Source of the DNA: Rufibacter glacialis
GTDB taxonomy: Bacteria > Bacteroidota > Bacteroidia > Cytophagales > Hymenobacteraceae
Length of the DNA stretch: 64,000 bases
Assembly (NCBI RefSeq): GCF_008271745.1
Contig: NZ_VKKZ01000023.1
Coordinates: 186,001-250,000, forward strand
Reading direction: 5' to 3'
The notes below the pieces were generated by a model. It worked only from the letters and a program-made list of their open reading frames with translations, was not told the origin of the DNA and did no database searches. Each line of letters starts with the position of its first letter. The stretch's first letter is position 1. Below, piece by piece: positions 1-64,000 of this stretch. The translations under genes were made by a program, and so were the position numbers.

Positions 1-1152
1 CACAAGAAGATCTATAAGCAGACGGCCAACCCGTTTTCTGAGGGCCTGGCCTTCGCGCGACAGCCCAACAAGAACGAGCGGGTGGTGTATATCGTGGATG
101 AGGCCTCCATGATCTCAGACGACAAGGCCTTCGGCGACAACGGGCTGCTCCAGGATTTGGTCAACTACGTGTTTGAAAGCCCCAGCAACAAACTGCTGCT
201 CATAGGAGACACCGCGCAGCTGCCGCCGGTGAACCAGGCCATCAGCCCCTCACTGGATCCTTCGTACCTCACCAGTTACTTTAAGCTGCACGTGCACGAG
301 ATGGAGTTGCGCCAGGTGATGCGCCAGGCTGAGGAGTCCGGCATTCTGATGAACGCCACCCGCCTGCGCAACGAACTGGTCAAGGAGGAGCCGTCCCTGG
401 CCTTCAGAACCAAAGGGTTCAAGGATATCTTCTCCATGCGGGGCGATAAGCTGGAAGACGGCCTGCGATACGCCTACGATAAGTTCGGGATAGACAACAC
501 CACGGTTATCTGCCGGTCCAACAAAACGGCCAACTTGTACAACCAGCACATCAGGCGGCAGATTTTCTTTGCCGAGGACGAGATAGGGGTAGGCGATTAC
601 CTCATGATCGTGCGCAACAATTACACCTGGCTGCCCAAAGAGTCCAGCATCGGGTTCATGGCCAACGGCGATTTCGTGGAGATCACCAAGATCATCCGCT
701 ACGAGGAAATGTACGGCATGCGCTTCGCGGATGTCCAGATCAGGTTCGTGGATTACCCCAACGAGCCCGAACTGGAAACCAAGATCATGCTGGATACCCT
801 CTACACAGAATCGCCCGCGCTGCCCGCCGATAAAAACAAGGAGCTGTACCAACAGGTATTGATAGACTACCAGCATATCGCCAGCAAGCGCGCCCGGTCA
901 CAGGAAATGCGGCAAGACAAATACCTGAATGCCCTACAGGTTAAGTTCGCCTACGCGCTCACCTGCCATAAGGCGCAGGGCGGGCAGTGGCAGGCGGTAT
1001 TCGTGGACCATGGGTTCCTGAAGGAAGATACGGTAGGCCAGGAATTCGCCCGCTGGCTGTACACGGCCACCACCCGGGCCTCTGAGCAGCTGTTCCTGGT
1101 GAATTTCAATGAAAAACTGTTGGAGAATGCACCTGAACGGGTAGAAGATTAA
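1..1152 (+). CDS. RecD-like superfamily 1 DNA helicase, C-terminal part (5' end outside window)
   Basis: The frame is open from base 1, so the gene starts upstream of the window; the GTG at 82 is internal. The 383 visible codons hold helicase motif II (VDEAS, DE at codons 33-34), motif III (GDTAQLPPV, near codon 70) and, near the C terminus, ALTCHKAQGGQW followed by YTATTRASEQL, which is the UvrD_C_2-type motif V/VI end of RecD/Pif1-like helicases. The Walker A segment would lie upstream. Such proteins are ATP-driven 5'-3' DNA helicases used in repair or recombination. A DUF1573 gene follows 44 bases downstream on the same strand and has its own weak promoter-like box. The family assignment is firm; whether it is RecD2-like or an AAA_30 helicase cannot be settled from the fragment. 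Confidence 0.88.
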   Translation, partial: HKKIYKQTANPFSEGLAFARQPNKNERVVYIVDEASMISDDKAFGDNGLLQDLVNYVFESPSNKLLLIGDTAQLPPVNQAISPSLDPSYLTSYFKLHVHEMELRQVMRQAEESGILMNATRLRNELVKEEPSLAFRTKGFKDIFSMRGDKLEDGLRYAYDKFGIDNTTVICRSNKTANLYNQHIRRQIFFAEDEIGVGDYLMIVRNNYTWLPKESSIGFMANGDFVEITKIIRYEEMYGMRFADVQIRFVDYPNEPELETKIMLDTLYTESPALPADKNKELYQQVLIDYQHIASKRARSQEMRQDKYLNALQVKFAYALTCHKAQGGQWQAVFVDHGFLKEDTVGQEFARWLYTATTRASEQLFLVNFNEKLLENAPERVED

Positions 1153-1196
1153 GTATCTTCGCTTTGTTGGAGGTGAAATACGCTTAAAGGAATACC

Positions 1197-1646
1197 ATGA
1201 AAAAGTTAATAGTGGCAGGTTTGTTTCTGCTTTTTGGCGGTTCCGCTGCCCTGGCTCAGACCACTAGCGGGCAGCAGCCCCCCTTGGCTCCTGTAGCCCC
1301 CATTGCCGCCCCGGCACCTGCCCCGGTAGGGCCTTCCATTCAATTTGAAGAGCAGCGGTTTGACTTCGGGGAAATAAAACCCGGCGACGTGGTGCAGCAC
1401 ACCTTCAAGTTCACCAACAATGGCACCATGCCCTTGATCATCTCTAACGTGCGCACCACCTGTGGCTGCACCGCCACTGGTTTTCCTAAGGCCCCGGTAA
1501 GGCCCGGCGAAACCGCTGCCATCACCGCCAGTTTTAATAGTGCCGGCAAACGGGGACAGCAGAACAAAGTGATCACCATTGAGTCCAACGCTGTGCAGGG
1601 CAGAACCCAGGTTATTATTGCCACCACCATTGTGGCCGCGAAATAA
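1197..1646 (+). CDS. DUF1573 domain secreted protein
   Basis: 149 residues. An N-terminal signal peptide (MKKLIVAGLFLLFGGSAALAQ) is followed by an alanine/proline-rich linker (about residues 22-45) and a DUF1573 domain (about 50-146). That domain is an Ig-like ASH/MSP-type fold, recognised by the FDFGEIKPGD start and the TTCGCTA core. DUF1573 proteins are very common in Bacteroidota and are thought to be exported to the periplasm or cell surface; no specific function is known. The ATG at 1197 is the only start that gives an intact signal peptide. A TATCTTCG box at 1154-1161, one mismatch from the Bacteroidota -7 consensus, suggests its own promoter. Confidence 0.88.
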   Translation: MKKLIVAGLFLLFGGSAALAQTTSGQQPPLAPVAPIAAPAPAPVGPSIQFEEQRFDFGEIKPGDVVQHTFKFTNNGTMPLIISNVRTTCGCTATGFPKAPVRPGETAAITASFNSAGKRGQQNKVITIESNAVQGRTQVIIATTIVAAK

Positions 1647-1836
1647 GGACTTGGAACAGTTTCAGGGCCATTTCCCTAAAACTAATGAATAAACTCCCGT
1701 ATGTTAAGGGTGAAAGCTTCTATAAAGCTTATTCTTGAGGTCCATCTGCATTGGCGCCTGGACAAAGGCTGCTGAAGAAAGGGTAGGACGGATTAAGGTC
1801 TTTTACCGCTTTGCGTCTTATTCTTAAAAATAAAAT

Positions 1837-1873
1837 GAAAACGCCTCTCTTGCATTGCAGGAGAGGCGTTTTC
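1837..1873 (-). terminator. Intrinsic terminator of the DUF423 gene
   Basis: Perfect 13-bp stem: gaaaacgcctctc at 1837-1849 pairs with gagaggcgttttc at 1861-1873, with an 11-base loop. Read on the minus strand, T-rich sequence follows (ttttatttttaag). It sits 20 bases past the DUF423 stop codon. The stem also carries A/T tracts on the other side, so it may stop transcription from the DUF1573 gene as well. Confidence 0.85.
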
Positions 1874-1892
1874 ATTAAAAAGGCTGTTAAAG

Positions 1893-2276
1893 TTACGGCA
1901 GGTTCTTGGCCAGGGCCCATACCAGATTCAGCCAACCAGCAATCAGGAACAAGCCACCTATGGGCGTGATGGCCCCTAACCAGGTAATACCCGTGAGGCA
2001 GAGAATATACAGGGAGCCTGAGAAAATCAGGATGCCCAGCAGAAAGCAAATGCCAGACACGGACAGGCCGGTGGCGCTTGGGAACTGGGTCATGAGGACG
2101 CCCACCAGCAACAAGCCCAGCGCGTGGTACATCTGGTATTTCACGGCAGTTTCAAAGGTGTCGGTGCGGCCGGTCTCGGTGAGCAGTTTAGCCAGGCCAT
2201 GTGCTCCGAAGGCGCCAATCATCACGCCAATGCCGCTCAACAGGGCACCAAGAATCAATATGGTTTTTACGGTCAT
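1893..2276 (-). CDS. DUF423 (YgdD-like) small membrane protein
   Basis: 127 residues with four predicted membrane segments (about 5-25, 47-63, 70-92, 97-120). The N-terminal GAFGAHGL motif and the YHALGLLL and FSGSLY motifs are characteristic of DUF423, an inner-membrane family that includes E. coli YgdD. Its biochemical role is unknown. It lies 21 bases downstream of yggS on the same strand and is probably the last gene of that transcription unit, ending at the hairpin at 1837-1873. Confidence 0.9.
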   Translation of the reverse strand: MTVKTILILGALLSGIGVMIGAFGAHGLAKLLTETGRTDTFETAVKYQMYHALGLLLVGVLMTQFPSATGLSVSGICFLLGILIFSGSLYILCLTGITWLGAITPIGGLFLIAGWLNLVWALAKNLP

Positions 2277-2297
2277 TTTAAGAAAATCAAGTGAAAA

Positions 2298-2984
2298 TTA
2301 GGGGGCAACAGAATAGTTTCGGTTCCCGAAGATGGCACTGCCCACCCGGATCATGGTGCTTCCTTCGGCAATAGCCAATTGGTAATCAGAGCTCATACCC
2401 ATGGAGACCTCTTTGAAAAAGGAGTCGTTAGGGAAGAACTGCTCTTTGATGGTGGTAAAATAGCTTTTAAGGCGAGAGAATTCGCGCTGCAGGTGTTGTT
2501 CGTCATCTGTGTTAGTGGCCACGCCCATAACTCCGCAGAGCCGCACATGTTGTAAGGCCGCAAATGCTTCTGAGGAAATCAACTGTTTGGCCTCTTCCAG
2601 ATCCAACCCGAATTTGGTGTCTTCCTCGGCAATGTAGAACTGGAGCAGGCAGTCTATGACGCGGTTGTGTTTCTGGGCTTGTTTATCGATTTCCTGCAGT
2701 AAACGCAGACTGTCCACTGACTGGATGAGGTGCACGAACGGCGCAATGTACTTCACCTTGTTTGTCTGCAGGTGCCCAATCATGTGCCATTCCACATCAG
2801 CGGGAAGCTGGGGTTGTTTCTGCATCATTTCCTGGGCCTTGTTCTCGCCAAAGGCCCGCTGGCCGCCGTCATACGCCTCCCGGATGAGCTCTACCGGGTG
2901 CGTCTTAGACACGGCTATCAATTGGCAGTTGGTGCCGCTCAGGCGTTGCTGGAAATCCTGGATATTTTCTGCAATGGACATCAT
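2298..2984 (-). CDS. YggS family PLP homeostasis protein
   Basis: About 228 residues. YggS/PROSC proteins bind pyridoxal 5'-phosphate and regulate PLP and amino-acid pools without known catalysis. Family motifs are visible: LIAVSKTHP with the PLP lysine near residue 27, FGENKAQE, EWHMIGHLQTNK, CGVMGVATN and SMGMSSDYQLAIAEGSTMIRVGSAIFG. A longer frame begins at 3032, but the chosen start is one of two adjacent ATG codons at 2984/2981. The first overlaps the TGA stop of the upstream batA gene (TGATG), which implies translational coupling. The SMGMS(S)D...RVG signature and the length match the family well. Confidence 0.92.
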   Translation of the reverse strand: MMSIAENIQDFQQRLSGTNCQLIAVSKTHPVELIREAYDGGQRAFGENKAQEMMQKQPQLPADVEWHMIGHLQTNKVKYIAPFVHLIQSVDSLRLLQEIDKQAQKHNRVIDCLLQFYIAEEDTKFGLDLEEAKQLISSEAFAALQHVRLCGVMGVATNTDDEQHLQREFSRLKSYFTTIKEQFFPNDSFFKEVSMGMSSDYQLAIAEGSTMIRVGSAIFGNRNYSVAP

Positions 2985-4033
2985 CAGTCTTCTAACGCGT
3001 TGGTGAAAAAGGTGTTTTTTAACAAGAGCCACAGCAAAAGCAACACCATGGCCCAGCGCAAATATATCTGGTAATAGTCACGGGTGTCACGGTAGCGGGT
3101 TTCTTTTATTTCGGTTTTCTCCAGGCTGTTGATTCTCTGGAAGATCTCAGAAAGGGTGTTCGCGTTCTGGGCCCGGAAGAACTGCCCTTCCGCTAAGGAG
3201 GCCAGTTGCCGCAACGTCTTCTCCTCCAGGCCCGTCTGCACGGTCACGGCCTTGCCCGTAGAATCTGGCTCCAGCTGTACGGTGCCTTCTTTGCCTATAC
3301 CCACCGTGTACAGCCTCACGTGGAAGGCATGCGCCAGCTGGGCCGCCAGCTCCGGGTCCAGGCTGCCGGCGGTGTTCTCGCCGTCGCTGATCAGGATGCA
3401 GACTTTGGCCTTGGCCTGCGAGTCGCGGAGGCGGTTAATGGCGACTGCCAGCGCGCTGCCAATGGCCGTGCCGTCTTCCGAAACCATGTTCAGGTGAATT
3501 CCCTTGATGCTTTGCCGCACCAGGTCATAATCTGTGGTGAGCGGAGCCAGCGAAAAAGCCCGGCCTGCAAAAACCACCAGGCCAATCCGGTCCTGCACCC
3601 GCCCGTTCACGAATTGCAAGGCTACCTCCTTCGCCGCTTCCAGCCGGTTGGGCAGGAAATCTGTCAGTTCCATGGAGCCGGACACGTCCATCACCAGGAC
3701 AATGTCAATGCCTTCCGCTGAAAGCTCCACGGTCTCATCTGATTTCTGGGGCCGGGCCAGGGCTACCAGCACCAACATGAGAAAACAGCCGAACACCACA
3801 TCTGGCAGGTAGCGCAGAATGCTGGTCCAGTGCCAAGTCAGGTTGCCTTCAAACAGGGCTACATCCATTTTCTTGCGGAAGCGCACGTGCAATAGCCACC
3901 GCAGCAGAAATAGCACCGGCACTGCCAGGAGCGCGTAAAGGTAGCCTGGGTTGGCCCAGTCAAAGGATTGCCAGGTGCGCCAGGAAAACCAGCTCAGGTT
4001 AAGCCAGGAGAAATCAGCGGGTGCTTGCCACAT
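2984..4033 (-). CDS. BatA-type VWA domain membrane protein
   Basis: 349 residues. Membrane segments near residues 31-48 and 75-90 are followed by a von Willebrand A domain (about 105-300) with an intact MIDAS: DVSGS, then the threonine in SEDGTAIGS and the ISDGEN aspartate. A C-terminal membrane helix lies near 325-342. This order is that of BatA (Bacteroides aerotolerance A) proteins, which act at the membrane with MoxR ATPases and DUF58 proteins; their substrates are not established. The start overlaps the end of the upstream membrane-protein gene by 20 bases, and the stop overlaps yggS, so the cluster is tightly coupled. Confidence 0.9.
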   Translation of the reverse strand: MWQAPADFSWLNLSWFSWRTWQSFDWANPGYLYALLAVPVLFLLRWLLHVRFRKKMDVALFEGNLTWHWTSILRYLPDVVFGCFLMLVLVALARPQKSDETVELSAEGIDIVLVMDVSGSMELTDFLPNRLEAAKEVALQFVNGRVQDRIGLVVFAGRAFSLAPLTTDYDLVRQSIKGIHLNMVSEDGTAIGSALAVAINRLRDSQAKAKVCILISDGENTAGSLDPELAAQLAHAFHVRLYTVGIGKEGTVQLEPDSTGKAVTVQTGLEEKTLRQLASLAEGQFFRAQNANTLSEIFQRINSLEKTEIKETRYRDTRDYYQIYLRWAMVLLLLWLLLKNTFFTNALED

Positions 4034-4949
4034 TGCGCAGGGAGTCTCTGATTAAAACATAACGAAAGGCTGAAAACTCGGCCAGTTCGTGGAGGGAGCC
4101 TGTCACCTCGGTTTCATCATCTGAGATGATGTTCCCGTAAATGGCCCGGTCACAGACTTTGAGGGCATTGCTGACCCGTTCGTCTTCTTCATAATAACTT
4201 ACAATCTCTTTGGTGGTGAAGGAGTTGATTTCTGTTTCTTCCAGCTTGGTTAAGTAGTTCTTCCACAAGATGATCGCCCGCTCCAGTTGATCTAATGTTT
4301 TACCCCGCTGGAACCGTTCTTTTGAGGTCTGGAACCTGCTCTGGAACTGGGCCTGGTCTTTTTGCAACACGTACAGCCGGTACCTGATGTTGATTTCCTT
4401 CCCAAACAGAACCCAGATGCCGCCAATGAGAATGCTCACAGCAATAGCCGCCATGCCAAAATACAGGTAGTTGAATTGCTCCGGTACCGGCCGCAAAAGG
4501 GTAGTGGAATGAAGCTGCAACGGTTCCTGAACGGCAGGTACGTTCTGCACCAGCACCACAGAGTCTGGGGCAGTAGTGAGATGCAAAGTGTCTCCGCGGT
4601 AAAACAACTGCACCCGTACCTGCAAAGCCTGTACCGGGGTGAGGGAGAAGGTACGCAAGGTATAGACGGTGCTGTCGGTGCTGGTACCGTTCACGGTGCG
4701 GGTAGGGTAGAAGTCTTTCCTGACCAGTTCAAAGGGCGCGAAAAGGGCAGCCGTGTCGGGGAAGACCACTTCGGCCTGCGGGGCATGGCGCGAGCGCAGC
4801 ACGTATTTCACTGACTGCCCTACTTCCACTGAATCACGCAGGAAGAACCCTTCTACTTTGACAGCAGGGAGTTGGGCCCAGGAGAGGAGCGGCAGGAAGC
4901 AGAGCAAGAGCCACGCTTGCTTTTTTAAGACAGACAGCAATTTTGACAT
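4014..4949 (-). CDS. Bat-cluster membrane protein (BatD/DUF4381-like position), function unknown
   Basis: 311 residues. It has an N-terminal signal peptide (about 1-25), an extracytoplasmic beta-rich part to about residue 155 that begins VKVEGFFLRDSVEVGQSV, one membrane helix (about 158-179) and a charged helical cytoplasmic tail. This layout, and the position between DUF58 and BatA, match the accessory membrane subunits of MoxR/DUF58/VWA operons. No enzyme motif was recognised, and the family name is inferred mainly from context. The stop codon lies inside the start of batA (20-base overlap). A 103-base gap separates it from the DUF58 gene. Confidence 0.72.
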   Translation of the reverse strand: MSKLLSVLKKQAWLLLCFLPLLSWAQLPAVKVEGFFLRDSVEVGQSVKYVLRSRHAPQAEVVFPDTAALFAPFELVRKDFYPTRTVNGTSTDSTVYTLRTFSLTPVQALQVRVQLFYRGDTLHLTTAPDSVVLVQNVPAVQEPLQLHSTTLLRPVPEQFNYLYFGMAAIAVSILIGGIWVLFGKEINIRYRLYVLQKDQAQFQSRFQTSKERFQRGKTLDQLERAIILWKNYLTKLEETEINSFTTKEIVSYYEEDERVSNALKVCDRAIYGNIISDDETEVTGSLHELAEFSAFRYVLIRDSLRNVASTR

Positions 4950-5052
4950 TATTCAGATTCCGGGGACAAAACAGGGGTAATGGGTGCGTACAAGTAGAGG
5001 GTGGTTTTTGGGCTTCTTTTTTAAATTAGGCGGTAAAACGGCCGCACTATTC

Positions 5053-5934
5053 TTACGAACTGCGCTTCATGGTCTTGTTTCTGGACCGGAACAAATGCAC
5101 CAACTGGGGTACATAGTCCTGCTCCACATAGATAGGGAGAAAGTCGGCCTGGTATTGGCGGCAAATCTTCATCAGTCTTTCCTGGTTCTGGACGTAGGGC
5201 ACCAAATACCGTTCCCTGAATGCCTTGGAAGAAGTGTTGATCCAGATGGTCTTCCCGGTTTCTTTGTCCAGCAAGGGAATAATGCCCAGTTTAGGGAAGT
5301 CGATCTCGCGCTTGTCCAGGAGCTGCAACACGATCAGGTCATGTTTCTTGGCCAGCATGATGAGTTCCCGCTCATAGTTCTGGTCAATGAAATCAGAAAT
5401 CAAGATGATGATGCTCTTGCGCTTGACCACGTTCAGGCACAATTTGATGCCTGCCCCAATGTTTGTTTTCAGCGACTGGGGTTGTAGCACAGCCAGGGTT
5501 TTGATGAGGGTGTAGGCGTGCTCGTTCCCTTTGCTGGGTTTGAGGTAGCGCTCTTTGCCGTCGCTGAAGCAGATCATGCCTATCTGGCTTCCCTGTTTCA
5601 GGGCGGAAAGCGCCAGAATGCCGCCAATCTCTTTGCCAATGTCAATTTTCTTTGCCCCCTGGCTACCCAGGGAGTGGGAGCCACTCACGTCCAGGAGCAG
5701 GAACACGTTTTGCTCTTTCTCTTCGCGGTAGGTTTTTATGAAGGTGCCGTGGCCCTTGGCCGACACGTTCCAGTCAATGGCCCGCACATCATCTCCGTAC
5801 TGGTAGGCGCGTACGTCATCAAACTCAAGGCCAGAGCTTTTGAAGACAGATTTGAAATCGCCCTGCATCTGGGCGTCAATTGCCTTTCTGATCTGTATCT
5901 CGTACTTTCGTAGCTTCCTGACCAAGTCTTTCAT
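5053..5934 (-). CDS. DUF58 domain protein (MoxR/Bat cluster)
   Basis: 293 residues. The DUF58 core FDDVRAYQYGDDVRAIDWNVSA is followed by a VWA-like region (LLLDVSGSHSLGS, then LISDFID). DUF58 proteins accompany MoxR AAA+ ATPases in membrane-stress operons. The ATG at 5934 directly begins the conserved MKDLVRKLRKYEIQIRKAID segment, so the start is secure. It is the first gene of the minus-strand cluster. The usual moxR gene is not immediately upstream; the next gene is a divergent DUF4296 lipoprotein 53 bases away. A moxR gene elsewhere in the genome would be needed for a complete system. Confidence 0.9.
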   Translation of the reverse strand: MKDLVRKLRKYEIQIRKAIDAQMQGDFKSVFKSSGLEFDDVRAYQYGDDVRAIDWNVSAKGHGTFIKTYREEKEQNVFLLLDVSGSHSLGSQGAKKIDIGKEIGGILALSALKQGSQIGMICFSDGKERYLKPSKGNEHAYTLIKTLAVLQPQSLKTNIGAGIKLCLNVVKRKSIIILISDFIDQNYERELIMLAKKHDLIVLQLLDKREIDFPKLGIIPLLDKETGKTIWINTSSKAFRERYLVPYVQNQERLMKICRQYQADFLPIYVEQDYVPQLVHLFRSRNKTMKRSS

Positions 5935-5987
5935 ACCTGCTGAAGGTTTTGCAGCGATTAAAATTACCCAAACTTACGAACAACCGC

Positions 5988-6449
5988 GTGAAAAAACGTT
6001 TGTGCCTCTTTTTACTGCCATTGGCGTTTTTCTCCTGCAACCCAGAGAATGAGAAGCCGGCTGATCTTATCCCTGAGACAAAGATGGCCCGCCTCATGAT
6101 AGACATTCACCTGGCGGAAGCCGTGATCGGGCGCACGATTCCTAATTATGACACCTCTCGGGTAGCTTATAAGCAGGCTCATTCCCTGCTTTTAAAACGC
6201 CACGCTGTCTCTGATAGTGCCTTCAAGCACAGTTATGACTACTACCTTGCCCACCCCGAGCAGTTTGACAAGATCTATGAGGTGGTGTTAGACAGCCTGA
6301 GTGCCCGCGAAGCCAAGTTAACGGCCCAACAGGCGGCCCCAACCGTGGACTCCACAACCACTGTTTCTGATACTTCTAACGTAGCCAAGGATACAACCAA
6401 AGCTGTGCTCACCAAATTCAAGCGTGTTTCAGGTCCTGATTCGCTGTAA
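5988..6449 (+). CDS. DUF4296 lipoprotein
   Basis: About 153 residues from a GTG at 5988; an upstream ATG at 5949 in the same frame gives 166. The GTG is preferred because it starts a clean lipoprotein signal, KKRLCLFLLPLAFFSC, with the lipobox cysteine at residue 17. The DUF4296 domain follows (about 25-110): MARLMIDIHLAEAVIG, then a helical DSAFKHSYDYYLAHPEQFDKIYEVVLDSL-type region. The C terminus is Thr/Ala-rich and low complexity. DUF4296 is a Bacteroidota-specific family of unknown function, probably anchored in the outer membrane. It is divergent from the DUF58 gene. Confidence 0.85.
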   Translation: MKKRLCLFLLPLAFFSCNPENEKPADLIPETKMARLMIDIHLAEAVIGRTIPNYDTSRVAYKQAHSLLLKRHAVSDSAFKHSYDYYLAHPEQFDKIYEVVLDSLSAREAKLTAQQAAPTVDSTTTVSDTSNVAKDTTKAVLTKFKRVSGPDSL

Positions 6450-6477
6450 ATCTTCCTGCTAGGCGCTAAAGGTAAGA

Positions 6478-6816
6478 TCAGATAAGCCGTTTACCGTTGG
6501 GAACGGGTGCCTGGGGTTGGGAAAGGACAATAAAACCTTCCTCGTCTTCAAAGCCCGTGACCAGTACCTCAGAAAGCCAGGGCCCAATTTGCTTGGGTGG
6601 GAAATTGGTCACGCAGATTACCTGTTGACCTACCAGTTCCTCTTTGGTGTAGCGATGGGTGATCTGGGCGCTGGATTTTTTGATGCCTAACTCACCCAAA
6701 TCCACTTTCAGTTTATAGGCTGGTTTGCGGGCTTCCGGGAAAGCCGAAGCTTCTATGATAGTGCCTACCCGCAGGTCTACGGCCATGAATTGCTCCCACG
6801 TGAGGTTGTTTTCCAT
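6478..6816 (-). CDS. CsaA-like tRNA-binding domain protein
   Basis: 112 residues from the ATG at 6816. An upstream in-frame ATG at 6861 adds 15 residues unlike the family. The sequence FMAVDLRVGTIIEA, then KLKVDLGELGIKKSSAQIT, and the end VPNGKRLI are typical of the tRNA_bind OB-fold proteins (CsaA, and the C-terminal domain of methionyl-tRNA synthetase). CsaA has been described as a chaperone-like protein and binds tRNA-like RNA. It is a single gene, converging on the DUF4296 gene. Confidence 0.9.
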   Translation of the reverse strand: MENNLTWEQFMAVDLRVGTIIEASAFPEARKPAYKLKVDLGELGIKKSSAQITHRYTKEELVGQQVICVTNFPPKQIGPWLSEVLVTGFEDEEGFIVLSQPQAPVPNGKRLI

Positions 6817-6960
6817 TGGTGTTTTTAAGGCCAAGGTAAGGGCTCTGTCCCTAAGAGGCAAATAAGGAGACCCCTACGTTAGAAACCTCTCCTAAAGGTG
6901 TGCGTACCTCAAAAGGCGGAACTGCATTCGCGTTCGCTACCACCTACACCCATCCCAACT

Positions 6961-8499
6961 ATGAAAAACAACACAGGTACAACTTTGTCGGTTTGGCAGC
7001 CGGGCGTGGAAATGCCGGTCACCCAAACCTTAGATTCCCATGTCACCACCGACGTATGCGTGGTAGGAGCCGGCATTTCTGGGCTTACCACCGCCTACCT
7101 GTTGGCCAAAGAAGGCAAGAAGGTAGTAGTAGTGGAGGCCGGCGAGATCTGCGGCGGCGAGACCAGCCGCACCACCGCCCACCTTTCCTGGGCCCTGGAT
7201 GATCGGTTCTCCAAACTGATCAAGGTCTTCGGCAAAGCCCAGGCTCTTTTGGCTTATGAGAGCCACCGCGAAGCCATCCACCGGATTGAGCAGATCATCA
7301 AAGACGAAAAGATCCAGTGTGATTTCAAGTACCTGCCAGGGTATCTATTCCTGGGCGCCACTGACTCTGAAGATCAGTTAGACGAAGAACTGGCTGCCTG
7401 CCATGAACTGGGCATCAAAGAGGTGGTGAAACTAAAACAGTGCCCACTGCCCAGCCTCAGCAACGGGCCATGCCTGCAGTTCCCGCACCAGGCGCAATTT
7501 CACCCAGTGAAATACCTCTCTGTCCTAGCCCGGTACATCCTGGACCACGGCGGGGAAATCTATACCAACAGCCACGTGTCTCAATTTGATACCGGCAGGG
7601 TGCACCGGGCCGTCACCGATGCCGGTTTCTCCGTCACTGCGAACCATTTGGTTGTGTGTACCAATTCCCCGGTCAATGACCAGGTGACCATGCACACGAA
7701 GCAAGCCCCGTACCGCACCTACGTGGTGGGCGCGCGGGTACCCAAAGGAAGCGTACCTTCTGCCCTGTATTGGGATGATTCTGACCCTTACCACTATGTA
7801 AGGTTGGCCACCGTGGCAGGCGAAGAGAACCTGGATACCGAGGTCCTGATTGTGGGCGGCGAAGACCATAAAACCGGCCAAAGCCAGGGAGATGAGCGCG
7901 AACGCTTTGACTGCTTGGAAGAATGGACCCGCAAGAAATTCCCTATGGTGCAGGACGTGGTGTTCCAGTGGTCGGGCCAAGTCATGGAGCCCGTTGATTT
8001 CATGGGGTTCATAGGCCGTAACCCTGGCGACAACAAGCAGGTGTACATTGCTACCGGTGACTCGGGCCACGGCATGACGCATGGCACTATTGCCGGCATC
8101 CTGATCACGGACCTGATCCTGGAAAGGGTTAATCCCTGGGAAAAACTGTATGACCCAGGCCGCATCACCTTCTCCACCGATTCTGCCAAGGAATTCCTGA
8201 AAGAGAACCTGAACGTAGCCGGCCAGTACCTGGATTGGGTGAAACCCGGAAGCAAGGAAGAAGAAGTCATTTCCCCGGGCACGGGCGTAGTGGTGCAGAA
8301 AGGAGCCGGAAAGGTAGCGGTGTATTGTGATGCCCAAGGCAACAGGCATGAGTGCTCCGCCGTCTGTACCCATTTAGGCTGTATTGTGCACTGGAACAAC
8401 CTGGAAAACTCCTGGGATTGCCCTTGCCACGGCTCGCGCTTTGACCCCTACGGGAAAGTAGTGGCTGGTCCGGCTGCCAAAGATTTGGATAAACTATAA
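6961..8499 (+). CDS. FAD-dependent oxidoreductase with C-terminal Rieske [2Fe-2S] domain
   Basis: 512 residues from the ATG at 6961; the upstream extension to 6898 is unlike the family. The N-terminal DAO-type FAD domain has the dinucleotide motif [15 protein letters not shown] (about residues 34-48) and the [13 protein letters not shown] segment. The C-terminal 90 residues form a Rieske domain with both ligand pairs, CTHLGC and CPCHGS. The likely role is cytosolic electron transfer from an amine or hydroxyacid-type substrate; the substrate is unknown. It stands alone between convergent neighbours and ends before a strong hairpin at 8623-8676. The sequence stops soon after the second Rieske motif at [13 protein letters not shown], which is normal for this family. 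Confidence 0.92.
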
Positions 8500-8506
8500 T
8501 TAGCTT

Positions 8507-8760
8507 CTAGTGATTAGTTGCTATAGATTAGTGATTAGTTTCTAGAGATTAGTGATAAATAATGCTTTTAAGGGATCAGTTGTTTTCTTCAAACAAGTAA
8601 AGCCTGAAAGTGAAGTAGCTATAAAAGGAGAAGAGCTGGGCAGTAGTATCTGCCAAGCTCTTCTCCTTTTATTTTTTAGCGATTTAGGGCCTTTTCCAAC
8701 AATGAATCAAAAACTAATCACTAGTAACTAAACACTAATCACTAAAATCTAATAACCAAC
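8507..8760. repeat. Inverted pair of TAGTGATTAGT repeat clusters flanking a terminator
   Basis: The left arm (8507-8557) holds three copies of an attagtgattagt-like unit; the right arm (8711-8760) holds the reverse complement. In both arms the complement reads aaactaatcacta, ten variable bases, then actaatcacta, so the spacing is conserved while the spacers differ. Between them lie about 150 bases with a strong hairpin (8623-8670). The arrangement resembles a small non-autonomous element or a paired regulatory repeat. No coding sequence is present. Confidence 0.6.
8623..8676 (+). terminator. Strong bidirectional intrinsic terminator
   Basis: Stem of 15 bp (aaaaggagaagagct at 8623-8637 with its complement at 8656-8670), extended by an inner ggcag/ctgcc pair (8639-8643 with 8650-8654). 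It is followed on the plus strand by attttttag. It lies between the convergent FAD-Rieske and DUF922 genes and can serve both. Confidence 0.88.
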
Positions 8761-8762
8761 AA

Positions 8763-9311
8763 CTACTTATAAGCCTCCAGTTGCTTCAGTCGTAGGCTCA
8801 CTGAGGCAATCCATTCCATCTGCACTTCTTTGTTAAGCCCATGCCGACTTTCCTGGTCGTAGAGATCCTGCTCTTGGTGCCAATTGTTAAAGGCCTCATT
8901 GGCGTATTTGTTTAGATCACCGGCCCCGCGTTGGCAGGCATTGGGTAGTTCTGCCAGGCGCTTGCGCAACAGGCGGGCATGCAGCTCGGTTAAGTCAAAA
9001 TGAAGCTGCTCGTGGGCCAGCAAGAGCACCGATGTCTTGTTCCGGGTCCAGGATTCCTTGGGGTTGAAGACTGCCTCTACCTTGAACTTGAGCTTATTGT
9101 TCTCGCACTTCACCTTCATCTCCATGTTGGTAGAGGTAAGGGCATGGTGTTGGTTTTCGGGCGCGGGATTGCCGGCAAAGTCATCCCAGGTAAGGCGCTT
9201 CTGCACCGACCAGGGAATGTCTGCCGCAGGGGCAATCGTTGTGGGCGTAGTTTCTGGAAAAGAAGCAAAAAACAACGCGCTGATCCAAAGAGGTAAAAAG
9301 GAAAATGACAT
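8763..9311 (-). CDS. DUF922 family putative zinc metallopeptidase, secreted
   Basis: 182 residues from the ATG at 9311; a longer frame begins at 9362. The 9311 start puts a hydrophobic signal (MSFSFLPLWISALFFASF) at the N terminus. The domain has the DUF922 hallmarks RLTWDDFAGNPAP and a zinc-protease HExxH motif in LLLAHEQLHFDLTELHARL, followed by helical sequence. DUF922 members are predicted zinc-dependent proteases; no substrate is known. It is probably in the same transcription unit as the MATE pump, whose stop codon lies 18 bases beyond 9362. Confidence 0.82.
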   Translation of the reverse strand: MSFSFLPLWISALFFASFPETTPTTIAPAADIPWSVQKRLTWDDFAGNPAPENQHHALTSTNMEMKVKCENNKLKFKVEAVFNPKESWTRNKTSVLLLAHEQLHFDLTELHARLLRKRLAELPNACQRGAGDLNKYANEAFNNWHQEQDLYDQESRHGLNKEVQMEWIASVSLRLKQLEAYK

Positions 9312-9379
9312 AGCTGCTCGCGTAACACATTCTCTCCTAAAAGGAGTTTCCTTTGAGTACAACTACCAGCTAAAAAAAA

Positions 9380-10714
9380 TTATTGCGGACTGAGTTTCTT
9401 AAACCTCAAAAATAACAGAACCGCGGCAAAGGTAAGTCCTGTCAACAGACCCAACCACACGCCAATGGCGCCTAAACCAGCCCAGAAACCCAGCATGTAC
9501 CCCAGCGGCAGGGCAATAAGCCAATAAGAGAAGAGGGAGATCATGCTGGGGATCTTCACATCTTCCAGGCCCCGCAAAGCACCCAAACCTACCACCTGCA
9601 CCCCGTCAGACAACTGGAAGATGGCCGCAATGATAAGCAACTTAGAGGCCAGGGCATGCACAGAGACGTCTTCCACGTACAAGTGCGGAATCAAGTCTTT
9701 GCCCAGGATGATCAACAATGCACTCCCCGCCATGAATAAAACGCCCAGGATAAGGCTGGTGTACCCGGCGGTGTGCACGGCGTGGGCATCACTGGAACCG
9801 CGCAACTTGCCCACCCTAATGGTGGCCGCCGCAGAGATGCCGCCGGCCATCATATACGTCACCGAAGCTACGTTGAGCGCGATCTGGTGCGAGGCCAGCT
9901 CTCTGGCTCCCAGCCAGCCAATCATGACCGCAGAGAAACTGAAAGCCCCCATCTCAAAAATCATCTGCAAGGAAATAGGGAAACCGATCTTGAACATCCG
10001 GGTCATGTGGGTCCAGGATAGGCTCTGCCAACGCAGGTAGCTCCGGTAGTGGGCAAAGCGCGGCGCCAGGAAGATGAACATGGCCATCATGACCGCCATG
10101 AGTACCCTTGAAATCAAGGTAGCCCAGGCGGCCCCATTCAGACCTAAGGCCGGTAACCCCAACTTGCCATAGATGAGCAGGTAGTTCAGGATTATGTTGA
10201 TCACGTTGGCTATAATAGACACGTACATGGACTGCTTGGTGAGGGACAGCCCTTCGGCAAACTGCTTGAAGGCCTGAAACACCATGAGCGGCACCATAGA
10301 CAGGAACAGGATGTTCACGTACGGAATGGTCAACCGCACCACCTCGGCGGGTTGATTCAAAAAGGCAAGCAACGGCGAGAGGCCCCAGAAAGCCAGGAAG
10401 AGCAAAACGCCAATCAAGGTGTTCATGACCAGGCCGTTCAGCAGGATCAAGGCGATGCGGGTGTGGTTCTTACGGCCATCGGCGCGGGCCACCAGGGGCG
10501 TCATGGAAAACGAGATGCCCAGCCCAAAGACCAGGACAATGGTAAAGATGCTATTGCCCAACGAGGCAGCCGCCAATTGGAGCGTACCAATGCGGCCTGC
10601 CATGACGCTGTCGGCCACGGTAACCATAATGTGGCCTAATTGGCTTAACACCACAGGATAGGCCAACCAGAAAGTGCTTTTATAATGTTCGCGGTAGTGG
10701 GCGGAGAAAATCAA
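9380..10714 (-). CDS. MATE family multidrug/cation efflux transporter
   Basis: 444 residues with about twelve membrane helices in two similar halves, the normal MATE length. Characteristic segments are WLAYPVVLSQLGHIMVTVADSVMAGRIG at the N terminus, the MTPLVARADG loop and GLGALRGLEDVKIP in the second half. MATE proteins expel drugs or metabolites across the inner membrane in exchange for sodium ions or protons; the family member resembles the NorM/MdtK branch. It precedes the DUF922 gene on the same strand. Upstream is a 190-base intergenic region containing one copy of the GAAACAGGCC-type motif. Confidence 0.93.
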   Translation of the reverse strand: MIFSAHYREHYKSTFWLAYPVVLSQLGHIMVTVADSVMAGRIGTLQLAAASLGNSIFTIVLVFGLGISFSMTPLVARADGRKNHTRIALILLNGLVMNTLIGVLLFLAFWGLSPLLAFLNQPAEVVRLTIPYVNILFLSMVPLMVFQAFKQFAEGLSLTKQSMYVSIIANVINIILNYLLIYGKLGLPALGLNGAAWATLISRVLMAVMMAMFIFLAPRFAHYRSYLRWQSLSWTHMTRMFKIGFPISLQMIFEMGAFSFSAVMIGWLGARELASHQIALNVASVTYMMAGGISAAATIRVGKLRGSSDAHAVHTAGYTSLILGVLFMAGSALLIILGKDLIPHLYVEDVSVHALASKLLIIAAIFQLSDGVQVVGLGALRGLEDVKIPSMISLFSYWLIALPLGYMLGFWAGLGAIGVWLGLLTGLTFAAVLLFLRFKKLSPQ

Positions 10715-10906
10715 ACGGCTACGGTTTTTGAAACAGGCCGCAAAGGTACGGCTTATTTCCCTAACCCAAGGAGGACTACTATGCTTTGGACTACAGGTCT
10801 CTACCTCCGAGCCAGTTTGTACCTCAGAGCCAGGAGATGTTTAGCACCTGTTTTGCCAAAAACACCCCTTAAACCCAGGCTATCCCAATCTAACCGCCAG
10901 AAAAAC

Positions 10907-12001
10907 TCAGGAGACAAAAGCTTTTAACCGGATCAAGGCGCTGGAAAGAATTTCATCAGGCACGGCAAAGGACATCCGCACAGCGGCTGGCATGCCCATG
11001 TTGGTAGAGGGCAATACTTCCAGCCCCACCTGGTCTTTCAAGGCCGCCGCCCATTCTTCTACCAATTGGAAAGGAGAGGAGGGATCTTGGGGCCTCAGGC
11101 AACACTCCACCTGCAACGTGACATAGTACCCCGCCTGCGGAACCGTGAACTTGAGTTTGGGCATCTTCTTCAGTTCCTGCATTACCAGAGTCCGTTTTTG
11201 AGCCAAGTCCTCCCGAAACTGCTGCCAGATCTGGTGCCGCTGCCGGATCGCCTCGGCGGCTCCGGCCTGCAGAAATGGCGACACCCCGGAGATCCATCTC
11301 AGTTGCAGATCGGTGGCTTTGTGCAGGATCTGGAAGGGCGCCACCAGGTACCCCACCCGCCACCCCGACATGGCAAAGGACTTGGAGAAACCGTTTACCA
11401 CCGCCACTCTATCGCGCAGGTGTTCAAAACGTAAAAAGCTTTGGACCGGACCCTCAAATCCCAAACCATCGTAAATTTCATCAGAGAGCAGGTGCAGGTT
11501 GGGGAACTCCTCCATTAGTTGGGCCACGGCTTGCAGTTCAGCGGGAGAGTAGACTTTCCCGGTGGGGTTGCCGGGGTTGGTCAAAATCAGGAGCTTGGTA
11601 TCGGGGTTCAGTTTTTCCCGGAGGGCTTCAACCTCCAGCGCGTACTCCTGGTTTGGATTGGCCGGCACGCTCACCAGTTTCCCGCCACTCTGCCTGATCA
11701 GTTCCGGAAAGGCGAACCAATACGGCGCCAGCGCCACCACCTCATCACCGGGGTGCAGCAGGCTGTGCAGGTACAGGTGAATGGCGTGTTTAGCCCCGTG
11801 GGTGATCAGGATCTGCTCGGCCGGTACCGGTACCCCATCGTCTTCCAGGTAGCGCTGCGCCAGGGCCAGCCGCAGTTCAGGTAATCCCTCGTTGGGCCCG
11901 TAGAAGGTGTTGTTCTGGGCTATGGCCTCTTGCAGAGCCTGGGTAGCCACTGCGGGCGTAGGAAAATGGCTCACGCCTAAATGCAACGGGATGATGTCCA
12001 T
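10907..12001 (-). CDS. PLP-dependent class I/II aminotransferase
   Basis: 364 residues, slightly shorter at the N terminus than typical 380-400 residue members. Fold-type I motifs are clear: TNPGNPTGKVYS, LLSDEIYDGLGFEG, and the PLP lysine in NGFSKSFAMSGWRVGY (about residue 222). The arginine that binds the substrate carboxylate lies in AAVRMSFAVP near the C terminus. The family includes aspartate/aromatic aminotransferases and C-S lyases, and the substrate cannot be told from sequence. It lies 234 bases downstream of egtD on the same strand. The gap contains a motif hairpin at 12064-12090, so co-transcription with egtBD is possible but uncertain. Confidence 0.9.
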   Translation of the reverse strand: MDIIPLHLGVSHFPTPAVATQALQEAIAQNNTFYGPNEGLPELRLALAQRYLEDDGVPVPAEQILITHGAKHAIHLYLHSLLHPGDEVVALAPYWFAFPELIRQSGGKLVSVPANPNQEYALEVEALREKLNPDTKLLILTNPGNPTGKVYSPAELQAVAQLMEEFPNLHLLSDEIYDGLGFEGPVQSFLRFEHLRDRVAVVNGFSKSFAMSGWRVGYLVAPFQILHKATDLQLRWISGVSPFLQAGAAEAIRQRHQIWQQFREDLAQKRTLVMQELKKMPKLKFTVPQAGYYVTLQVECCLRPQDPSSPFQLVEEWAAALKDQVGLEVLPSTNMGMPAAVRMSFAVPDEILSSALIRLKAFVS

Positions 12002-12063
12002 GGGTCTTGGGTTCGGGTGGGAACACTTAAACTACCTTTTGTCTTTCCTTTGAGCCTTGTTGT

Positions 12064-12090
12064 GGGCCTGTTTTTCAGAAAATAGGCCCA
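12064..12090. repeat. Copy of the dispersed GAAAACAGGC-type intergenic motif, hairpin form
   Basis: The sequence gggcctgttttt-cag-aaaataggccc can fold into an 11-bp stem with one mismatch. It lies between the aminotransferase and egtD. The right half matches the motif that recurs elsewhere in intergenic DNA of this window. Confidence 0.6.
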
Positions 12091-12235
12091 ATGTTAAGAG
12101 TTGGAGCTGAAAACATTAAAAGGATCCAGTTCTTGGAGGTTTCTTTGGTCCATAGGCCTTTTTTAACTGGAGCTTCGGCTTTGCCAATCTTTGAGTTGCC
12201 TTGGTTTTACCCACCTGATTTGAAGCTGATTTTCC

Positions 12236-13237
12236 TTAAACAGGCCTTAAAAGCACATCGGCAAAGCCGAAGGTCTTGTCTGTGAAGACCTCCTGGATGG
12301 TGAACCCGCAGGAGCCGGCCATTTCTTCTACCTGGCGCAGGGTGAATTTGTAAGAGTTCTCAGTATGGATGGCCTCCCAGGCCTCAAAACGGAAGGTCTG
12401 CTTAAGGGCGCCAATGTGTACCTCCTGGGCTTGCCGGCTGACGAGGAAACTGCGCATGGTGCCTTCCAGGGGATCATATTCCGCGAAGTGCTGGAACTGG
12501 TCCAGGTCAAAATCACCTTGCAGCTCTTTGTTGATGCGGTGCAGGAGGTTGAGGTTGAAGGCAGAGGTTACCCCGGCGGCGTCGTCATAGGCGCGTCTGA
12601 TTTTTTCGGGGTCTTTTTTCAAATCCAGGCCCAAAAGGAAGGAATCCTCGGGGTTCAGGGTCTGGCGAAGGGCGCACAGGAAGTTCTGGGCCTCCGGCAA
12701 ATCAAAGTTTCCTATGTTGGAGCCTAGGAACAACACCACCTTCCGCTGCCGCCGGTTCTGGTTCAGCCACTCCAGGCCCTGGAAATATTCGGCAGCCAGG
12801 GCCTGTACCTCCAGGTGGGGCCAGCGGTGGTGCATGTCTTCCAGCAGCAGGTTCAGTTGGTCTTCAGAGATGTCCAGGGGCACGTAGGAGAAATCAGCCT
12901 TGGAGGCCACCAACTCCGAGAGCAGGAGCTTGGTTTTATAGGCATCACCGGCCCCCAGGTCTACCAGCTGAAACGGATTCTGGGTGTCTATGGCATACAG
13001 GATCTCCTTGCGCTGCCGGGACAGGATCTGGTGCTCCAGCTTGGTAAGGTAATACTCCGGCAGCTCCATGATCTGCTGAAACAACTGACTTCCTTTAGCA
13101 TCATAAAAGAATCTGGATGAGAGCTTTTTAGGCGATTGGCTCAAGCCTTGCATGACGTCTTGCGCCAACCCGTTGTCGTCGGAGACACGCGTGGGCAACA
13201 AGTTGACAAGGGAGTTTTGGGTAGTACGTGCGGTCAT
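12236..13237 (-). CDS. egtD: L-histidine N-alpha-methyltransferase EgtD
   Basis: 333 residues. EgtD trimethylates histidine to hercynine using S-adenosylmethionine, the first step of ergothioneine synthesis. Visible family features are SSRFFYDAKGSQLFQQIMELPEYYLT at the N terminus, the SAM-binding VDLGAGDAYKT, VLFLGSNIGNF, LGLDLKKDPE and the C-terminal SYKFTLRQVEEM. The length matches the family. It starts 15 bases after egtB on the same strand, so the pair forms an operon. The C terminus, KTFGFADVLLRPV, is complete. Confidence 0.95.
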   Translation of the reverse strand: MTARTTQNSLVNLLPTRVSDDNGLAQDVMQGLSQSPKKLSSRFFYDAKGSQLFQQIMELPEYYLTKLEHQILSRQRKEILYAIDTQNPFQLVDLGAGDAYKTKLLLSELVASKADFSYVPLDISEDQLNLLLEDMHHRWPHLEVQALAAEYFQGLEWLNQNRRQRKVVLFLGSNIGNFDLPEAQNFLCALRQTLNPEDSFLLGLDLKKDPEKIRRAYDDAAGVTSAFNLNLLHRINKELQGDFDLDQFQHFAEYDPLEGTMRSFLVSRQAQEVHIGALKQTFRFEAWEAIHTENSYKFTLRQVEEMAGSCGFTIQEVFTDKTFGFADVLLRPV

Positions 13238-13252
13238 AGAATATGTCTTGCG

Positions 13253-14545
13253 TTAGGATTTCGCCAGCCGAATGCCGGTGAATTGCCAGCGTTTCTCTGG
13301 GTGGAAGAAGTTGCGGTAGGTGGGCCTGATGTGGCTTTGGGGCGTGGCGCAGGAACCGCCGCGCAGCACCATCTGGTTGATCATGAATTTGCCGTTGTAC
13401 TCGCCCAGGGCGCCCGGGGCGGTGACAAAGCCAGGGTACGGGAAATACGCACTGTACGTCCATTCCCAAGTGTTGCCCAGCAACTGGGCCACATGTGAAG
13501 GATGGTCGGGCAGGGCCGAAGCCACCGGATGCAGCAAGCCGCTTTCCAGGAAATTCCCTTCGCCCACCGGGTTGGCGTGCAACTGCGACAGGGCTTCCCA
13601 CTCAAACTCGGTGAGCAGCCGGTTCCCCGACCAGTTGGCATAGGCCAGGGCCTCATAAAAGCTGATGTGCGTGACGGGGGCCTGTTCCTCCACTTTCTCT
13701 AACCCGTGCAGAGTGTAGTGCCACCAGTCGCCGTCCTGTTGAAGCCAATACAGGGGAGCCTGCCATTGTTCCTGCTGCGCCAGTTGCCAGCCTTCGTCTA
13801 GCCAGTACTTGAAATCAGAATAACCGCCCGCCTTCATAAAGGTTAGGTATTCAGCATTCGTTACCAGGGTGCGGCGCGCCTGGAACTCCTGCAGGTACAC
13901 CTGGTGGGCCTGGTGCTCATTGTCAAAGCTGAAACCATTGCCCGTGTACCCGATGGAGTAAAGCCCAGCCGGCACCGTGCACCATTCGTTTTGACCTTGT
14001 TTCTCTGAAACCGGACTAGATACAGTTGCCTTCTTTTCTGAGTAGGCGGGCAACAGGGGGTTACAGCTCAGGATATACTTGATGTCGGTGACCAATAATT
14101 CCTGGTGCTGCTGTTCGTGCTGCAGGCCCAATTCTACCAGGGCGGGTAACTCAGGTAAGGTCTGGAGCAAAGCGGGGGCTAGCAGTTTTTCCATGGCCTG
14201 GTCCACGTGCCGGCGGTAGGCGTAGATATCCTCTAGCGGTGGCCGTGACAAGGTGCCGCGGTCAGAGCGGGCCACCCGGCTGCCCATGGTGTTGTAATAG
14301 GAGTTGAACAGGAACGCGTACTGGGGGTGGAACGGTTCGTAGCCCGGTAAATGCGGAAGTAGGAGGAAGGTCTCAAAAAACCAGGTGGTGTGCCCCAGGT
14401 GCCACTTGGGCGGGCTGACATCTACCATGGGCTGCATGACAGAATCCTCGGCGGTCAAGGGAGCGCATAGTTGCTCGGTCTGCCGCCGGATGCCCTGGAA
14501 CCTGGGCCAAAAAGCGGCATTACCTTCTAAAGAATGGAAAGACAT
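13253..14545 (-). CDS. egtB: Ergothioneine biosynthesis sulfoxide synthase EgtB
   Basis: 430 residues: an N-terminal DinB-type four-helix domain and a C-terminal formylglycine-generating-enzyme-like domain. The three iron-binding histidines are visible as H52 (WHLGH) and H143/H147 (HEQQHQE). The FGE domain ends with NTWEWTYSAYFPYPGF, VLRGGSCATPQSHIRPTYRNFFHP and FTGIRLAKS. EgtB joins hercynine to cysteine or gamma-glutamylcysteine with oxygen. No egtA or egtC is in the window, so the thiol donor is not decided here. There is no C-terminal methyltransferase domain, so it is EgtB rather than OvoA. It is the first gene of the egtB-egtD operon, divergent from menC. Confidence 0.94.
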   Translation of the reverse strand: MSFHSLEGNAAFWPRFQGIRRQTEQLCAPLTAEDSVMQPMVDVSPPKWHLGHTTWFFETFLLLPHLPGYEPFHPQYAFLFNSYYNTMGSRVARSDRGTLSRPPLEDIYAYRRHVDQAMEKLLAPALLQTLPELPALVELGLQHEQQHQELLVTDIKYILSCNPLLPAYSEKKATVSSPVSEKQGQNEWCTVPAGLYSIGYTGNGFSFDNEHQAHQVYLQEFQARRTLVTNAEYLTFMKAGGYSDFKYWLDEGWQLAQQEQWQAPLYWLQQDGDWWHYTLHGLEKVEEQAPVTHISFYEALAYANWSGNRLLTEFEWEALSQLHANPVGEGNFLESGLLHPVASALPDHPSHVAQLLGNTWEWTYSAYFPYPGFVTAPGALGEYNGKFMINQMVLRGGSCATPQSHIRPTYRNFFHPEKRWQFTGIRLAKS

Positions 14546-14622
14546 TTGGTTTTACGTATTTACACCTTCTAAACTAGATTTTTACCGAAAGGTTGTACCT
14601 TCACTGGTGCCAAAACGAAACT

Positions 14623-15699
14623 ATGCCCTTTGTTTTAACTCCTTTCCACCGCGACCTGTCTTTCAAATTTGACGCCCGTACCTCTAGGGGCGCCATGCAA
14701 ATCCACCAGGCTCATTACCTGCGGGTGCACCACACCCAGAACCCCGAAAAGCACGGCTGGGGTGAGTGTTCTCCCTTGCCCGGCCTAAGCCCCGATTTTT
14801 CCGCTGGGTTCGGGCAGCTGCTGGAAAAGGTTTGCCACCAGTTTAACGCCTTGCAGCTGGAAGACTCAGAATCTGAGGAGGGTATGGTTTTCTGGAAATC
14901 GCTGGAGCAATGGCCTTCTATCTGCTTTGCGGCCGAAACCGCCTGGGTGGATTATTTCAGGGGCGCCAAACGCCTTCTGTACCCTACAGATTTCTCTAGG
15001 TCAGAAAGGGGCATCAAGATCAACGGCCTCATCTGGATGGGCGACCCAGCGTTTATGCGGGAGCAGATTGAGAAAAAGCTGGCCCAGGGCTTCACCTGCC
15101 TGAAGCTCAAGATTGGCGGGCTTGACTTTGCCCAGGAATTGAGGATTTTACAGGAAATAAGAAAAGTGGCGGGCCCTGAGGTGCTGGAGTTGCGGTTAGA
15201 TGCCAACGGCGCTTTTTCTCCTACAGATGCAGAGGAAAAGCTTCGGCAGCTGGCCCATTTTGGCATTCATTCCCTGGAACAACCCATTAAACCCGGCCAG
15301 GGCCAAACCATGCAGCTGTTGAGCAGCGTGTCGCCTATTCCCATTGCCCTGGATGAGGAGTTGATTGGGGTCAAAGGCAAAGAAGCAAAATGGAACCTTT
15401 TAGACCAGCTTCGGCCGCCTTATATCATCATCAAACCAACCTTGGTGGGGGGCCTGGTGAGTAGCCGCGAATGGATTGAGGTGGCAAAGTCCTTGGGCGT
15501 GGATTGGTGGCTTACCTCGGCGTTAGAGTCAAACATAGGCCTTAATGCCATTGCCCAGTTTGCGGCAGAGCTGGATAATCCGTTGCCGCAGGGGTTAGGC
15601 ACGGGGCAACTTTACCATAATAATTTTGCCTCCCCCCTGGAGATCAGGGGAGAAGAGCTGTGGTACAACCCCGCTAATGCCTGGGAGCTTCCTGGCTAA
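14623..15699 (+). CDS. menC: o-Succinylbenzoate synthase MenC (enolase superfamily)
   Basis: 358 residues from the ATG at 14623; an upstream in-frame ATG at 14593 adds ten unlikely residues. The enolase-superfamily catalytic set is present: the KLKIGG lysine pair, metal ligands in LRLDANGAF, LEQPI and LDEEL, and the opposite lysine in IIIKPTLVGG, followed by WWLTSALESNIGLNAIAQ. The last two segments are typical of OSBS, which makes o-succinylbenzoate in menaquinone synthesis. Dipeptide epimerases share the fold but usually differ in the SALESNIG region. No other men gene is nearby. A gtaccttcac sequence 25 bases upstream resembles a -7 box. Confidence 0.88.
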   Translation: MPFVLTPFHRDLSFKFDARTSRGAMQIHQAHYLRVHHTQNPEKHGWGECSPLPGLSPDFSAGFGQLLEKVCHQFNALQLEDSESEEGMVFWKSLEQWPSICFAAETAWVDYFRGAKRLLYPTDFSRSERGIKINGLIWMGDPAFMREQIEKKLAQGFTCLKLKIGGLDFAQELRILQEIRKVAGPEVLELRLDANGAFSPTDAEEKLRQLAHFGIHSLEQPIKPGQGQTMQLLSSVSPIPIALDEELIGVKGKEAKWNLLDQLRPPYIIIKPTLVGGLVSSREWIEVAKSLGVDWWLTSALESNIGLNAIAQFAAELDNPLPQGLGTGQLYHNNFASPLEIRGEELWYNPANAWELPG

Positions 15700-15750
15700 T
15701 AGAAGGGGATTTTTAGAGGTATTCTCGAAAAACAGGCATAAAACCCGCTT

Positions 15751-16440
15751 TTATTCTCCCAGCAGTTTTTTGACCAGAGCCGGGACGCCTACCGTGGCTT
15801 TTTCCTGGATGATCGTGAAGTTTCTTCTGTGCGAGACGGCGGGGGTGTTGGGGTCAATCAGGTAGATGGGCGTGTCATGGGGAGCGTAGGCAAGCAAGCC
15901 GGCTGCGGGATATACCTGCAAGGAGGTGCCAATGATCAGCAGGTAATCAGCGTGCATGGTTTCCTCGGCGGCTTTCTCTATCAGGGGAACCGCTTCGCCA
16001 AACCATACAATGTTGGGCCGCAACTGAGAACCTTTCTCGCAGAGGTCCCCCAGTTTCAATTCCCAACCTTTCATGGGGTACACCAGGCGCTCATCTTTGG
16101 TGCTACGGCTCTCAAACAGCTTTCCGTGCAGGTGCAGGATGTTAGTGGAACCGGCGCGCTCGTGCAGATCATCCACGTTCTGCGTGATGATGGATACCTC
16201 ATACTTCTGCTCCAGGTCTACCAGGGCCTTATGGGCGGCGTTGGGTTCTACCGCCAGGGCGCTTTTGCGGCGCTCGTTGTAGAACTGAAGCACCAGCTTC
16301 GGGTTCTTCTGCCAGCCTTCCGGTGAGGCGACCTCCATCACATCATGCCCTTCCCACAGGCCGTTGGCATCTCTGAACGTGGCCAACCCGCTCTCCGCAC
16401 TGATTCCGGCTCCGGTTAAAACGACTACTTTTTGTTTCAT
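15751..16440 (-). CDS. Sir2 family NAD-dependent protein deacylase (CobB-like), zinc cysteines absent
   Basis: 229 residues. Rossmann motif GAGISAESGLATFRD, the TQNVDDLHERAG loop, catalytic H105 in HLHG, and GTSLQVYPAAGL identify a sirtuin. Y54 and R57 (FYNERR) match the Tyr/Arg pair that class III sirtuins such as SIRT5 use to bind succinyl or malonyl lysine, so it may be a desuccinylase. The region that normally holds the two CxxC zinc pairs (residues about 108-140) has a single cysteine (DLCEKG). I recall this for a Bacteroidota subgroup. It removes acyl groups from lysines and makes O-acyl-ADP-ribose and nicotinamide. It converges on menC. Confidence 0.93.
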   Translation of the reverse strand: MKQKVVVLTGAGISAESGLATFRDANGLWEGHDVMEVASPEGWQKNPKLVLQFYNERRKSALAVEPNAAHKALVDLEQKYEVSIITQNVDDLHERAGSTNILHLHGKLFESRSTKDERLVYPMKGWELKLGDLCEKGSQLRPNIVWFGEAVPLIEKAAEETMHADYLLIIGTSLQVYPAAGLLAYAPHDTPIYLIDPNTPAVSHRRNFTIIQEKATVGVPALVKKLLGE

Positions 16441-16520
16441 TTTTTTGGACTCAGGATGTAAGATACAAGGCTCCTTATCAAAAGAGGGTGAAGGTAATAC
16501 GAATGCAGCGCGGAAACGAT

Positions 16521-16570
16521 AAACCCCGTTATGGGCCCGTTTTCACGAAAACAGGCCCGTAACGGGGTTT
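16521..16570. repeat. Long imperfect hairpin containing the dispersed AGGC motif
   Basis: Two 23-base arms (16521-16543 and 16548-16570) pair with two mismatches; the outer part is aaaccccgtta and the inner part gggcccgttttc/gaaaacaggccc. It lies downstream of topA (stop at 16621) and upstream of the sirtuin start. No T-run follows on the minus strand, so a termination role for topA is possible but not clear. Confidence 0.6.
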
Positions 16571-16620
16571 AATAAAAATATAAGTCCTTTATCTAAGGTC
16601 TTACCTCCTATGTCTAAAAA

Positions 16621-19071
16621 CTAGCTGGCTTTTTTCTTGGGAGCAGCGGCTTTCTTGGTTGTGGCTGCTTTAGTGGTAGTTCCTTTCTTAGCCGCCGTTT
16701 TCTTAGCTGGGGTTTTCTTGGCGGCAGGGGCGTCTGCGGAAGGGGCAGCCTTTTTCTTGAAGCCTCCCCGCGCGGGTTTGTCCGGAGTGGCCTCTGCTAA
16801 TTCAAGGCACTGTTCCAAGGTGAGTTCTGATGGTTCCTGCCCCTTGGGGATTTTGACGTTCTTTTTGCCCACGCAGATGTAGGGCCCAAAGCGGCCATTG
16901 AGTACCGTCACTTCTGGGTTTTCAGGGAACGTCTTGATCATTTTCTCGGCATCTGCCTTGCGCTTGGCTTCAATCAAGGCAATGGCCTCTGGCTCCGTTA
17001 CCAGGAGCGGGTCCAGGTCTTTAGGCAAGGAATAGAACTTGCTGTTGTGCTGGATGTAGGGACCAAACCTGCCAATGGCAGCCTTCATGTCCTTGCCTTC
17101 AAACTCACCTACCACGCGCGGCAACTTGAATAATTCCAAGGCTTGCTCCAGGGTGATAGACTCAATGAATGTGCCTTTCCGAAGACTGGCATACACCGGC
17201 TTTGCATCCGTTCCTTCCACTTCCTCGCCTAACTGTACATAGGGGCCAAAGCGGCCTAGTTTGGCGATTACCTTCATGCCGGAAACCGGGTCAACCCCCA
17301 ATTCACGGGCGCCACTCACAGTAGAGCGTTCTACGTTGGCGCTGGTTTCAATGGTTTGATGGAAGCTTGAGTAGAACGTGTCCAACATCTTGTCCCATTG
17401 CTTTTTACCCGCGGCTATCTCATCAAACTCTTCTTCTACCCTGGCCGTGAACGAGTAGTCAATCACGCTCTCAAAGTGGGCTACCAGAAAGTCAGTCACC
17501 ACCATGGCAATGTCGGTGGGGAAAAGCTTGGCTTTCTCGGCGCCGGCCATCTCGGTTTTCTTCTGGGTAGAGATCTGGTCCTGCTCCAGGGTGAGCACGT
17601 TATAAGCTCGTTCCTTTCCTTCGCGGTTGTCTTTTTCCACGTAACCCCGCTTCTGGATGGTGGAAATGGTAGGTGCGTAAGTAGAAGGACGGCCAATGCC
17701 CATCTCCTCCAGTTTCTTCACCAGGCTTGCCTCGGTGTAGCGCGGGGCGGGGCGGCTGAACCGCTCGGTGGCCTGCATCCGCTGGAAACCCAAAGTTTGC
17801 CCTTCTGTTAACGGCGGCAGCATTCCTTTCACGTCATCGTCGGCGAGTTCCTCGTCATCCGTGGACTCGGTGTACACCTTCAGGAACCCTTCAAACTTGA
17901 TCACCTCTCCGGTGGCAACTAACCGCTCGGGCTGGCCGCTGATGGTGATGGTGGCGGTGGTTTTTTCAATCTCGGCATCGGCCATCTGCGAGGCGATGGC
18001 GCGTTTCCTGATCAGGTCATACAGGCGTTGCTCGTTGCGGTCAGAACTAACCTGTAAAGCGGCAAAATCAGTGGGCCTGATAGATTCGTGGGCTTCCTGC
18101 GCTGATTTTGATTTCGTTTTGTACTGGCGGGTCTTCACGTAGTTTTCCCCAAAGGAGCGCGAAATCTCAGCGGCAGCCGCGGTCATGGCATCCTGTGACA
18201 GGTTCACAGAGTCGGTACGCATGTAGGAGATCTTTCCGGCCTCATACAGGCGCTGGGCCACCTGCATGGTCTGGGCCACGGAGAAAGAGAGCTTACGGCT
18301 GGCTTCCTGCTGCAGGGTAGAGGTGGTAAAGGGCGGTGCGGGGCTGCGTTTAGTGGGCTTTTTCTCCAAACTCTCTATAGAATAGGAGGCACCCATGCAA
18401 CGCTGCAAAAAGTCTTCGGCCTCGGCCTGGGTTTTAAAGCGGGTATTCAGTTCCGCTTCCAGGCGTTTTCCGCCGGCATCAAACTGGGCTACTACTTTAT
18501 AAGCAGAAACCGACTTGTGGCGCTCAATCTCGCGCTCGCGTTCCACTACCACCCGTACCGCCACGGACTGCACGCGGCCAGCGGAAAGCCCGGTCTTTAT
18601 TTTCTTCCAGAGCACCGGAGATAGCTCAAACCCTACCAGGCGGTCCAGCACACGACGGGCCTGCTGGGCGTTCACCAGGTTCACGTCAATAGCCCGGGGA
18701 TTCTCAATGGCATTCAGGATGGCGCTTTTGGTGATCTCCCGGAAAACGATGCGGCGGGTCTTGGCTTCTGAGAGGTTCAGGGCTTCAGACAAGTGCCAGG
18801 AAATGGCTTCCCCCTCACGGTCCTCATCGGACGCTAACCACACAACTTCCGCTTCCTTGGCTAATTTCTTCAGTTGCGAGATCACTTCCCGCTTATCGGC
18901 GCTGACCACGTAGGTGGGCTTGAAACCGTTCTTGATATCAATGGCATTATTGTCTTTGGGGAGGTCACGCACGTGCCCGAAGCTCGACTTCACAATGAAA
19001 TCTTTACCCAGGTACCCTTCAATGGTCTTGGCCTTGGCCGGCGACTCCACAATTACTAGGTTTTTTATCAT
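16621..19071 (-). CDS. topA: DNA topoisomerase I with lysine/alanine-rich histone-like tail
   Basis: 816 residues from the ATG at 19071, where the conserved KNLVIVESPAKAKTI begins; a longer frame from 19098 is rejected because a -7-like CATCTTTG box lies at 19107-19114. TOPRIM domain: VESPAKAK and DEDREGEAISWHL. The active-site tyrosine is in SYMRTDSVNLS. C-terminal topo repeats appear three times as GRFGPY (YVQLGEE, YIQHNSK, YICVGKK). Instead of zinc fingers, the last 50 or so residues are an AAKK/TPAKK/TAAKK-type basic tail like that of H1-like proteins. The enzyme relaxes negative supercoils behind polymerases. It is transcribed alone. Confidence 0.96.
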   Translation of the reverse strand: MIKNLVIVESPAKAKTIEGYLGKDFIVKSSFGHVRDLPKDNNAIDIKNGFKPTYVVSADKREVISQLKKLAKEAEVVWLASDEDREGEAISWHLSEALNLSEAKTRRIVFREITKSAILNAIENPRAIDVNLVNAQQARRVLDRLVGFELSPVLWKKIKTGLSAGRVQSVAVRVVVEREREIERHKSVSAYKVVAQFDAGGKRLEAELNTRFKTQAEAEDFLQRCMGASYSIESLEKKPTKRSPAPPFTTSTLQQEASRKLSFSVAQTMQVAQRLYEAGKISYMRTDSVNLSQDAMTAAAAEISRSFGENYVKTRQYKTKSKSAQEAHESIRPTDFAALQVSSDRNEQRLYDLIRKRAIASQMADAEIEKTTATITISGQPERLVATGEVIKFEGFLKVYTESTDDEELADDDVKGMLPPLTEGQTLGFQRMQATERFSRPAPRYTEASLVKKLEEMGIGRPSTYAPTISTIQKRGYVEKDNREGKERAYNVLTLEQDQISTQKKTEMAGAEKAKLFPTDIAMVVTDFLVAHFESVIDYSFTARVEEEFDEIAAGKKQWDKMLDTFYSSFHQTIETSANVERSTVSGARELGVDPVSGMKVIAKLGRFGPYVQLGEEVEGTDAKPVYASLRKGTFIESITLEQALELFKLPRVVGEFEGKDMKAAIGRFGPYIQHNSKFYSLPKDLDPLLVTEPEAIALIEAKRKADAEKMIKTFPENPEVTVLNGRFGPYICVGKKNVKIPKGQEPSELTLEQCLELAEATPDKPARGGFKKKAAPSADAPAAKKTPAKKTAAKKGTTTKAATTKKAAAPKKKAS

Positions 19072-19222
19072 ATGGGATTTGAGTGGGGCTATGCCCAAAA
19101 ATTTTTCAAAGATGTAGTAATTTTTTGAGACAATCCAACCACTATCTTTATGCCGATTGTTCCCAGAAGGTTAAATAATATACCTTGAGGGGGTAAAAAG
19201 GTTTTTTTAGTCCATTTTCGCC

Positions 19223-19699
19223 ATGAAGAATCTCTTATTGATGCGGCATGCCACAGCGGCAGACAAAGCCATAGGGCAACTTGATATTGACCGGGAGATT
19301 TCCCTGTTAGGACAACGGCAGGCAGGGGAGGCCGGCCTCTGGCTCAAAGACCAGAAACTCCAGCCCGACCTGATCCTGTGCAGTCCGGCCGTGAGAACCC
19401 AGATGACGCTGGAGAACGTGGTAGAGCAATTAGGCCGCAAAGTACCGGTTCAACTGGAGCATGACCTCTATTATGGCTCTGAAAGCGACCTGCTCAGCCT
19501 GTTGCACGGCGTGGCCGAAGAGGCAGACACCGTGCTGGTCATCGGCCATAACCCCACCATCAGTTTTTTCGCCTCTGACCTGGCGCATGAAGAGGTGAAC
19601 TTTCAGCCGGCCACCATTGCGCATCTGCATTATAATGGCTTTTCCTGGGAGAACCTGAGGGCCAACACCTGCAAGCTTCATGGCTTATACCGGGAGTAG
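19223..19699 (+). CDS. sixA: SixA-type histidine phosphatase
   Basis: 158 residues. The N terminus LLLMRHATAAD carries the catalytic RHG-like motif of the histidine phosphatase superfamily (RHA, as in SixA). LILCSPAVRTQMT and VLVIGHNPTISFFAS, with the second catalytic histidine, complete the fold. SixA of E. coli dephosphorylates histidine-phosphotransfer proteins; whether this one acts on the CheA phosphotransfer domain encoded 9 kb downstream is unknown. It has its own 150-base upstream region and is divergent from topA. Confidence 0.88.
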   Translation: MKNLLLMRHATAADKAIGQLDIDREISLLGQRQAGEAGLWLKDQKLQPDLILCSPAVRTQMTLENVVEQLGRKVPVQLEHDLYYGSESDLLSLLHGVAEEADTVLVIGHNPTISFFASDLAHEEVNFQPATIAHLHYNGFSWENLRANTCKLHGLYRE

Positions 19700-19821
19700 A
19701 TTTTTGTTTTAAGGGTTCTTTGCTGAAAAGAGGCATAAAACCATAGAGAGGCCTTGAATTATTTGTAGTTTAGCGGCTCGTCCCACACCAGGAAATATTT
19801 TTCCTTTTTTTACTGTAACCA

Positions 19822-20571
19822 ATGGCAGCAACTATCGTATCGGTCATCAACCAAAAAGGGGGTACTGGTAAAACCACCACTACCATTAACCTGGGGAGTG
19901 CCCTTCAAAAACTGGGCAAACGCGTGTTGTTGATTGATCTTGACCCCCAAGCCAACCTGTCTTATTCCTTGGGAATCACAGAGCCTTCTGCTACCTTAGC
20001 AGAGGTGTTTGCCGGCAAGGTGAAACTCACTGATTGCCTGCAGGAAACCAACGGGCTTTTTGTGGTCCCTGGTTCCAATGACCTGGTAGATGTAGAGATT
20101 TCCTTAGTGAACCATGAGGAGCGGGAGCGTTTCCTGCAGCATTTTCTGGAAGAAGTGACTGGGTTTGATTATATTCTCATTGATTGTCCCCCAAGCCTGT
20201 CTTTGCTTACAGTAAATGCCTTGTCCACCTCGCATGAGGTGCTGATTCCGCTACAGATGGAAGTGCTCACGCTGCAGGGCCTGGGGCAGATCCTGAACAC
20301 GGTGCAACAGATCAAGAAAACGCTGAACGCCAAGCTGAAGGTCAAAGGAATTGTGGTGGTGATGTACGATAAACGCCGTAAATTAAGTGCCGAGATAGAA
20401 GATTACCTGAAAGAGAACATAGACGAATATATTTTCCAGCAGCGCATCAGACTGAATGTGAAACTGGCAGAGGCGCCTTCCTTTGGGCAAAGCGTCCTGG
20501 ACTATGATGCTTCCTCTTACGGGGCAAAGGATTATCTGGGTTTAGCCAAGGAATTTGTGGCACTTCCTTAG
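19822..20571 (+). CDS. Orphan ParA/MinD-family ATPase at the head of the chemosensory locus
   Basis: 249 residues. It has the deviant Walker A KGGTGKTTTTINL, switch I LIDLDPQANLSYSLG, switch II YILIDCPPSLSLLT and the C-terminal SFGQSVLDYDASSYGAKDYLGLA of Soj/ParA proteins. No ParB or parS-like array was seen near it. It ends 131 bases before the giant receptor gene on the same strand. In Rhodobacter sphaeroides the ParA homologue PpfA segregates cytoplasmic chemoreceptor clusters, and in Vibrio ParC positions polar arrays, so a role in placing this array is a reasonable inference. A chromosome-partitioning ParA encoded with its ParB elsewhere is the alternative. The gap holds an acttccggaagt palindrome (20579-20590) and a gatgtc/gacatc hairpin (20615-20637). 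Confidence 0.9.
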   Translation: MAATIVSVINQKGGTGKTTTTINLGSALQKLGKRVLLIDLDPQANLSYSLGITEPSATLAEVFAGKVKLTDCLQETNGLFVVPGSNDLVDVEISLVNHEERERFLQHFLEEVTGFDYILIDCPPSLSLLTVNALSTSHEVLIPLQMEVLTLQGLGQILNTVQQIKKTLNAKLKVKGIVVVMYDKRRKLSAEIEDYLKENIDEYIFQQRIRLNVKLAEAPSFGQSVLDYDASSYGAKDYLGLAKEFVALP

Positions 20572-20702
20572 CAAGGATACTTCCGGAAGTCTTGTTTTAT
20601 TAGTAAATTGCGAGGATGTCTGATAATAGAGGACATCTTATATAAAATTATTGGCACGTTGTGGTGCAGTAGAGGTAAAAACGCTCTTCATTCAAAGAAA
20701 AG

Positions 20703-23700
20703 ATGGCTTTAGGGAAAAACTTGAAACTCAACAAGGATAAATTGATTGGGAAGACAGAAAACGGGACGCCTGTTGAAGCGTCTACGGAGGGCGCTGCCTT
20801 GGCTCCGGTAGAGAATCCGGCTAACGCGCAGCCTGAGGAAATGCCAGCCCAGGAGGTCGCTACCCCAGAGGTACACCTCCCTTTGGTAGAGACTAACGGA
20901 AGAACTGCTACCACAAAGGCCCGTGCAGGAGGAAAATCAGTGGAGAAGAAAGAAGAGAAAGAAGAAAAAGCCATCATAGAATCTGAGACCAATGATCAGG
21001 CCCGGAAAAGCAATTCTCCGCGCCAGACCACCCAGACGCAGGATTCTGATTATATCAACGAGCAGCTGAACCGGGTGCTTTACGCCCTGGACGCCTTCAA
21101 GAAAGGGGACGTCTCCGTACGCTTGACCAAACAGAATAACGACATCTTCTCTGAGATTGCCGAAGCCTACAACTCCATGGTGGAGATGATTGGCGGCGTA
21201 GGAGGAGAGGTGTCGCGGATCTCTAAAGTGGCCGGGGTAGAGGGTAACCTGAAAGCCCGGGCCTCTGCTGAGAGTGCTTCCGGTTTCTGGAAAGACATGA
21301 TCAACAATATCAACGGCCTGGTAGACTCCATCGCCGTTCCGGTATTGGAGGTAGGCAAGGTATTGAAGAACATCTCCCGGGGTAACCTGGATGAGACGTT
21401 CCAGATTCCGGTGTCCGGTGACTTTAAGGTCATGGCTGAAACCATCAACCGTACCATTGACAACCTGAACCTGTTTGCCGGTGAGGTAACCCGGGTGGCC
21501 CTGGAAGTAGGTACTGAAGGGAAACTGGGCGGACAGGCCTCGGTACCGAACGTAGCCGGTATCTGGAAAGAACTAACCGACAACGTGAACGCGATGGCCT
21601 CCAACCTGACGCTTCAGGTACGGGACATTGCGAAAGTAACCACTGCCGTTGCCCAGGGGAACCTGGATCAGAAAGTAACGGTAGACCTGAAAGGGGAAAT
21701 GCTTCAGCTGAAAGAGAACATCAACCAAATGGTGGACTCTCTGAACATCTTCGGGGATGAGGTAACCCGGGTAGCCCGTGAAGTGGGTACCGAGGGTAAA
21801 TTGGGTGGTCAGGCGAAAGTGCCGAACGTAGGCGGGGTTTGGAAAGACCTCACCGACAACGTGAACACCATGGCCTCCAACTTGACCTCGCAGCTGCGTG
21901 ATATTGCCAACGTAGCCACTGCGGTTGCCAAAGGCGACCTGACCCAGAAAATCACGGTAAACGTGAAAGGCGAGTTAGCCGAACTGAAGGACAACCTGAA
22001 CCAGATGGTGGACTCCCTCAACATCTTCGCAGACGAAGTAACGCGGGTGGCGAGAGAAGTAGGAACCGAAGGTATTCTGGGTGGCCAGGCCAACGTGCCA
22101 AAGGTAGCCGGGGTTTGGAAAGAGCTGACCGATAACGTGAACTCTATGGCGTCTAACCTGACCCTCCAGGTACGGGACATCGCCAACGTAGCCACCGCGG
22201 TGGCCCGTGGCGAGCTGAGCCAGAAGATCACGGTAAATGTAAACGGAGAGCTCCTTCAGTTGAAAGACTCTTTAAACCAGATGGTGGACTCCCTCAATAT
22301 CTTCGCCGGTGAGGTAACCCGCGTGGCCTTGGAGGTTGGTACCGAAGGTAAATTAGGTGGCCAGGCCTCCGTACCGAATGTGGGCGGGGTTTGGAAAGAC
22401 CTGACGGATAATGTGAACTACATGGCGTCTAACCTGACGCTGCAAGTGCGGGATATCGCCAACGTAGCGACCGCGGTAGCGAAAGGCGACTTGACCCAAA
22501 AAATCACCGTGGACGTAAAAGGCGAGCTCCTTCAACTGAAGGACAACCTGAACCAGATGGTGGACAGCCTTAACATCTTCGCCGGTGAGGTAACCCGCGT
22601 GGCAAGAGAGGTAGGAACCGAAGGTAAATTGGGTGGCCAGGCCTCCGTACCTAATGTGGGCGGGGTTTGGAAAGACCTCACCGACAACGTGAACTACATG
22701 GCGTCTAACCTGACGCTGCAAGTACGAGATATCGCCAACGTAGCTACTGCGGTAGCGCGCGGCGACTTAAGTCAGAAAATCACTGTTGGGGTAAAAGGCG
22801 AACTAGCTGAGCTGAAGGACAACCTGAACCAAATGGTGGATTCCCTCAACATCTTCGCTGGGGAAGTAACCCGCGTGGCGCTGGAAGTGGGTACGGAAGG
22901 TAAGCTAGGTGGCCAGGCCTCTGTGCCAAATGTAGCCGGTACCTGGAAAGCCCTTACTGACAACGTAAACTCCATGGCGTCTAATTTGACGCTGCAAGTG
23001 CGGGATATTGCCAATGTGGCCACTGCCGTTGCCCGCGGTGACCTAAGCCAGAAGATCACGGTGAACGTGAAAGGCGAATTAGCCGAGCTGAAGGACAACC
23101 TGAACCAGATGGTGGACTCCCTCAACATCTTCGCCGGCGAGGTAACCCGCGTGGCGAGAGAGGTAGGAACCGAAGGTAAATTGGGTGGCCAGGCTTCTGT
23201 GCCTAATGTAGCTGGAACCTGGAAAGCCCTTACAGATAATGTAAACTCTATGGCGTCTAATTTGACGCTGCAAGTAAGAGATATCGCGAACGTAGCTACT
23301 GCGGTAGCACGCGGGGACTTAAGCCAGAAAATCACCGTGGATGTGAAAGGCGAGCTCCTTCAGTTGAAGGACAACCTAAACCAGATGGTGGATTCCTTGA
23401 ACATCTTCGCTGGTGAGGTAACCAGAGTGGCGAGAGAAGTAGGTACTGAGGGTATCTTAGGTGGTCAGGCCAATGTACCTAACGTAGGCGGGGTTTGGAA
23501 AGACTTAACTGAGAACGTGAACTACATGGCCTCGAACCTTACCTCTCAGGTACGGGACATCGCCAACGTAGCTACTGCGGTAGCCCGCGGCGATTTGAGC
23601 CAGAAAATAACCGTGGACGTGAAAGGTGAACTTCTTGAACTGAAGAACAACCTGAACCAGATGGTGGACAGCCTCAACATCTTTGCGGATGAGGTAACCC

Positions 23701-26144
23701 GGGTGGCCCGCGAGGTGGGAACCGAAGGGAAACTAGGCGGTCAGGCCTCCGTGCCTAAAGTACGTGGTACCTGGAAAGAACTCACTGACAATGTGAACTC
23801 CATGGCGTCTAATTTGACGCTGCAGGTGCGGGACATCGCCAACGTAGCTACTGCGGTAGCGAAAGGCGATTTGACCCAGAAAATCACCGTGGATGTAAAA
23901 GGCGAGCTCTTAGAGCTGAAGAACATCTTAAACCAGATGGTGGACAGCTTGAACATCTTCGCTGGTGAGGTAACGCGGGTAGCTTTGGAAGTAGGTACCG
24001 AAGGGAAACTGGGAGGTCAGGCTTCTGTGCCGAATGTGGCCGGAACCTGGAAAATGCTCACCGACAACGTGAACTCCATGGCGTCTAACCTGACTTCTCA
24101 GGTACGGGATATTGCCAACGTAGCCACCGCGGTGGCGAAAGGTGACCTAAGCCAGAAAATGACGGTGAACGTGAAGGGCGAGATCCTTCAACTGAAAGAT
24201 ATTTTGAACCAGATGGTAGACTCCCTCAACATCTTCGCGGGTGAAGTAACCCGGGTGGCGTTAGAGGTAGGTACCGAAGGAAGATTAGGTGGACAAGCCA
24301 AAGTGCCCAATGTGGCTGGGGTTTGGAAAGACCTAACCGATAATGTGAATACCATGGCGTCTAACCTGACGCTGCAAGTGCGGGACATCGCCAACGTGGC
24401 CACCGCGGTAGCGAAAGGGGATTTGACCCAGAAAATCACCGTGAATGTACGGGGTGAGTTAGCTGAGCTGAAAGACAACCTGAACCAGATGGTGGACTCC
24501 CTCAACATCTTTGCCGGGGAAGTAACCCGGGTGGCGTTAGAGGTAGGTACCGAAGGAAGATTAGGTGGCCAAGCCAAAGTGCCGAATGTGGCTGGGATTT
24601 GGAAAGACCTGACGGATAACGTGAATACCATGGCCTCTAACCTGACGACTCAGGTACGGGGAATCGTGAAAGTAGTAACGGCGGTATCTAAAGGTGACTT
24701 AACTCAGAAACTGACCTTACAAGCCAAAGGTGAATTAGCAGACCTGGCGGATACCATCAACAGCATGGTGGAAGACCTGAACCGCTTAGCGGGTGAGGTT
24801 AGCCGGGTGGCCAGAGTAGCCGGGGTGGAAGGGAAGCTGACGGAGCGGGCCACCGTGCACGGTGTATCAGGTAGCTGGAAAGAGCTGGTAGATACCCTGA
24901 ATGATCTCTTAGAGTCCATCGTAACGCCAGTATTGGAAGTATCCCGTGTGGTACGTTCTATCTCTGAGGGTGATTTAACCCAAAAAGTAGAAATCCATAC
25001 CGCCGGTGATATTCTGGCTATGTCAAACGCCTTGAACCTGGCGGTAGACAACCTGAATGCCTTATTAGGTGAAATCAATGATTCTTCGCTCATCGTGGGC
25101 TCGTCTTCTGAAGAGATGGCTGCCAAAGGATTGGAGATGAACCGGGTAACGGTAGACGTAGCATTGGCCATGCAACAAATGGCAGAGGGTGCACAGAACC
25201 AAGCCTTGAAAACAGACCAGGCCTTCAAACTGATTGAAGAAATCATGAAGGCCACCAAAGAAACCGCCAACAAAGCGGATGTAGTGAACCGTTCAGCGGT
25301 AATGGGAGAGGAAACTTCCCAGTTGGGTCTGAAAACAGTGGCCGAGGTGGTACGCAACATGGAAGAAATCTCTTCTTCTGCAGCCCTGACCGCCAAAACC
25401 ATTGAAGTACTGAGCACCCGTAGCCAGGAAATCTCTAAATCACTGGGGGTGATCACGGATATTGCAGCCCAAACCAACTTACTGGCCCTGAACGCAGCCA
25501 TTGAGGCCGCCAGAGCCGGCGAGGCAGGACGTGGTTTCGCGGTAGTAGCCGAGGAAATCCGGAAATTGGCGGAAGGTTCGCGCAAATCAGCGAGTGAGAT
25601 CAATACGCTGGTAGATGATGTGAAGAAAGATACCTCTTCTGCCGCCGCGGCGATTGCTACCATGGAAGGGCGGGTATTGAAAGGAAAGAATGCCACGTTT
25701 GAGGCATCCGGGGCCTTTAAGAACATTGCCACCTCCAGCGGTGAGACGCTCCGCAGTGCCCAGGATATCTTGGTGTCTACCGAAGTACAGAAAACCTCTA
25801 TTGGCGACGTAGTGAAATACGTGGAAGAAGTGGTAGCCATTGCGGAACAGACGGCCTCTGGTACCCAGCAGGTAGCCGGAACCGCGAAGCAACTATCAGC
25901 TTCCATGCAGGAGATGACTTCTGCCTCTCAGCGTCTGAATGACATTGCAGATGACCTGCAGGGAAGTATTTCCGCCTTCAAGCTGGTGAACGGAAACCTG
26001 GTGTTCCCTAACCGCAACGCCCGCAAATTGTCAGCAGTGCCGGCGCCGCGCAAACGCTCCTTCACCGGAGACGAGGCCAACGACGTAGATTTTGACAATA
26101 AGATTGCGAGCAAAAAATCGTCTAAAAACAGAGGTCAGGAATAA
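20703..26144 (+). CDS. Giant soluble poly-HAMP methyl-accepting chemotaxis receptor
   Basis: 1813 residues. Residues 1-105 are charged and probably disordered, with a lysine-rich start ([17 protein letters not shown]) and a KKEEKEEK stretch. Residues 106-1393 are fourteen back-to-back units of exactly 92 residues; typical unit landmarks are [51 protein letters not shown] and [10 protein letters not shown] last HAMP (1394 to about 1455) leads into a coiled-coil MCP signalling domain whose hairpin tip is near 1586-1625 ([32 protein letters not shown]). No signal peptide or membrane segment is visible, so it should be cytoplasmic. The units closely resemble the poly-HAMP repeats of fungal group III hybrid kinases (Nik1 type). 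The stop overlaps the cheW start (TAATG). Confidence 0.95.
21018..24881 (+). repeat. 276-bp in-frame tandem repeat array (14 units)
   Basis: Unit boundaries recur every 276 bases with no insertion or deletion: 21294, 21570, 21846, 22122, 22398, 22674, 22950, 23226, 23502, 23778, 24054, 24330, 24606, 24882 (each begins just after the xWK codon pair). The first unit, 21018-21293, is divergent. Units at 21846-24605 are nearly identical by eye; those at the two ends of the array are more diverged. All lie inside the receptor gene. Assembly collapse or unit-number variation is possible here. Confidence 0.95.
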
Positions 26145-26644
26145 TGGAGTCTCAGAACATCAGAGATAAAAAGGAGAAGGTAGTAGAGGAGAAGGTGCAC
26201 CTGATTGTCTTTAAACTAGGCCTGGAGGAGTACGGCGTGCGCATTGACCAGGTAAAGGAGGTAACCATTACCCCTGAAATCACCCGCATGCCCAAAACAC
26301 CTTCCTTCATAAAAGGGGTCTCCAACATCAGGGGGGACATTATCGCTATTATGGACCTGGAAGAGCGCTTCAGAATTGAGCGCCCTTCCGGCTTGCCGCA
26401 CCAGCATACGTATACCTTGGTGATGGAAGCCAGGGAGTATACCATGGGCTTTATTGTACACGAGGTGCCCCAGTCTCTGACCTTGCCCGTATCCAGCATA
26501 GACAAAGCACCTTCCTTTATCCAGGACATCAACATCAATGAGAACTTCATTGAAGGCATAGGGAAGCATGAAGACCGGCTCATCATAGTGCTGGACATCT
26601 TCAAGATCCTTACTTCAGATGAAGTGATGCAATTGAAATCATAG
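26144..26644 (+). CDS. cheW: CheW-like coupling protein
   Basis: 166 residues. The CheW beta-barrel pattern is clear: LIVFKLGLEEYGVRIDQVKEV, ITRMPKTPSFIKGVSNIRGDIIAIMDLEERF, and the C-terminal FIEGIGKHEDRLIIVLDIFKIL. CheW links receptor hairpin tips to CheA in chemosensory arrays. The start ATG shares its A with the stop of the receptor gene (TAATG), so the two are translationally coupled and probably made in fixed proportion. A short charged N-terminal extension (about 17 residues, KKEKVVEEK) precedes the domain. Confidence 0.93.
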   Translation: MESQNIRDKKEKVVEEKVHLIVFKLGLEEYGVRIDQVKEVTITPEITRMPKTPSFIKGVSNIRGDIIAIMDLEERFRIERPSGLPHQHTYTLVMEAREYTMGFIVHEVPQSLTLPVSSIDKAPSFIQDININENFIEGIGKHEDRLIIVLDIFKILTSDEVMQLKS

Positions 26645-26668
26645 TGCTCATATTTGACCTTATTACTT

Positions 26669-27049
26669 ATGGAAATCACCGATAAAAAAAGAATACTGAT
26701 TGTAGATGATTCTTTCTACATGCGCACTATGTTGAAGAACATGCTGCTAGATGCCGGTTATGATGTAGTAGGGGAAGCCCCAGACGGAAAAACGGCGCTC
26801 CAGATGGCCAAAGACAAAATTCCGGATCTGGTGACACTAGACGTGATTTTGCCAGACAACACCGGCCTAGATGTGCTCAAGGGAATCAAACAGGATAACC
26901 CAGACATCAAGGTTGTGATTGTAAGTGCCGTAGGGCAGGAAGTGATCATGACCGAGGCCGCTGAATATGGCGCCTTGCACTACATCATCAAGCCCTTTTC
27001 AGAAGACAAAGTGCTGGAAGCGTTGAGCAAAGCCTTTCAAGGAGAATAG
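26669..27049 (+). CDS. cheY: CheY-like response regulator
   Basis: 126 residues from the ATG at 26669; an in-frame ATG at 26654 adds five residues and cannot be excluded. It is a single receiver domain with all functional residues: the acidic pair in LIVDDS, the phospho-accepting Asp in VTLDVILPD, the switch Ser in VIVSAVG and the Lys in YIIKPF. There is no output domain, so it acts by binding a partner. It follows cheW by 24 bases. As the only stand-alone regulator in the locus it is the probable target of CheA and of the CheC phosphatase. The physical output (gliding, pili or something else) is not encoded here. Confidence 0.92.
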   Translation: MEITDKKRILIVDDSFYMRTMLKNMLLDAGYDVVGEAPDGKTALQMAKDKIPDLVTLDVILPDNTGLDVLKGIKQDNPDIKVVIVSAVGQEVIMTEAAEYGALHYIIKPFSEDKVLEALSKAFQGE

Positions 27050-27086
27050 CAGAAAAGAACCTTACCTTCCGCCACCCTATCTACCC

Positions 27087-28214
27087 GTGCAGCAGACGCA
27101 GCAACCAAAAATTAAGGTCTTAATTGGGGATACCTCCGTACGCTCCAGATTGGTGCTTTCCGGCATGATAGATGCCGAGCCCCAACTGGAGGTGGTGGAT
27201 ACTGCCCAATCCAGAGAAGAATTGCTGTTCAAGGCAATGGCTTCCAGACCTGATTTGATTGTGGCCCAGTTCAGCATGACCATGAGTGGCCGGGTGCCCT
27301 TTTTCCAGCCTGTTTTTGGCGAAACGTCTTCTTTGCTGCTCATGGTGTCCCAGGATTGGGCTCAGACGACCACTGGTTCTGCGCCATTCTCCTATCTTCA
27401 CCGGGTAAAACCGTTTCAGGGCTCTTTTGAGAAAAACGCCCCCAAAGAAGGCCTCAAGACAGGTTTTATGTCGTGCCTGCGGGAATTTGTAGGTCAGTTC
27501 ATTTCCGGCGCCCAGAAAGAAAAGCTTAAAGAAACCAGCCCCATGGGGGAGGCTTCCTTGAAAAAATCTTTTTTGGGTCCGCCAGTTCGTGTGGATGCCC
27601 CTCTGCCGGTGGTGGCCATTGGCGCTTCCACGGGTGGTTCCTCCGCGTTGGAATACTTGATAAAGGATCTTTCGCTGCAACAGCCCGCTGTAATCTTAGT
27701 GGCGGTGCACATGCCAGAGAAATTCACCAGGCGCCTGGCCCGCCGGTTGCAGAAACTGACCACCTGGCGGGTAGAGGAAGGCTTTCAAGGCATGGCGCTT
27801 CTTCCCGGAACCATTGTCATTGCGCCGGGTGGCCAAGACATGCGGGTGAAGAGGACCACAAGGGGAGCTTACCAATTTGAACTGGATTTGGAACCCTCTC
27901 TGGCCATGGACTCGCCCTCCGTAGATGCCTTGTTTCAATCGGCCGCTTGCTGCGCCCAGGAACAGGTGCTAGGCATTATCCTGACGGGTATGGGCCAGGA
28001 CGGTACCGCCGGGGCCAGGGTGGTGAGGGAGAACGGAGGCGTGGTGATTGCCCAGAATGAGGAGACTTCCACGATTTTCGGGATGGCCAAGTCAGCGATT
28101 GAGAGTGGGGCAGTGAATGGGGTGTTTGCTTTAGGCCAAATTAATTCTATTATCAACCGGTTCGTCACAGACCGGAACATGAGCGCTATGCTCCAACAGA
28201 AATTGGTAGGATGA
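27087..28214 (+). CDS. cheB: CheB-type receptor methylesterase with degenerate receiver domain
   Basis: 375 residues from a GTG at 27087; this start preserves the receiver-like KIKVLIGDTSVRSRLVL beginning. The N-terminal domain (about 9-130) has a receiver fold pattern, but the phospho-accepting Asp is missing (PDLIVAQFSMTMSG where D is expected before xxMPxMxG) and one of the paired acidic residues is lost. The C-terminal domain (about 180-370) is an intact CheB methylesterase: nucleophile Ser in GASTGGSSAL, His in VAVHMP and Asp in TGMGQDGT. CheB removes methyl groups from glutamates of the receptor. Its activity therefore is probably not switched on by phosphorylation. It overlaps cheA by four bases (ATGA). 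Confidence 0.9.
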   Translation: MQQTQQPKIKVLIGDTSVRSRLVLSGMIDAEPQLEVVDTAQSREELLFKAMASRPDLIVAQFSMTMSGRVPFFQPVFGETSSLLLMVSQDWAQTTTGSAPFSYLHRVKPFQGSFEKNAPKEGLKTGFMSCLREFVGQFISGAQKEKLKETSPMGEASLKKSFLGPPVRVDAPLPVVAIGASTGGSSALEYLIKDLSLQQPAVILVAVHMPEKFTRRLARRLQKLTTWRVEEGFQGMALLPGTIVIAPGGQDMRVKRTTRGAYQFELDLEPSLAMDSPSVDALFQSAACCAQEQVLGIILTGMGQDGTAGARVVRENGGVVIAQNEETSTIFGMAKSAIESGAVNGVFALGQINSIINRFVTDRNMSAMLQQKLVG

Positions 28215-29842
28215 AGTCGAGAGATCAGGAGTATAAAGAGATATTTATAGCCGAGGCTCTCGAGTACTATGATGCGCTGAACCGGCACATCAGTGATCTG
28301 GAGAAGAACCCAGAAGATGAGCAGTTACTGGCCGAAATCTTCCGGCTGCTGCATAACCTCAAGGCCAATGCCAAGGCCATTGGGTATGAGTCCATTGGGG
28401 ATGTGTCACATAAACTGGAAACCGCCTTCGGTTTGATCAGGAGCCGCGAACTTAGTTTCAGTGATGAGGTAGTGACGGTTCTTTTTGACGGCGTGGATCT
28501 GTTAGGAGAGATGATCACTAACATTGACAGCCCCAAAGAGGTAGAACCCAGCCCCGAGCTGCTCCGCAACCTGGACATCATCATTAATTCTCTCTCTGAA
28601 AATTCATCAGAGTTAACAAAGGTCCAGAAATACTACACCACCAAGAACCTCTCGCTCTCTGACCTGATCTATATTCAGATCAAGAAGTTGGATCATCTGC
28701 TCAACCTGGTAGGAGAGCTGATCATTGACCGGGACCGTATCTTTTCCCTGAGCAAGGAACTGGACAACGAAGACCTCAAGAATGTAAGTGCCCACCTGTA
28801 CCGTATCACCGAGGAGTTGCAGTACAGCGTCATGGACGCTCGCTTGGTTAACGTAGGGTCTTTGTTCAATAAATTCCCCCGGATTGTGAGGGATATTGCG
28901 GTGGTGGAGAAGAAGGAGATCAACCTGGAGATTGTAGGCCAGGATATCCAGATAGACCGGAATATCCTCCAGATCATCACAGACTCTTTGCTGCACTTGA
29001 TGCGGAATGCAATTTCGCACGGCATTGAGAAAGAAGACGTTCGCAAAAAAAACAAGAAAAGCCCGCAAGGGAATGTAACGCTCTCGGCCCAGAACGACCG
29101 GGACACGGTGATCCTAAAGCTCATTGATGACGGCAAAGGCATAGACCAGCAGGAAGTGAGAAAGGCCATTGTGAATCGCGGTTTTCTGACGGCAGATGCC
29201 GCCGCTGACCTTCGGGATACAGAGGTTTTGTCTTACCTGTTTGAACCCGGCTTCTCCCTGGCCAAAGAGGTAACAGAAGTGTCGGGCCGTGGGGTGGGAT
29301 TGGATGTGGTTAAGAACGCCATTGATTCCATAGGCGGCAGAATCAAGGTAGATTCCAAGAAAGGCGAGGGCACTACCTTCACGCTTTTCCTGCCTACTTC
29401 TATTGCCGTGAAAGGGGCTTTGCTGTGCCAGGTGGAAGAGAACTTCTATGCCATCCCGCTCATGCACACCGACTCGGTGGTGGCTTTCCCCACCCAGGAA
29501 CTGCACGAGGTGGGAGACCTTTTGGTAGCCGATATCAATGGAGAGACCATTACCATCATCTCCATGCGCGAGTTGTTCAATACCGATCTCAACGACTACA
29601 GCGTTAAGAAAAGCGATTTAAACGGAGATGCGCAGAACATCATTATAGTGACCTACAACAACCGGAAGCTGGGACTCATTGTGGACAAACTTCTGCGGCA
29701 GCAGGACATTGTGATCAAGGCTTTAAGCAAACCGGTCAATACCATTGAAATTTACGCCGGGGTTACCCTTTTAGGATCAGGCAAAGTGTGTCTGGTGCTG
29801 GATGTGGCGGCTATTACGCGTTACTTTATTGCCAGAAGGTAA
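28211..29842 (+). CDS. cheA: Compact CheA-type chemosensory histidine kinase
   Basis: 543 residues, short for CheA (usually 600-750). Order: a phosphotransfer P1 domain (about 1-105) with H48 in LLHNLKANAKAIG, a short linker where the CheY-binding P2 domain would be, P3 dimerisation helices (about 145-200), the P4 ATPase (about 200-400: MDARLVNVG, LMRNAISHGIE, DDGKGID, VSGRGVGLDVV) and the P5 CheW-like domain (about 405-540). The Gly normally after HxLK in P1 is Ala52. It would autophosphorylate in the array and pass phosphate to CheY. The start overlaps cheB by four bases. Confidence 0.93.
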   Translation: MKSRDQEYKEIFIAEALEYYDALNRHISDLEKNPEDEQLLAEIFRLLHNLKANAKAIGYESIGDVSHKLETAFGLIRSRELSFSDEVVTVLFDGVDLLGEMITNIDSPKEVEPSPELLRNLDIIINSLSENSSELTKVQKYYTTKNLSLSDLIYIQIKKLDHLLNLVGELIIDRDRIFSLSKELDNEDLKNVSAHLYRITEELQYSVMDARLVNVGSLFNKFPRIVRDIAVVEKKEINLEIVGQDIQIDRNILQIITDSLLHLMRNAISHGIEKEDVRKKNKKSPQGNVTLSAQNDRDTVILKLIDDGKGIDQQEVRKAIVNRGFLTADAAADLRDTEVLSYLFEPGFSLAKEVTEVSGRGVGLDVVKNAIDSIGGRIKVDSKKGEGTTFTLFLPTSIAVKGALLCQVEENFYAIPLMHTDSVVAFPTQELHEVGDLLVADINGETITIISMRELFNTDLNDYSVKKSDLNGDAQNIIIVTYNNRKLGLIVDKLLRQQDIVIKALSKPVNTIEIYAGVTLLGSGKVCLVLDVAAITRYFIARR

Positions 29843-29878
29843 AAGCTGATGGGAAACAACATTATTAATGCCTGATTC

Positions 29879-30502
29879 ATGGAGCTTCAAGTAAATGAAC
29901 TAGAGCGGGATATCATCAAAGAGATCCTGAACATAGGGCTTGCCCGGGCAGCTGACTCGTTCGCAGTGATTGCCAAAGACCGTGTACTGCTGAAAGTGCC
30001 GGACCTGCAGTTAATGGAGGCCGAGGAGTTGCTGAAAATAGTACGGGCGTATGAGAATTCGCATACGATTATCCAGTCAGACATAAAGGGGGAACTGAAT
30101 GGGTCTACCCTGATGCTATTCTCTGACCTGCATGTGGAACAGCTGTCAAAGGTGTGCCTGGGCATGACCGTGAAAGGGAGTGACCCTCTCACTGAGATGC
30201 AGGAGTCGCTGCTGCTGGAAGTAAGCAACATCATTACCGGGGCTTTGGTGACCCAGTTGGCCAATATCTTGAAATCCAATATCTACGGGTCGCCCCCGGT
30301 GGCCCCCAAACATGATATCGCTGAATCGCTCAAGGGTATTTTTACGGACCATCCGTTGTTCCAGCCCTTGGTGTTCACCGTCATCACCCAGTTCACCAAC
30401 AACTCCAAAATGGTGGAGTTGCCGCTTCTCCTGTTTTTTGATACCAATACCTTTATCAAGATCCTGGAAATCATCAGATCCTATAACTTCCTTACCAAAT
30501 AA
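29879..30502 (+). CDS. cheC: CheC family CheY-P phosphatase
   Basis: 207 residues. Two copies of the phosphatase signature D/S-x3-E-x2-N-x22-P can be counted: D11, E15, N18, P41 in the first half, and SLLLEVSN with the proline of GSPP in the second half. Two active sites are the mark of CheC or FliY rather than CheX. It would hydrolyse phosphorylated CheY and is the only chemotaxis phosphatase gene in the locus. No CheD gene follows. It starts 36 bases after cheA and is the last gene before a perfect 13-bp terminator at 30529-30563. Confidence 0.88.
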   Translation: MELQVNELERDIIKEILNIGLARAADSFAVIAKDRVLLKVPDLQLMEAEELLKIVRAYENSHTIIQSDIKGELNGSTLMLFSDLHVEQLSKVCLGMTVKGSDPLTEMQESLLLEVSNIITGALVTQLANILKSNIYGSPPVAPKHDIAESLKGIFTDHPLFQPLVFTVITQFTNNSKMVELPLLLFFDTNTFIKILEIIRSYNFLTK

Positions 30503-30528
30503 GCCTGCCCAGGCATATTTTCTATAAA

Positions 30529-30563
30529 GCAAAAGAGCCGCCCCGTGCGGCTCTTTTGCTTGG
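30529..30563 (+). terminator. Terminator of the chemosensory operon
   Basis: Perfect 13-bp stem: gcaaaagagccgc (30529-30541) and gcggctcttttgc (30547-30559), with a 5-base loop. It lies 26 bases past the cheC stop codon and marks the 3' end of the che transcription unit. Confidence 0.85.
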
Positions 30564-30580
30564 AAGAGAGCCAGATGAGC

Positions 30581-30612
30581 GGGTTTAAGGCCTCTTTTTC
30601 ATAAAAGAGACC
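30581..30612. repeat. Copy of the dispersed AGGC motif, hairpin form, reverse orientation
   Basis: The sequence gggtttaaggcctcttttt-ca-taaaagagaccc folds as a stem around the core and, read on the minus strand, matches the GAAAA(A)GAGGCCTTAAACC form of the dispersed intergenic motif. It is one of the few copies in the reverse orientation. Confidence 0.5.
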
Positions 30613-30646
30613 CTTCACCACCGGTTTTCGGGCCTTTCCATTCCAG

Positions 30647-30654
30647 TATCTTTT
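30647..30654 (+). promoter_or_regulatory. Possible -7 box for speDE
   Basis: TATCTTTT, one mismatch from the Bacteroidota TAnnTTTG -7 element, lies 48 bases before the speDE start. No clear -33 element was recognised. Confidence 0.35.
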
Positions 30655-30702
30655 TTGTTGTTTTGCGCGTCAGAAGATTAACCTGACTTAGATAACCCGT
30701 TT

Positions 30703-31986
30703 ATGGACGCTTTAGGAAGACATATCCTGGTGGAGTTTTACAACTGCTCGCCAGAATTGATGAACGATGTTGTACATATTGAGAACAGCATGGTGGCCGC
30801 CGCTGAAACGGCCGGGGCCACGGTCATCAACAGTACCTTTCACCATTTCTCTCCCTATGGTGTGTCTGGGGTAGTGGTTATCCAGGAAAGCCACCTGGCC
30901 ATCCATACCTGGCCTGAGTTCGGCTATGCCGCTGTGGACCTTTTTACCTGCGGCGATTCCGTGGACCCCTGGGTTTCTTACAATTACTTGATTGAAGCCT
31001 TTGAGGCCAGCCATGGCTCTTCCATGGAATGCCTGCGGGGGCAGCAGAGCCTTTTAAAGCGCACGGATTTCACCGTGGAGGCCCGCGACTCTGGCCAGCA
31101 GGTGACGCCTATTCCCCGTATCAAGCGGGATGTGTGGTTCACGGAGCGCGACGAAAACATTGCCCTTTCCTTAAAACACACCGGAAACCAGCTCTACAAG
31201 AAACAGTCGCCCTACCAGAAAGTGGAGGTGTTTGAGACCTTGGCCTACGGCAACATGCTTACCTTAGACGGCATGGTGATGTGTACCCAGAAAGATGAGT
31301 ACGTGTACCACGAGATGATCACGCACGTTCCGTTCTTCAGCCACGGCAATGTAAAGCGTGCTTTAGTAATAGGCGGCGGCGACGGCGGAACGGTGCGGGA
31401 GCTGCTTCGGCACGAGAGCATTGAGGAAGTGGTATTGGTAGAGATAGATGAACTGGTGATTGAAGCCTGCAAGGCCCACCTGCCGGAGACCGCCAGCGCC
31501 TTTGACCACCCAAAACTTAAATTACTCATTGAAGACGGCATCAAATACATTCAGGAAGGTGCTGACAGCTCTTTTGATTTGATCATCGTGGATTCTGCGG
31601 ATCCTGTTGGCCCCGGCGAAGGCTTGTTCACCGCTGAATTCTACAACCAGGTGTACCGGTGCCTGACTCCTGAAGGCGTCATGATCACCCAAAGTGAATC
31701 GCCTAGGTTCAACACCAAGGTGTTCGTGGAGATTTTTGATACGTACAAAGGAATATTTGGGGCAGACAACGTGCATTGTTACCTGGCGGCCATTCCTACG
31801 TATCCCACTGGTACCTGGAGTTTTTCGTTCTGCTCTAAAGGAAGCGTGCACCCCAAGAAGTTCAACCAGGAGGCGGCTGCGGCTTTCTCCCGCACCCAAG
31901 GCTTACGCTACTACAATGAAGACATCCACGGGGCCGCTTTTGCCCTGCCTAATTTCGTAAAAGAGTTACTTTCTTCTAACCAATAG
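30703..31986 (+). CDS. Fused S-adenosylmethionine decarboxylase / spermidine synthase (SpeD-SpeE)
   Basis: 427 residues in one uninterrupted frame. Residues 1 to about 120 are a class 1b AdoMet decarboxylase: [10 protein letters not shown], the self-cleavage site E62-S63 in [12 protein letters not shown], and C83 in DLFTCGD, in the same numbering as the Thermotoga enzyme. Residues about 145-415 are an aminopropyltransferase: [20 protein letters not shown], nucleotide loop [25 protein letters not shown] and catalytic [11 protein letters not shown]. Together they make decarboxylated SAM and transfer its aminopropyl group to putrescine to form spermidine. The agmatinase-family gene follows after four bases. 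Self-cleavage would release a short beta chain from the N terminus of the fusion. Confidence 0.94.
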
Positions 31987-31990
31987 TTGT

Positions 31991-33082
31991 ATGAGTTTGA
32001 ACATGCCTACCATGTGCGATTCCAAGCACACCAAGATCACCTCTTTTGACCAGAACGGGGTGGGGGAAGTGGGAAGCGGCCTGTTTGGCCTCCCTTTTAC
32101 CCAGGAAGAATCTGAAATCGTGATTTTTCCCATTCCCTGGGAAGTAACCGTTTCCTACAACGCCGGCACCGCCGAGGGCCCCGCGGCCGTGCGAGACGCC
32201 TCGCCCCAACTGGACCTGTTCGATCCGGAGTTACCCAACGCCTGGCACCTGGGCATCCACATGCCGGCGGTTCCGGAAGATTGGGCGCAGGAAAGCCAGC
32301 GCCTGCGTGAGAAAACGGAAGCGTACATTGAATTTCTGGAAAACGGCAGCAAAGGGGACAGCGCTATCCATGAGGCAACCATTGAAGAAGTAAACCAAAG
32401 AGGTGAGGCTTTGCTGCAATGGTCCAAGAGAGAAACCCTGGCCTTGCTGGAACAGAACAAGCTGGTAGGGGTTTTAGGCGGAGACCATAGTACGCCGTTG
32501 GGCTTCATGCACGCTTTGGCGGAAAAACACGAGGAATACGGCATCTTGCAGGTTGATGCCCACGCCGACTTGCGTGATGCCTATGAAGGGTTTACCTACT
32601 CGCATGCCTCCATCATGTTTAATGCCTTGAAGCTGCCCCAGGTGAAAAAACTGGTGCAGGTAGGCATCAGAGATCTTTGTCAGGCAGAAGCGGAGTTGGT
32701 AGATCAGTCTAATGGCCGCATCACCACCTTCTATGACAGCAAGATCAAAACCAAGATGTATGAAGGAACCTCGTGGCGCAAGCAGTGCAAGAAGATCATT
32801 GCGCAGTTGCCCCAGAAGGTGTACATCAGTTTTGACATTGATGGCTTAGACCCCAAGCTTTGCCCAGGTACGGGAACCCCGGTGCCCGGTGGGTTTGAGT
32901 TTGAGGAGGCAGTGTACCTGATCAAGGCCCTGGTGAAATCAGGCCGGGAGATCATTGGGTTTGATTTATGCGAAGTGGCCCCCGGTGACACAGAGTGGAA
33001 CGGAAACGTAGGCGCGCGCCTGCTCTATAAACTCTGCAACTGGATGGCCGTATCACAGAAACGCTTAGAAGCTTCGCATTAA
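31991..33082 (+). CDS. Agmatinase-family ureohydrolase
   Basis: 363 residues, longer than the usual 300-320. The binuclear manganese site is complete: GGDHST, DAHADLRDAYEG and SFDIDGLDP. The likely reaction is agmatine to putrescine and urea, since the gene sits four bases after the fused speD-speE gene that would use putrescine; formally, arginase or another guanidino hydrolase is possible. An acidic insert near residues 105-140 (EFLENGSKGDSAIHEATIEEV) accounts for part of the extra length. A small membrane-protein gene follows after 16 bases. Confidence 0.88.
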   Translation: MSLNMPTMCDSKHTKITSFDQNGVGEVGSGLFGLPFTQEESEIVIFPIPWEVTVSYNAGTAEGPAAVRDASPQLDLFDPELPNAWHLGIHMPAVPEDWAQESQRLREKTEAYIEFLENGSKGDSAIHEATIEEVNQRGEALLQWSKRETLALLEQNKLVGVLGGDHSTPLGFMHALAEKHEEYGILQVDAHADLRDAYEGFTYSHASIMFNALKLPQVKKLVQVGIRDLCQAEAELVDQSNGRITTFYDSKIKTKMYEGTSWRKQCKKIIAQLPQKVYISFDIDGLDPKLCPGTGTPVPGGFEFEEAVYLIKALVKSGREIIGFDLCEVAPGDTEWNGNVGARLLYKLCNWMAVSQKRLEASH

Positions 33083-33098
33083 CCTTAAACCACACAAC

Positions 33099-33431
33099 AT
33101 GGGATTTATCCTCAAGATCATCCTTACCGGTTTCATTGCCATAGTTCTGGCCAAGTTCTTCCCCGGGGTCAAAATTGACGGGTACAGCACTGCTATTCTT
33201 TTTGCCTTAGTGTTGGCTATCCTGAACGCCGTGGTACGGCCTATTTTGGTTATCCTGACCATTCCCATCACCTTTTTAACCTTGGGCCTGTTCTTGCTGG
33301 TGATCAATGCCATTATCCTGTATCTGGCAGATTATCTTCTGAGCGGGGTTGACATCAGCGGCTTGTTGACGGCGATCTTGTTCAGCTTGGCCCTGTCAAT
33401 TGTCACGGCCATTTTAGACGCAATTTTCTAA
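33099..33431 (+). CDS. PF04020-type (YvlD / 'phage holin family') small membrane protein
   Basis: 110 residues with about four membrane helices and few charged residues. The pattern GFILKIILTGFIAIVLAKFFPGVKIDG, then AILNAVVRPILVILTIPITFLTLGLF, then the LSGVDISGL loop, is the PF04020 membrane family that databases label phage holin or mycobacterial 4TM. Its function is unknown and there is no sign of phage genes around it. It closes the spe transcription unit, ending before a hairpin at 33460-33488. Confidence 0.85.
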   Translation: MGFILKIILTGFIAIVLAKFFPGVKIDGYSTAILFALVLAILNAVVRPILVILTIPITFLTLGLFLLVINAIILYLADYLLSGVDISGLLTAILFSLALSIVTAILDAIF

Positions 33432-33459
33432 AAACAGCCCCAAATTGAGGAATCGTGGG

Positions 33460-33488
33460 TAGCCCGGAAGCAATTCCGGGCTATTTCT
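33460..33488 (+). terminator. Terminator after the PF04020 gene
   Basis: Perfect 10-bp stem: tagcccggaa (33460-33469), loop gcaa, ttccgggcta (33474-33483), followed by tttct. It separates the spe unit from recQ. Confidence 0.75.
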
Positions 33489-33531
33489 GTTGCTGGGGTT
33501 TGAGGCGAAAGGATAAGAGCCGATTTTGCCG

Positions 33532-33539
33532 TATTTTTG
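33532..33539 (+). promoter_or_regulatory. -7 box for recQ
   Basis: TATTTTTG matches the Bacteroidota -7 consensus TAnnTTTG exactly and lies 15 bases before the recQ start. A TTTG at 33499-33502 is further upstream than the usual -33 spacing. Confidence 0.5.
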
Positions 33540-33554
33540 TGAAAAGACATTAAA

Positions 33555-35684
33555 ATGGGAGTTAAGGAAGCACGGGAGGTTCTGAAGCAGTTTTTTGGCT
33601 ATGATCAGTTCAGACCGGGTCAAGAGGATATCATTGGAAACGTTCTGGCAAAACGGGACACGGTCGTGCTCATGCCTACCGGCGGCGGAAAGTCAGTGTG
33701 CTATCAGGTGCCGGGGCTGGTGCTGCCGGGTTTATGCGTGGTGGTGTCGCCCTTGATTGCTTTGATGAAAGACCAGGTGGAGGCCCTGCTGGCCAACGGG
33801 GTCAACGCGGGCTACCTCAACAGCTCCCAAGCCGCCAAAGAACAGCAGTTGATTGAACAGCAGTGTTTTGACGGCCGCCTGAAAATGCTCTATGTGTCGC
33901 CGGAGAAGCTTTTGTCTGCCGGTTTCTTTTCTTTCCTGAAGCGCCTGGAGATCAGTTTGTTCGCCATTGACGAGGCTCACTGTATTTCGGCCTGGGGCCA
34001 TGACTTCCGGCCAGAGTATTTGCAGCTCAAAAACCTGAAGCTGCAGTTCCCGGAGGTGCCCATCATCGCGCTCACCGCCACCGCCGACCGTCTCACCCAG
34101 AAAGACATCCTTACCCAGCTGTACCTACAGAACCCCCGGGTCTTCATTTCCTCTTTTGACCGGCCCAACATCCACCTGCAGGTGCAGCCGGGGCAGAAGC
34201 GCATGGAGGCCATCTTGGATTTCCTGGAGGAGCGCCCGTTCCAACCGGGCATCATTTACTGCCTCAGCCGCAAGGCCACGGAGTCTCTGGCTGCCAAATT
34301 AAAGGAAAAAGGTTTTAACGCCGATTATTACCATGCCGGCCTGTCTGCTAAAGACCGAGACAAGGTGCAGGAGAAATTTCTGCAGGACAACATCCAGATC
34401 ATGTGCGCCACCATCGCCTTCGGCATGGGCATTGACAAATCCAATGTGCGCTGGGTTATCCATTACAACCTGCCCAAGAACCTGGAGAGCTATTACCAGG
34501 AGATAGGAAGGGGAGGCCGCGACGGGGCTCCGGCTGAGGCGTTGCTATTTTACAGCCTGGCGGATGTGATGACCCTGCGGGATATTGTAACCCAGGGCGA
34601 CAACAAGGAACAGGCGTTGTCATTGGCCAAGCTGGACCGCATGCAGCAATTTGCCGAAAGCACCAGTTGCCGCCGCAAAACGCTCATGCACTACTTTGGC
34701 GAGGAGTTTGACCGGGACTGCGGCAACTGTGACATCTGCGACAATCCGCCAACCTCGTTCAACGGAACCGAACTGGCCCAGAAGATCCTTTCGGCGGTAG
34801 CCAGAACCAAAGAAACGGTCGCCTCTGCGCAAGTGGTGGATATTCTGCGGGGTTCACGCAACCAGTTGACCATTAGCCGGGGCTATGACCAGTTGAAGAC
34901 CTTTGGGGCCGGCCGCGAGGTGCCGTCGCAGGATTGGCAGCGGTATATCCATCAACTCATCAACCAAGGCATTCTGGAAGTGGCCTATGATGAGCACGGC
35001 GCCTTGAAGCTGACGAATGCCAGCCAGGAGGTGCTGTTCAGGGGCAAAAAAGTGGAACTGGTAAAATTCCAGGCACCGTTGCCCAAAGAAGAGAAAGAGA
35101 AGCGGCAGAAGAAAAGCAGAAGCGGGGTGGAGAATGCCTTGTTTGAGCACCTTCGGCAACTCCGCAAACAATTGGCCAATGAACGCAACATTCCGCCGTA
35201 CGTGGTCTTCACCGATAATACCTTGCAGGAAATCGTAGAGCAACGGCCTACCAATAAACCCGCCTTCTTGGCAATATCAGGGGTGGCGCAGGCGAAGTAC
35301 GAGCAGTACGGGGAGATCTTCATCAACGCCATTCTCAGTTTCCTGGCCCAACAAGCCGACCAGCAGCAGGCCCGATTGAAAGGCACCACCCACCTGGTCA
35401 CCTATGAACTCCTGCGCCAAGGGAAAACCCCAGAGCAAATATCTGAACAGCGCCAGGTTCAACTGACCACCATTTACTCGCACCTGGCTACTTTATACCA
35501 GCAGGGTTATGAAGTGGACTTGAAGCCATATCTGGCAGATTGGGAGTACAGCCGGGTGCGCGAAGCCATTCTGCAAACCAAACAGACAGCGGCCATGAAA
35601 CCCATCTTTGATTATCTGGAAGGAGAGATTGATTACATGAAAATCAGGCTGGGGATTGGCCGGTTCAATAAAGAGAATAGTTAA
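33555..35684 (+). CDS. recQ: ATP-dependent DNA helicase RecQ
   Basis: 709 residues. Helicase core: PTGGGKSVCYQVP (Walker A), FAIDEAHCISAWGHDFRPEY (motif II plus the RecQ aromatic loop), ATIAFGMGIDKSNVRWVIH and QEIGRGGRDG (motifs V-VI). The RecQ zinc domain cysteines appear as CRRKTLMHYFG and CGNCDICDNP (about residues 375-400). A winged-helix RQC domain, an HRDC domain (about 525-595, starting FEHLRQLRKQLANE) and a C-terminal helix-turn-helix region (LLRQGKTPEQISEQRQVQLTTIYSHL) follow. RecQ unwinds 3'-5' in recombination and fork repair. It is a single gene bounded by terminators. Confidence 0.96.
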   Translation: MGVKEAREVLKQFFGYDQFRPGQEDIIGNVLAKRDTVVLMPTGGGKSVCYQVPGLVLPGLCVVVSPLIALMKDQVEALLANGVNAGYLNSSQAAKEQQLIEQQCFDGRLKMLYVSPEKLLSAGFFSFLKRLEISLFAIDEAHCISAWGHDFRPEYLQLKNLKLQFPEVPIIALTATADRLTQKDILTQLYLQNPRVFISSFDRPNIHLQVQPGQKRMEAILDFLEERPFQPGIIYCLSRKATESLAAKLKEKGFNADYYHAGLSAKDRDKVQEKFLQDNIQIMCATIAFGMGIDKSNVRWVIHYNLPKNLESYYQEIGRGGRDGAPAEALLFYSLADVMTLRDIVTQGDNKEQALSLAKLDRMQQFAESTSCRRKTLMHYFGEEFDRDCGNCDICDNPPTSFNGTELAQKILSAVARTKETVASAQVVDILRGSRNQLTISRGYDQLKTFGAGREVPSQDWQRYIHQLINQGILEVAYDEHGALKLTNASQEVLFRGKKVELVKFQAPLPKEEKEKRQKKSRSGVENALFEHLRQLRKQLANERNIPPYVVFTDNTLQEIVEQRPTNKPAFLAISGVAQAKYEQYGEIFINAILSFLAQQADQQQARLKGTTHLVTYELLRQGKTPEQISEQRQVQLTTIYSHLATLYQQGYEVDLKPYLADWEYSRVREAILQTKQTAAMKPIFDYLEGEIDYMKIRLGIGRFNKENS

Positions 35685-35721
35685 AACGGGTTTGACCTGA
35701 AAGAGAATCGTTTTAGCTTCT

Positions 35722-35745
35722 ATTTCTGAAAACAGGCCTAAAACG
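35722..35745 (+). repeat. Clearest copy of the dispersed GAAAACAGGCCTAAAAC motif
   Basis: The stretch tttctgaaaacaggcctaaa, continuing acga, lies between the recQ stop and the bidirectional terminator. It is used here as the reference form for the recurrent intergenic motif. Confidence 0.6.
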
Positions 35746-35757
35746 AAATATGTGATC

Positions 35758-35799
35758 AAAAAGAAAGGCCCGCCAAAATGTTGGCGGGCCTTTCTTTTT
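35758..35799. terminator. Bidirectional terminator between recQ and S8 protease gene
   Basis: Perfect 16-bp stem aagaaaggcccgccaa (35761-35776) with ttggcgggcctttctt (35781-35796) and a four-base loop, flanked by A and T tracts on both sides, so it can act on both strands for the two convergent genes. Confidence 0.9.
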
Positions 35800-35814
35800 A
35801 TGAAACCTGAAAGA

Positions 35815-37026
35815 TTATTTCAGAGCGATAGGATCTGGTTTACCGTCTGGGTCATTGTTCACGAACCCTTGGGAATTAACTACGCCTCCGTTCACGGCCA
35901 GGATACCAGCTACGTGCGGGGCAGCAAAGGAAGTACCAGAGGCATAACGGTAACCGCTGTTGGTTCCAGTGGTCAGTACATCAGTACCAGGGGCAGAGTA
36001 AGTAACAGAGGCGCCATAGTTAGAACTAGGGCTGAAGTTACTGTTGATGTCCATGTTAGAAACCACGTACACGTTAGGTGCAATGATACGGGCCGGAGAA
36101 TCCACTACACAGTCAATGTAGCTGTTTCCTGAGGCTACCGCGAAGTAAACTCCTTTGGCGGCCGTCTTCTTGATCAGGTCATCCAACATGGTAGAGGCAT
36201 TTACCCGAAGGCTCATGTTCACCACATCACCTGGTTTGGCGTTAGAAAACACATGGTTCACGGCAGAGTAGATACGGGTAAGGGTACCATAGCCAGTGTT
36301 GTCAAACACTCTAAGAGCTACAATAGTAGCATTGGCGGCAACCCCAACTACTCCTTCATTGTTGTTCTTCGCGCCAATTACCCCGGCAACGCTGGTACCG
36401 TGGCCATAGCCATCTTCAATAGACACATCGCCGGAGATAAAGGATTTGCTGCGGGCAATGTCTACGTTCAGGTCTGGGTGGTTAGACTGTACGCCAGAAT
36501 CAATTACCCATACCGTTTTGCCGGTACCGTCGCCGTAACCTACCCGGGCAACGCCCCAAGGAATAGATTGCGTAGAAGTGGTAGAAGTGGAAGTAGTAGT
36601 GTTGGAGGTAGTAGTGCGGCTAGAAAGTGAAACTGTTGAACCCATTTTAGAGCCTTTGCCCAGCATGATGGCTTGCTCTGGTTCAATGAAGGCCACGTTC
36701 TGGTCGGCTTTTAATTTTTGGATCTCATCTTCGCTGAAAGAACCGGAGAAGCCATTGATGGCGCCTTGTAAAATTTCACGGGCACGGCTCAGTTCCAGAC
36801 CGTTTTTGCCTAACACGCGCTCCCTAACGGCAGAGCTGGACAACGCGTTGTTGTTTTTGAGGATGACAATGTACTTCCCTGCAATCACTTTTGAGGAAGC
36901 GGAAGGATCAACAGGCGCTTTAGTAGCTACCTCTTCCATTAAGCCATCCTGCTGGCAACCTGCCATTGAAAACACAGAGGCCAAGGCAAAGAAAGACACC
37001 GCTTTCTTGAACGAAGATGAATTCAT
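35815..37026 (-). CDS. S8 family subtilisin-like protease, lipoprotein
   Basis: 403 residues. A lipoprotein signal ends at the lipobox SMAGC (C24). An inhibitor I9-type propeptide follows (about 45-120: GKYIVILKNNN, GFSGSFSEDEIQKLKADQNVAFIEPEQ), then a Ser/Thr-rich linker (about 128-152, TTTSNTTTSTSTTSTQS). The subtilase domain has the complete catalytic triad: D176 (WVIDSGV), H209 (GHGTSVAG) and S366 (GTSFAAPHVAG), with the oxyanion Asn in VASGNSY. It would be exported, anchored at an envelope membrane and activated by propeptide removal. It is transcribed alone from an AT-rich region shared with the divergent XRE/S24 gene. Confidence 0.95.
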   Translation of the reverse strand: MNSSSFKKAVSFFALASVFSMAGCQQDGLMEEVATKAPVDPSASSKVIAGKYIVILKNNNALSSSAVRERVLGKNGLELSRAREILQGAINGFSGSFSEDEIQKLKADQNVAFIEPEQAIMLGKGSKMGSTVSLSSRTTTSNTTTSTSTTSTQSIPWGVARVGYGDGTGKTVWVIDSGVQSNHPDLNVDIARSKSFISGDVSIEDGYGHGTSVAGVIGAKNNNEGVVGVAANATIVALRVFDNTGYGTLTRIYSAVNHVFSNAKPGDVVNMSLRVNASTMLDDLIKKTAAKGVYFAVASGNSYIDCVVDSPARIIAPNVYVVSNMDINSNFSPSSNYGASVTYSAPGTDVLTTGTNSGYRYASGTSFAAPHVAGILAVNGGVVNSQGFVNNDPDGKPDPIALK

Positions 37027-37361
37027 AAAATAAGAATTAGTAAAATAAAATCATATAATTTCTTTTTTCTCCACCACCTAGGGGGATTCATTGGTAAAGT
37101 GTTCAAATGTACAAAATAATCCAAATGCCCTCCAAGGGTTTATATAAATAATAGTTTGATAATGATGAGAACATAGAAGTATCTTAATTCTTATATAATT
37201 ATATAAATCATGGTATCTGGTTGATCATTAGGTCTTTTTTAAAGGTGGTACTTAAAGAAAGAAAAATAATTAATTCTGGAACAGAATCAGATGCCAAAAC
37301 TGTTAGTTATTTGCTAAAGAATTAGTACTTTTACTTTTCTTAAAAATAGACAAACAGACAT
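37027..37361. other. AT-rich divergent promoter region, no gene
   Basis: 335 bases, clearly richer in A/T than its surroundings, between the divergent S8 protease and XRE/S24 genes. It holds a perfect -7 box for the protease (37104-37111, minus) and a TACTTTTA box (37326-37333, plus) 28 bases before the regulator start. No long inverted repeat that would be an obvious operator was found. Confidence 0.6.
37104..37111 (-). promoter_or_regulatory. -7 box for the S8 protease gene
   Basis: On the minus strand this reads TACATTTG, an exact match to TAnnTTTG. It lies 78 bases before the start codon, giving an untranslated leader of roughly 70 bases. Confidence 0.55.
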
Positions 37362-38123
37362 ATGCTCAGCACTAATCTCAAATACCTAAGAAAGCAACTT
37401 AATCTGACCCAGGTACAGCTTGCCGAAAAGCTGGAGATTAAGCGATCCCTGATTGGTGCCTATGAAGAGGGTAGGGCAGAACCTAAACTGGTCACCCTGG
37501 TGAAGATGGCGCAGGTGTTTAACTTGTCAGTAGATGAGCTTATCAATCCAGATTTGCCTAATACCGCCAAAGGTGGAGGAGGCCGTCGTCAGCCAAATGT
37601 CAAGGTGCTCTCCATTACGGTTGATGCCCAGGACAGAGAAAATATAGAATTGGTGCCGTACAAGGCCAGTGCAGGTTACCTTAATGGGTATTCTGACCCT
37701 GAATTCATGGAAGAGCTTCCTAAGTTCAGGCTTCCTATGATCCAGAGCCCGGGCACGTACCGCGCTTTTGAGATCAAGGGAGATTCCATGCTGCCCATCC
37801 CTTCGGGAACGGTGATTGTGGGCCGTTATGTAGAAAACTGGCAGGAAATAAAAGACGGAACCCCCTGCGTGGTGGTGAGCCTGCAGGAAGGGATCGTGTT
37901 TAAACGCATCTACCACCAACAGAAAGAAACGGCATTGAGGCTCCATTCAGACAACCCCAGCTATGAGCCATACACCGTGGCTTTGGAAGATGTGGTGGAA
38001 CTGTGGGAAGCGAAAGCCTACATCAGCACTACCTTCCCGCTGGCGGAAATCTCCCTGGATAAACTAACCTCCTTGGTACTTGACCTGCAGCAAGAAGTAA
38101 AGAAACTAAAGACGGCCAAGTAA
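37362..38123 (+). CDS. XRE-family regulator with S24 (LexA-like) peptidase domain
   Basis: 253 residues. The N-terminal Cro/C1-type helix-turn-helix (about 4-62) reads LKYLRKQLNLTQVQLAEKL, LIGAYEEGRAEP. A basic linker (RRQPNVK) leads to an S24 domain (about 85-225) with the LexA-type cleavage pair A104-G105 (KASAGYLNGY), nucleophile S142 (KGDSMLP) and general base K181 (VFKRIY). Such proteins repress target genes and may cleave themselves on RecA activation. The C terminus is a predicted coiled coil (SLDKLTSLVLDLQQEVKKL). No phage genes are adjacent, so it is probably a chromosomal stress regulator. Targets, including possible autoregulation or control of the divergent protease, are not known. 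Confidence 0.92.
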   Translation: MLSTNLKYLRKQLNLTQVQLAEKLEIKRSLIGAYEEGRAEPKLVTLVKMAQVFNLSVDELINPDLPNTAKGGGGRRQPNVKVLSITVDAQDRENIELVPYKASAGYLNGYSDPEFMEELPKFRLPMIQSPGTYRAFEIKGDSMLPIPSGTVIVGRYVENWQEIKDGTPCVVVSLQEGIVFKRIYHQQKETALRLHSDNPSYEPYTVALEDVVELWEAKAYISTTFPLAEISLDKLTSLVLDLQQEVKKLKTAK

Positions 38124-38148
38124 AATCTTATCGTCAAAATTAAACTCC

Positions 38149-38206
38149 GGTTCGGCGTTTAGGGGTTGTTTTAACCAGAACAACCCCTAAACGCCGAACC
38201 TTTTTT
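38149..38206 (+). terminator. Very strong terminator of the XRE/S24 gene
   Basis: Perfect 22-bp stem: arms at 38149-38170 (ggttcggcgtttaggggttg, then tt) and 38179-38200, with an eight-base loop and a run of six T at 38201-38206. Confidence 0.93.
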
Positions 38207-38277
38207 ATATAGGAAAGGCATTATAAACCTCCGGCACGTGGGTACGTATTTAATCAGGAACCCAAAACGTCAATCAT

Positions 38278-38994
38278 ATGATAAAAGTGATTCCCGCCTC
38301 TGAAAGACACCATGCCACCCATGGCTGGCTTGATTCATATTTCCTCTTTTCCTTTTCTGATTATTATGACCCGAACAACGTGCAATGGGGGCCATTGCGG
38401 GTTTTCAACGATGATTACATCAAAGGGAACAGCGGGTTTCCTGAACACTCCCACTCAGAAATGGAAATCGTGACCATTGTTCTGGAAGGAGAAGTCACCC
38501 ACTCAGACAGCTTGGGGAACAAAACGGTGATCAAAGGCGGGGAGGTTCAGCGCATGTCTACCGGTACGGGTGTCAGCCATTCAGAACACAACCATACAGA
38601 AGGGGAGTTGCACTTGTACCAACTTTGGTTTATCCCTAATAAAAAGGGCCTGACCCCTTCCTATGAGCAAAAGCCCATTGATTTCACCGGGGAGAAGAAT
38701 CAGTTGATTCCTTTGGTGACCGGGCAGAAAGTACTGGAAGATGTGGTGTTCATCAATTCCAATTCCACCATTTACCACGCAAACCTTAGCGAAGGGAAAG
38801 AAATCGACTTCAAAACCTTCCCTATTCGGAAAGGCTTGATCTATGTGACTTCCGGTGAGCTCTTTGTAAATGGGATCCAGGTGCAGAAAAACGACCAGGT
38901 ACGGTCAGCCGATGTAGACGCCCTTCGTATCCAAGCCACTGCTGACAGCTCCTTCCTTCTAATAGACTTACCTGGAGTAGAAGCAAATTACTAA
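38278..38994 (+). CDS. Pirin family protein (quercetinase-like bicupin)
   Basis: 238 residues. The N-terminal cupin carries the pirin metal motif: FPEHSHSEMEIVTIVLEGEVTHSDS-type sequence and GVSHSEHNHTEGELHLYQLWF. The C-terminal cupin (about 125-235) is degenerate. Pirins bind iron, and some, such as E. coli YhhW, have quercetin 2,3-dioxygenase activity; the natural substrate is usually unknown. It is a single gene between two terminators. The ATG at 38278 begins the typical MIKVIPASERHH segment. Confidence 0.92.
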   Translation: MIKVIPASERHHATHGWLDSYFLFSFSDYYDPNNVQWGPLRVFNDDYIKGNSGFPEHSHSEMEIVTIVLEGEVTHSDSLGNKTVIKGGEVQRMSTGTGVSHSEHNHTEGELHLYQLWFIPNKKGLTPSYEQKPIDFTGEKNQLIPLVTGQKVLEDVVFINSNSTIYHANLSEGKEIDFKTFPIRKGLIYVTSGELFVNGIQVQKNDQVRSADVDALRIQATADSSFLLIDLPGVEANY

Positions 38995-39015
38995 GCATTT
39001 TACCCATTAAAGGGG

Positions 39016-39051
39016 AAGACGGATCTTTTTCCAAAGGTCCGTCTTTTTTTT
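39016..39051 (+). terminator. Terminator of the pirin gene
   Basis: 13-bp stem aagacggatcttt (39016-39028) with aaaggtccgtctt (39033-39045), one G-U pair, followed by a run of T to 39051. It lies 21 bases past the pirin stop. Confidence 0.82.
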
Positions 39052-39328
39052 GTGGGTAGAGTTTCTTGGAATAGGTATAGTAATGGTAAGGTTCAAGAAT
39101 GAAACTCTTATGTAATCTTTCAAAGGCATAGCTATTAGCATTAAAGGAATAGTGATAATCCCTCGTTTAGCGGAAGATGGAATCAACCAGCTTCCTGATG
39201 AAAAATCATCCATCTGCTGAACTAAAGGAATTACAATTGCTGCTATAAGTTACCCTAATCTGGCAACTTAAAGGTTGGTCCTTCCTGCTTTAAGAACCAA
39301 ATGCTGGTAAACATAATAGGTTATTTTA

Positions 39329-39380
39329 AACTGAAAAGGCAGTGACGGCTATCAAGTTAACCGTAACTGCCTTTTCAGTT
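39329..39380 (-). terminator. Terminator of rmuC
   Basis: Perfect 15-bp stem aactgaaaaggcagt (39329-39343) with actgccttttcagtt (39366-39380), plus an inner acgg/ccgt pair. It lies 20 bases beyond the rmuC stop on the minus strand. Confidence 0.78.
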
Positions 39381-39399
39381 AAGTACTTTTATAAAGGTT

Positions 39400-40776
39400 T
39401 TACCCTTCCATACCGTCTGCCACGTTTTCTTCCTTCAAGGTATCACCTTCTAGTAAACCCAACGCCACCGAAGAGGTATTCTGAAGCCATTGCGTCTCCA
39501 TGGTTTTGCTGGTGCGGGCCCCTAATTTTTTCAGGAGTTCTACCTTTTTGAGCAGGTTGCCATTTCCTTCAGAGAGCTTGTTCATGGCAGCCTGGTATTT
39601 CTGTTGGCTCCGGTCAAGATTGACCCCAATGTCTTTCAGGTCTTCTAAGAAATTGGCGAATTTATCGTACAGCTTTCCGCTTTCCTCCGCAATCCTTAAT
39701 ACGTTGCGTTTCTGGCTTTCCTGTTTCCAGACACTAGCCACCGTGCGTAGGGTTGCTAGAAGGGTAGAGGTGGTGACAAAGACGATGTTGCGGTCCAAGG
39801 CCTCCAGGAAAAGGTCACGATCCTGCTGGATGGCCAAATTGAAGGCCGGTTCAATGGGAATATACATCAGCACGAAATCCGGGGAATGGATACCGTGCAG
39901 GTATTGGTAATTTTTGCGGCTCAGGTCAGTGTAGTGGTTCCTGATGGACTGGGCGTGGCTTTTGAGGTAAAGTTGTTGCTGCCCTTCATCTTCACAGTTG
40001 CAATAGGCATCATATGCCACTAAACTTACTTTTGAGTCAATGATGAGATGCTTGTTGTCGGGCAGGTCAATGATGACGTCTGGCCGGAAAATCTTAGCAT
40101 CGTCGTGCTGTAAAACCTGTTCGCGGCGGTAATGCACGTCCCGTTCCAGGCCAGATTTCTCCAGTAGGTTCTCCAGCAGGTACTCGCCCCAATTCCCCTG
40201 GGCTTTTTTCTCGCCCCGTAACGCTTTGGTCAAATTTACCGCATCCTGGCTCATCTGTTGGTTCAGGCTGGCCATGTAGGTGATTTGTTCCTTTAGGGAA
40301 GTAGTGTCTTTCAGGGTTTTTTCGTAGGTCTGCTCTACTTTACTTTCAAACTCCTTAATTCGTTCTTTCAGGGGAGACAACACCTGCTCCAGGTTTTCAG
40401 CGGAGGCCTTCCTGAAGTGCTCAGCATTGGTGACCAGCACCTGGTTAGACACCTGGGTGAACTGCTGCATGAACGTTTCCCGAAGATGGGAAAGCTCAGC
40501 CCGCTCATCTGACAGTTTCTGTTTGAGGTGGTAGATGTCATTCTCGGCCCGGGTTACTTCTGCGTGCAGCTCCATGACTTTGCTGTTCTCCCGCCGAACC
40601 TGTTCCTGCAGCTTAGCGGTTTCTGCCTGGGCGGCTTCCTGTTGCTTTAAGGCCACCACGCGGTCGCCTTCCAGGTTCTGCAGCTGAGTCTGGAGCGCAG
40701 CCAGTTTTGACCGCACCATGAAATAGGTGATGATGGCGCCAAGCAGAAAAGCCAGCAGGGAAAGCGTGATGTCCAT
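39400..40776 (-). CDS. rmuC: DNA recombination protein RmuC
   Basis: 458 residues from the ATG at 40776, which opens with a membrane helix (MDITLSLLAFLLGAIITYFMV); an upstream ATG at 40806 adds ten residues. A long coiled coil (about 25-125) is followed by the RmuC nuclease-like domain (about 140-410) with GNWGEYLLENLLEKSGL, RPDVIIDLPDNKHLIIDSKVSLVAY and FVLMYIPIEPAF. RmuC limits inversions and other rearrangements at short repeats; its fold is related to PD-(D/E)XK nucleases. It is a single gene. A region this rich in repeats makes its presence worth noting, but no direct link is shown. Confidence 0.94.
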   Translation of the reverse strand: MDITLSLLAFLLGAIITYFMVRSKLAALQTQLQNLEGDRVVALKQQEAAQAETAKLQEQVRRENSKVMELHAEVTRAENDIYHLKQKLSDERAELSHLRETFMQQFTQVSNQVLVTNAEHFRKASAENLEQVLSPLKERIKEFESKVEQTYEKTLKDTTSLKEQITYMASLNQQMSQDAVNLTKALRGEKKAQGNWGEYLLENLLEKSGLERDVHYRREQVLQHDDAKIFRPDVIIDLPDNKHLIIDSKVSLVAYDAYCNCEDEGQQQLYLKSHAQSIRNHYTDLSRKNYQYLHGIHSPDFVLMYIPIEPAFNLAIQQDRDLFLEALDRNIVFVTTSTLLATLRTVASVWKQESQKRNVLRIAEESGKLYDKFANFLEDLKDIGVNLDRSQQKYQAAMNKLSEGNGNLLKKVELLKKLGARTSKTMETQWLQNTSSVALGLLEGDTLKEENVADGMEG

Positions 40777-41161
40777 AGGAGTGAGGCTGGTTAACAGAAC
40801 CAACACTTAAAGATAAAGCAAAAGTGCCCTTTCCTAAAATTTTTCGCAAATAGTAATAGGGTTAGCAATGGGTTTCCCTGTCTTTTTATGAAAAGAAGGG
40901 CAAAAGCAGGAAATTCCTGTTTTTCTAATTAAAAGAGCGGTTACTTAAGCAGGAACCTGGTATTAAGAGAGGAAGGGTTTCCTAAATAGGTTTCCCTCTC
41001 TGTTTTTGCTAAAGGTTGGGAAACCAGGCGGAAAACGGAATGAAGTACCTATCTTGAAGAAAGCAAAATAAGTGTCCTGTTACGTGTGGAAAGGTCTGCT
41101 TTAAGCGTTACCTTTTTAAAAGAACCATAGACTTCTATATTGAATAAATTTATCCTCTATT
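40777..41161. other. Gene-free region between rmuC and DUF2062 genes
   Basis: 385 bases of divergent upstream sequence. It holds one copy of the dispersed motif (about 40885-40910, atgaaaagaagggcaaaagc) and an imperfect hairpin at about 40966-41000 (agagagg...cctctct). No coding sequence or RNA gene was recognised. Confidence 0.5.
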
Positions 41162-41656
41162 GTGTTGCCCTTTACATTTACAACTTTTAAAAAATTTATC
41201 CGCCGGCGGCTGTATGAGCCGGTGTTGGAATTAGTCAAACAAGGAGTCACGCCGCACCAATTGGCTTTGACCATTACGTTGGGCGCTGGCTTTGGCATGG
41301 TTCCCTTCCTGGGGCTTACTACCATCCTTTGCACTTTCTGGGCTTTGCGGCTGCGACTGAACGTGGCTTTTACCATTCTTATTGGGTATTTGATGCAGCC
41401 GGTGCAATTGGCGCTGTACGTTCCCTTCGTGGACCTAGGGCAGACCATTTTCCCGGTTACTCCTATTCCTTTTTCCCTGGAGAAACTGAGCTTGATGTTC
41501 CAATCAGACTGGCTTCTGGCTTTGCAGCAACTTTGGTTCGCTAATCTGCTTGGCGTGGTGGCCTGGCTTTTGTGCAGTATTCCTTTAGGAGTGGCTATTT
41601 ATTTTTTAAGCCGAAAGATGCTGTACCGTCTGTTGCCTGCCCAACCTGCTGCCTAG
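41162..41656 (+). CDS. DUF2062 membrane protein
   Basis: 164 residues from a GTG at 41162 (a TTG follows immediately). It has the DUF2062 pattern FIRRRLYEPVLELVKQGVTPHQLALTITLGAGFGMVPFLGLTT followed by a pair of hydrophobic helices and YLMQPVQLALYVPFVDLG, and a final helix near 130-152. DUF2062 proteins are small inner-membrane proteins of unknown function. It is transcribed alone. Confidence 0.85.
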   Translation: MLPFTFTTFKKFIRRRLYEPVLELVKQGVTPHQLALTITLGAGFGMVPFLGLTTILCTFWALRLRLNVAFTILIGYLMQPVQLALYVPFVDLGQTIFPVTPIPFSLEKLSLMFQSDWLLALQQLWFANLLGVVAWLLCSIPLGVAIYFLSRKMLYRLLPAQPAA

Positions 41657-42187
41657 GTGAGGCGCCCATATTTTTAAAGAAGCCAATCATTTACCTCTTT
41701 CTTTGAAGTACCTTATTTTCTGAGGCACTAAATCCCTGGTCCTGGAACCCTAATTTAAGCCCGGTGGCGCCGTAACAGGACCTTCGGGCTTTTCTGTGGA
41801 AAGCCTTTGCTGGCAGGAGGCTAGCACTATTCATCCTTTTCCTTAAAAAGCAGGTGAAGACTTCCTGTAGGAAGGCACTTTTATTATTAGCCTTAGGAAG
41901 GAACAATCATAAGTAAGGTTTAGGGCCTGATTTCTCAAAAAGGGCCATTAAATAAAACTTCGGTAAAAGGTTTTAACTGTAGAAGCGTCTTTGGTGGAAT
42001 GGGAGAAAAAGGGCTTTCTTCAGACATCTACCTCACATTGCCCTTCTTCTTTAGAGATGTGATGGAAAGCTTTACGTGAGAGACAGCTTATTTTTCTTGG
42101 TTACTTTACCAAATTGGCAAACTTGTTTTAAGGCTATTTTTATTAAAACAGCCTTAAAACAAGTCCTCAGGAATAGGAAGCTGTAGA
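41657..42187. other. Gene-free region downstream of DUF2062 and AddB-like genes
   Basis: 531 bases between convergent genes. It contains a copy of the dispersed motif (about 41922-41950) and the 14-bp motif hairpin at 42122-42163. A 71-codon minus-strand frame (41691-41906) has no recognisable domain. Nothing else was seen. Confidence 0.5.
42122..42163 (-). terminator. Hairpin after the AddB-like gene, also a dispersed-motif copy
   Basis: Perfect 14-bp stem cttgttttaaggct (42122-42135) with agccttaaaacaag (42150-42163). It lies 24 bases past the AddB-like stop on the minus strand and includes the AAAACAGCCTTAAAAC form of the recurrent motif. The T-run is short, so termination is plausible but not certain. 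Confidence 0.6.
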
Positions 42188-45103
42188 CTACCCTCGGGCG
42201 CAAATGCTTTTGTAGGCGCAGTACTGGCAGGTTTCCAGGTCATTGGTTTTCCGGATAGGGTCTTGAGGGTCCAGCATCCGGATGACCAGGTCCTTGAGGA
42301 GGTGCTCTGAGGCTTCTATGAAATCTTTTGGTTCGCCCAAGGCATCTACGAACGGAAGTTCAGAAGTCAGTACCCCAGCACCTAAATTCCGGAAGGAAAT
42401 GATACCCGCCTCAAAGTCATATTGGTTCTTGGGCAGGTTCAGGACTTTGCTTTCCAACAAGCTTCCCTTCTGGATTTCCTTGGCCAGAATGTACCGGTAG
42501 AGCCACAGCTGGCGCACCTTGTCCAGGTGGCGGTCATGAAGGAGCGTCGCCTCCAATTCCTCAGGGGCTACTTTCAAATGGCGGGCCTCTACTTTGCCGG
42601 TTTTGTAGTCAATTACGCGCAAGGTGCGGCCACTGAGGTCAATACGGTCGGCTTTGCCGGCAATGCGCACGGGTACTTTCTCACCTGAGGGTAGTTTCAC
42701 CTCCAGGTCGGTGAGCAGGGTTTCTTCCAGTTGAAGAATGTAAAGTGGCAGTTCCTCTGACTGCAGCAGGCTTTCCAGGTAGCGGGTGAGTAGTTGCACG
42801 GCCACCTGGTACAGAATCAGGTTCATGCCTTGCTCCGGTAGGTTGCCTAAAGTGCCGCGTTTGAACTCCAGCTGTACTTTCTTCGGCAGCGCATCGATCA
42901 TCTGCTGCACATCCAGCTTCTCCAGCGGACGGGCTTCCTCGGCGAAGGGCCTGAAATAGTCTTCCAGCACCTGGTGCACGATAGTGCCAAATGTGTCAGC
43001 GCCTACCAGCTCGTCTATCTCGTCTACCTCTTCCAGCTTGGCGATGCGGCTGAAGTAGTATTGCAGAGAGCAGTTCACGAACTGGTTCAGGTGCGATGGG
43101 TAAAGGCCGCGTTTCAGCTGCTCTTTTAGTTTTGCCAGCACCTCGGCGTCTTTCTGGATGATGATGTCGGGCTCGTACTCTTTGGTGTCCAGTTGCTCTA
43201 CCACGGCGGTCATCTCGGAGAACGTGATGTTGGGGTTGCGCGGGGCCAGGTCATGTTGCAACTGCAGCAGGAAGCGGCTTTTCTCGCCGGAACCGTAGGT
43301 GTCTGAAGGAAGCACGTAGAGCAGGTTCACGCGTTTGGCCCGCTGCAACAGGCGGTAGAAATAATAGGAGGTGATGCTTTCCTGCTCGGCGTAAGTGGGC
43401 AGCCCGAAGGTGCGCAGCACATCAAACGGGAAAAGCGAATTCTGCTGCTTGGGCTGGGGCAGCACATTCTCGTTCACGCTCAGGATGATGAGGTTCTCAA
43501 AGTCCAGGGCGCGGGTTTCCAGCATCCCCATGACCTGGGTGGGCGAGATAGGTTCCCCGCTGAACGGCAGCTTGGTATTGCCAATCTGCTCATACAGGAA
43601 CTTCTTGAAACTACGCACCGAGATCTTGTGCTCACGGCAGTCAAAGAGTGAGTCCAGCCGCTTTACAATGGTGTACAGAATGTAGAGGTACTCCGTTTCA
43701 ATGGGGTTTTCAGATTCTACCCGGTAAATGCGGCCCAGGGCATCTACCAACTGGTACAAGGTGTCAATCAGGTCGGTGCAGTCGTCCCAGGTCCGAAAGA
43801 GGGTGATGAACATCGGGTGTTCCCGGCCCAGCCGGATGATTTCTTCGGCGGTCAGCAAGACGCTGTTGCGGGCCACCATCTCATCCAGCACGTGCTGAAA
43901 CAGGTCCAGATCCGTTTCCCGCTCGGCAATGCTGTTCAGGTACTGCTCATACCGGCGCAGAAAGGGGTGCTGCAACAGTTTGGTCACGGCCAGGTGGTGG
44001 TAACGGTTCACCTTGTAGCCGGTATCTGTGGGCTGCACCACGCCGGTAAGGTGCACGTCAAAGAGAAGGTCTACCAGGTTGAACAAAGGCGTTCCTTTAA
44101 AGGAGAGACCCATGGTCACGTTATAATCAGAGACCTCATCTGAAATAGAGTGCAAGACCGGCAGGAGCAGGGTTTCATCGGGCAGAACGATGGCGATCTC
44201 CGCGGTAGGGTCTTGCTGCCGGATCTCGCGCAGCAGTTGCCCGGCAATCTTGCCTTGCATGCTGGCATTGGCCACGCCAATCACGTTGATTTCCTTGGTG
44301 TCGGTGAGCAGCAGGTTCTGTTGCCAGTTCCATTCGGGCAGCGGCCACTTGGTTTTGTAGCGCTTCAGAAAGTGACCGGCCCGTTTCTCAGCCTCCGGGG
44401 CCATGTAATACTCATCTGAATCAAAGAACACGTCGGCTTTGCCCGCCTGCAGCAAGGTGTGGATGATCTTCTGCTCGGCCTTTGACAGCGCGTTTAACCC
44501 AATGAAAATGTAACGGTAAAAGCTTTCGCTGCTCTGCGCAATGTCTTTGATGCGGTCAGAGACCATACGGAAGGCCATGCCGGTATAGGCCTGTTTATCT
44601 TTCGCGAGTTTCTCCTTCAGCGCGAAATAGGTGCGCTCCAGATTGGCCCACAGCTGAAAGTATTGCTTCACGTTGCCCGTAAGGGCGCTGCTGCCCGGCT
44701 TGGAGGGATCCCACCGTTCCAGTGCCTTGGCCTCACTCACGTATTCAAACACTGCTTTGGGGTCGGCCAACTCCATGTCCATGCGCGAGAAATCTTCCAG
44801 CAACATCGCCGACCACCCCACAAACTGGTCAAAATCCAGCTTCGGGTCAAAGCGCAGCAGGAGGTCATAGAGGTCCAGCTGCAAATGCAGGGGTTCCAGC
44901 ACATCCACCTGGGCCATGTTGCAGACAAAATCCTCCATGGAGTAAATCTGCGGCGACCAGATACCGGTAGGAGCGGCTTGGGCCAAGGCGTTCTTGAAGT
45001 ACAGCGTGGCCCGACGGGTAGGCAAAACAATGCACAGATCGCTCAGACGGTCTGTGTATGTTTGGTAGATATGTTCAGCGGTTTGCCGCAGGAAAGATTG
45101 CAT
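42188..45103 (-). CDS. AddB-like helicase-fold/PD-(D/E)XK nuclease subunit
   Basis: 971 residues. The N terminus (LCIVLPTRRATLYFKNAL) resembles the degenerate helicase part of AddB; the C terminus is a RecB-family nuclease with VIDYKTGKVEARH. An iron-sulfur staple is complete: C678 (FVNCSLQYYFSR) with C959, C962 and C968 (CQYCAYKSIC). AddB works with AddA to resect double-strand breaks before RecA loading. The presumed partner lies at 51144-54515 on the same strand, about 6 kb upstream, an unusual separation. The start at 45103 gives the family-typical N terminus. Confidence 0.88.
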   Translation of the reverse strand: MQSFLRQTAEHIYQTYTDRLSDLCIVLPTRRATLYFKNALAQAAPTGIWSPQIYSMEDFVCNMAQVDVLEPLHLQLDLYDLLLRFDPKLDFDQFVGWSAMLLEDFSRMDMELADPKAVFEYVSEAKALERWDPSKPGSSALTGNVKQYFQLWANLERTYFALKEKLAKDKQAYTGMAFRMVSDRIKDIAQSSESFYRYIFIGLNALSKAEQKIIHTLLQAGKADVFFDSDEYYMAPEAEKRAGHFLKRYKTKWPLPEWNWQQNLLLTDTKEINVIGVANASMQGKIAGQLLREIRQQDPTAEIAIVLPDETLLLPVLHSISDEVSDYNVTMGLSFKGTPLFNLVDLLFDVHLTGVVQPTDTGYKVNRYHHLAVTKLLQHPFLRRYEQYLNSIAERETDLDLFQHVLDEMVARNSVLLTAEEIIRLGREHPMFITLFRTWDDCTDLIDTLYQLVDALGRIYRVESENPIETEYLYILYTIVKRLDSLFDCREHKISVRSFKKFLYEQIGNTKLPFSGEPISPTQVMGMLETRALDFENLIILSVNENVLPQPKQQNSLFPFDVLRTFGLPTYAEQESITSYYFYRLLQRAKRVNLLYVLPSDTYGSGEKSRFLLQLQHDLAPRNPNITFSEMTAVVEQLDTKEYEPDIIIQKDAEVLAKLKEQLKRGLYPSHLNQFVNCSLQYYFSRIAKLEEVDEIDELVGADTFGTIVHQVLEDYFRPFAEEARPLEKLDVQQMIDALPKKVQLEFKRGTLGNLPEQGMNLILYQVAVQLLTRYLESLLQSEELPLYILQLEETLLTDLEVKLPSGEKVPVRIAGKADRIDLSGRTLRVIDYKTGKVEARHLKVAPEELEATLLHDRHLDKVRQLWLYRYILAKEIQKGSLLESKVLNLPKNQYDFEAGIISFRNLGAGVLTSELPFVDALGEPKDFIEASEHLLKDLVIRMLDPQDPIRKTNDLETCQYCAYKSICARG

Positions 45104-45279
45104 GACGCGGTGAGGAATCTGGTAAGAAGATCAAGAAGCAAGATACAACGTTTTCAGGCGGTATTTTTGAAAACAGGCCAAAAGCAGCCCAAGAGTGACA
45201 GGAAGGCCTTTGAAGGTTTCTGCTGGCAGAACTTCTTATAACATGCCCGTACAACAAGGTAAAACCGAGGGGGAAGCTT

Positions 45280-45951
45280 ATGAGCCGATATGCCATTTCT
45301 GATATTCATGGATGTTTAAAAACCTTTAGGTATCTGGTGGAGGAGGTGATCCAACTAAAACACAAGGATGACCTTTACCTATTAGGGGATTACATTGACC
45401 GGGGACCAGATTCTAAGGGGGTATTGGATTACATCATGGCCTCACAGAAAGAGGGCTATTCCATTCACGCCTTGTGCGGAAACCATGAAGACATGCTGCT
45501 GCAAGCCCGCGAAGATGCCCTTTACCATACTACCTGGATGTTGAACGGAGGAAAAGAGACCTTGAAGAGTTTTCAGGCGACTTCCCTTCAGGAGATTGGG
45601 CCCGTTTACTGGGCGTTTTTTGAAAAACTGGACCTTTTCCTGGAGCTGGACGATTACCTGTTGGTGCACGCAGGATTCAACTTCGCCGCCGCTGACCCTT
45701 CTTCTGACCGCCATACCCTTTTATGGGCCAGGGATTTCGAGGTAGATCCCCAAAAGCTAGGCCACCGTAAGGTCGTGCACGGACACACCCCAATCCCCCT
45801 AGAGCAGATGAAAACCTCACTACAAACCCCGGTGGATTCCGTCTTAAATATAGACGGGGGCTGCGTTTTCAAGAGCAGGCTTGGCTATTTAGCTGCCTTG
45901 AATTTAGATACGCTAGAACTTAAATTTACCCCAAATAGGGAAGAGGGGTAA
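45280..45951 (+). CDS. PPP-family metallophosphoesterase (Ser/Thr phosphatase or ApaH-like)
   Basis: 223 residues. Metal-binding motifs of the PPP superfamily are in order: SDIHGC, GDYIDRGPDSKG, CGNHEDML and VHGHTPIP, with LLWARDF between the last two. The size and LLWAR motif are those of PrpA/PrpB-like protein phosphatases and related bis(5'-nucleosyl)tetraphosphatases; which substrate is used cannot be said. It is divergent from the AddB-like gene and is followed by a repeat-filled intergenic region. Confidence 0.9.
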   Translation: MSRYAISDIHGCLKTFRYLVEEVIQLKHKDDLYLLGDYIDRGPDSKGVLDYIMASQKEGYSIHALCGNHEDMLLQAREDALYHTTWMLNGGKETLKSFQATSLQEIGPVYWAFFEKLDLFLELDDYLLVHAGFNFAAADPSSDRHTLLWARDFEVDPQKLGHRKVVHGHTPIPLEQMKTSLQTPVDSVLNIDGGCVFKSRLGYLAALNLDTLELKFTPNREEG

Positions 45952-45963
45952 ATCCAGGTCCCG

Positions 45964-46226
45964 AGGAGCCAAGACCTCACAGGTTTTGGAAACCTGTGAG
46001 GTCTACCGCCATTTCCCACGCATCGCCTGTTCCAGCCTTTCGCTTGAGCGCCTAGCACTCGACCGCCCCTGAGCGGCAGTGAAGTGGGCGGAGTAGAGGG
46101 CACAGCGTGAGGGCGGAAGGCGGGGCCTCGCGGCCGTGAGCGCTTATCTGCAGCTATGCAAAGAGCCGCACATGGATCAACGCTGAAAGCGGAAATGCCA
46201 GGGGAGTAACGAAAGGCGTGCACAAA
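45964..46226. repeat. 262-bp intergenic element, copy A
   Basis: It aligns over its full length with 58089-58350. It starts aggagccaagacctcacagg and ends ggcgtgcacaaa. It opens with a 13-bp inverted repeat (gacctcacaggtt...aacctgtgaggtc) and contains long identical stretches such as the cctttcgcttgagcgcctag region and the ggcggggcctcgcggccgtg region. No terminal target duplication or open reading frame shared by both copies was found. Confidence 0.88.
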
Positions 46227-46333
46227 ACCTCCTTATGAGCAAAAAAGCCGCAGGAAGAGGCATAAGAGGTGTATGATGTGAACATCAACAACAGCGGTAC
46301 ACACCAGTGAAGGGTTTTTCATCTGCGACCGTG

Positions 46334-46356
46334 AGACAAGGCAGTGCCTTGTCTCT
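46334..46356. repeat. Palindrome gagacaaggca-g-tgccttgtctc
   Basis: Perfect 11-bp arms with a one-base centre. This kind of short palindrome is typical of REP-like dispersed sequences in Bacteroidota and cyanobacteria. Only one copy was seen in this window. Confidence 0.55.
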
Positions 46357-46469
46357 ACCAAGAACCTGTATTGAAAAAACATCCTTCTGCGCCCACCAGA
46401 AACGCCCCATATTTAAGCCAACTGGCTACTGCTGACGCAAAGCCCCCGCCCGCATAACTCTAAAAGCTG

Positions 46470-46505
46470 ACTAAAAAAATAGCCCCAGGAGAAACCTGAG
46501 GCTAT
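46470..46505 (-). terminator. Terminator of mqo
   Basis: On the minus strand the stem atagcctcagg/cctggggctat is followed by a run of seven T. It lies eight bases past the mqo stop. Confidence 0.85.
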
Positions 46506-46512
46506 GTATTCG

Positions 46513-48021
46513 CTAACTCTGTACCGGGTGCGGTTCCTGCAATTGGAGCAGGCGGCCCGTGAATGCCCTGGTTTCCTCACACAACTGCGGATTTTTGGCC
46601 AAGGACATGCCATAGGTGGGAATCATCTGCTTTATTTTCTCCTTCCATTCAGGAGAAGCGGCTTTCTGCGGGAAGCATTTATGGATGAGGTCTACCATGA
46701 TAGACACAGCCGTGGAGGCGCCAGGGGAAGCTCCCAACAAGGCTGCTACGGAACCATCAGCGGCACTGACCATTTCGGTGCCGAATTCTAAAACGCCGCC
46801 TTTTTTCGCGTCTTTCTTGATGACCTGCACCCGCTGTCCGGCAACTTCCAGTTCCCAATCATCGCCCTGGGCCGTGGGCACGTACTCCTTCAAGGACTGC
46901 AAACGGTCTTCCGGCGACTGCATGACTTGGTTGATGAGGTACTTGGTGAGCGGGATATTGGTATAGCCAGCGGCCAGCAAAGGCCGGAGATTGTTTACCT
47001 TGATAGAAAGCGGAAGGTCAAAGAAAGACCCTTTCTTCAGGAATTTGGTGGTGAATCCGGCATAAGGCCCAAAGAGCAAAGCTTTCTCCCCGTTGATCAC
47101 GCGCGTGTCAAGGTGCGGTACCGACATGGGCGGGGACCCAACAGAGGCTTTGCCGTAAACCTTGGCCTGGTGCTGGGCAATAATCTCAGGGTTGGTACAT
47201 TTCAGCCACTGCCCACTAACGGGGAAGCCCCCAAATCCTTTGCCTTCGGGAATACCGGTAGCCAATAAAAGGGGCAGTGATCCCCCCCCAGCGCCGATAA
47301 AGACGAATTTGGTGCGGGCTCTGCGTTTCTGTCCGGTGGTAAGGTCTTTGATGCGCACGCTCCAGTGGCCGTTGTCTTTGCGTTTGAAGGAACGAACCTC
47401 GTGGTTACGGAACAACTCCACGCCGCCCATCTCTTTCAGGTGTTTGAAGAGCTGCCGGGTAAGGCACCCGAAGTTCACGTCAGTGCCTACTTCCATGCGG
47501 GTGGCCGCCACCTTCTCGTTTCTGTTGCGCCCTTTCATGATGAGGGGCATCCATTGGTGGAGTTGGTCAAAATCTTCTGAGTATTGCATGCCCTGGAAAA
47601 GGGGCGAAGAAGTCATGGCCTGGTAGCGCTTGCGCAGGAAAGAGACATTTTTATCGCCCCACACAAAGCTCATGTGCGGTACGCTGCGGATAAAAGCCTT
47701 GGGGTCTGAGATAATGCCTCTTTCCACTAAAAAAGCCCAAAACTGGCGCGACTGCTCAAACCATTCGGCAATGACATCTGCTTTGGAGATATCTATGGAG
47801 CCGTCTGCCTTTTCAGGCGTATAATTGAGCTCACAGAAAGCAGAGTGGCCGGTGCCGGCGTTATTCCAGGCATCTGAACTCTCGGCTGCCACCTCGTCTA
47901 GTCGCTCGTGTATTTCTATTGTCAGATCCGGCTGTAGTTGTTTCAGCATCACGCCCAACGTGGCGCTCATGATGCCGGCGCCAATCAACACTACATCTGG
48001 TTCAGTTATTATCTTGTCCAT
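46513..48021 (-). CDS. mqo: Malate:quinone oxidoreductase
   Basis: 502 residues. FAD-binding DVVLIGAGIMSATLGVMLKQL at the N terminus, ERLDEVAAESSDAWNNAGTGHSAFCELNYTP, and the conserved SVPHMSFVWG are diagnostic for Mqo. The enzyme sits at the inner membrane and oxidises malate to oxaloacetate, passing electrons to menaquinone, in place of or beside NAD-linked malate dehydrogenase. The length and C terminus are normal. It is a single gene between two terminators. Confidence 0.96.
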   Translation of the reverse strand: MDKIITEPDVVLIGAGIMSATLGVMLKQLQPDLTIEIHERLDEVAAESSDAWNNAGTGHSAFCELNYTPEKADGSIDISKADVIAEWFEQSRQFWAFLVERGIISDPKAFIRSVPHMSFVWGDKNVSFLRKRYQAMTSSPLFQGMQYSEDFDQLHQWMPLIMKGRNRNEKVAATRMEVGTDVNFGCLTRQLFKHLKEMGGVELFRNHEVRSFKRKDNGHWSVRIKDLTTGQKRRARTKFVFIGAGGGSLPLLLATGIPEGKGFGGFPVSGQWLKCTNPEIIAQHQAKVYGKASVGSPPMSVPHLDTRVINGEKALLFGPYAGFTTKFLKKGSFFDLPLSIKVNNLRPLLAAGYTNIPLTKYLINQVMQSPEDRLQSLKEYVPTAQGDDWELEVAGQRVQVIKKDAKKGGVLEFGTEMVSAADGSVAALLGASPGASTAVSIMVDLIHKCFPQKAASPEWKEKIKQMIPTYGMSLAKNPQLCEETRAFTGRLLQLQEPHPVQS

Positions 48022-48097
48022 GGTCTGCTGTTATATCTACCTAGAGTACGAAGAAACCAACAGAAAGTGTTTTGCCCAAATCTGGATGAACCTAAAT

Positions 48098-48125
48098 AAA
48101 AAACGCCACTGCATGGGCAGTGGCG
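48098..48125 (-). terminator. Terminator of the T9SS cargo gene
   Basis: Perfect 9-bp stem cgccactgc (48104-48112) with gcagtggcg (48117-48125) and a four-base loop. On the minus strand it is followed by gttttttatttagg. Confidence 0.82.
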
Positions 48126-48148
48126 CTGATAAAGGAGGCCTTTATTTA

Positions 48149-50200
48149 TTAATTGTTTTTCAGAAGTTTATGCACCGTTACTTCATCGCCCTGGTATACT
48201 CTTAGAAAGTAGATACCTGCCGGGGCATTCTGTAGGTTGTCAAGGGTGTAGGTGGCGGTTCCTGCCGCGTGCACCGTCTTCTGCTGCACCACCTGGCCGG
48301 CAGTGTTGGTAAGGGTGATCTTTACTTCAGCGGCTTCCTGTACGTTCAGCTCCAGAGAAAGAGTGGCTTGGAACGGGTTAGGATAGGCAGTTACTTTAGT
48401 AGCAGTCGTAGAACCGGCGTTCAGGTTTTTCACGCTAACTACTTTTGAATATTCCGTAGTGCCGTCAAAATCCACTTGTTTCAGGCGGTAGTAAGAGATA
48501 CCGGCCAAAGGTTGGGCATCCTGGAAAGAGTAGTTCAAAGGCACGTTGCTGTTGCCGCCGCCTTTTACTGTCCCTATGGCGGTGAAGTTCTTGCCATCAG
48601 CGCTACGCTCTACCAAAAATGCTTGGTTGTCCTTCTCAGAAGCCGTAGCCCAGTTAAGTAGGATTCTGCTGCCTTTGGTCACTGCCGCGGTGAAAGAGGT
48701 AAGGCTAACTGGTAGCGCGGTACCCAGGTTGCAGTCTTTAACCGTTACTTCCATTTCCGCTGAGGTAGAGCCACAAGCGTTGGTAGCGGTGACCATTACC
48801 GTCAAAGGCTGGTTCAGAAGATATTCTTCCACGGCCACAAACACCGAGATAGTGCCGGTTCCTTCGCCTTCCATGATGAAGAACCCTTCTGGCAAAGTGT
48901 AGGAGTAGGTAGTATTAGCCGCCTCCTGGCCAACGGTGAAGGTGTAGAACTCATCTGCCACGTTGCAAAGTTGGGTAGGGCCTGTTACGGCAACCACTGG
49001 GTTCTTACACTCAGGAGCGGCAGTAGGAGTTCCTGCTTGTACCGTAGAAGCCATGGTGGCACCATTGGAGAAGCCCTCATCCATAATGGTGGTTCTGTAA
49101 GCCGACGGGTCATAGATGGTAAGGGATCCTTGGATGATGGCGCGGTCAGTGTTCTTGGAATAGCCTTCAATAGAGATAAAACCCGTCCCATTCAAAACAG
49201 CGCTGGCGGTATTGGTGAAGTCACCTTTTACTTTCAGGCTGCCATTGTTGGTTAAAACAGCCCCAGCATTTTTGTTTTCAAAAACGCTACCGCTATTGGT
49301 TTGCTCTAAAAGTGCATTGGCATGATTCACTACGGTAGCCTGACTGGAGATAAAGTTATTGGCACACACGAAGGTTCCCCAGTTCTGGAGGCTGGTCTGC
49401 ACATTCAGATAGACACTGCTGGTGCTGAAGGTGCCGTAGTTTCTCAGGTTGGAATTTGATTTGTCAATAGGTGCCCCTGAGATATTCAGGCCGCCGGTTA
49501 CCTTGATGTCGCCGTAGTTGTCTACAATTCCTTGGTTGATCATCAGAGCTGAAGCATCTCTTCCCTGAAGCAGCAGGTTGCCTCTATTGCTAACGAATGC
49601 ACCACTGGTAAGTAAGAGGTTTCTGGTAAAGGTAAGGGTGGCGTTTTGGGCATTGGTGATGGTTACTTTCTCCAGGGTAACGGTGCTGGAAGTATTCAAA
49701 GTAAGGGTACCTGAGTTTCTGATAGCGCCTACCTTCATTTCTGGGTTTTCAGTGAGGATGGCAACATTGTGGTTGATGAAAAACCCTGAGTCACTACCAT
49801 TCACGCCCAAACCTAGGTTTTTTAGGGTCACCCGGCCAAAGTTCTCTACCTGTGACCCGTTGCCTCTGATTCTCAATTTCCCGTTCATACCCGTGGAAAA
49901 AACACCTGTGGCAGCCACTCTGATTTCACCTCTGGAAGTTTCCCCTAACATGAAGTCATGGTTAAGGGCTACCGTGTGGTTAATCACGATGATTTCATTG
50001 TTGGCAGGAATTCTTCTTAGGTTCCAGGTATCAGCGCTTTCAAAATTTCCGTTCTTTACGGAAGTAATGGTCGTAGTCTGCGCCTGAGCCGCCAGGGTGA
50101 TCAAGGCAAATAAAAGGATCGCTACCACCACTTTGTTGGACCAGAATGAGAGTTTCAGGCCTTTACGTGAAATTTGGAGTGGTGTGAGCGTGGTAATCAT
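48149..50200 (-). CDS. Secreted protein with type IX secretion C-terminal sorting domain
   Basis: 683 residues from the ATG at 50200. A longer frame begins at 50266, but an exact -7 box (50264-50271) overlaps that codon, so the inner start is correct. A signal peptide (about 20-40, VVVAILLFALITLAAQAQ) is followed by a beta-helix-like region (to about 360) rich in repeated NxGT/NYGxF-type rungs, an Ig-like part with CGSTSAEMEVTV, a fibronectin-like part (TSFTAAVTKGSRILLNWATASE) and a type A sorting domain (AYPNPF, then GIYFLRVYQG near the end). It would leave the cell through the T9SS and attach to the surface. The ligand or role is unknown. Confidence 0.88.
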   Translation of the reverse strand: MITTLTPLQISRKGLKLSFWSNKVVVAILLFALITLAAQAQTTTITSVKNGNFESADTWNLRRIPANNEIIVINHTVALNHDFMLGETSRGEIRVAATGVFSTGMNGKLRIRGNGSQVENFGRVTLKNLGLGVNGSDSGFFINHNVAILTENPEMKVGAIRNSGTLTLNTSSTVTLEKVTITNAQNATLTFTRNLLLTSGAFVSNRGNLLLQGRDASALMINQGIVDNYGDIKVTGGLNISGAPIDKSNSNLRNYGTFSTSSVYLNVQTSLQNWGTFVCANNFISSQATVVNHANALLEQTNSGSVFENKNAGAVLTNNGSLKVKGDFTNTASAVLNGTGFISIEGYSKNTDRAIIQGSLTIYDPSAYRTTIMDEGFSNGATMASTVQAGTPTAAPECKNPVVAVTGPTQLCNVADEFYTFTVGQEAANTTYSYTLPEGFFIMEGEGTGTISVFVAVEEYLLNQPLTVMVTATNACGSTSAEMEVTVKDCNLGTALPVSLTSFTAAVTKGSRILLNWATASEKDNQAFLVERSADGKNFTAIGTVKGGGNSNVPLNYSFQDAQPLAGISYYRLKQVDFDGTTEYSKVVSVKNLNAGSTTATKVTAYPNPFQATLSLELNVQEAAEVKITLTNTAGQVVQQKTVHAAGTATYTLDNLQNAPAGIYFLRVYQGDEVTVHKLLKNN

Positions 50201-51143
50201 GTTCTTTAGAAAGTTATATTTCTTGGTGCAAATCATACTTCGGTGCTGTATAATTTGATGTTGCAAAGGTACCTGTATCCTTATTTGCTAAAGGAAGGTT
50301 TCGATGAGGGAGGGGTTTTAGGTGATGAATCGGGATTATTTAGGGTTAAGGAAATCGATTTCCGAAGTGAATGAGGTGAAATGCCCGATGAATGGGTGGA
50401 AATGCCCGATGAAGGAGAAAGAGATAATTTATTAACGAGAACTAATCCTCCTAAGAACTTTGTTGGCGACAGGTAAACCTAAATGGGATTATTTTTTACC
50501 CCTTGGAATTTGTTAGGGAAGAAGGCCCGGAGCAAATATCCTAAATGGTTCTGGTTAACTATTTGAGCGTAAGGGAGGACACTTAGGAGTATCCCTGATT
50601 TATCGAACCAAATAAAGATTCTACCTCGCCTTCTGCCTTGAAGGCAATAGCTTTTTTAACCTTTGAATCTTTTTTTAGAGAAAGCCCAAGCCTGTTTCCA
50701 GTCGTTATTCCCTAAAACCAACAGGAGAACAGATTTCTAGCCCCCAAGCGACCAATTTCAGCTTATTTTCCTAAAAGGATACAATTTTCAGGGAGCCCCA
50801 AAAGTCGGCCTGGGAGGGGAAGATGCCTTTGATAAGGTATGGCAGTTGCGCCATACTATACTTCAATGAGGGAACTTCTAAGGAGGGGGGCAGACCGTTA
50901 GATAATCTTTTAGATGAAGGATGCCCTGAAACGTCCCCTCCTTTGATGAAGGATAGGCAAATGCAATAGATGGCCTTAACTATTCACTCTTTTGTTTAGG
51001 GCCTAAAAATGAAAAAAGAAGTGGAAACGGAAATTCACCGTTTCACCACTCGCTGCTGCTTCACCAGAGGGTTCAGGTTTTGCTAACGCCTATTGCAGGG
51101 CTGGTTTTCTGAAAGCAAGCCTAAAACCATTCGAATCCTCTTG
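50201..51143. other. Gene-free region upstream of the T9SS cargo gene
   Basis: 943 bases between the T9SS cargo start and the AddA-like stop. Visible items: the -7 box (50264-50271), a gaaatcgatttc palindrome (50351-50362), a near-exact 18/19-base direct repeat ggtg(g)aaatgcccgatgaa (50375-50392 and 50395-50413), a ggtatggc/gccatac hairpin near 50838-50858 and two motif-like stretches (about 50993-51012 and 51093-51120). No gene or RNA was recognised. Confidence 0.6.
50264..50271 (-). promoter_or_regulatory. -7 box for the T9SS cargo gene
   Basis: On the minus strand this reads TACCTTTG, an exact match to TAnnTTTG. It lies 64 bases before the start at 50200 and rules out the 50266 start. No good -33 TTTG was found at the usual distance. 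Confidence 0.6.
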
Positions 51144-54100
51144 TTACCTCTGCTCTGCTACTTCCCCGGTGTATTCCCATTCCTCCACGCGGTCTTCTTC
51201 AAAGTAATACACCACGCAGGTGATCTTGCTGAAGACTAGTTCTCGAAACAGTGCGGCATAGGAGTTCAGGTTCTCTACGAATTCTGGTTTGCCAGGAGGC
51301 AGTTTGTAGTCAATGAGTGTGACATCGCCCGTTTCCCCGAACACGATGCGGTCTGGTTTGTAGCGGTTGGTGCGCACGTCCAGCACTTCGCGCTCGTTCT
51401 CCACCGTTACAGACCGGTTGAAGTACCGCTGCATTTGCGGGTGATGCACTACGTGGTCCACCATCTGGGTGAGGGTGGGTAATTCGCGCTGGCTGATGAT
51501 GCCCTGGTGCACCAGCTGGCGCAAGGCCTTGGGCATATCTTGGGCGTAGGTGATGCGGGCCAGCGCGTAATGCAACTTGCGGTTCCAACGGCGGTGTTCC
51601 TGCTGGGTCTCAAAGTCAAACACGTTGTTGGCGTGCTGCTTCAGTTTCAGGTTCTTGGCCCAATCAGCGGAGGTGAATTTATCCAGCACGTACACTTCCT
51701 CTGTCACGGGTTTGTGGCTCACCGCCTGGGTGGGGCCCTTGGCCAATTGGTAACAAAGGGTGGCTTCCTGCCAAACCCCTTTATTGACTAAAAACTGCTG
51801 AAGCCAATAACTCACGTTCTTCTGCGCGCCGCCCTTCTTGAAATCCTGGGCCTTGGCTATGAGGTACAGCCGGTCCACGGGGCGGGTAAGGGCCACGTAC
51901 AGCATGTTGAGGTTCTCAATAAAAGTCTTCTCCAGCTTTTGCGTGTACTGTTGGTGCAAAGCCGTCTGTTCCAGCTTCTTGTTCAGGGTCACCACGGCCG
52001 TCCGTAATTTAGAGTCGCCCGAGATAGAGGCGGGGAGGGTGCCCCAGAGGAGGGTAGAGGTCTGCGGTTCCAGGCTCCAGTCACAGAAGGGCACAATCAC
52101 CACCGGGTAATCCAGCCCTTTGCTCTTGTGGATGCTGGTGATGGTGATGGCGTCGCGGTCTTTAGGGGTGTTGATGCTCAGGTATTCCTTGTGCAGGTCC
52201 CAGTACTCCAGGAAATTGTTGAGGTTGTTGCTGTACTTGAGGGTGTATTCCAACACCAGGTCCAGGAACCGGAACAGGTACTCACACTCGTTGTTCTTGC
52301 CCAGCAGGTCAAATACCCTGATCAGCTTCTCGGTGAGTTCATAGAGCGAGAGGTTACCGGCGTCACGGTACGCCAGGTCAAACCCTTGCTGCTGCAGAAA
52401 CCCAAAGAAGGGATCAACCGAAGGAGTGGTGGCCAATCCTGCTATGCGGGCGGTGGTGGCCCCGTCCGGTAGTTCCTGGTGCACCACTTTGTAGACCAGG
52501 TACAAGGCCTGGGACCGGGCCAGGCTGTTGGCCGGTTGGTTCAGGAGCCGGAAGAAGGCGATGATCAGGTTAATAACCTCGGCAAACTGCAGGGAAAGGG
52601 AATCCTGCGAGATGATATCGAATTTCTTCTGCTTCAGGAAATTCGCCACCAGTTTGCTGTTGCGGTTCGTGCGGCTCAGGACAGCGATGTCCCGAGGGGC
52701 GTACCCATCTGCTAAGGCCTGCTGTACCATCTGCAGCACCAGTTGCAGCGTGCTTTCCTGGTAGGAAAGCAAGTCTTCCGAAGCGTAGCCGGCATAGACC
52801 TCCTCTGTTCGGGTGCACTGGTCCAGGTCAAACTTTCTGGGGCTGTCTTCTTCTTTGGTGAACAAGACCTGGAGGTGCGCTAAACCAGTCGCTTTGCCCT
52901 CCGGGGCTTTTTGCGCGAAATTCTCGTCATAGATAGCGCCCAGCAACGGGAACTGCGGGTTGGCCTGGCTGATGTACCCGAATAGCTCGTTGTTGAAGGT
53001 GATGATCTCCGGTGCACTTCGGTAGTTGGTGTTCAGGTGCTCTGGCGTGAGGGTCCACCGAAGGGTGTCATAGCGCGGGGCCACGTTTTCCTCAAAGCGG
53101 GAGTTCTGGTACAGATGATGCGTCTGGTTGCGGTGCAGGTGCAGGATCTGCTCCATTTCGCCGCCGCGCCAGCCATAGATGGCCTGTTTGGCGTCACCCA
53201 CCACCATGTTGAAGTTATCGCCGGCCAGGGCGTTCTCCACCAGAGGCAGCAGGTTGTTCCACTGCAGCACAGACGTGTCCTGGAATTCGTCAATGAGGAT
53301 GTGCTGGTACCGTTCGCCTAGTCTTTCATAGATGAAGGGAATGGGTTCCTGCAGCACAATGTCGGTGATGCGCTTGTTGAATTCCGAGATGTGCACCAGG
53401 TTCTTGTCCACCTTGATTTCCTGGATGCAGCGTTCCAACTCACTCAGCACACTCAACTTATAAAGGTGCGGCAGCATAGCCGAAATCAGGAGGTGGTTCT
53501 GGGTCTCGCGCTCTTTCAGGTCTTCAATGGCCCGGTAAATCTCTGCCAGCCTGCCTTTGATCTGGTCCAGGCTTACTTTGGCGCCGGTACTGGCCTTGCC
53601 GCTGGGCCATTTGTCGTCAGAGACCGTCTTGGCGGCGTTGCTGTTAGCGGTGGTGATGTCAAAGGACGCGTTCCATTTCCGGAAGTAGGAGTAGATGCCG
53701 TTCTTGCCGTAGGATATTTCCTCGGGCAGGATGTGGTGCTGGTCTATCAGGTCAGCGGCTTCTTTGGCCAGGGCCTGGATCTGTTTTTCTACCGTCTGCT
53801 TCTGGGCGTACAGGTCTTGCCGTATCTTCTTGAAATCTTGGAGGGTAAGGGTGCCTATGTCGAGCAGGTGTTCATAGGTTTGTTCATTGAGCAGGTGCCG
53901 GGCAAACTCCGCGAGTTCCTCCGGTAGGTTGTTCCAGCTTTTGCCTTCCTCGGCTTTTTCCAGGGCGTACTGTTGCAATGTTTCGGCCAGGAGCCGGTTC
54001 TCCGCCTGCGTGTTCACCTTGTTCAGCAGCAGACTCACGGCGGTGCTCAGGAGGGTCTGCGCGTCCATGTCTACCTCAAAATTGTGGGGTAGCTTCAACT

Positions 54101-54515
54101 CCGTAGTGAATGCCCTTACCACCCGGTTTACGAAGGAGTCAATAGTACTTACCGCAAACTCTGAGTAATGGAACAGCAGATGGTCAAACACCCGCGCCGC
54201 CCGTACGCGCAATTGGGCTTCTGTCAGGTTAGGTTGTTCGTATTCATCCTTGATTTCATTTAATATGTTAAGCAGTAAAGCGTCACTTTTTCTTTTCTCC
54301 TTCTCTTGCAGGCCCTGTTCATTGAAACTGCGCAAGGCCCCCAGAATACGGGTCTTCATCTCCTGCGCCGCATCATTGGTGAAGGTGATGGCCAGAATGT
54401 TCTTGTAGTAAGACACGTCCTCGCTCTGAAGCGCCAGTTTCAGATATTCTTTGGTGAGCTGGAAGGTTTTGCCCGAGCCGGCAGAGGAGGAGTAGATTTT
54501 AAAGGAAGCAGGCAC
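51144..54515 (-). CDS. AddA/RecB-like UvrD-type helicase-nuclease
   Basis: 1123 residues. Helicase motifs in order: Walker A SSAGSGKTFQL (residues about 10-20), LAITFTNDAAQEM, LIDEFQDTSVLQW (motif II), GDAKQAIYGWRGGE, TSIHKSKGLDYPVVIVPF and MLYVALTRPVDRLYLIA. The C-terminal nuclease site is present as DRIVFGETGDVTLIDYK. With the AddB-like protein at 42188-45103 it would form an AddAB-type break-resection enzyme with a nuclease in each subunit. The start at 54515 is eight residues before the first motif and is typical. It stands alone, with about 0.9 kb of gene-free DNA on each side. Confidence 0.92.
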   Translation of the reverse strand: MPASFKIYSSSAGSGKTFQLTKEYLKLALQSEDVSYYKNILAITFTNDAAQEMKTRILGALRSFNEQGLQEKEKRKSDALLLNILNEIKDEYEQPNLTEAQLRVRAARVFDHLLFHYSEFAVSTIDSFVNRVVRAFTTELKLPHNFEVDMDAQTLLSTAVSLLLNKVNTQAENRLLAETLQQYALEKAEEGKSWNNLPEELAEFARHLLNEQTYEHLLDIGTLTLQDFKKIRQDLYAQKQTVEKQIQALAKEAADLIDQHHILPEEISYGKNGIYSYFRKWNASFDITTANSNAAKTVSDDKWPSGKASTGAKVSLDQIKGRLAEIYRAIEDLKERETQNHLLISAMLPHLYKLSVLSELERCIQEIKVDKNLVHISEFNKRITDIVLQEPIPFIYERLGERYQHILIDEFQDTSVLQWNNLLPLVENALAGDNFNMVVGDAKQAIYGWRGGEMEQILHLHRNQTHHLYQNSRFEENVAPRYDTLRWTLTPEHLNTNYRSAPEIITFNNELFGYISQANPQFPLLGAIYDENFAQKAPEGKATGLAHLQVLFTKEEDSPRKFDLDQCTRTEEVYAGYASEDLLSYQESTLQLVLQMVQQALADGYAPRDIAVLSRTNRNSKLVANFLKQKKFDIISQDSLSLQFAEVINLIIAFFRLLNQPANSLARSQALYLVYKVVHQELPDGATTARIAGLATTPSVDPFFGFLQQQGFDLAYRDAGNLSLYELTEKLIRVFDLLGKNNECEYLFRFLDLVLEYTLKYSNNLNNFLEYWDLHKEYLSINTPKDRDAITITSIHKSKGLDYPVVIVPFCDWSLEPQTSTLLWGTLPASISGDSKLRTAVVTLNKKLEQTALHQQYTQKLEKTFIENLNMLYVALTRPVDRLYLIAKAQDFKKGGAQKNVSYWLQQFLVNKGVWQEATLCYQLAKGPTQAVSHKPVTEEVYVLDKFTSADWAKNLKLKQHANNVFDFETQQEHRRWNRKLHYALARITYAQDMPKALRQLVHQGIISQRELPTLTQMVDHVVHHPQMQRYFNRSVTVENEREVLDVRTNRYKPDRIVFGETGDVTLIDYKLPPGKPEFVENLNSYAALFRELVFSKITCVVYYFEEDRVEEWEYTGEVAEQR

Positions 54516-55279
54516 TTTGAAGAATTAAAAAGTGGGAATCAAGAAACTGGCAGAGCCGGGGGATCAACACCCTTCGAATTTAAGCTGTTTTGACGAAAAT
54601 AAGCAAAAAACGGAACTTTGGGCCACAGTTTATTTTACCATAGACCTACTTTTTATTATGTGGGGCCTCCTCCTAAACTAACCATTTTTCTCCCGTTGGC
54701 TTTCCTTTTAAGATTTTATAAGTTCCAGTGAAAAGAGGGCATAATCGCTGGCTACCCACTTCGCTTAGAGACAGGATTACCTTTGATAGGAAAAGGATGG
54801 AAAACTTGGGACTTCATCAAGATGAGAGAGGGTGCAGAATCCTCGTCCTCAGATATAAAACTGGGTTCTTACTTTAGTAGGTGTCTTTTTGATTAAGAGG
54901 TTCCGGTCTTTTCTATTTTCACTCAACCCGGAAGCGGTTAGGAAAGCCCCAGGTTTATAAGCTTTTCAGGATTAGTGCCTCACAAAATAGAATTTAAAAG
55001 CATTTGCCCTAAAAAGGAGCAAATAAACCGAAACCAGGGTACAGGAACCCGGAGAAAGAAGGCAGCTAAAACCCTATGACAGTTCCTCCTAAAGAAGAGA
55101 CCATAAGGGGAGGGATTATTCTTAACCACGATTTAAAGGTGTTTCCTGAAAATAAGGCAAAACAGGTGATGGAAGTGACAAGACGTAATGATATTAATTA
55201 AAAAAGGTTATAAGTTGAAATTAAGAAGGACGCTGTTGCCGGTTTCTGGTATATATTAGGAACCTACTATTATTTTACG

Positions 55280-55287
55280 TACCTTTG
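55280..55287 (+). promoter_or_regulatory. -7 box for the DEAD-box helicase gene
   Basis: TACCTTTG, an exact TAnnTTTG match, lies 157 bases before the start codon. The resulting leader of about 150 bases is long for this genome. Confidence 0.6.
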
Positions 55288-55302
55288 CCCCACAATACAC
55301 GC

Positions 55303-55328
55303 CGAGACTTCGTTGGTCTCATTTTTTG
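55303..55328 (+). promoter_or_regulatory. Leader hairpin with T-run, possible attenuator
   Basis: The gagac (55304-55308) / gtctc (55316-55320) stem, extended by one wobble pair, is followed by attttttgg. It lies just after the predicted transcription start of the helicase mRNA. The stem is short, so attenuation is only a suggestion; a cold-shock type leader is another option. Confidence 0.35.
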
Positions 55329-55444
55329 GCATTAAGGCACTTCTCAAGCAAACCTCTGTGTGGAATTCTCCGCAACGAAATCTTGATAAATGACGAATAC
55401 CCTAGGGCAGGTGTATTGTCTTTATAAAACACTATCAAAAATTA

Positions 55445-57367
55445 ATGGAAAGAATTAAATTCCAGGAGCTTCCGTTGTCGGAAGAAATCCAGCGCGCTAT
55501 CGTGGACTTAGGCTACGAAGAAGCTTCTCCTATTCAGACTGCTGCCATTCCTGTGTTATTGGAAGGCCGTGACGTAATCGGACAAGCCCAAACCGGTACC
55601 GGCAAGACTGCCGCCTTCGCTATCCCAACTATTGAGGGAATTGACCCCAACAACCGCGAAGTACAAGCCCTTATCCTGTGCCCAACCCGTGAGTTGGCCA
55701 TTCAGGTATCAGAAGAGATTCAGAAACTTGTTAAATACAAAAGAGGCATCAGCGTAGTGCCTATCTATGGTGGTCAGCCCTATGAACGCCAGTTACGCGC
55801 CCTTAAGCAAGGGGTACAGATCGTGATCGGGACCCCTGGCCGCGTGATGGACCACATTGAAAGAGGCACCCTTCGTCTGGAAACCACCAAAACCATCATC
55901 TTAGATGAGGCCGACGAAATGTTGGACATGGGTTTCAGAGAAGACATTGAGTTTGTCTTGACCAAGATGCCTGAAGACCGCCAGACGGTATTCTTCTCGG
56001 CTACCATGAGCAAGCCCATCATGGAGCTGACGCGCAAGTACCAGACCAATCCTGAGATTGTGAAGGTAACGCAGCAGCAGCTGACCGTGAACAACATTGA
56101 GCAGATCTACTTTGAAGTACGCAGCGGCGGCAAGATGGAAGTAACCACTCGCCTGATTGACATGTACAATTTCAAGGTGGTGATCATCTTCTGTAACACC
56201 AAGCGCATGGTAGATGAGCTGGTAAGCAACCTTCAAGCCCGTGGCTACTTCGCTGACGGTTTGCATGGTGACCTGAACCAGAACCAGCGTACCAACGTGA
56301 TGAATAAATTCAAAGCCGGTACCCTGGAGATTTTGGTAGCGACAGACGTAGCTGCCCGTGGTATTGACGTGGACAACGTGGAAGCGGTGATCAACTATGA
56401 CCTGCCACAGGACGATGAAAGCTACGTGCACCGTATTGGCCGTACAGGCCGCGCCGGCAAATCAGGGAAAGCCTTCTCGTTTGTAGCCGGACGTGATTTG
56501 TACAAGCTGCGGGACATTGAGCGTTTCACCAAAGCGAAAATCATCCGTCAGAACGTACCTACCTATGAAGATGTGGCCGAAGTTCGTACCACGTTGGTAT
56601 TAGACCAGGTAAAAGAAGTGATCGCCAAAGGCGGACTTTCTAAGCACATTTTGAAGATTGAGCGTTTGGTGGACCAGGATCTTACTACCATGGACATTGC
56701 CGCGGCTTTGTTGAAAATGGTGATGAAAGATTCTAAAGCCAAAGAAAAGAGTGCCGAAGCCGGTGAGGCCAAAGGTGGCCCTAAAGTTGGTTTCGACCGT
56801 CTTTTCGTGACCTTAGGCAAAAAAGACCGTCTGCACCCCAAAGACCTGGTAGATATCCTGACCAACAGCACCAGCATACCGGGTGGCAAAGTAGGCGATA
56901 TTGACCTGTATGACCGGTTCAGCTTCATTGAAGTACCTACCGAGTACACCGCTGAGATCCTGGAGCAACTGTCAGTGACGGAAATCAACGGCATGACCGT
57001 GAAATTCCAGAAGGCAGAGAAGAAAAACATGGACCCTGCCGAAGGCGGCCGTGAGTTGCAGGAACTGGAAGACCGCCCTAGAAAGAAATTCTATGACGGA
57101 CCGTTCAACAACAACCGGGGCGGTGGCGACAGAGACCGTGGCGGTGATCGCGGTGGCAGCAGAGGCGGCTACGGTGGAGACCGTGGTGGCGACAGAGGCG
57201 GCCGTTCTTACGGCGGTGGCGACAGAGACCGTGGTGGTGACCGTGGAGGCAGAAGCTTCGGCGGTGGCGACCGTGGCGGCAGAAGCTACGGCGGCGGCGG
57301 AGACCGTGACCGTGGTGGCAGCACTGGCGGCGGCGGCTTCAGAGAAAGAAAGAGAAGAGATTTCTAA
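55445..57367 (+). CDS. DEAD-box RNA helicase (CsdA/DeaD-like) with RGG-rich tail
   Basis: 640 residues. Q motif FQELPLSEEIQRAI...SPIQ, Walker A AQTGTGKT, PTRELA, DEAD box in ILDEADEMLDMGF, SATM, and HRIGRTGRAG. A DbpA-type RNA-binding domain spans about 455-545 (GFDRLFVTLGKKDRLHPKDLVDIL...). The tail (about 560-640) is glycine/arginine/aspartate rich with repeated GGDRGG and RSYGGG units, a flexible RNA-binding segment. DeaD-type proteins unwind RNA during ribosome assembly and cold adaptation. It is a single gene with a long leader and a strong terminator. Confidence 0.95.
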   Translation: MERIKFQELPLSEEIQRAIVDLGYEEASPIQTAAIPVLLEGRDVIGQAQTGTGKTAAFAIPTIEGIDPNNREVQALILCPTRELAIQVSEEIQKLVKYKRGISVVPIYGGQPYERQLRALKQGVQIVIGTPGRVMDHIERGTLRLETTKTIILDEADEMLDMGFREDIEFVLTKMPEDRQTVFFSATMSKPIMELTRKYQTNPEIVKVTQQQLTVNNIEQIYFEVRSGGKMEVTTRLIDMYNFKVVIIFCNTKRMVDELVSNLQARGYFADGLHGDLNQNQRTNVMNKFKAGTLEILVATDVAARGIDVDNVEAVINYDLPQDDESYVHRIGRTGRAGKSGKAFSFVAGRDLYKLRDIERFTKAKIIRQNVPTYEDVAEVRTTLVLDQVKEVIAKGGLSKHILKIERLVDQDLTTMDIAAALLKMVMKDSKAKEKSAEAGEAKGGPKVGFDRLFVTLGKKDRLHPKDLVDILTNSTSIPGGKVGDIDLYDRFSFIEVPTEYTAEILEQLSVTEINGMTVKFQKAEKKNMDPAEGGRELQELEDRPRKKFYDGPFNNNRGGGDRDRGGDRGGSRGGYGGDRGGDRGGRSYGGGDRDRGGDRGGRSFGGGDRGGRSYGGGGDRDRGGSTGGGGFRERKRRDF

Positions 57368-57460
57368 TTTATTTTTCAAATAGCATAACCCTTTCAAAAC
57401 ACCCTCCGTATACCCGAGGGACAGAGCTTAAAAGTTAATAAAGGGTTTAGTATCTGTTTT

Positions 57461-57499
57461 AAAAAATCGCGGTCCAGAAGAGACCGCGATTTTTTTTTT
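57461..57499 (+). terminator. Terminator of the DEAD-box helicase gene
   Basis: 10-bp stem aatcgcggtc (57465-57474) with gaccgcgatt (57482-57491), followed by a T-run to 57499. Confidence 0.9.
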
Positions 57500-57885
57500 G
57501 TGCCTGTTTTATCCGAATCAAATCTTCAAAAGGGCGATTGTATAAGTTAGCACTACTTACTAATGGCTTGTACCTTCTATTCTAAAGCAACTGTTTCTGA
57601 AGCTGGCTGGGCTGGATCGGTAATATTTCAGGGTTAAGACATGGAAGGGGAAAGGGCGTTTCTATTGATTTGAGTGATGGCTACCCAAAGGCCATAAGGT
57701 TACTAGTCTAATTTTGTTGCCCGATTTTGCTGCGGGACGTCGGGGGCATTCACAGGTTTATTGGTAAGGCAGGTCCAAGTTAGAAACTTGAACCATGGGT
57801 GGATTTTGTTTGAAAGGACTATCTATGCCGTCATGCTTTCTCCACCTCCTTTCTGTAAACTAGGTCCCAAACGCAATACCGGCGT

Positions 57886-58001
57886 TCCTTCTCCCTCAGG
57901 GAGAAGGTTAGGATGAGGGCAATTTTGCCTACTGGATAAGCTTTACCCTGGAACCACCGCTGCCCCTCACCCTTACCCTCTCCCAGGGGGAGAGGGAATT
58001 C
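57886..58001. repeat. Inverted pair of REP-like units (BIME-like)
   Basis: Unit 1 (about 57886-57921) contains ccttctccctcagggagaagg followed by ttaggatgaggg; unit 2 (about 57966-58001) reads cccctcacccttaccctctcccagggggagaggg. The reverse complement of unit 1 aligns with unit 2 base for base over most of its length, each with its own small hairpin. This is the layout of bacterial interspersed mosaic elements. No RAYT transposase is in the window. Confidence 0.75.
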
Positions 58002-58088
58002 CTGTTATTACGCCTTTTCCCCTTTCTTTAGCTTCTTCCCTTAAGTAAGGGATTAAATCAGCGCCATAGGAAGGGAGCTTAGCGCCTT

Positions 58089-58350
58089 AGGAGCCAAGAC
58101 CTCACAGGTTTTCAAAACCTGTGAGGTCTATTACAATTCCCCACGCATCGCCTATTCCAGCCTTTCGCTTGAGCGCCTAGCACTCGACCGCCCCTGAGCG
58201 AAGCGAAGTGGGTGGAGTAGAGGGCACAGCGCGAAGGCGGAAGGCGGGGCCTCGCGGCCGTGAGCGCTTACCGCCGGAAATGAAAAGAGCCGCTTATGGA
58301 TCAATGCTAGAAACGGAAATGCCAAGGGAATAGCAAAAGGCGTGCACAAA
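58089..58350. repeat. 262-bp intergenic element, copy B
   Basis: Full-length match to copy A at 45964-46226, same orientation. Its opening inverted repeat is perfect here: gacctcacaggtttt, one base, aaaacctgtgaggtc. Differences from copy A are scattered single bases, and no rearrangement is seen. A 65-codon minus-strand frame within it is not conserved in copy A. Confidence 0.88.
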
Positions 58351-58449
58351 GATTCATTCTAGAATCACCGCTAGAAGCTGACCAGCCAAGAAATCTGCAA
58401 AAGCCATCCACAAAACACACCTTCGCCCATTAAGCGAAGCCCTATAGGC

Positions 58450-59691
58450 TTACCTTTCCTCCGCCATCGCCTTCCCGGCTAAATATCCCCCGGTCCAGGC
58501 CGCTTGAAAGTTAAATCCTCCGGTGATACCGTCTATGTCCACCACCTCGCCGGCGAAGAACAAGCCCGGTACCAGGCGGCTTTCCATCCGTTCTAAGTGC
58601 AGTTCGTCTAGTTTGATGCCTCCGCAGGTGACAAACTCCTCTTTGAAGGTAGTCTTGCCTTTCATCTCAAAGGGCGTGCGCAGCAATAGCTCTATTAGCT
58701 TGTTCTGGGCCTTGCCCGGCATTTCGGCCCATTTCACCTGTTCAGGAACTTCTGATAGAACGCACAACCGTTGCCAAAGCCGAGTGGGGAGTTGGTAAAG
58801 GGGATTGGTGAAGACGGTTCTGCGGGGCGAAAGCTGCCGCTGCTGGAGGATCTGTTGCCGAACCTGCTCTTCCGTCGCCCCCGGCACCCAATTCACCAGG
58901 GCGGTGCCGGTATAGGACAACCCGTGCATGAGCCTCGCGCCCCAGGCGGAGAAACGCAACACGGCGGGGCCGCTTAAGCCCCAATGCGTGATGAGCAAAG
59001 GACCCTCGGTCTCTAGCTTCTGGCCCGTCAGTTTCACCTTCGCCTTCGGTACCGAAACGCCTAACAAATCCTTGAAGGGCGAGGTAGGAACATTCAAGGT
59101 GAACAGGGAAGGGACGGGCGGTTCAATGGTGTGGCCCAAGGCCTGCAGCCATTGGTACCCCTCAGGTTTAGGGCTGCCCCCGGTGCTCACCAATACTTTG
59201 GCGGCTTCCAGAGTAGACCCGTTGCTCAAGACCAGTTTAAACCTTCGGGAAGAGGAGGCAGGTTCCTGTATTTCCAGAGAATTCACCCCAAGGCTGGTAT
59301 GGATCTGCACCCCGGCCTGGCGGGCGGCTTGCAATAAACTGTCTACAATGGTTTCAGAGGTATTAGACTGCGGGAACATCCGTCCATCGGGCTCCGCCTT
59401 CAGTTTCACCCCGCGCTGCTCAAACCAATTTACCGTGTCCTGGGCGCCAAATAGCGGGAGAAGTTTCTTCAGCGCCTTCTGCCCGCGGGGATAATGGTGC
59501 GAAAAAGCCAAAGGCTGAAAGCAGGCATGCGTCACGTTGCAGCGCCCGCCTCCAGAAACCCGTACTTTCGACAGTAGTTTGGAGGTTTTCTCCAGCAACA
59601 CCACCTTCAGCTTGGGGTTCGCTTCGGCACAGGTGATGGCCCCAAAGAATCCGGCGGCTCCACCTCCAATAATCACGACGGTCTCTTGCAT
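58450..59691 (-). CDS. HI0933/BaiN-like FAD-dependent oxidoreductase
   Basis: 413 residues. The N-terminal dinucleotide motif VVIIGGGAAGFFGAI, the signature KVRVSGGGRCNVTH, PDGRMFPQSN, and the C-terminal GLFFAGEVVDIDGITGGFNFQAAWTGG define the HI0933 flavoprotein family. Members are NAD(P)H-using, and a clostridial homologue (BaiN) reduces bile-acid intermediates; the substrate here is unknown. The length is normal. It may share a transcription unit with the epimerase-like gene 65 bases upstream on the same strand. Confidence 0.92.
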   Translation of the reverse strand: MQETVVIIGGGAAGFFGAITCAEANPKLKVVLLEKTSKLLSKVRVSGGGRCNVTHACFQPLAFSHHYPRGQKALKKLLPLFGAQDTVNWFEQRGVKLKAEPDGRMFPQSNTSETIVDSLLQAARQAGVQIHTSLGVNSLEIQEPASSSRRFKLVLSNGSTLEAAKVLVSTGGSPKPEGYQWLQALGHTIEPPVPSLFTLNVPTSPFKDLLGVSVPKAKVKLTGQKLETEGPLLITHWGLSGPAVLRFSAWGARLMHGLSYTGTALVNWVPGATEEQVRQQILQQRQLSPRRTVFTNPLYQLPTRLWQRLCVLSEVPEQVKWAEMPGKAQNKLIELLLRTPFEMKGKTTFKEEFVTCGGIKLDELHLERMESRLVPGLFFAGEVVDIDGITGGFNFQAAWTGGYLAGKAMAEER

Positions 59692-59756
59692 CTGTTTCTG
59701 CTATGAATCTGCAAAAATACGCAAAAAACAGAAGGTTTCTGAGGGAGAGGCCACTC

Positions 59757-60584
59757 TTAAAAGTGGGGTGAAGACAGGCACAGGAGCGGGTCTGGGAACT
59801 GAAAGGAGTAGTTCAACTCCTGGGTGATCAGGTCACTGTTGATGGACTTAAACTTCGCTTCCCCTTCAGCGGCAAAAGAAGGGGGCGTGAGTTGCAGGGA
59901 CCGGGCCGCCCGCTCATAGAAATTTTTTTTGGTGGGATGCTCCGGCGCACAGGCATTGAACGTGAAGCCCCATTTCTCCTGGTGAAGAATCTCTTTCAGC
60001 AGTTCTACGCAATCTGCCAGATGAATCATATTAACCGGGGCCTGGGGTTGCGGCACCTCGGTTTTGCCCGCCAGAAACCGGCCTGGATGGCGGTTGCCGC
60101 CCATCAATCCGCCGAAGCGGACAATGGTGCAGTTCCCGTTCGTGGCCTGCTGTACCAGGTGCTCACAACGCAAAAGCAAAGAGGTAGCCTCTGGGTTAGG
60201 GAGGGCATCTTCTTCCGTTACTTCCCGGTTCAGGTCTGGGTAAACGGAGGTGGAGGAAACAAATAAAACGCCTTGCACACGAGGAGGAAGAGCCTTCAGT
60301 ACCCTTTGAAGCAAGGCCTCATAAGTGCTTGAAGAAGAAGAGGATCTGGAAGGGGGGAGGTTGAAGACCAGGTAATCTGAGTCAAGGAACTGGGCCAAGG
60401 CCGATTCCGGGGCATTTTCTGGGAAAGAAAGCAAAAATGGCTCAATGCCATTGTTCTGGAGGAGTTCTAGCTTCTGAGAGGTGGTGGTGGATCCTTTCAC
60501 TAGGAACTCCTCTTGCGCCAGTTCCTGGGCCAGCGGCAAGCCCAGCCAGCCGCAGCCTAACACGCTGATTGTTTTCTTCCTCAT
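59757..60584 (-). CDS. NAD(P)-binding epimerase-like protein (YeeZ-like SDR)
   Basis: 275 residues from the ATG at 60584; a longer frame starts at 60635. The chosen start begins MRKKTISVLGCGWLGLPLAQEL, giving the GxGxxG nucleotide-binding motif at residues 10-15. Later segments VLFVSSTSVYPDLN and TIVRFGGLMGGNRHPGRFL match the extended-SDR/YeeZ group (putative NAD-dependent epimerases). The usual YxxxK tyrosine/lysine pair is not evident, as expected for YeeZ-like atypical members. The substrate is unknown. It is divergent from the CrtI-like gene. Confidence 0.82.
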   Translation of the reverse strand: MRKKTISVLGCGWLGLPLAQELAQEEFLVKGSTTTSQKLELLQNNGIEPFLLSFPENAPESALAQFLDSDYLVFNLPPSRSSSSSSTYEALLQRVLKALPPRVQGVLFVSSTSVYPDLNREVTEEDALPNPEATSLLLRCEHLVQQATNGNCTIVRFGGLMGGNRHPGRFLAGKTEVPQPQAPVNMIHLADCVELLKEILHQEKWGFTFNACAPEHPTKKNFYERAARSLQLTPPSFAAEGEAKFKSINSDLITQELNYSFQFPDPLLCLSSPHF

Positions 60585-60651
60585 AGGCGCAAAGAACGGG
60601 TTTAATACCATTTGCTGCAACAAAAGGCCCGGCATTGGGTTCTAAGCAAAC

Positions 60652-62148
60652 ATGGAGACACCACGCGTACAGGTTGCCGTCATCGGGTCAGGGTTTGGGG
60701 GACTGACCGCCGCCGCGCTGCTGGCCAAAGCCGGGTTGCAGGTGGCGGTGCTGGAACAGAACAACTACCCGGGCGGTTGCGCTTCTTCCTATAAACGGAA
60801 AGGGTTTTGGTTTGAGACCGGTGCCACCACCCTGGTGGGTCTGGACCAGGACATGCCGCTCCGGTACCTGCTGGACAAGACGGGCATCCAGTTGCCAGTG
60901 CTTTTACTGGAAACACCCATGCAGGTGCGGCTTCTGGACGGAACCTTGGTCACCCGCTACCCCACGCTGGCCGCCTGGGTTGCCGAGGCGGAGTGGGTTT
61001 TCGGGAAAGAAGGGCAGCAAGGATTTTGGGAAGCCTGTTATGACCTCAGCCTGAAAGTTTGGCGCACGTCGGTGCGGCAATTGTCTTTCCCTTTCAGTTC
61101 CTTGTCTGATGTATGGGAGGCTCTCAAGGCCACCCGGATAGAGCAGGTGGGGCTGGTGCCGAAGGCGTTCATCACCATGAAAGATTTGCTGCAACGTCAT
61201 GGGCTGCTCACGAATGAACGGTTTGTGGCCTTCGTTGACCAACAGTTGCTGATCACGGCGCAGAATGACCATACCCAGGTAAATGCCCTTTTTGGGGCCA
61301 CAGCGCTTTGTTACACCCTCTTTGGGAATTACTACGTGCCAGGCGGTCTGCGGCAATTGGGGGAGCAGGTGGCCACGTACCTGGAGGAACAAGGAAGCCA
61401 GATGATGTACCGCCGTTTGGTAAAAGAGATACAACCGGCCCCTGAAGGCGGCTATAGAGTTCTGACCGACAAAGGCGAGGTGCACGCGGATTATGTGGTG
61501 TGCGGGCTGCCGTTGAACAACGTGGTTTCCTTGTTTCAGGACCAGGCGGTGCAGAAGAAGTTGGCCAACTACCTTTTACCTGCCCACCAGGTAAACGGGG
61601 CTTTGACCTGGGGGATTGTGTTTGAGCGGTCTGCCACCACCCCTACGGTGCTGCACCACCAGATACATGTGCCGGGCGGGGTGCCTTTCCTCAAAAGCGA
61701 AAGCATCTTTATCAGCTTGAGTCACCCTGAGGACCAGCAGCGGGCGCCCATCGGCACCTGTGTAGCCTCGGTGAGCACGCATGTCAGGAACCCCAAAGAC
61801 ACATGGGTGGAGCAGAAGAAAGAGCTGGAGAAGTGGGTGTTGGAGTTTTTAGCGGACCGAGGCTTCTTTGAGCCTACCCAGGTGCAGTTTGTGCAGGCGG
61901 CCACCCCAGGTGCTTGGCTGGAATGGACGGGGCGGGAATGGGGGCAGGTAGGCGGGTATCCGCAATACCAGCACATCAAACCCTGGCAGATGAAGGATGC
62001 CCGGTTAGACGGCGAAGGTGCCTACCTCTGTGGTGATACCGTCTATCCGGGTCAGGGAATACCGGGCGTGTGCCTAAGTGGGATCATCGCGGCGCATAAA
62101 TTGCTGCGCGATCATTTCCCAAGCCAACATAAATCTTTGGTGGCTTGA
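60652..62148 (+). CDS. CrtI/phytoene desaturase-like FAD oxidoreductase
   Basis: 498 residues. The N terminus VAVIGSGFGGLTAAALLAKAG, with LEQNNYPGGCASSYKRKGFWFETGATTLVG, is the CrtI/CrtISO/retinol saturase-type FAD domain; the C terminus GAYLCGDTVYPGQGIPGVCLSGIIAA completes it. Such enzymes desaturate or isomerise carotenoids or related isoprenoids. No crtB or other carotenoid gene is near, so the substrate is open. It starts 67 bases from the divergent epimerase-like gene. Confidence 0.9.
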   Translation: METPRVQVAVIGSGFGGLTAAALLAKAGLQVAVLEQNNYPGGCASSYKRKGFWFETGATTLVGLDQDMPLRYLLDKTGIQLPVLLLETPMQVRLLDGTLVTRYPTLAAWVAEAEWVFGKEGQQGFWEACYDLSLKVWRTSVRQLSFPFSSLSDVWEALKATRIEQVGLVPKAFITMKDLLQRHGLLTNERFVAFVDQQLLITAQNDHTQVNALFGATALCYTLFGNYYVPGGLRQLGEQVATYLEEQGSQMMYRRLVKEIQPAPEGGYRVLTDKGEVHADYVVCGLPLNNVVSLFQDQAVQKKLANYLLPAHQVNGALTWGIVFERSATTPTVLHHQIHVPGGVPFLKSESIFISLSHPEDQQRAPIGTCVASVSTHVRNPKDTWVEQKKELEKWVLEFLADRGFFEPTQVQFVQAATPGAWLEWTGREWGQVGGYPQYQHIKPWQMKDARLDGEGAYLCGDTVYPGQGIPGVCLSGIIAAHKLLRDHFPSQHKSLVA

Positions 62149-62379
62149 TTCTTTTCATGGGTGAAAGGAAACGGTTCCCATTATGTTAGCTACAGTAACG
62201 TTTGCGCAAAGGGAACCCGCTTCTTTGAGCTTGGGTGCTAAGGAAAAGAGCCTCTTTTGCTGTAGAAACCCTTGGCCGTTGTATCTCTAGGAGTTTTTAG
62301 GTTATTTTTAGAGAAATTGCTACTTCAGGAAACTACAACAAGAAATAAGACTTTACACTTTCACCATACCACTTTGACC

Positions 62380-63270
62380 ATGGCTACTTACACAGAACCA
62401 ATGCTGCGCGACGGGGCACTGAACGGAAAAACGATTATCATTACCGGCGGGGGAACAGGCCTGGGTAAATCCATGGGCCTGTATTTCTTGCAACTGGGCG
62501 CCAATCTTGTGATCACCAGCCGTAAAATGGAAGTGCTGGAGAAAGCTGCCCAGGAAATGGCCCATCAAACCGGTGGTCAGGTACTGCCGGTAGCCTGTGA
62601 CGTGCGCAAACCCTTAGAGGTGGAAGCCATGCTACAAGCCACCTTAGACCGTTTTGGGGCCGTGCATGGCTTGCTGAACAATGCCGCGGGAAACTTTATC
62701 AGCCCCACCGAACGGCTTTCGCCCAAAGCATTTGACGTAATCGTGGACATTGTGCTCAAAGGTAGCTATAACTGCACCCTTACCCTGGGCAAGCATTGGA
62801 TTGACCTGCAGCAGCCCGGCACCATCCTCAACATTGTCACCACCTACGCCTGGACTGGTTCCGGCTATGTGGTTCCCTCGGCCACGGCCAAGGCCGGCGT
62901 GTTGGCCATGACCCGGTCCCTGGCAGCCGAATGGGCCAAATACGGTATCCGGTCCAATGCCATTGCGCCGGGTCCTTTCCCTACGGAAGGCGCCTGGAGC
63001 CGCCTTTTCCCGGAGGCCCTAGCGAAGAAATTAGATCCTTTGAACCGGATTCCTTTGAAACGCTACGGCGAACACCAGGAACTAGCCAACCTGGCAGCCT
63101 ACCTTATTTCAGATTATTCTGCTTATGTGAACGGTGAGGTGGTTACGATAGACGGGGGTGAGTGGCTGTACGGCGGCGGCGAGTTCAATTACCTGGACCA
63201 GGTGCCGCATGAGATGTGGGATACCATTGAAGACATGGTTCGTGGCAAGAAACCCAAACAGGCGGAATAG
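62380..63270 (+). CDS. SDR, 2,4-dienoyl-CoA reductase-like
   Basis: 296 residues from the ATG at 62380; an in-frame ATG at 62272 would add 36 residues unlike the family. Nucleotide motif ITGGGTGLGKSMG (NADP type), NNAAGNF, and the active-site region GSGYVVPSATAKAGVLAMTRSLA, which lacks the usual Tyr of YxxxK but keeps Ser and Lys exactly as in mitochondrial 2,4-dienoyl-CoA reductase (DECR1). IAPGPFPTEGAWSRL also matches. It would reduce polyunsaturated acyl-CoA double bonds in fatty-acid breakdown. It is a single gene; a terminator lies at 63365-63398. Confidence 0.88.
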   Translation: MATYTEPMLRDGALNGKTIIITGGGTGLGKSMGLYFLQLGANLVITSRKMEVLEKAAQEMAHQTGGQVLPVACDVRKPLEVEAMLQATLDRFGAVHGLLNNAAGNFISPTERLSPKAFDVIVDIVLKGSYNCTLTLGKHWIDLQQPGTILNIVTTYAWTGSGYVVPSATAKAGVLAMTRSLAAEWAKYGIRSNAIAPGPFPTEGAWSRLFPEALAKKLDPLNRIPLKRYGEHQELANLAAYLISDYSAYVNGEVVTIDGGEWLYGGGEFNYLDQVPHEMWDTIEDMVRGKKPKQAE

Positions 63271-63364
63271 GCAACTGCCAATGCGGCCACCCATAGAAGC
63301 CTTTCATCGCTAAAAATCGGCCTTTCGATTATGGTCTGAAGTTTTTAGGCCTGAAGGAGCGGCA

Positions 63365-63398
63365 AAAAAAGAAGCCCGGAACATTTCCGGGCTTCTTT
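63365..63398. terminator. Bidirectional terminator before the S46 peptidase gene
   Basis: 13-bp stem aaagaagcccgga (63368-63380) with tccgggcttcttt (63386-63398) and a five-base loop. A run of seven A at 63364-63370 gives a T-run on the minus strand after the S46 gene. Confidence 0.85.
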
Positions 63399-63421
63399 GA
63401 TGAAAACAGAAGGCAATGGCC

Positions 63422-64000
63422 TTATTCTGCTTCCACTTTGATTTTGGTGTTTTTCTTGTTTTTCTTGATTTTAAGCTCCGGCTGTTTCTTGCTGGCAGAG
63501 GGGGCTGGGGTCTGAGGACCGTTGTTCACCAGGGTCATCTCCTTTACAAGGTGGCCGGCTCCGGCAAACTTGTCCACGATGAACAGGAAATAGCGGGCGT
63601 CCATGCTGATATTGCGCACCCGGTCAGGGTCATACATGATATCAGACATAGTGCCTTCCCAATTACGGTCAAAGTTGGTGCCTATGAGCTCCCCGCGGGC
63701 ATTGATCACCGGTGAGCCAGAGTTACCGCCCGTGGTGTGGTTAGAGGCGATAAACGCCACCGGCATTTTGCCATTCACGCCGTAGGGACCATAATCTTTC
63801 TTCTGGTAGAGCTCCTTCAGTTTAGCAGGTACCTTGTAATCTGGGATGGAAGGGTCTTCCTTCTCCATGATGCCTTCCAGGGTGGTGTAGTAGTCGTACG
63901 TCACGCCGTCAACGGGTTTGTAGGTATCTACCTGCCCAAAGGAAACCCGAAGGGTAGAGTTAGCATCTGGGTAGAACTTCTTGTCTTTCTGCATCTCGCG
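63422..64000 (-). CDS. S46 family dipeptidyl peptidase, C-terminal part (5' end outside window)
   Basis: The frame is open to base 64000, so the N-terminal part lies beyond the window; the ATG at 63994 is internal. The 192 visible codons carry the S46 serine motif ASNHTTGGNSGSPVINARGEL, with the nucleophile Ser in GNSGSP, and DRNWEGTMSDIMYDP, typical of DPP7/DPP11. The C-terminal tail is lysine-rich. These periplasmic enzymes release dipeptides from oligopeptides and are common in Bacteroidota. Specificity (DPP7 or acidic DPP11) depends on residues not in the window or not decidable here. Confidence 0.92.
   Translation of the reverse strand, partial: REMQKDKKFYPDANSTLRVSFGQVDTYKPVDGVTYDYYTTLEGIMEKEDPSIPDYKVPAKLKELYQKKDYGPYGVNGKMPVAFIASNHTTGGNSGSPVINARGELIGTNFDRNWEGTMSDIMYDPDRVRNISMDARYFLFIVDKFAGAGHLVKEMTLVNNGPQTPAPSASKKQPELKIKKNKKNTKIKVEAE

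Follow-up and report, generated by a model that had tools for sequence, protein, structure and literature searches.

The window analyzed here, a 64,000-nucleotide stretch of the Rufibacter glacialis genome, carries a chemosensory cluster of seven genes, all on the plus strand, which code in order for a ParA-type ATPase, a soluble methyl-accepting receptor, CheW, CheY, CheB, CheA and CheC (Table 1). This roster had been put forward in a first-pass annotation and was borne out both by position and by Pfam. The receptor and CheW genes overlap by one base, CheY most likely starts at the ATG at 26669 rather than at the TTG at 26654, and no parB lies beside the parA-type gene. CheB retains the motifs GASTGG, HMP and TGMGQDG, and a receiver domain was not recognised in it (Response_reg E = 0.25). 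No MCP match other than the receptor was found in the organism's own genome, and CheA is the sole strong match to its family there; no stand-alone CheR partner for CheB was found there, the two strong CheR matches being CheB–CheR–PAS fusions, one with kinase domains, and a third match being weak. A search of 36 further genomes of the family recovered the poly-HAMP receptor, CheW, CheY, CheA and CheC in all of them, CheB (by BLAST) in 29 and ParA in 27; since the gene set recurs to this extent, the cluster is far from a chance assemblage.

Table 1. Genes and features of the chemosensory cluster, in window positions
Feature	Positions	Strand	Basis
ParA-type ATPase, 249 aa, deviant Walker A KGGTGKT, che-type ParA subfamily	19822..20571	+	Pfam AAA_31 5e-54
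Soluble methyl-accepting receptor, 1813 aa	20703..26144	+	Pfam HAMP_2, HAMP and MCPsignal
N-terminal peptide of receptor (15 residues), proposed ParA-binding/activating tag	20703..20747	+	Alignment of relatives, co-occurrence with ParA
Variable linker, ~100 residues, from peptide to HAMP array	20748..21047	+	Alignment of 16 receptors
Poly-HAMP array, 13 full 92-residue units and flanking partial ones	21069..25088	+	
MCP signalling hairpin, residues 1532-1712	25296..25838	+	Pfam MCPsignal 1.5e-38
CheW	26144..26644	+	Pfam 6.4e-30
CheY, single receiver domain	26669..27049	+	Pfam Response_reg 8.9e-28
CheB methylesterase without recognisable receiver domain	27087..28214	+	Pfam CheB_methylest 2.4e-52
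CheA kinase, 543 aa	28211..29842	+	Pfam Hpt, dimerisation, HATPase and CheW domains
CheC phosphatase family protein	29879..30502	+	Pfam CheC 1.3e-10; NCBIfam CheC_Thtogales 1.5e-19 (score below the curated cut-off)

The highest 19-residue hydropathy window of the receptor averages only 1.35 (Kyte–Doolittle), and hydropathy therefore predicts no membrane segment, in keeping with the soluble receptor of the first-pass annotation. The sensing part comprises 13 complete 92-residue units (residues 215–1410), preceded by a degenerate unit; behind them, a last half HAMP leads into the MCP hairpin. By Pfam there are 14 HAMP_2 and 13 HAMP stretches, and TRF reports 11.5 copies of a 276-base unit with 79% matches. 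The fourteen units originally claimed thus correspond to the number of unit starts but not to that of complete units. That the array resembles the tandem 92-residue HAMP units of the group III-type hybrid histidine kinases, with an MCP hairpin as output in place of a kinase, stands on both counts: a 276-residue portion shares 76% identity with a Bosea hybrid kinase, the array matches 9trk, a solved array labelled as a histidine kinase, at 282 bits, and Pfam recovers MCPsignal only, with no HisKA, HATPase or receiver output. Accompanying poly-HAMP kinases were not seen in two further stretches of the organism's own genome, which were picked from weak CheA matches and one of which cuts a large ORF. 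We propose that the poly-HAMP array is a separate input or relay module, held in common with the group III-type kinases. The same kinship could be taken to mean that the receptor senses osmotic or turgor changes, as has been proposed for the fungal group III kinases, an analogy concerning the input only and compatible with each of the other readings weighed below. We hold this to be doubtful: common units do not show a common stimulus, the number of units ranges from 9 to 16 among the receptors of relatives, and in two receptors from clusters of the same kind in another family 13 and 8 PAS domains, respectively, replace the long HAMP array. The poly-HAMP array and ParA are separable modules that recombine independently.

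The part of the receptor that tracks ParA lies ahead of the array. Among 16 aligned receptors from ParA-bearing relatives, the peptide at the extreme N-terminus is nearly invariant and the linker behind it is variable; in an AlphaFold model of residues 1–214, whose confidence is low (mean pLDDT 49.2), the first helix appears no earlier than residue 109. The ATPase itself belongs to a discrete subfamily, whose profile scores 313 bits or more in 7 of 39 genomes and 265 bits or less in the rest; by sequence, its nearest solved structures are the ParA/Soj proteins 8ray and 1wcv. Within the family, all 28 genomes with the che-type ParA, including the window's own, have the peptide on the receptor. 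Conversely, in two genera (g5 and g6), all nine genomes have neither the che-type ParA nor the peptide and have the rest of the cluster, CheB going undetected by BLAST in two of them; the best match of the ParA search there reached 42%, where the organism's own Soj scores 41%. In lineage terms, ParA stays linked to the cluster throughout the Rufibacter, Pontibacter and Adhaeribacter lineages, so that the lack of conserved linkage which would have counted against the first-pass annotation was not observed. Not every lineage shows it: the poly-HAMP cluster of Hymenobacter comes with neither ParA nor peptide.

For a tally of related loci, we examined 173 stretches, of which 32 were dropped before counting (16 because the 5' end of the receptor was truncated, 11 for want of a receptor upstream of CheA and five for lacking a subfamily CheA), and the 141 kept represent 124 distinct CheA sequences. 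In 66 of these loci, ParA is found alongside a MALGxN-type start (on the receptor in 65, on CheW in one), 56 have neither, two have the peptide only and none has ParA only, i.e., 122 of the 124 are concordant. For these labels, a ParA anywhere in the stretch counted, as did every receptor and CheW; this placed L096, with a split receptor, and L208 among those with both, and the motif was tightened such that a match inside a PAS domain (L211) was dropped; a stricter earlier table of the 124 loci gave 64 with both, 57 with neither, three with the peptide only and none with ParA only. Five independent contrasts could be drawn on well-supported branches of a tree, four to five of which agree with joint presence or absence, with none in the opposite direction; the tree was a quick one with long branches, a sign test on five pairs can reach 0.0625 at the minimum, and the near kinship of many loci restricts what these statistics can show.

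We also searched in reverse, from the peptide to its neighbors, with the DNA pattern M-A-[LF]-G-[KNDE]-N-hydrophobic-[KR]. Across 341 genomes of the order, it returned 45 matches in 43 genomes, as against one for the backward control. Three of the 43 order-level matches examined open fewer than 16 codons and 40 are longer; of the latter, 36 share their cluster with ParA, and three of the other four have a che-type ParA elsewhere in the genome. For 36 of the 40, the carrier could be identified, namely a receptor (or its poly-HAMP portion), CheW or a PAS-like protein; the remaining four stretches were too short to tell. At the level of the class (390 genomes), the three matches outside the window's own genome open only 9, 13 and 26 codons (control, one). 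Two kinds of context show the peptide away from the receptor. In one genome (G651, locus L208), the receptors are without the peptide, both CheWs begin with it, and ParA directly precedes one of these CheWs. In four genomes, a peptide-bearing protein of about 215 residues lies at most 50 bases from ParA outside any recognised che cluster; the one such protein that was scanned has a PAS match.

These distributions bear on the simplest account, namely that gene linkage alone keeps the peptide and ParA together in a small number of lineages, with no interaction between the two. The loci are strongly related, many being close kin, and ParA changes only seven times on the tree, as such an account would have it. 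Against this, the peptide accompanies ParA even where the two are unlinked (G053, G483 and G535), follows it onto CheW and PAS-like carriers, and does so with receptors whose sensor parts are unrelated (PAS repeats as against poly-HAMP). We consider mere co-travel very improbable, and chance linkage was set aside given the recurrence of the pair and their joint presence and absence.

What the peptide might do is suggested by comparison with the activators of other ParA/MinD ATPases. In ParB, the activator peptide is described as involving the N-terminal residues L11, L15, L18, I19 and R13 (PMC12462528); in PomX, the activator is placed in residues 1–22, and TlpT and McdB are noted to be similar (PMC7993993). 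Like these and other ParA/MinD activators, the receptor begins with a short peptide that has hydrophobic as well as basic residues, ahead of what would be a flexible part (PMC12462528, PMC7993993, PMC13170346); the remainder of the protein is unrelated. The organism's own ParB, so called by its place and motif as the protein encoded after Soj, starts MSDNSAKKKPSGLGRGLNALI and has in common with the window peptide an L-G-x-x-L spacing and a later L-I. There are also differences: the consensus here is LGxN[LI]K as against LGRGL in the organism's ParB, the carriers are a receptor, CheW or a PAS-like protein, and the charge at the central position is variable. Specifically, position 5, two residues after the first Leu and matching the central Arg/Lys of ParB, is not conserved in 19 chosen peptides (K in six, D in six, N in five and E in two; K in the window). 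Lys occupies position 8 in 16 of these 19, which were chosen by a motif fixing L3, G4 and N6, and position 7 is hydrophobic in all 19, partly through that choice. Since the position matching the central Arg/Lys of ParB varies, the peptide chemistry is not that of ParB; we propose that the peptide "works like" rather than "is" a ParB peptide.

Several genomes do not fit the general pattern. One has a Lys/Arg-poor peptide adjoining ParA (G275); another retains MALGKN without a che-type ParA (G674); a third has the full peptide, with no che-type ParA found in an assembly that is 89% complete (G558); in a fourth, the che-type ParA is present with no pattern match (G493); and in two more (G485 and G462) ParA is present and unlinked, with only the variant peptide MASGKEIKRDRLIPS.

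Positive charge in the receptor tail raises another possibility, that the tail binds the nucleoid directly, with ParA a mere gene neighbor. FrzCD of Myxococcus xanthus, likewise a soluble MCP with HAMP domains, is described as forming a cytoplasmic DNA-bound array, for which it uses two HAMP domains together with an N-terminal tail that is basic (PMC5716589, PMC12077210); a cytoplasmic array is predicted for the window cluster too. The first 17 residues of the window receptor have a net charge of +4, and ParA-bearing tails are the more positive, with a median of +4 (47 tails) versus +2 in those without ParA (31 tails); yet the whole 115-residue tail of the window receptor is at −3, and what is conserved is the extreme N-terminus with fixed residues, which tracks ParA rather than charge. 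Moreover, a basic R[KR][KR]G patch before the HAMP array, which could serve such binding, occurs in 30 of 35 ParA-less poly-HAMP receptors and in none of 52 with ParA, pointing to the ParA-less lineage and not to the window. Unlike FrzCD, which binds DNA itself, the present system has a linked ParA gene and a fixed N-terminal peptide that tracks it, and we judge direct binding improbable for the window receptor.

A ParA-family ATPase could also act at a pole or another landmark, with the peptide as its contact and no nucleoid gradient involved. In Vibrio, the ParA-like ParC is described as keeping arrays at the poles by way of ParP, a protein made up of an N-terminal segment, an extended linker rich in proline and a portion resembling CheW (PMC5706961), and the ParC of Halothiobacillus is reported to be needed for polar clusters, with CheW taken as its partner (PMC10241942). 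The location of the peptide on CheW at L208 would accord with such an arrangement. Nevertheless, in the window the peptide is on the soluble receptor itself (it sits on CheW in G651 alone), the window cluster has no ParP-like gene among its genes, and the nearest solved relatives of its ATPase are the ParA/Soj proteins noted above; this polar reading strikes us as unlikely.

The closest parallel is CheOp3 of Rhodobacter sphaeroides, in which the gene for the ParA-type ATPase PpfA adjoins that for the soluble MCP TlpT within a che cluster (PMC3964821) and the N-terminus of the receptor is taken to be the activator of the ATPase (PMC3964821, PMC7993993). This comparison, already drawn in the first-pass annotation, is strengthened by the conserved ParA linkage and by the joint presence and absence of ParA and the receptor peptide. 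The window differs from CheOp3 in having one CheA, no stand-alone CheR found, a CheC, a poly-HAMP receptor, no FlhA match and a single MCP in the genome, TlpT being likened by its published description only. By this analogy, the system is probably a ParA-positioned cytoplasmic chemosensory system of the PpfA/TlpT kind, in a variant with a poly-HAMP receptor.

The mechanism that we favor would run as follows. The receptor, CheW and CheA would form a cytoplasmic array signaling via CheY and CheC. The first 13–15 residues of the receptor, flexibly tethered to the rest, would bind the dedicated ParA and raise its ATPase activity. ParA-ATP, most likely bound to the nucleoid, would then position or partition the array, as has been proposed for PpfA/TlpT; ParB and PomX exert this kind of action on their respective ParA-type ATPases. 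We think it likely that the peptide serves as a portable tag for ParA binding and ATPase activation, such that whichever protein carries it (receptor, CheW or other) would become ParA cargo, and that ParA positions the array most likely over the nucleoid. Generalized to Cytophagales, it is fairly likely that a transferable address tag of about 13 residues (MALGxN[LI]K...K.LIP) makes a carrier of any fold the cargo of a dedicated ParA subfamily, with the tag positioning the giant poly-HAMP array in Rufibacter, Pontibacter and Adhaeribacter; Hymenobacter, without both, probably lost them jointly and may use the basic patch for nucleoid binding instead.

The pairing of peptide and ParA addresses a general question, i.e., how ParA/MinD ATPases recognise unrelated cargos. 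Nature supplies near-matched comparisons in both directions, with one kind of chemosensory cluster occurring with and without ParA, and one peptide occurring on a receptor, CheW or an unrelated protein; because of these, short synthetic peptides, along with simple deletions of genes in strains of Rufibacter, Pontibacter and Hymenobacter, would put the cargo code within reach of testing. Among the open-licence papers listed, in searches worded without the peptide itself, none was taken to deal with the peptide or with such a chemosensory cluster in Rufibacter, Hymenobacter or Pontibacter, which is weak evidence of novelty.

The system is also of note as a chemosensory one in a genome where neither of the two families tested, FlhA (flagellar) and PilT (pilus retraction), has a match. 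FlhA was matched in none of 36 genomes and not in the organism's own, as against 4 of 14 control genomes, and a flagellar output was set aside. PilT had no match in the organism's own genome and none over the cut-off in 36 genomes, and a type IV pilus output was likewise set aside, though matches below the cut-off occur in 5 of the 36, three of them near 1e-50. GldL, of the gliding and type IX secretion motor, matches in the organism's own genome, and is over the cut-off in 35 of 36 genomes and in none of the 14 controls. This sequence match is compatible with an output of the array and is unspecific, because it exceeds the cut-off with or without this kind of cluster; the type IX secretion/gliding motor is possibly the output of the system.

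The seven plus-strand genes that the first-pass annotation had grouped as a chemosensory cluster were borne out by Pfam, the receptor being 1813 residues long. The ParA gene ends 131 bases before the receptor gene, which overlaps the CheW gene by 1 base, and the CheB and CheA genes overlap by 4. An MCP-domain search of the R. glacialis genome (5.3 megabases) returned a single match, the receptor of this cluster, and the cluster's CheA scored 1156.6 bits with the next best at no more than 36.5; hence the cluster looks like the organism's sole chemosensory system, as far as a 25-contig, 99.95%-complete assembly shows. Among named relatives, this CheA is closest to those of Rufibacter species (at most 92% identity).

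Features and their coordinates
Stretch	Positions	Strand	Feature
Window	19822-30502	+	ParA, poly-HAMP receptor, CheW, CheY, CheB, CheA, CheC
Window	22449-23276		Three HAMP units, matched at 76% identity by plasmid-encoded proteins of Rhizobium, Bosea and Ensifer
Window	30703-33082		AdoMet decarboxylase-spermidine synthase fusion, then arginase-family gene
L208 (G651)	9768-10508		ParA beside two peptide-bearing CheWs; Walker A KGGTAKT, not KGGTGKT
L266 (G162)	1-867	-	MALGKNLGN about 140 residues into an open frame behind che-type ParA; fusion or internal start
L083 (R. glacialis)	7063-10167		CheB-CheR-PAS fusion
L084 (R. glacialis)	4581-8684		CheB-CheR-PAS fusion

The receptor consists of a 15-residue peptide, a variable linker of about 100 residues, the poly-HAMP array and an MCP hairpin; a Pfam scan recognised no ligand domain in it. 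Its peak 19-residue hydropathy mean of 1.35 predicts a soluble protein, as first read. The earlier count of fourteen corresponds to unit starts: the poly-HAMP array of 92-residue units is present, with 13 full units and partial ones at both ends (9 to 16 units per receptor by a unit profile across 90 distinct poly-HAMP loci). Compared with the units of nine receptors belonging to other genera, the motif-picked middle units of the window are 81 to 85% identical; for genome G654 the figure is 77%. The initial comparison with group III-type kinases is sound, since the array is 76% identical over 276 residues to a Bosea protein with HAMP repeats, GAF, HisKA, HATPase and three receiver domains, and a further match to its units is a solved array, 9trk, which bears the label histidine kinase. 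The cross-phylum conservation of the three plasmid-matched units is unusually high for a relay domain.

A CheA search covered 59 genomes including R. glacialis; all 36 other genomes of its family had a close CheA and yielded a stretch each. The poly-HAMP receptor, CheW, CheY, CheA and CheC recur in all 36 and CheB, by BLAST, in 29, with topA kept upstream and the arginase-family gene downstream except at two contig breaks. The arginase-family gene lies downstream in 36/36 stretches, the AdoMet decarboxylase-spermidine synthase fusion only in some. The linkage of ParA to the receptor is conserved in genera g1 to g4, where the ParA gene stands immediately 5' of the receptor gene; in G016 and G022 a contig break falls within the repeats, and ParA with the receptor N-terminus ends a separate contig. 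Nine genomes of g5 and g6 have no ParA at the cluster, and their best genome-wide ParA match reaches at most 42% identity, the level of R. glacialis's own chromosomal Soj (41%).

The presence of ParA is matched by that of the N-terminal peptide: the start MALGKN[LM]KL[NS]K[DE]KLI occurs in all 28 ParA-bearing family members, R. glacialis included, and is absent from all nine without ParA. In an overlapping set of 80 named loci (11 unreadable), 43 of the 69 readable have both (Pontibacter 29, Rufibacter 9, Adhaeribacter 4, Sabulibacter 1) and 26 neither (Hymenobacter 25, Solirubrum 1). A CheA profile search then covered the class (395 genomes, 13 with a match at 1e-60) and the order (341 genomes, 108 at 1e-100), adding 10 and 40 stretches, respectively. 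Of the 124 distinct CheA loci that could be scored, those of the family included, 66 have ParA and peptide (carried by the receptor in 65 and by CheW in one), 56 neither, two the peptide only and none ParA only. As these rows are related, changes were counted on a CheA tree: 7 for ParA and 9 for the peptide, with four to five of the five independent pairs on well-supported branches agreeing and none disagreeing (sign test 0.0625 at best). This tree was built by a quick method and has long branches, of which its program warns; it does not separate gain from loss. Within one genus, G040 has both ParA and peptide and G473 neither.

The peptide is not confined to receptors. At L208 both receptors start with strongly hydrophobic stretches, as read by eye, and lack it; two CheWs carry it instead, one starting MALGENIKSAKK, the other immediately preceded by ParA. 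The similar locus L209 (G668) has no ParA, and its CheWs have no peptide. In four genomes (G449, G474, G523, G497), a peptide-bearing protein of about 215 residues follows the ParA gene within 50 bases, and none of the four stretches gave a recognisable che gene when the window's proteins served as BLAST queries. One such protein, when scanned, gave a PAS match at about the curated limit; their N-terminus reads MALG[ED]NIKRERMIP (L250, L251, L252, L254). The occurrence of one peptide with che-type ParA on three kinds of protein would be hard to explain unless it contacts ParA.

Unlinked cases point the same way with exceptions. A che-type ParA profile run on 39 genomes without a linked ParA scored at least 313 bits in seven and at most 265 in all others. 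In three of the seven (G053, G483, G535) a receptor-type protein encoded elsewhere starts with the exact peptide, and in G485 and G462 a receptor carries a variant, MASGKEIKRDRLIPS. In G162 ParA immediately precedes an open frame with MALGKNLGN internal to it, and G493 gave no match to the peptide DNA pattern. The G162 frame may encode a truncated globin. Counter to the rule, G674 carries MALGKNSQKETLAEG with no che-type ParA found, and G558 has the full peptide with none in its 89%-complete assembly.

In the reverse direction, the DNA pattern M-A-[LF]-G-[KNDE]-N-hydrophobic-[KR] gave 45 matches in 43 of the 341 order genomes, the backward control giving one (in G017). Of the 43 matches examined (G709 and G712 being left out), three open fewer than 16 codons; the other 40 have ParA in the same cluster in 36 cases and che-type ParA elsewhere in three of the remaining four. 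The carrier was recognised in 36 of these 40, the stretch being too short in G615, G530, G553 and G558; the first three have starts nearly exact to the receptor of G492. When 390 genomes of the class were scanned, a real gene lay at the R. glacialis match only; the other three matches open 9, 13 and 26 codons, and the backward control gave one match.

In the reading that we consider rather likely, the peptide contacts and activates ParA, which positions the array over the nucleoid. Published work on ParB and PomX supports this type of mechanism: an N-terminal ParB motif, with hydrophobic L11, L15, L18 and I19 around a central basic R13, contacts ParA at the dimer interface (PMC12462528), and a 22-residue PomX peptide suffices for activation, TlpT and McdB having similar basic N-termini (PMC7993993). 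The protein encoded after R. glacialis Soj starts MSDNSAKKKPSGLGRGLNALI, like the window peptide in its leucine-glycine, a hydrophobic residue four positions past the leucine and a later leucine-isoleucine; unlike in ParB, the residue at the central basic position is not constant in the 19 peptides compared. The loop PLQMEVLTLQG of che-type ParA in the window's family (PVQCEYFALEG in Soj) may touch the peptide. CheW as a ParA partner has precedents in ParP, with a CheW-like part behind a linker (PMC5706961), and in the Halothiobacillus CheW taken as a ParC partner (PMC10241942), although arrays there are polar. The pairing of ParA with a che operon is already known: of 206 species, 77 (37%) were reported to have PpfA homologues in their che operons (PMC2829493), and the TlpT cluster is known to be positioned by PpfA (PMC3964821). 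As far as literature searches show, three things are new: the poly-HAMP receptor in such a system, a peptide whose presence or absence goes with that of ParA, and the occurrence of this peptide on CheW and on PAS-like proteins.

Osmotic sensing by the receptor may be proposed by analogy only. On the output side, FlhA was found in none of the 36 family genomes and PilT over the cut-off in none (weaker matches in five, none in R. glacialis), and GldL is present in 35. A CheY-controlled gliding or T9SS motor is possible; in the text available, a study of the direction of T9SS mentions CheY only in connection with the flagellar motor (PMC12239597). Methylation-based adaptation is uncertain because no stand-alone CheR was found in R. 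glacialis, the only strong CheR matches being the CheB-CheR-PAS fusions, one with kinase domains.

The poly-HAMP and ParA modules recombine. Outside the family, 12 ParA-linked, peptide-bearing receptors have at most two HAMP units each (the two scanned have 13 and 8 PAS domains), and three loci (L165, L196, L206) encode poly-HAMP receptors without ParA, a profile search of their genomes finding no che-type ParA. A basic patch, R[KR][KR]G, precedes the HAMP array in 30 of 35 ParA-less poly-HAMP receptors versus 0 of 52 with ParA, which suggests that the former might bind the nucleoid in the manner of FrzCD (PMC5716589, PMC12077210). Net charge does not separate the tails in the direction of the patch: 47 tails of ParA-bearing receptors have a median of +4, and 31 ParA-less ones a median of +2. 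The ParA-less poly-HAMP loci are mostly from Hymenobacter (L062-L070, L131-L164).
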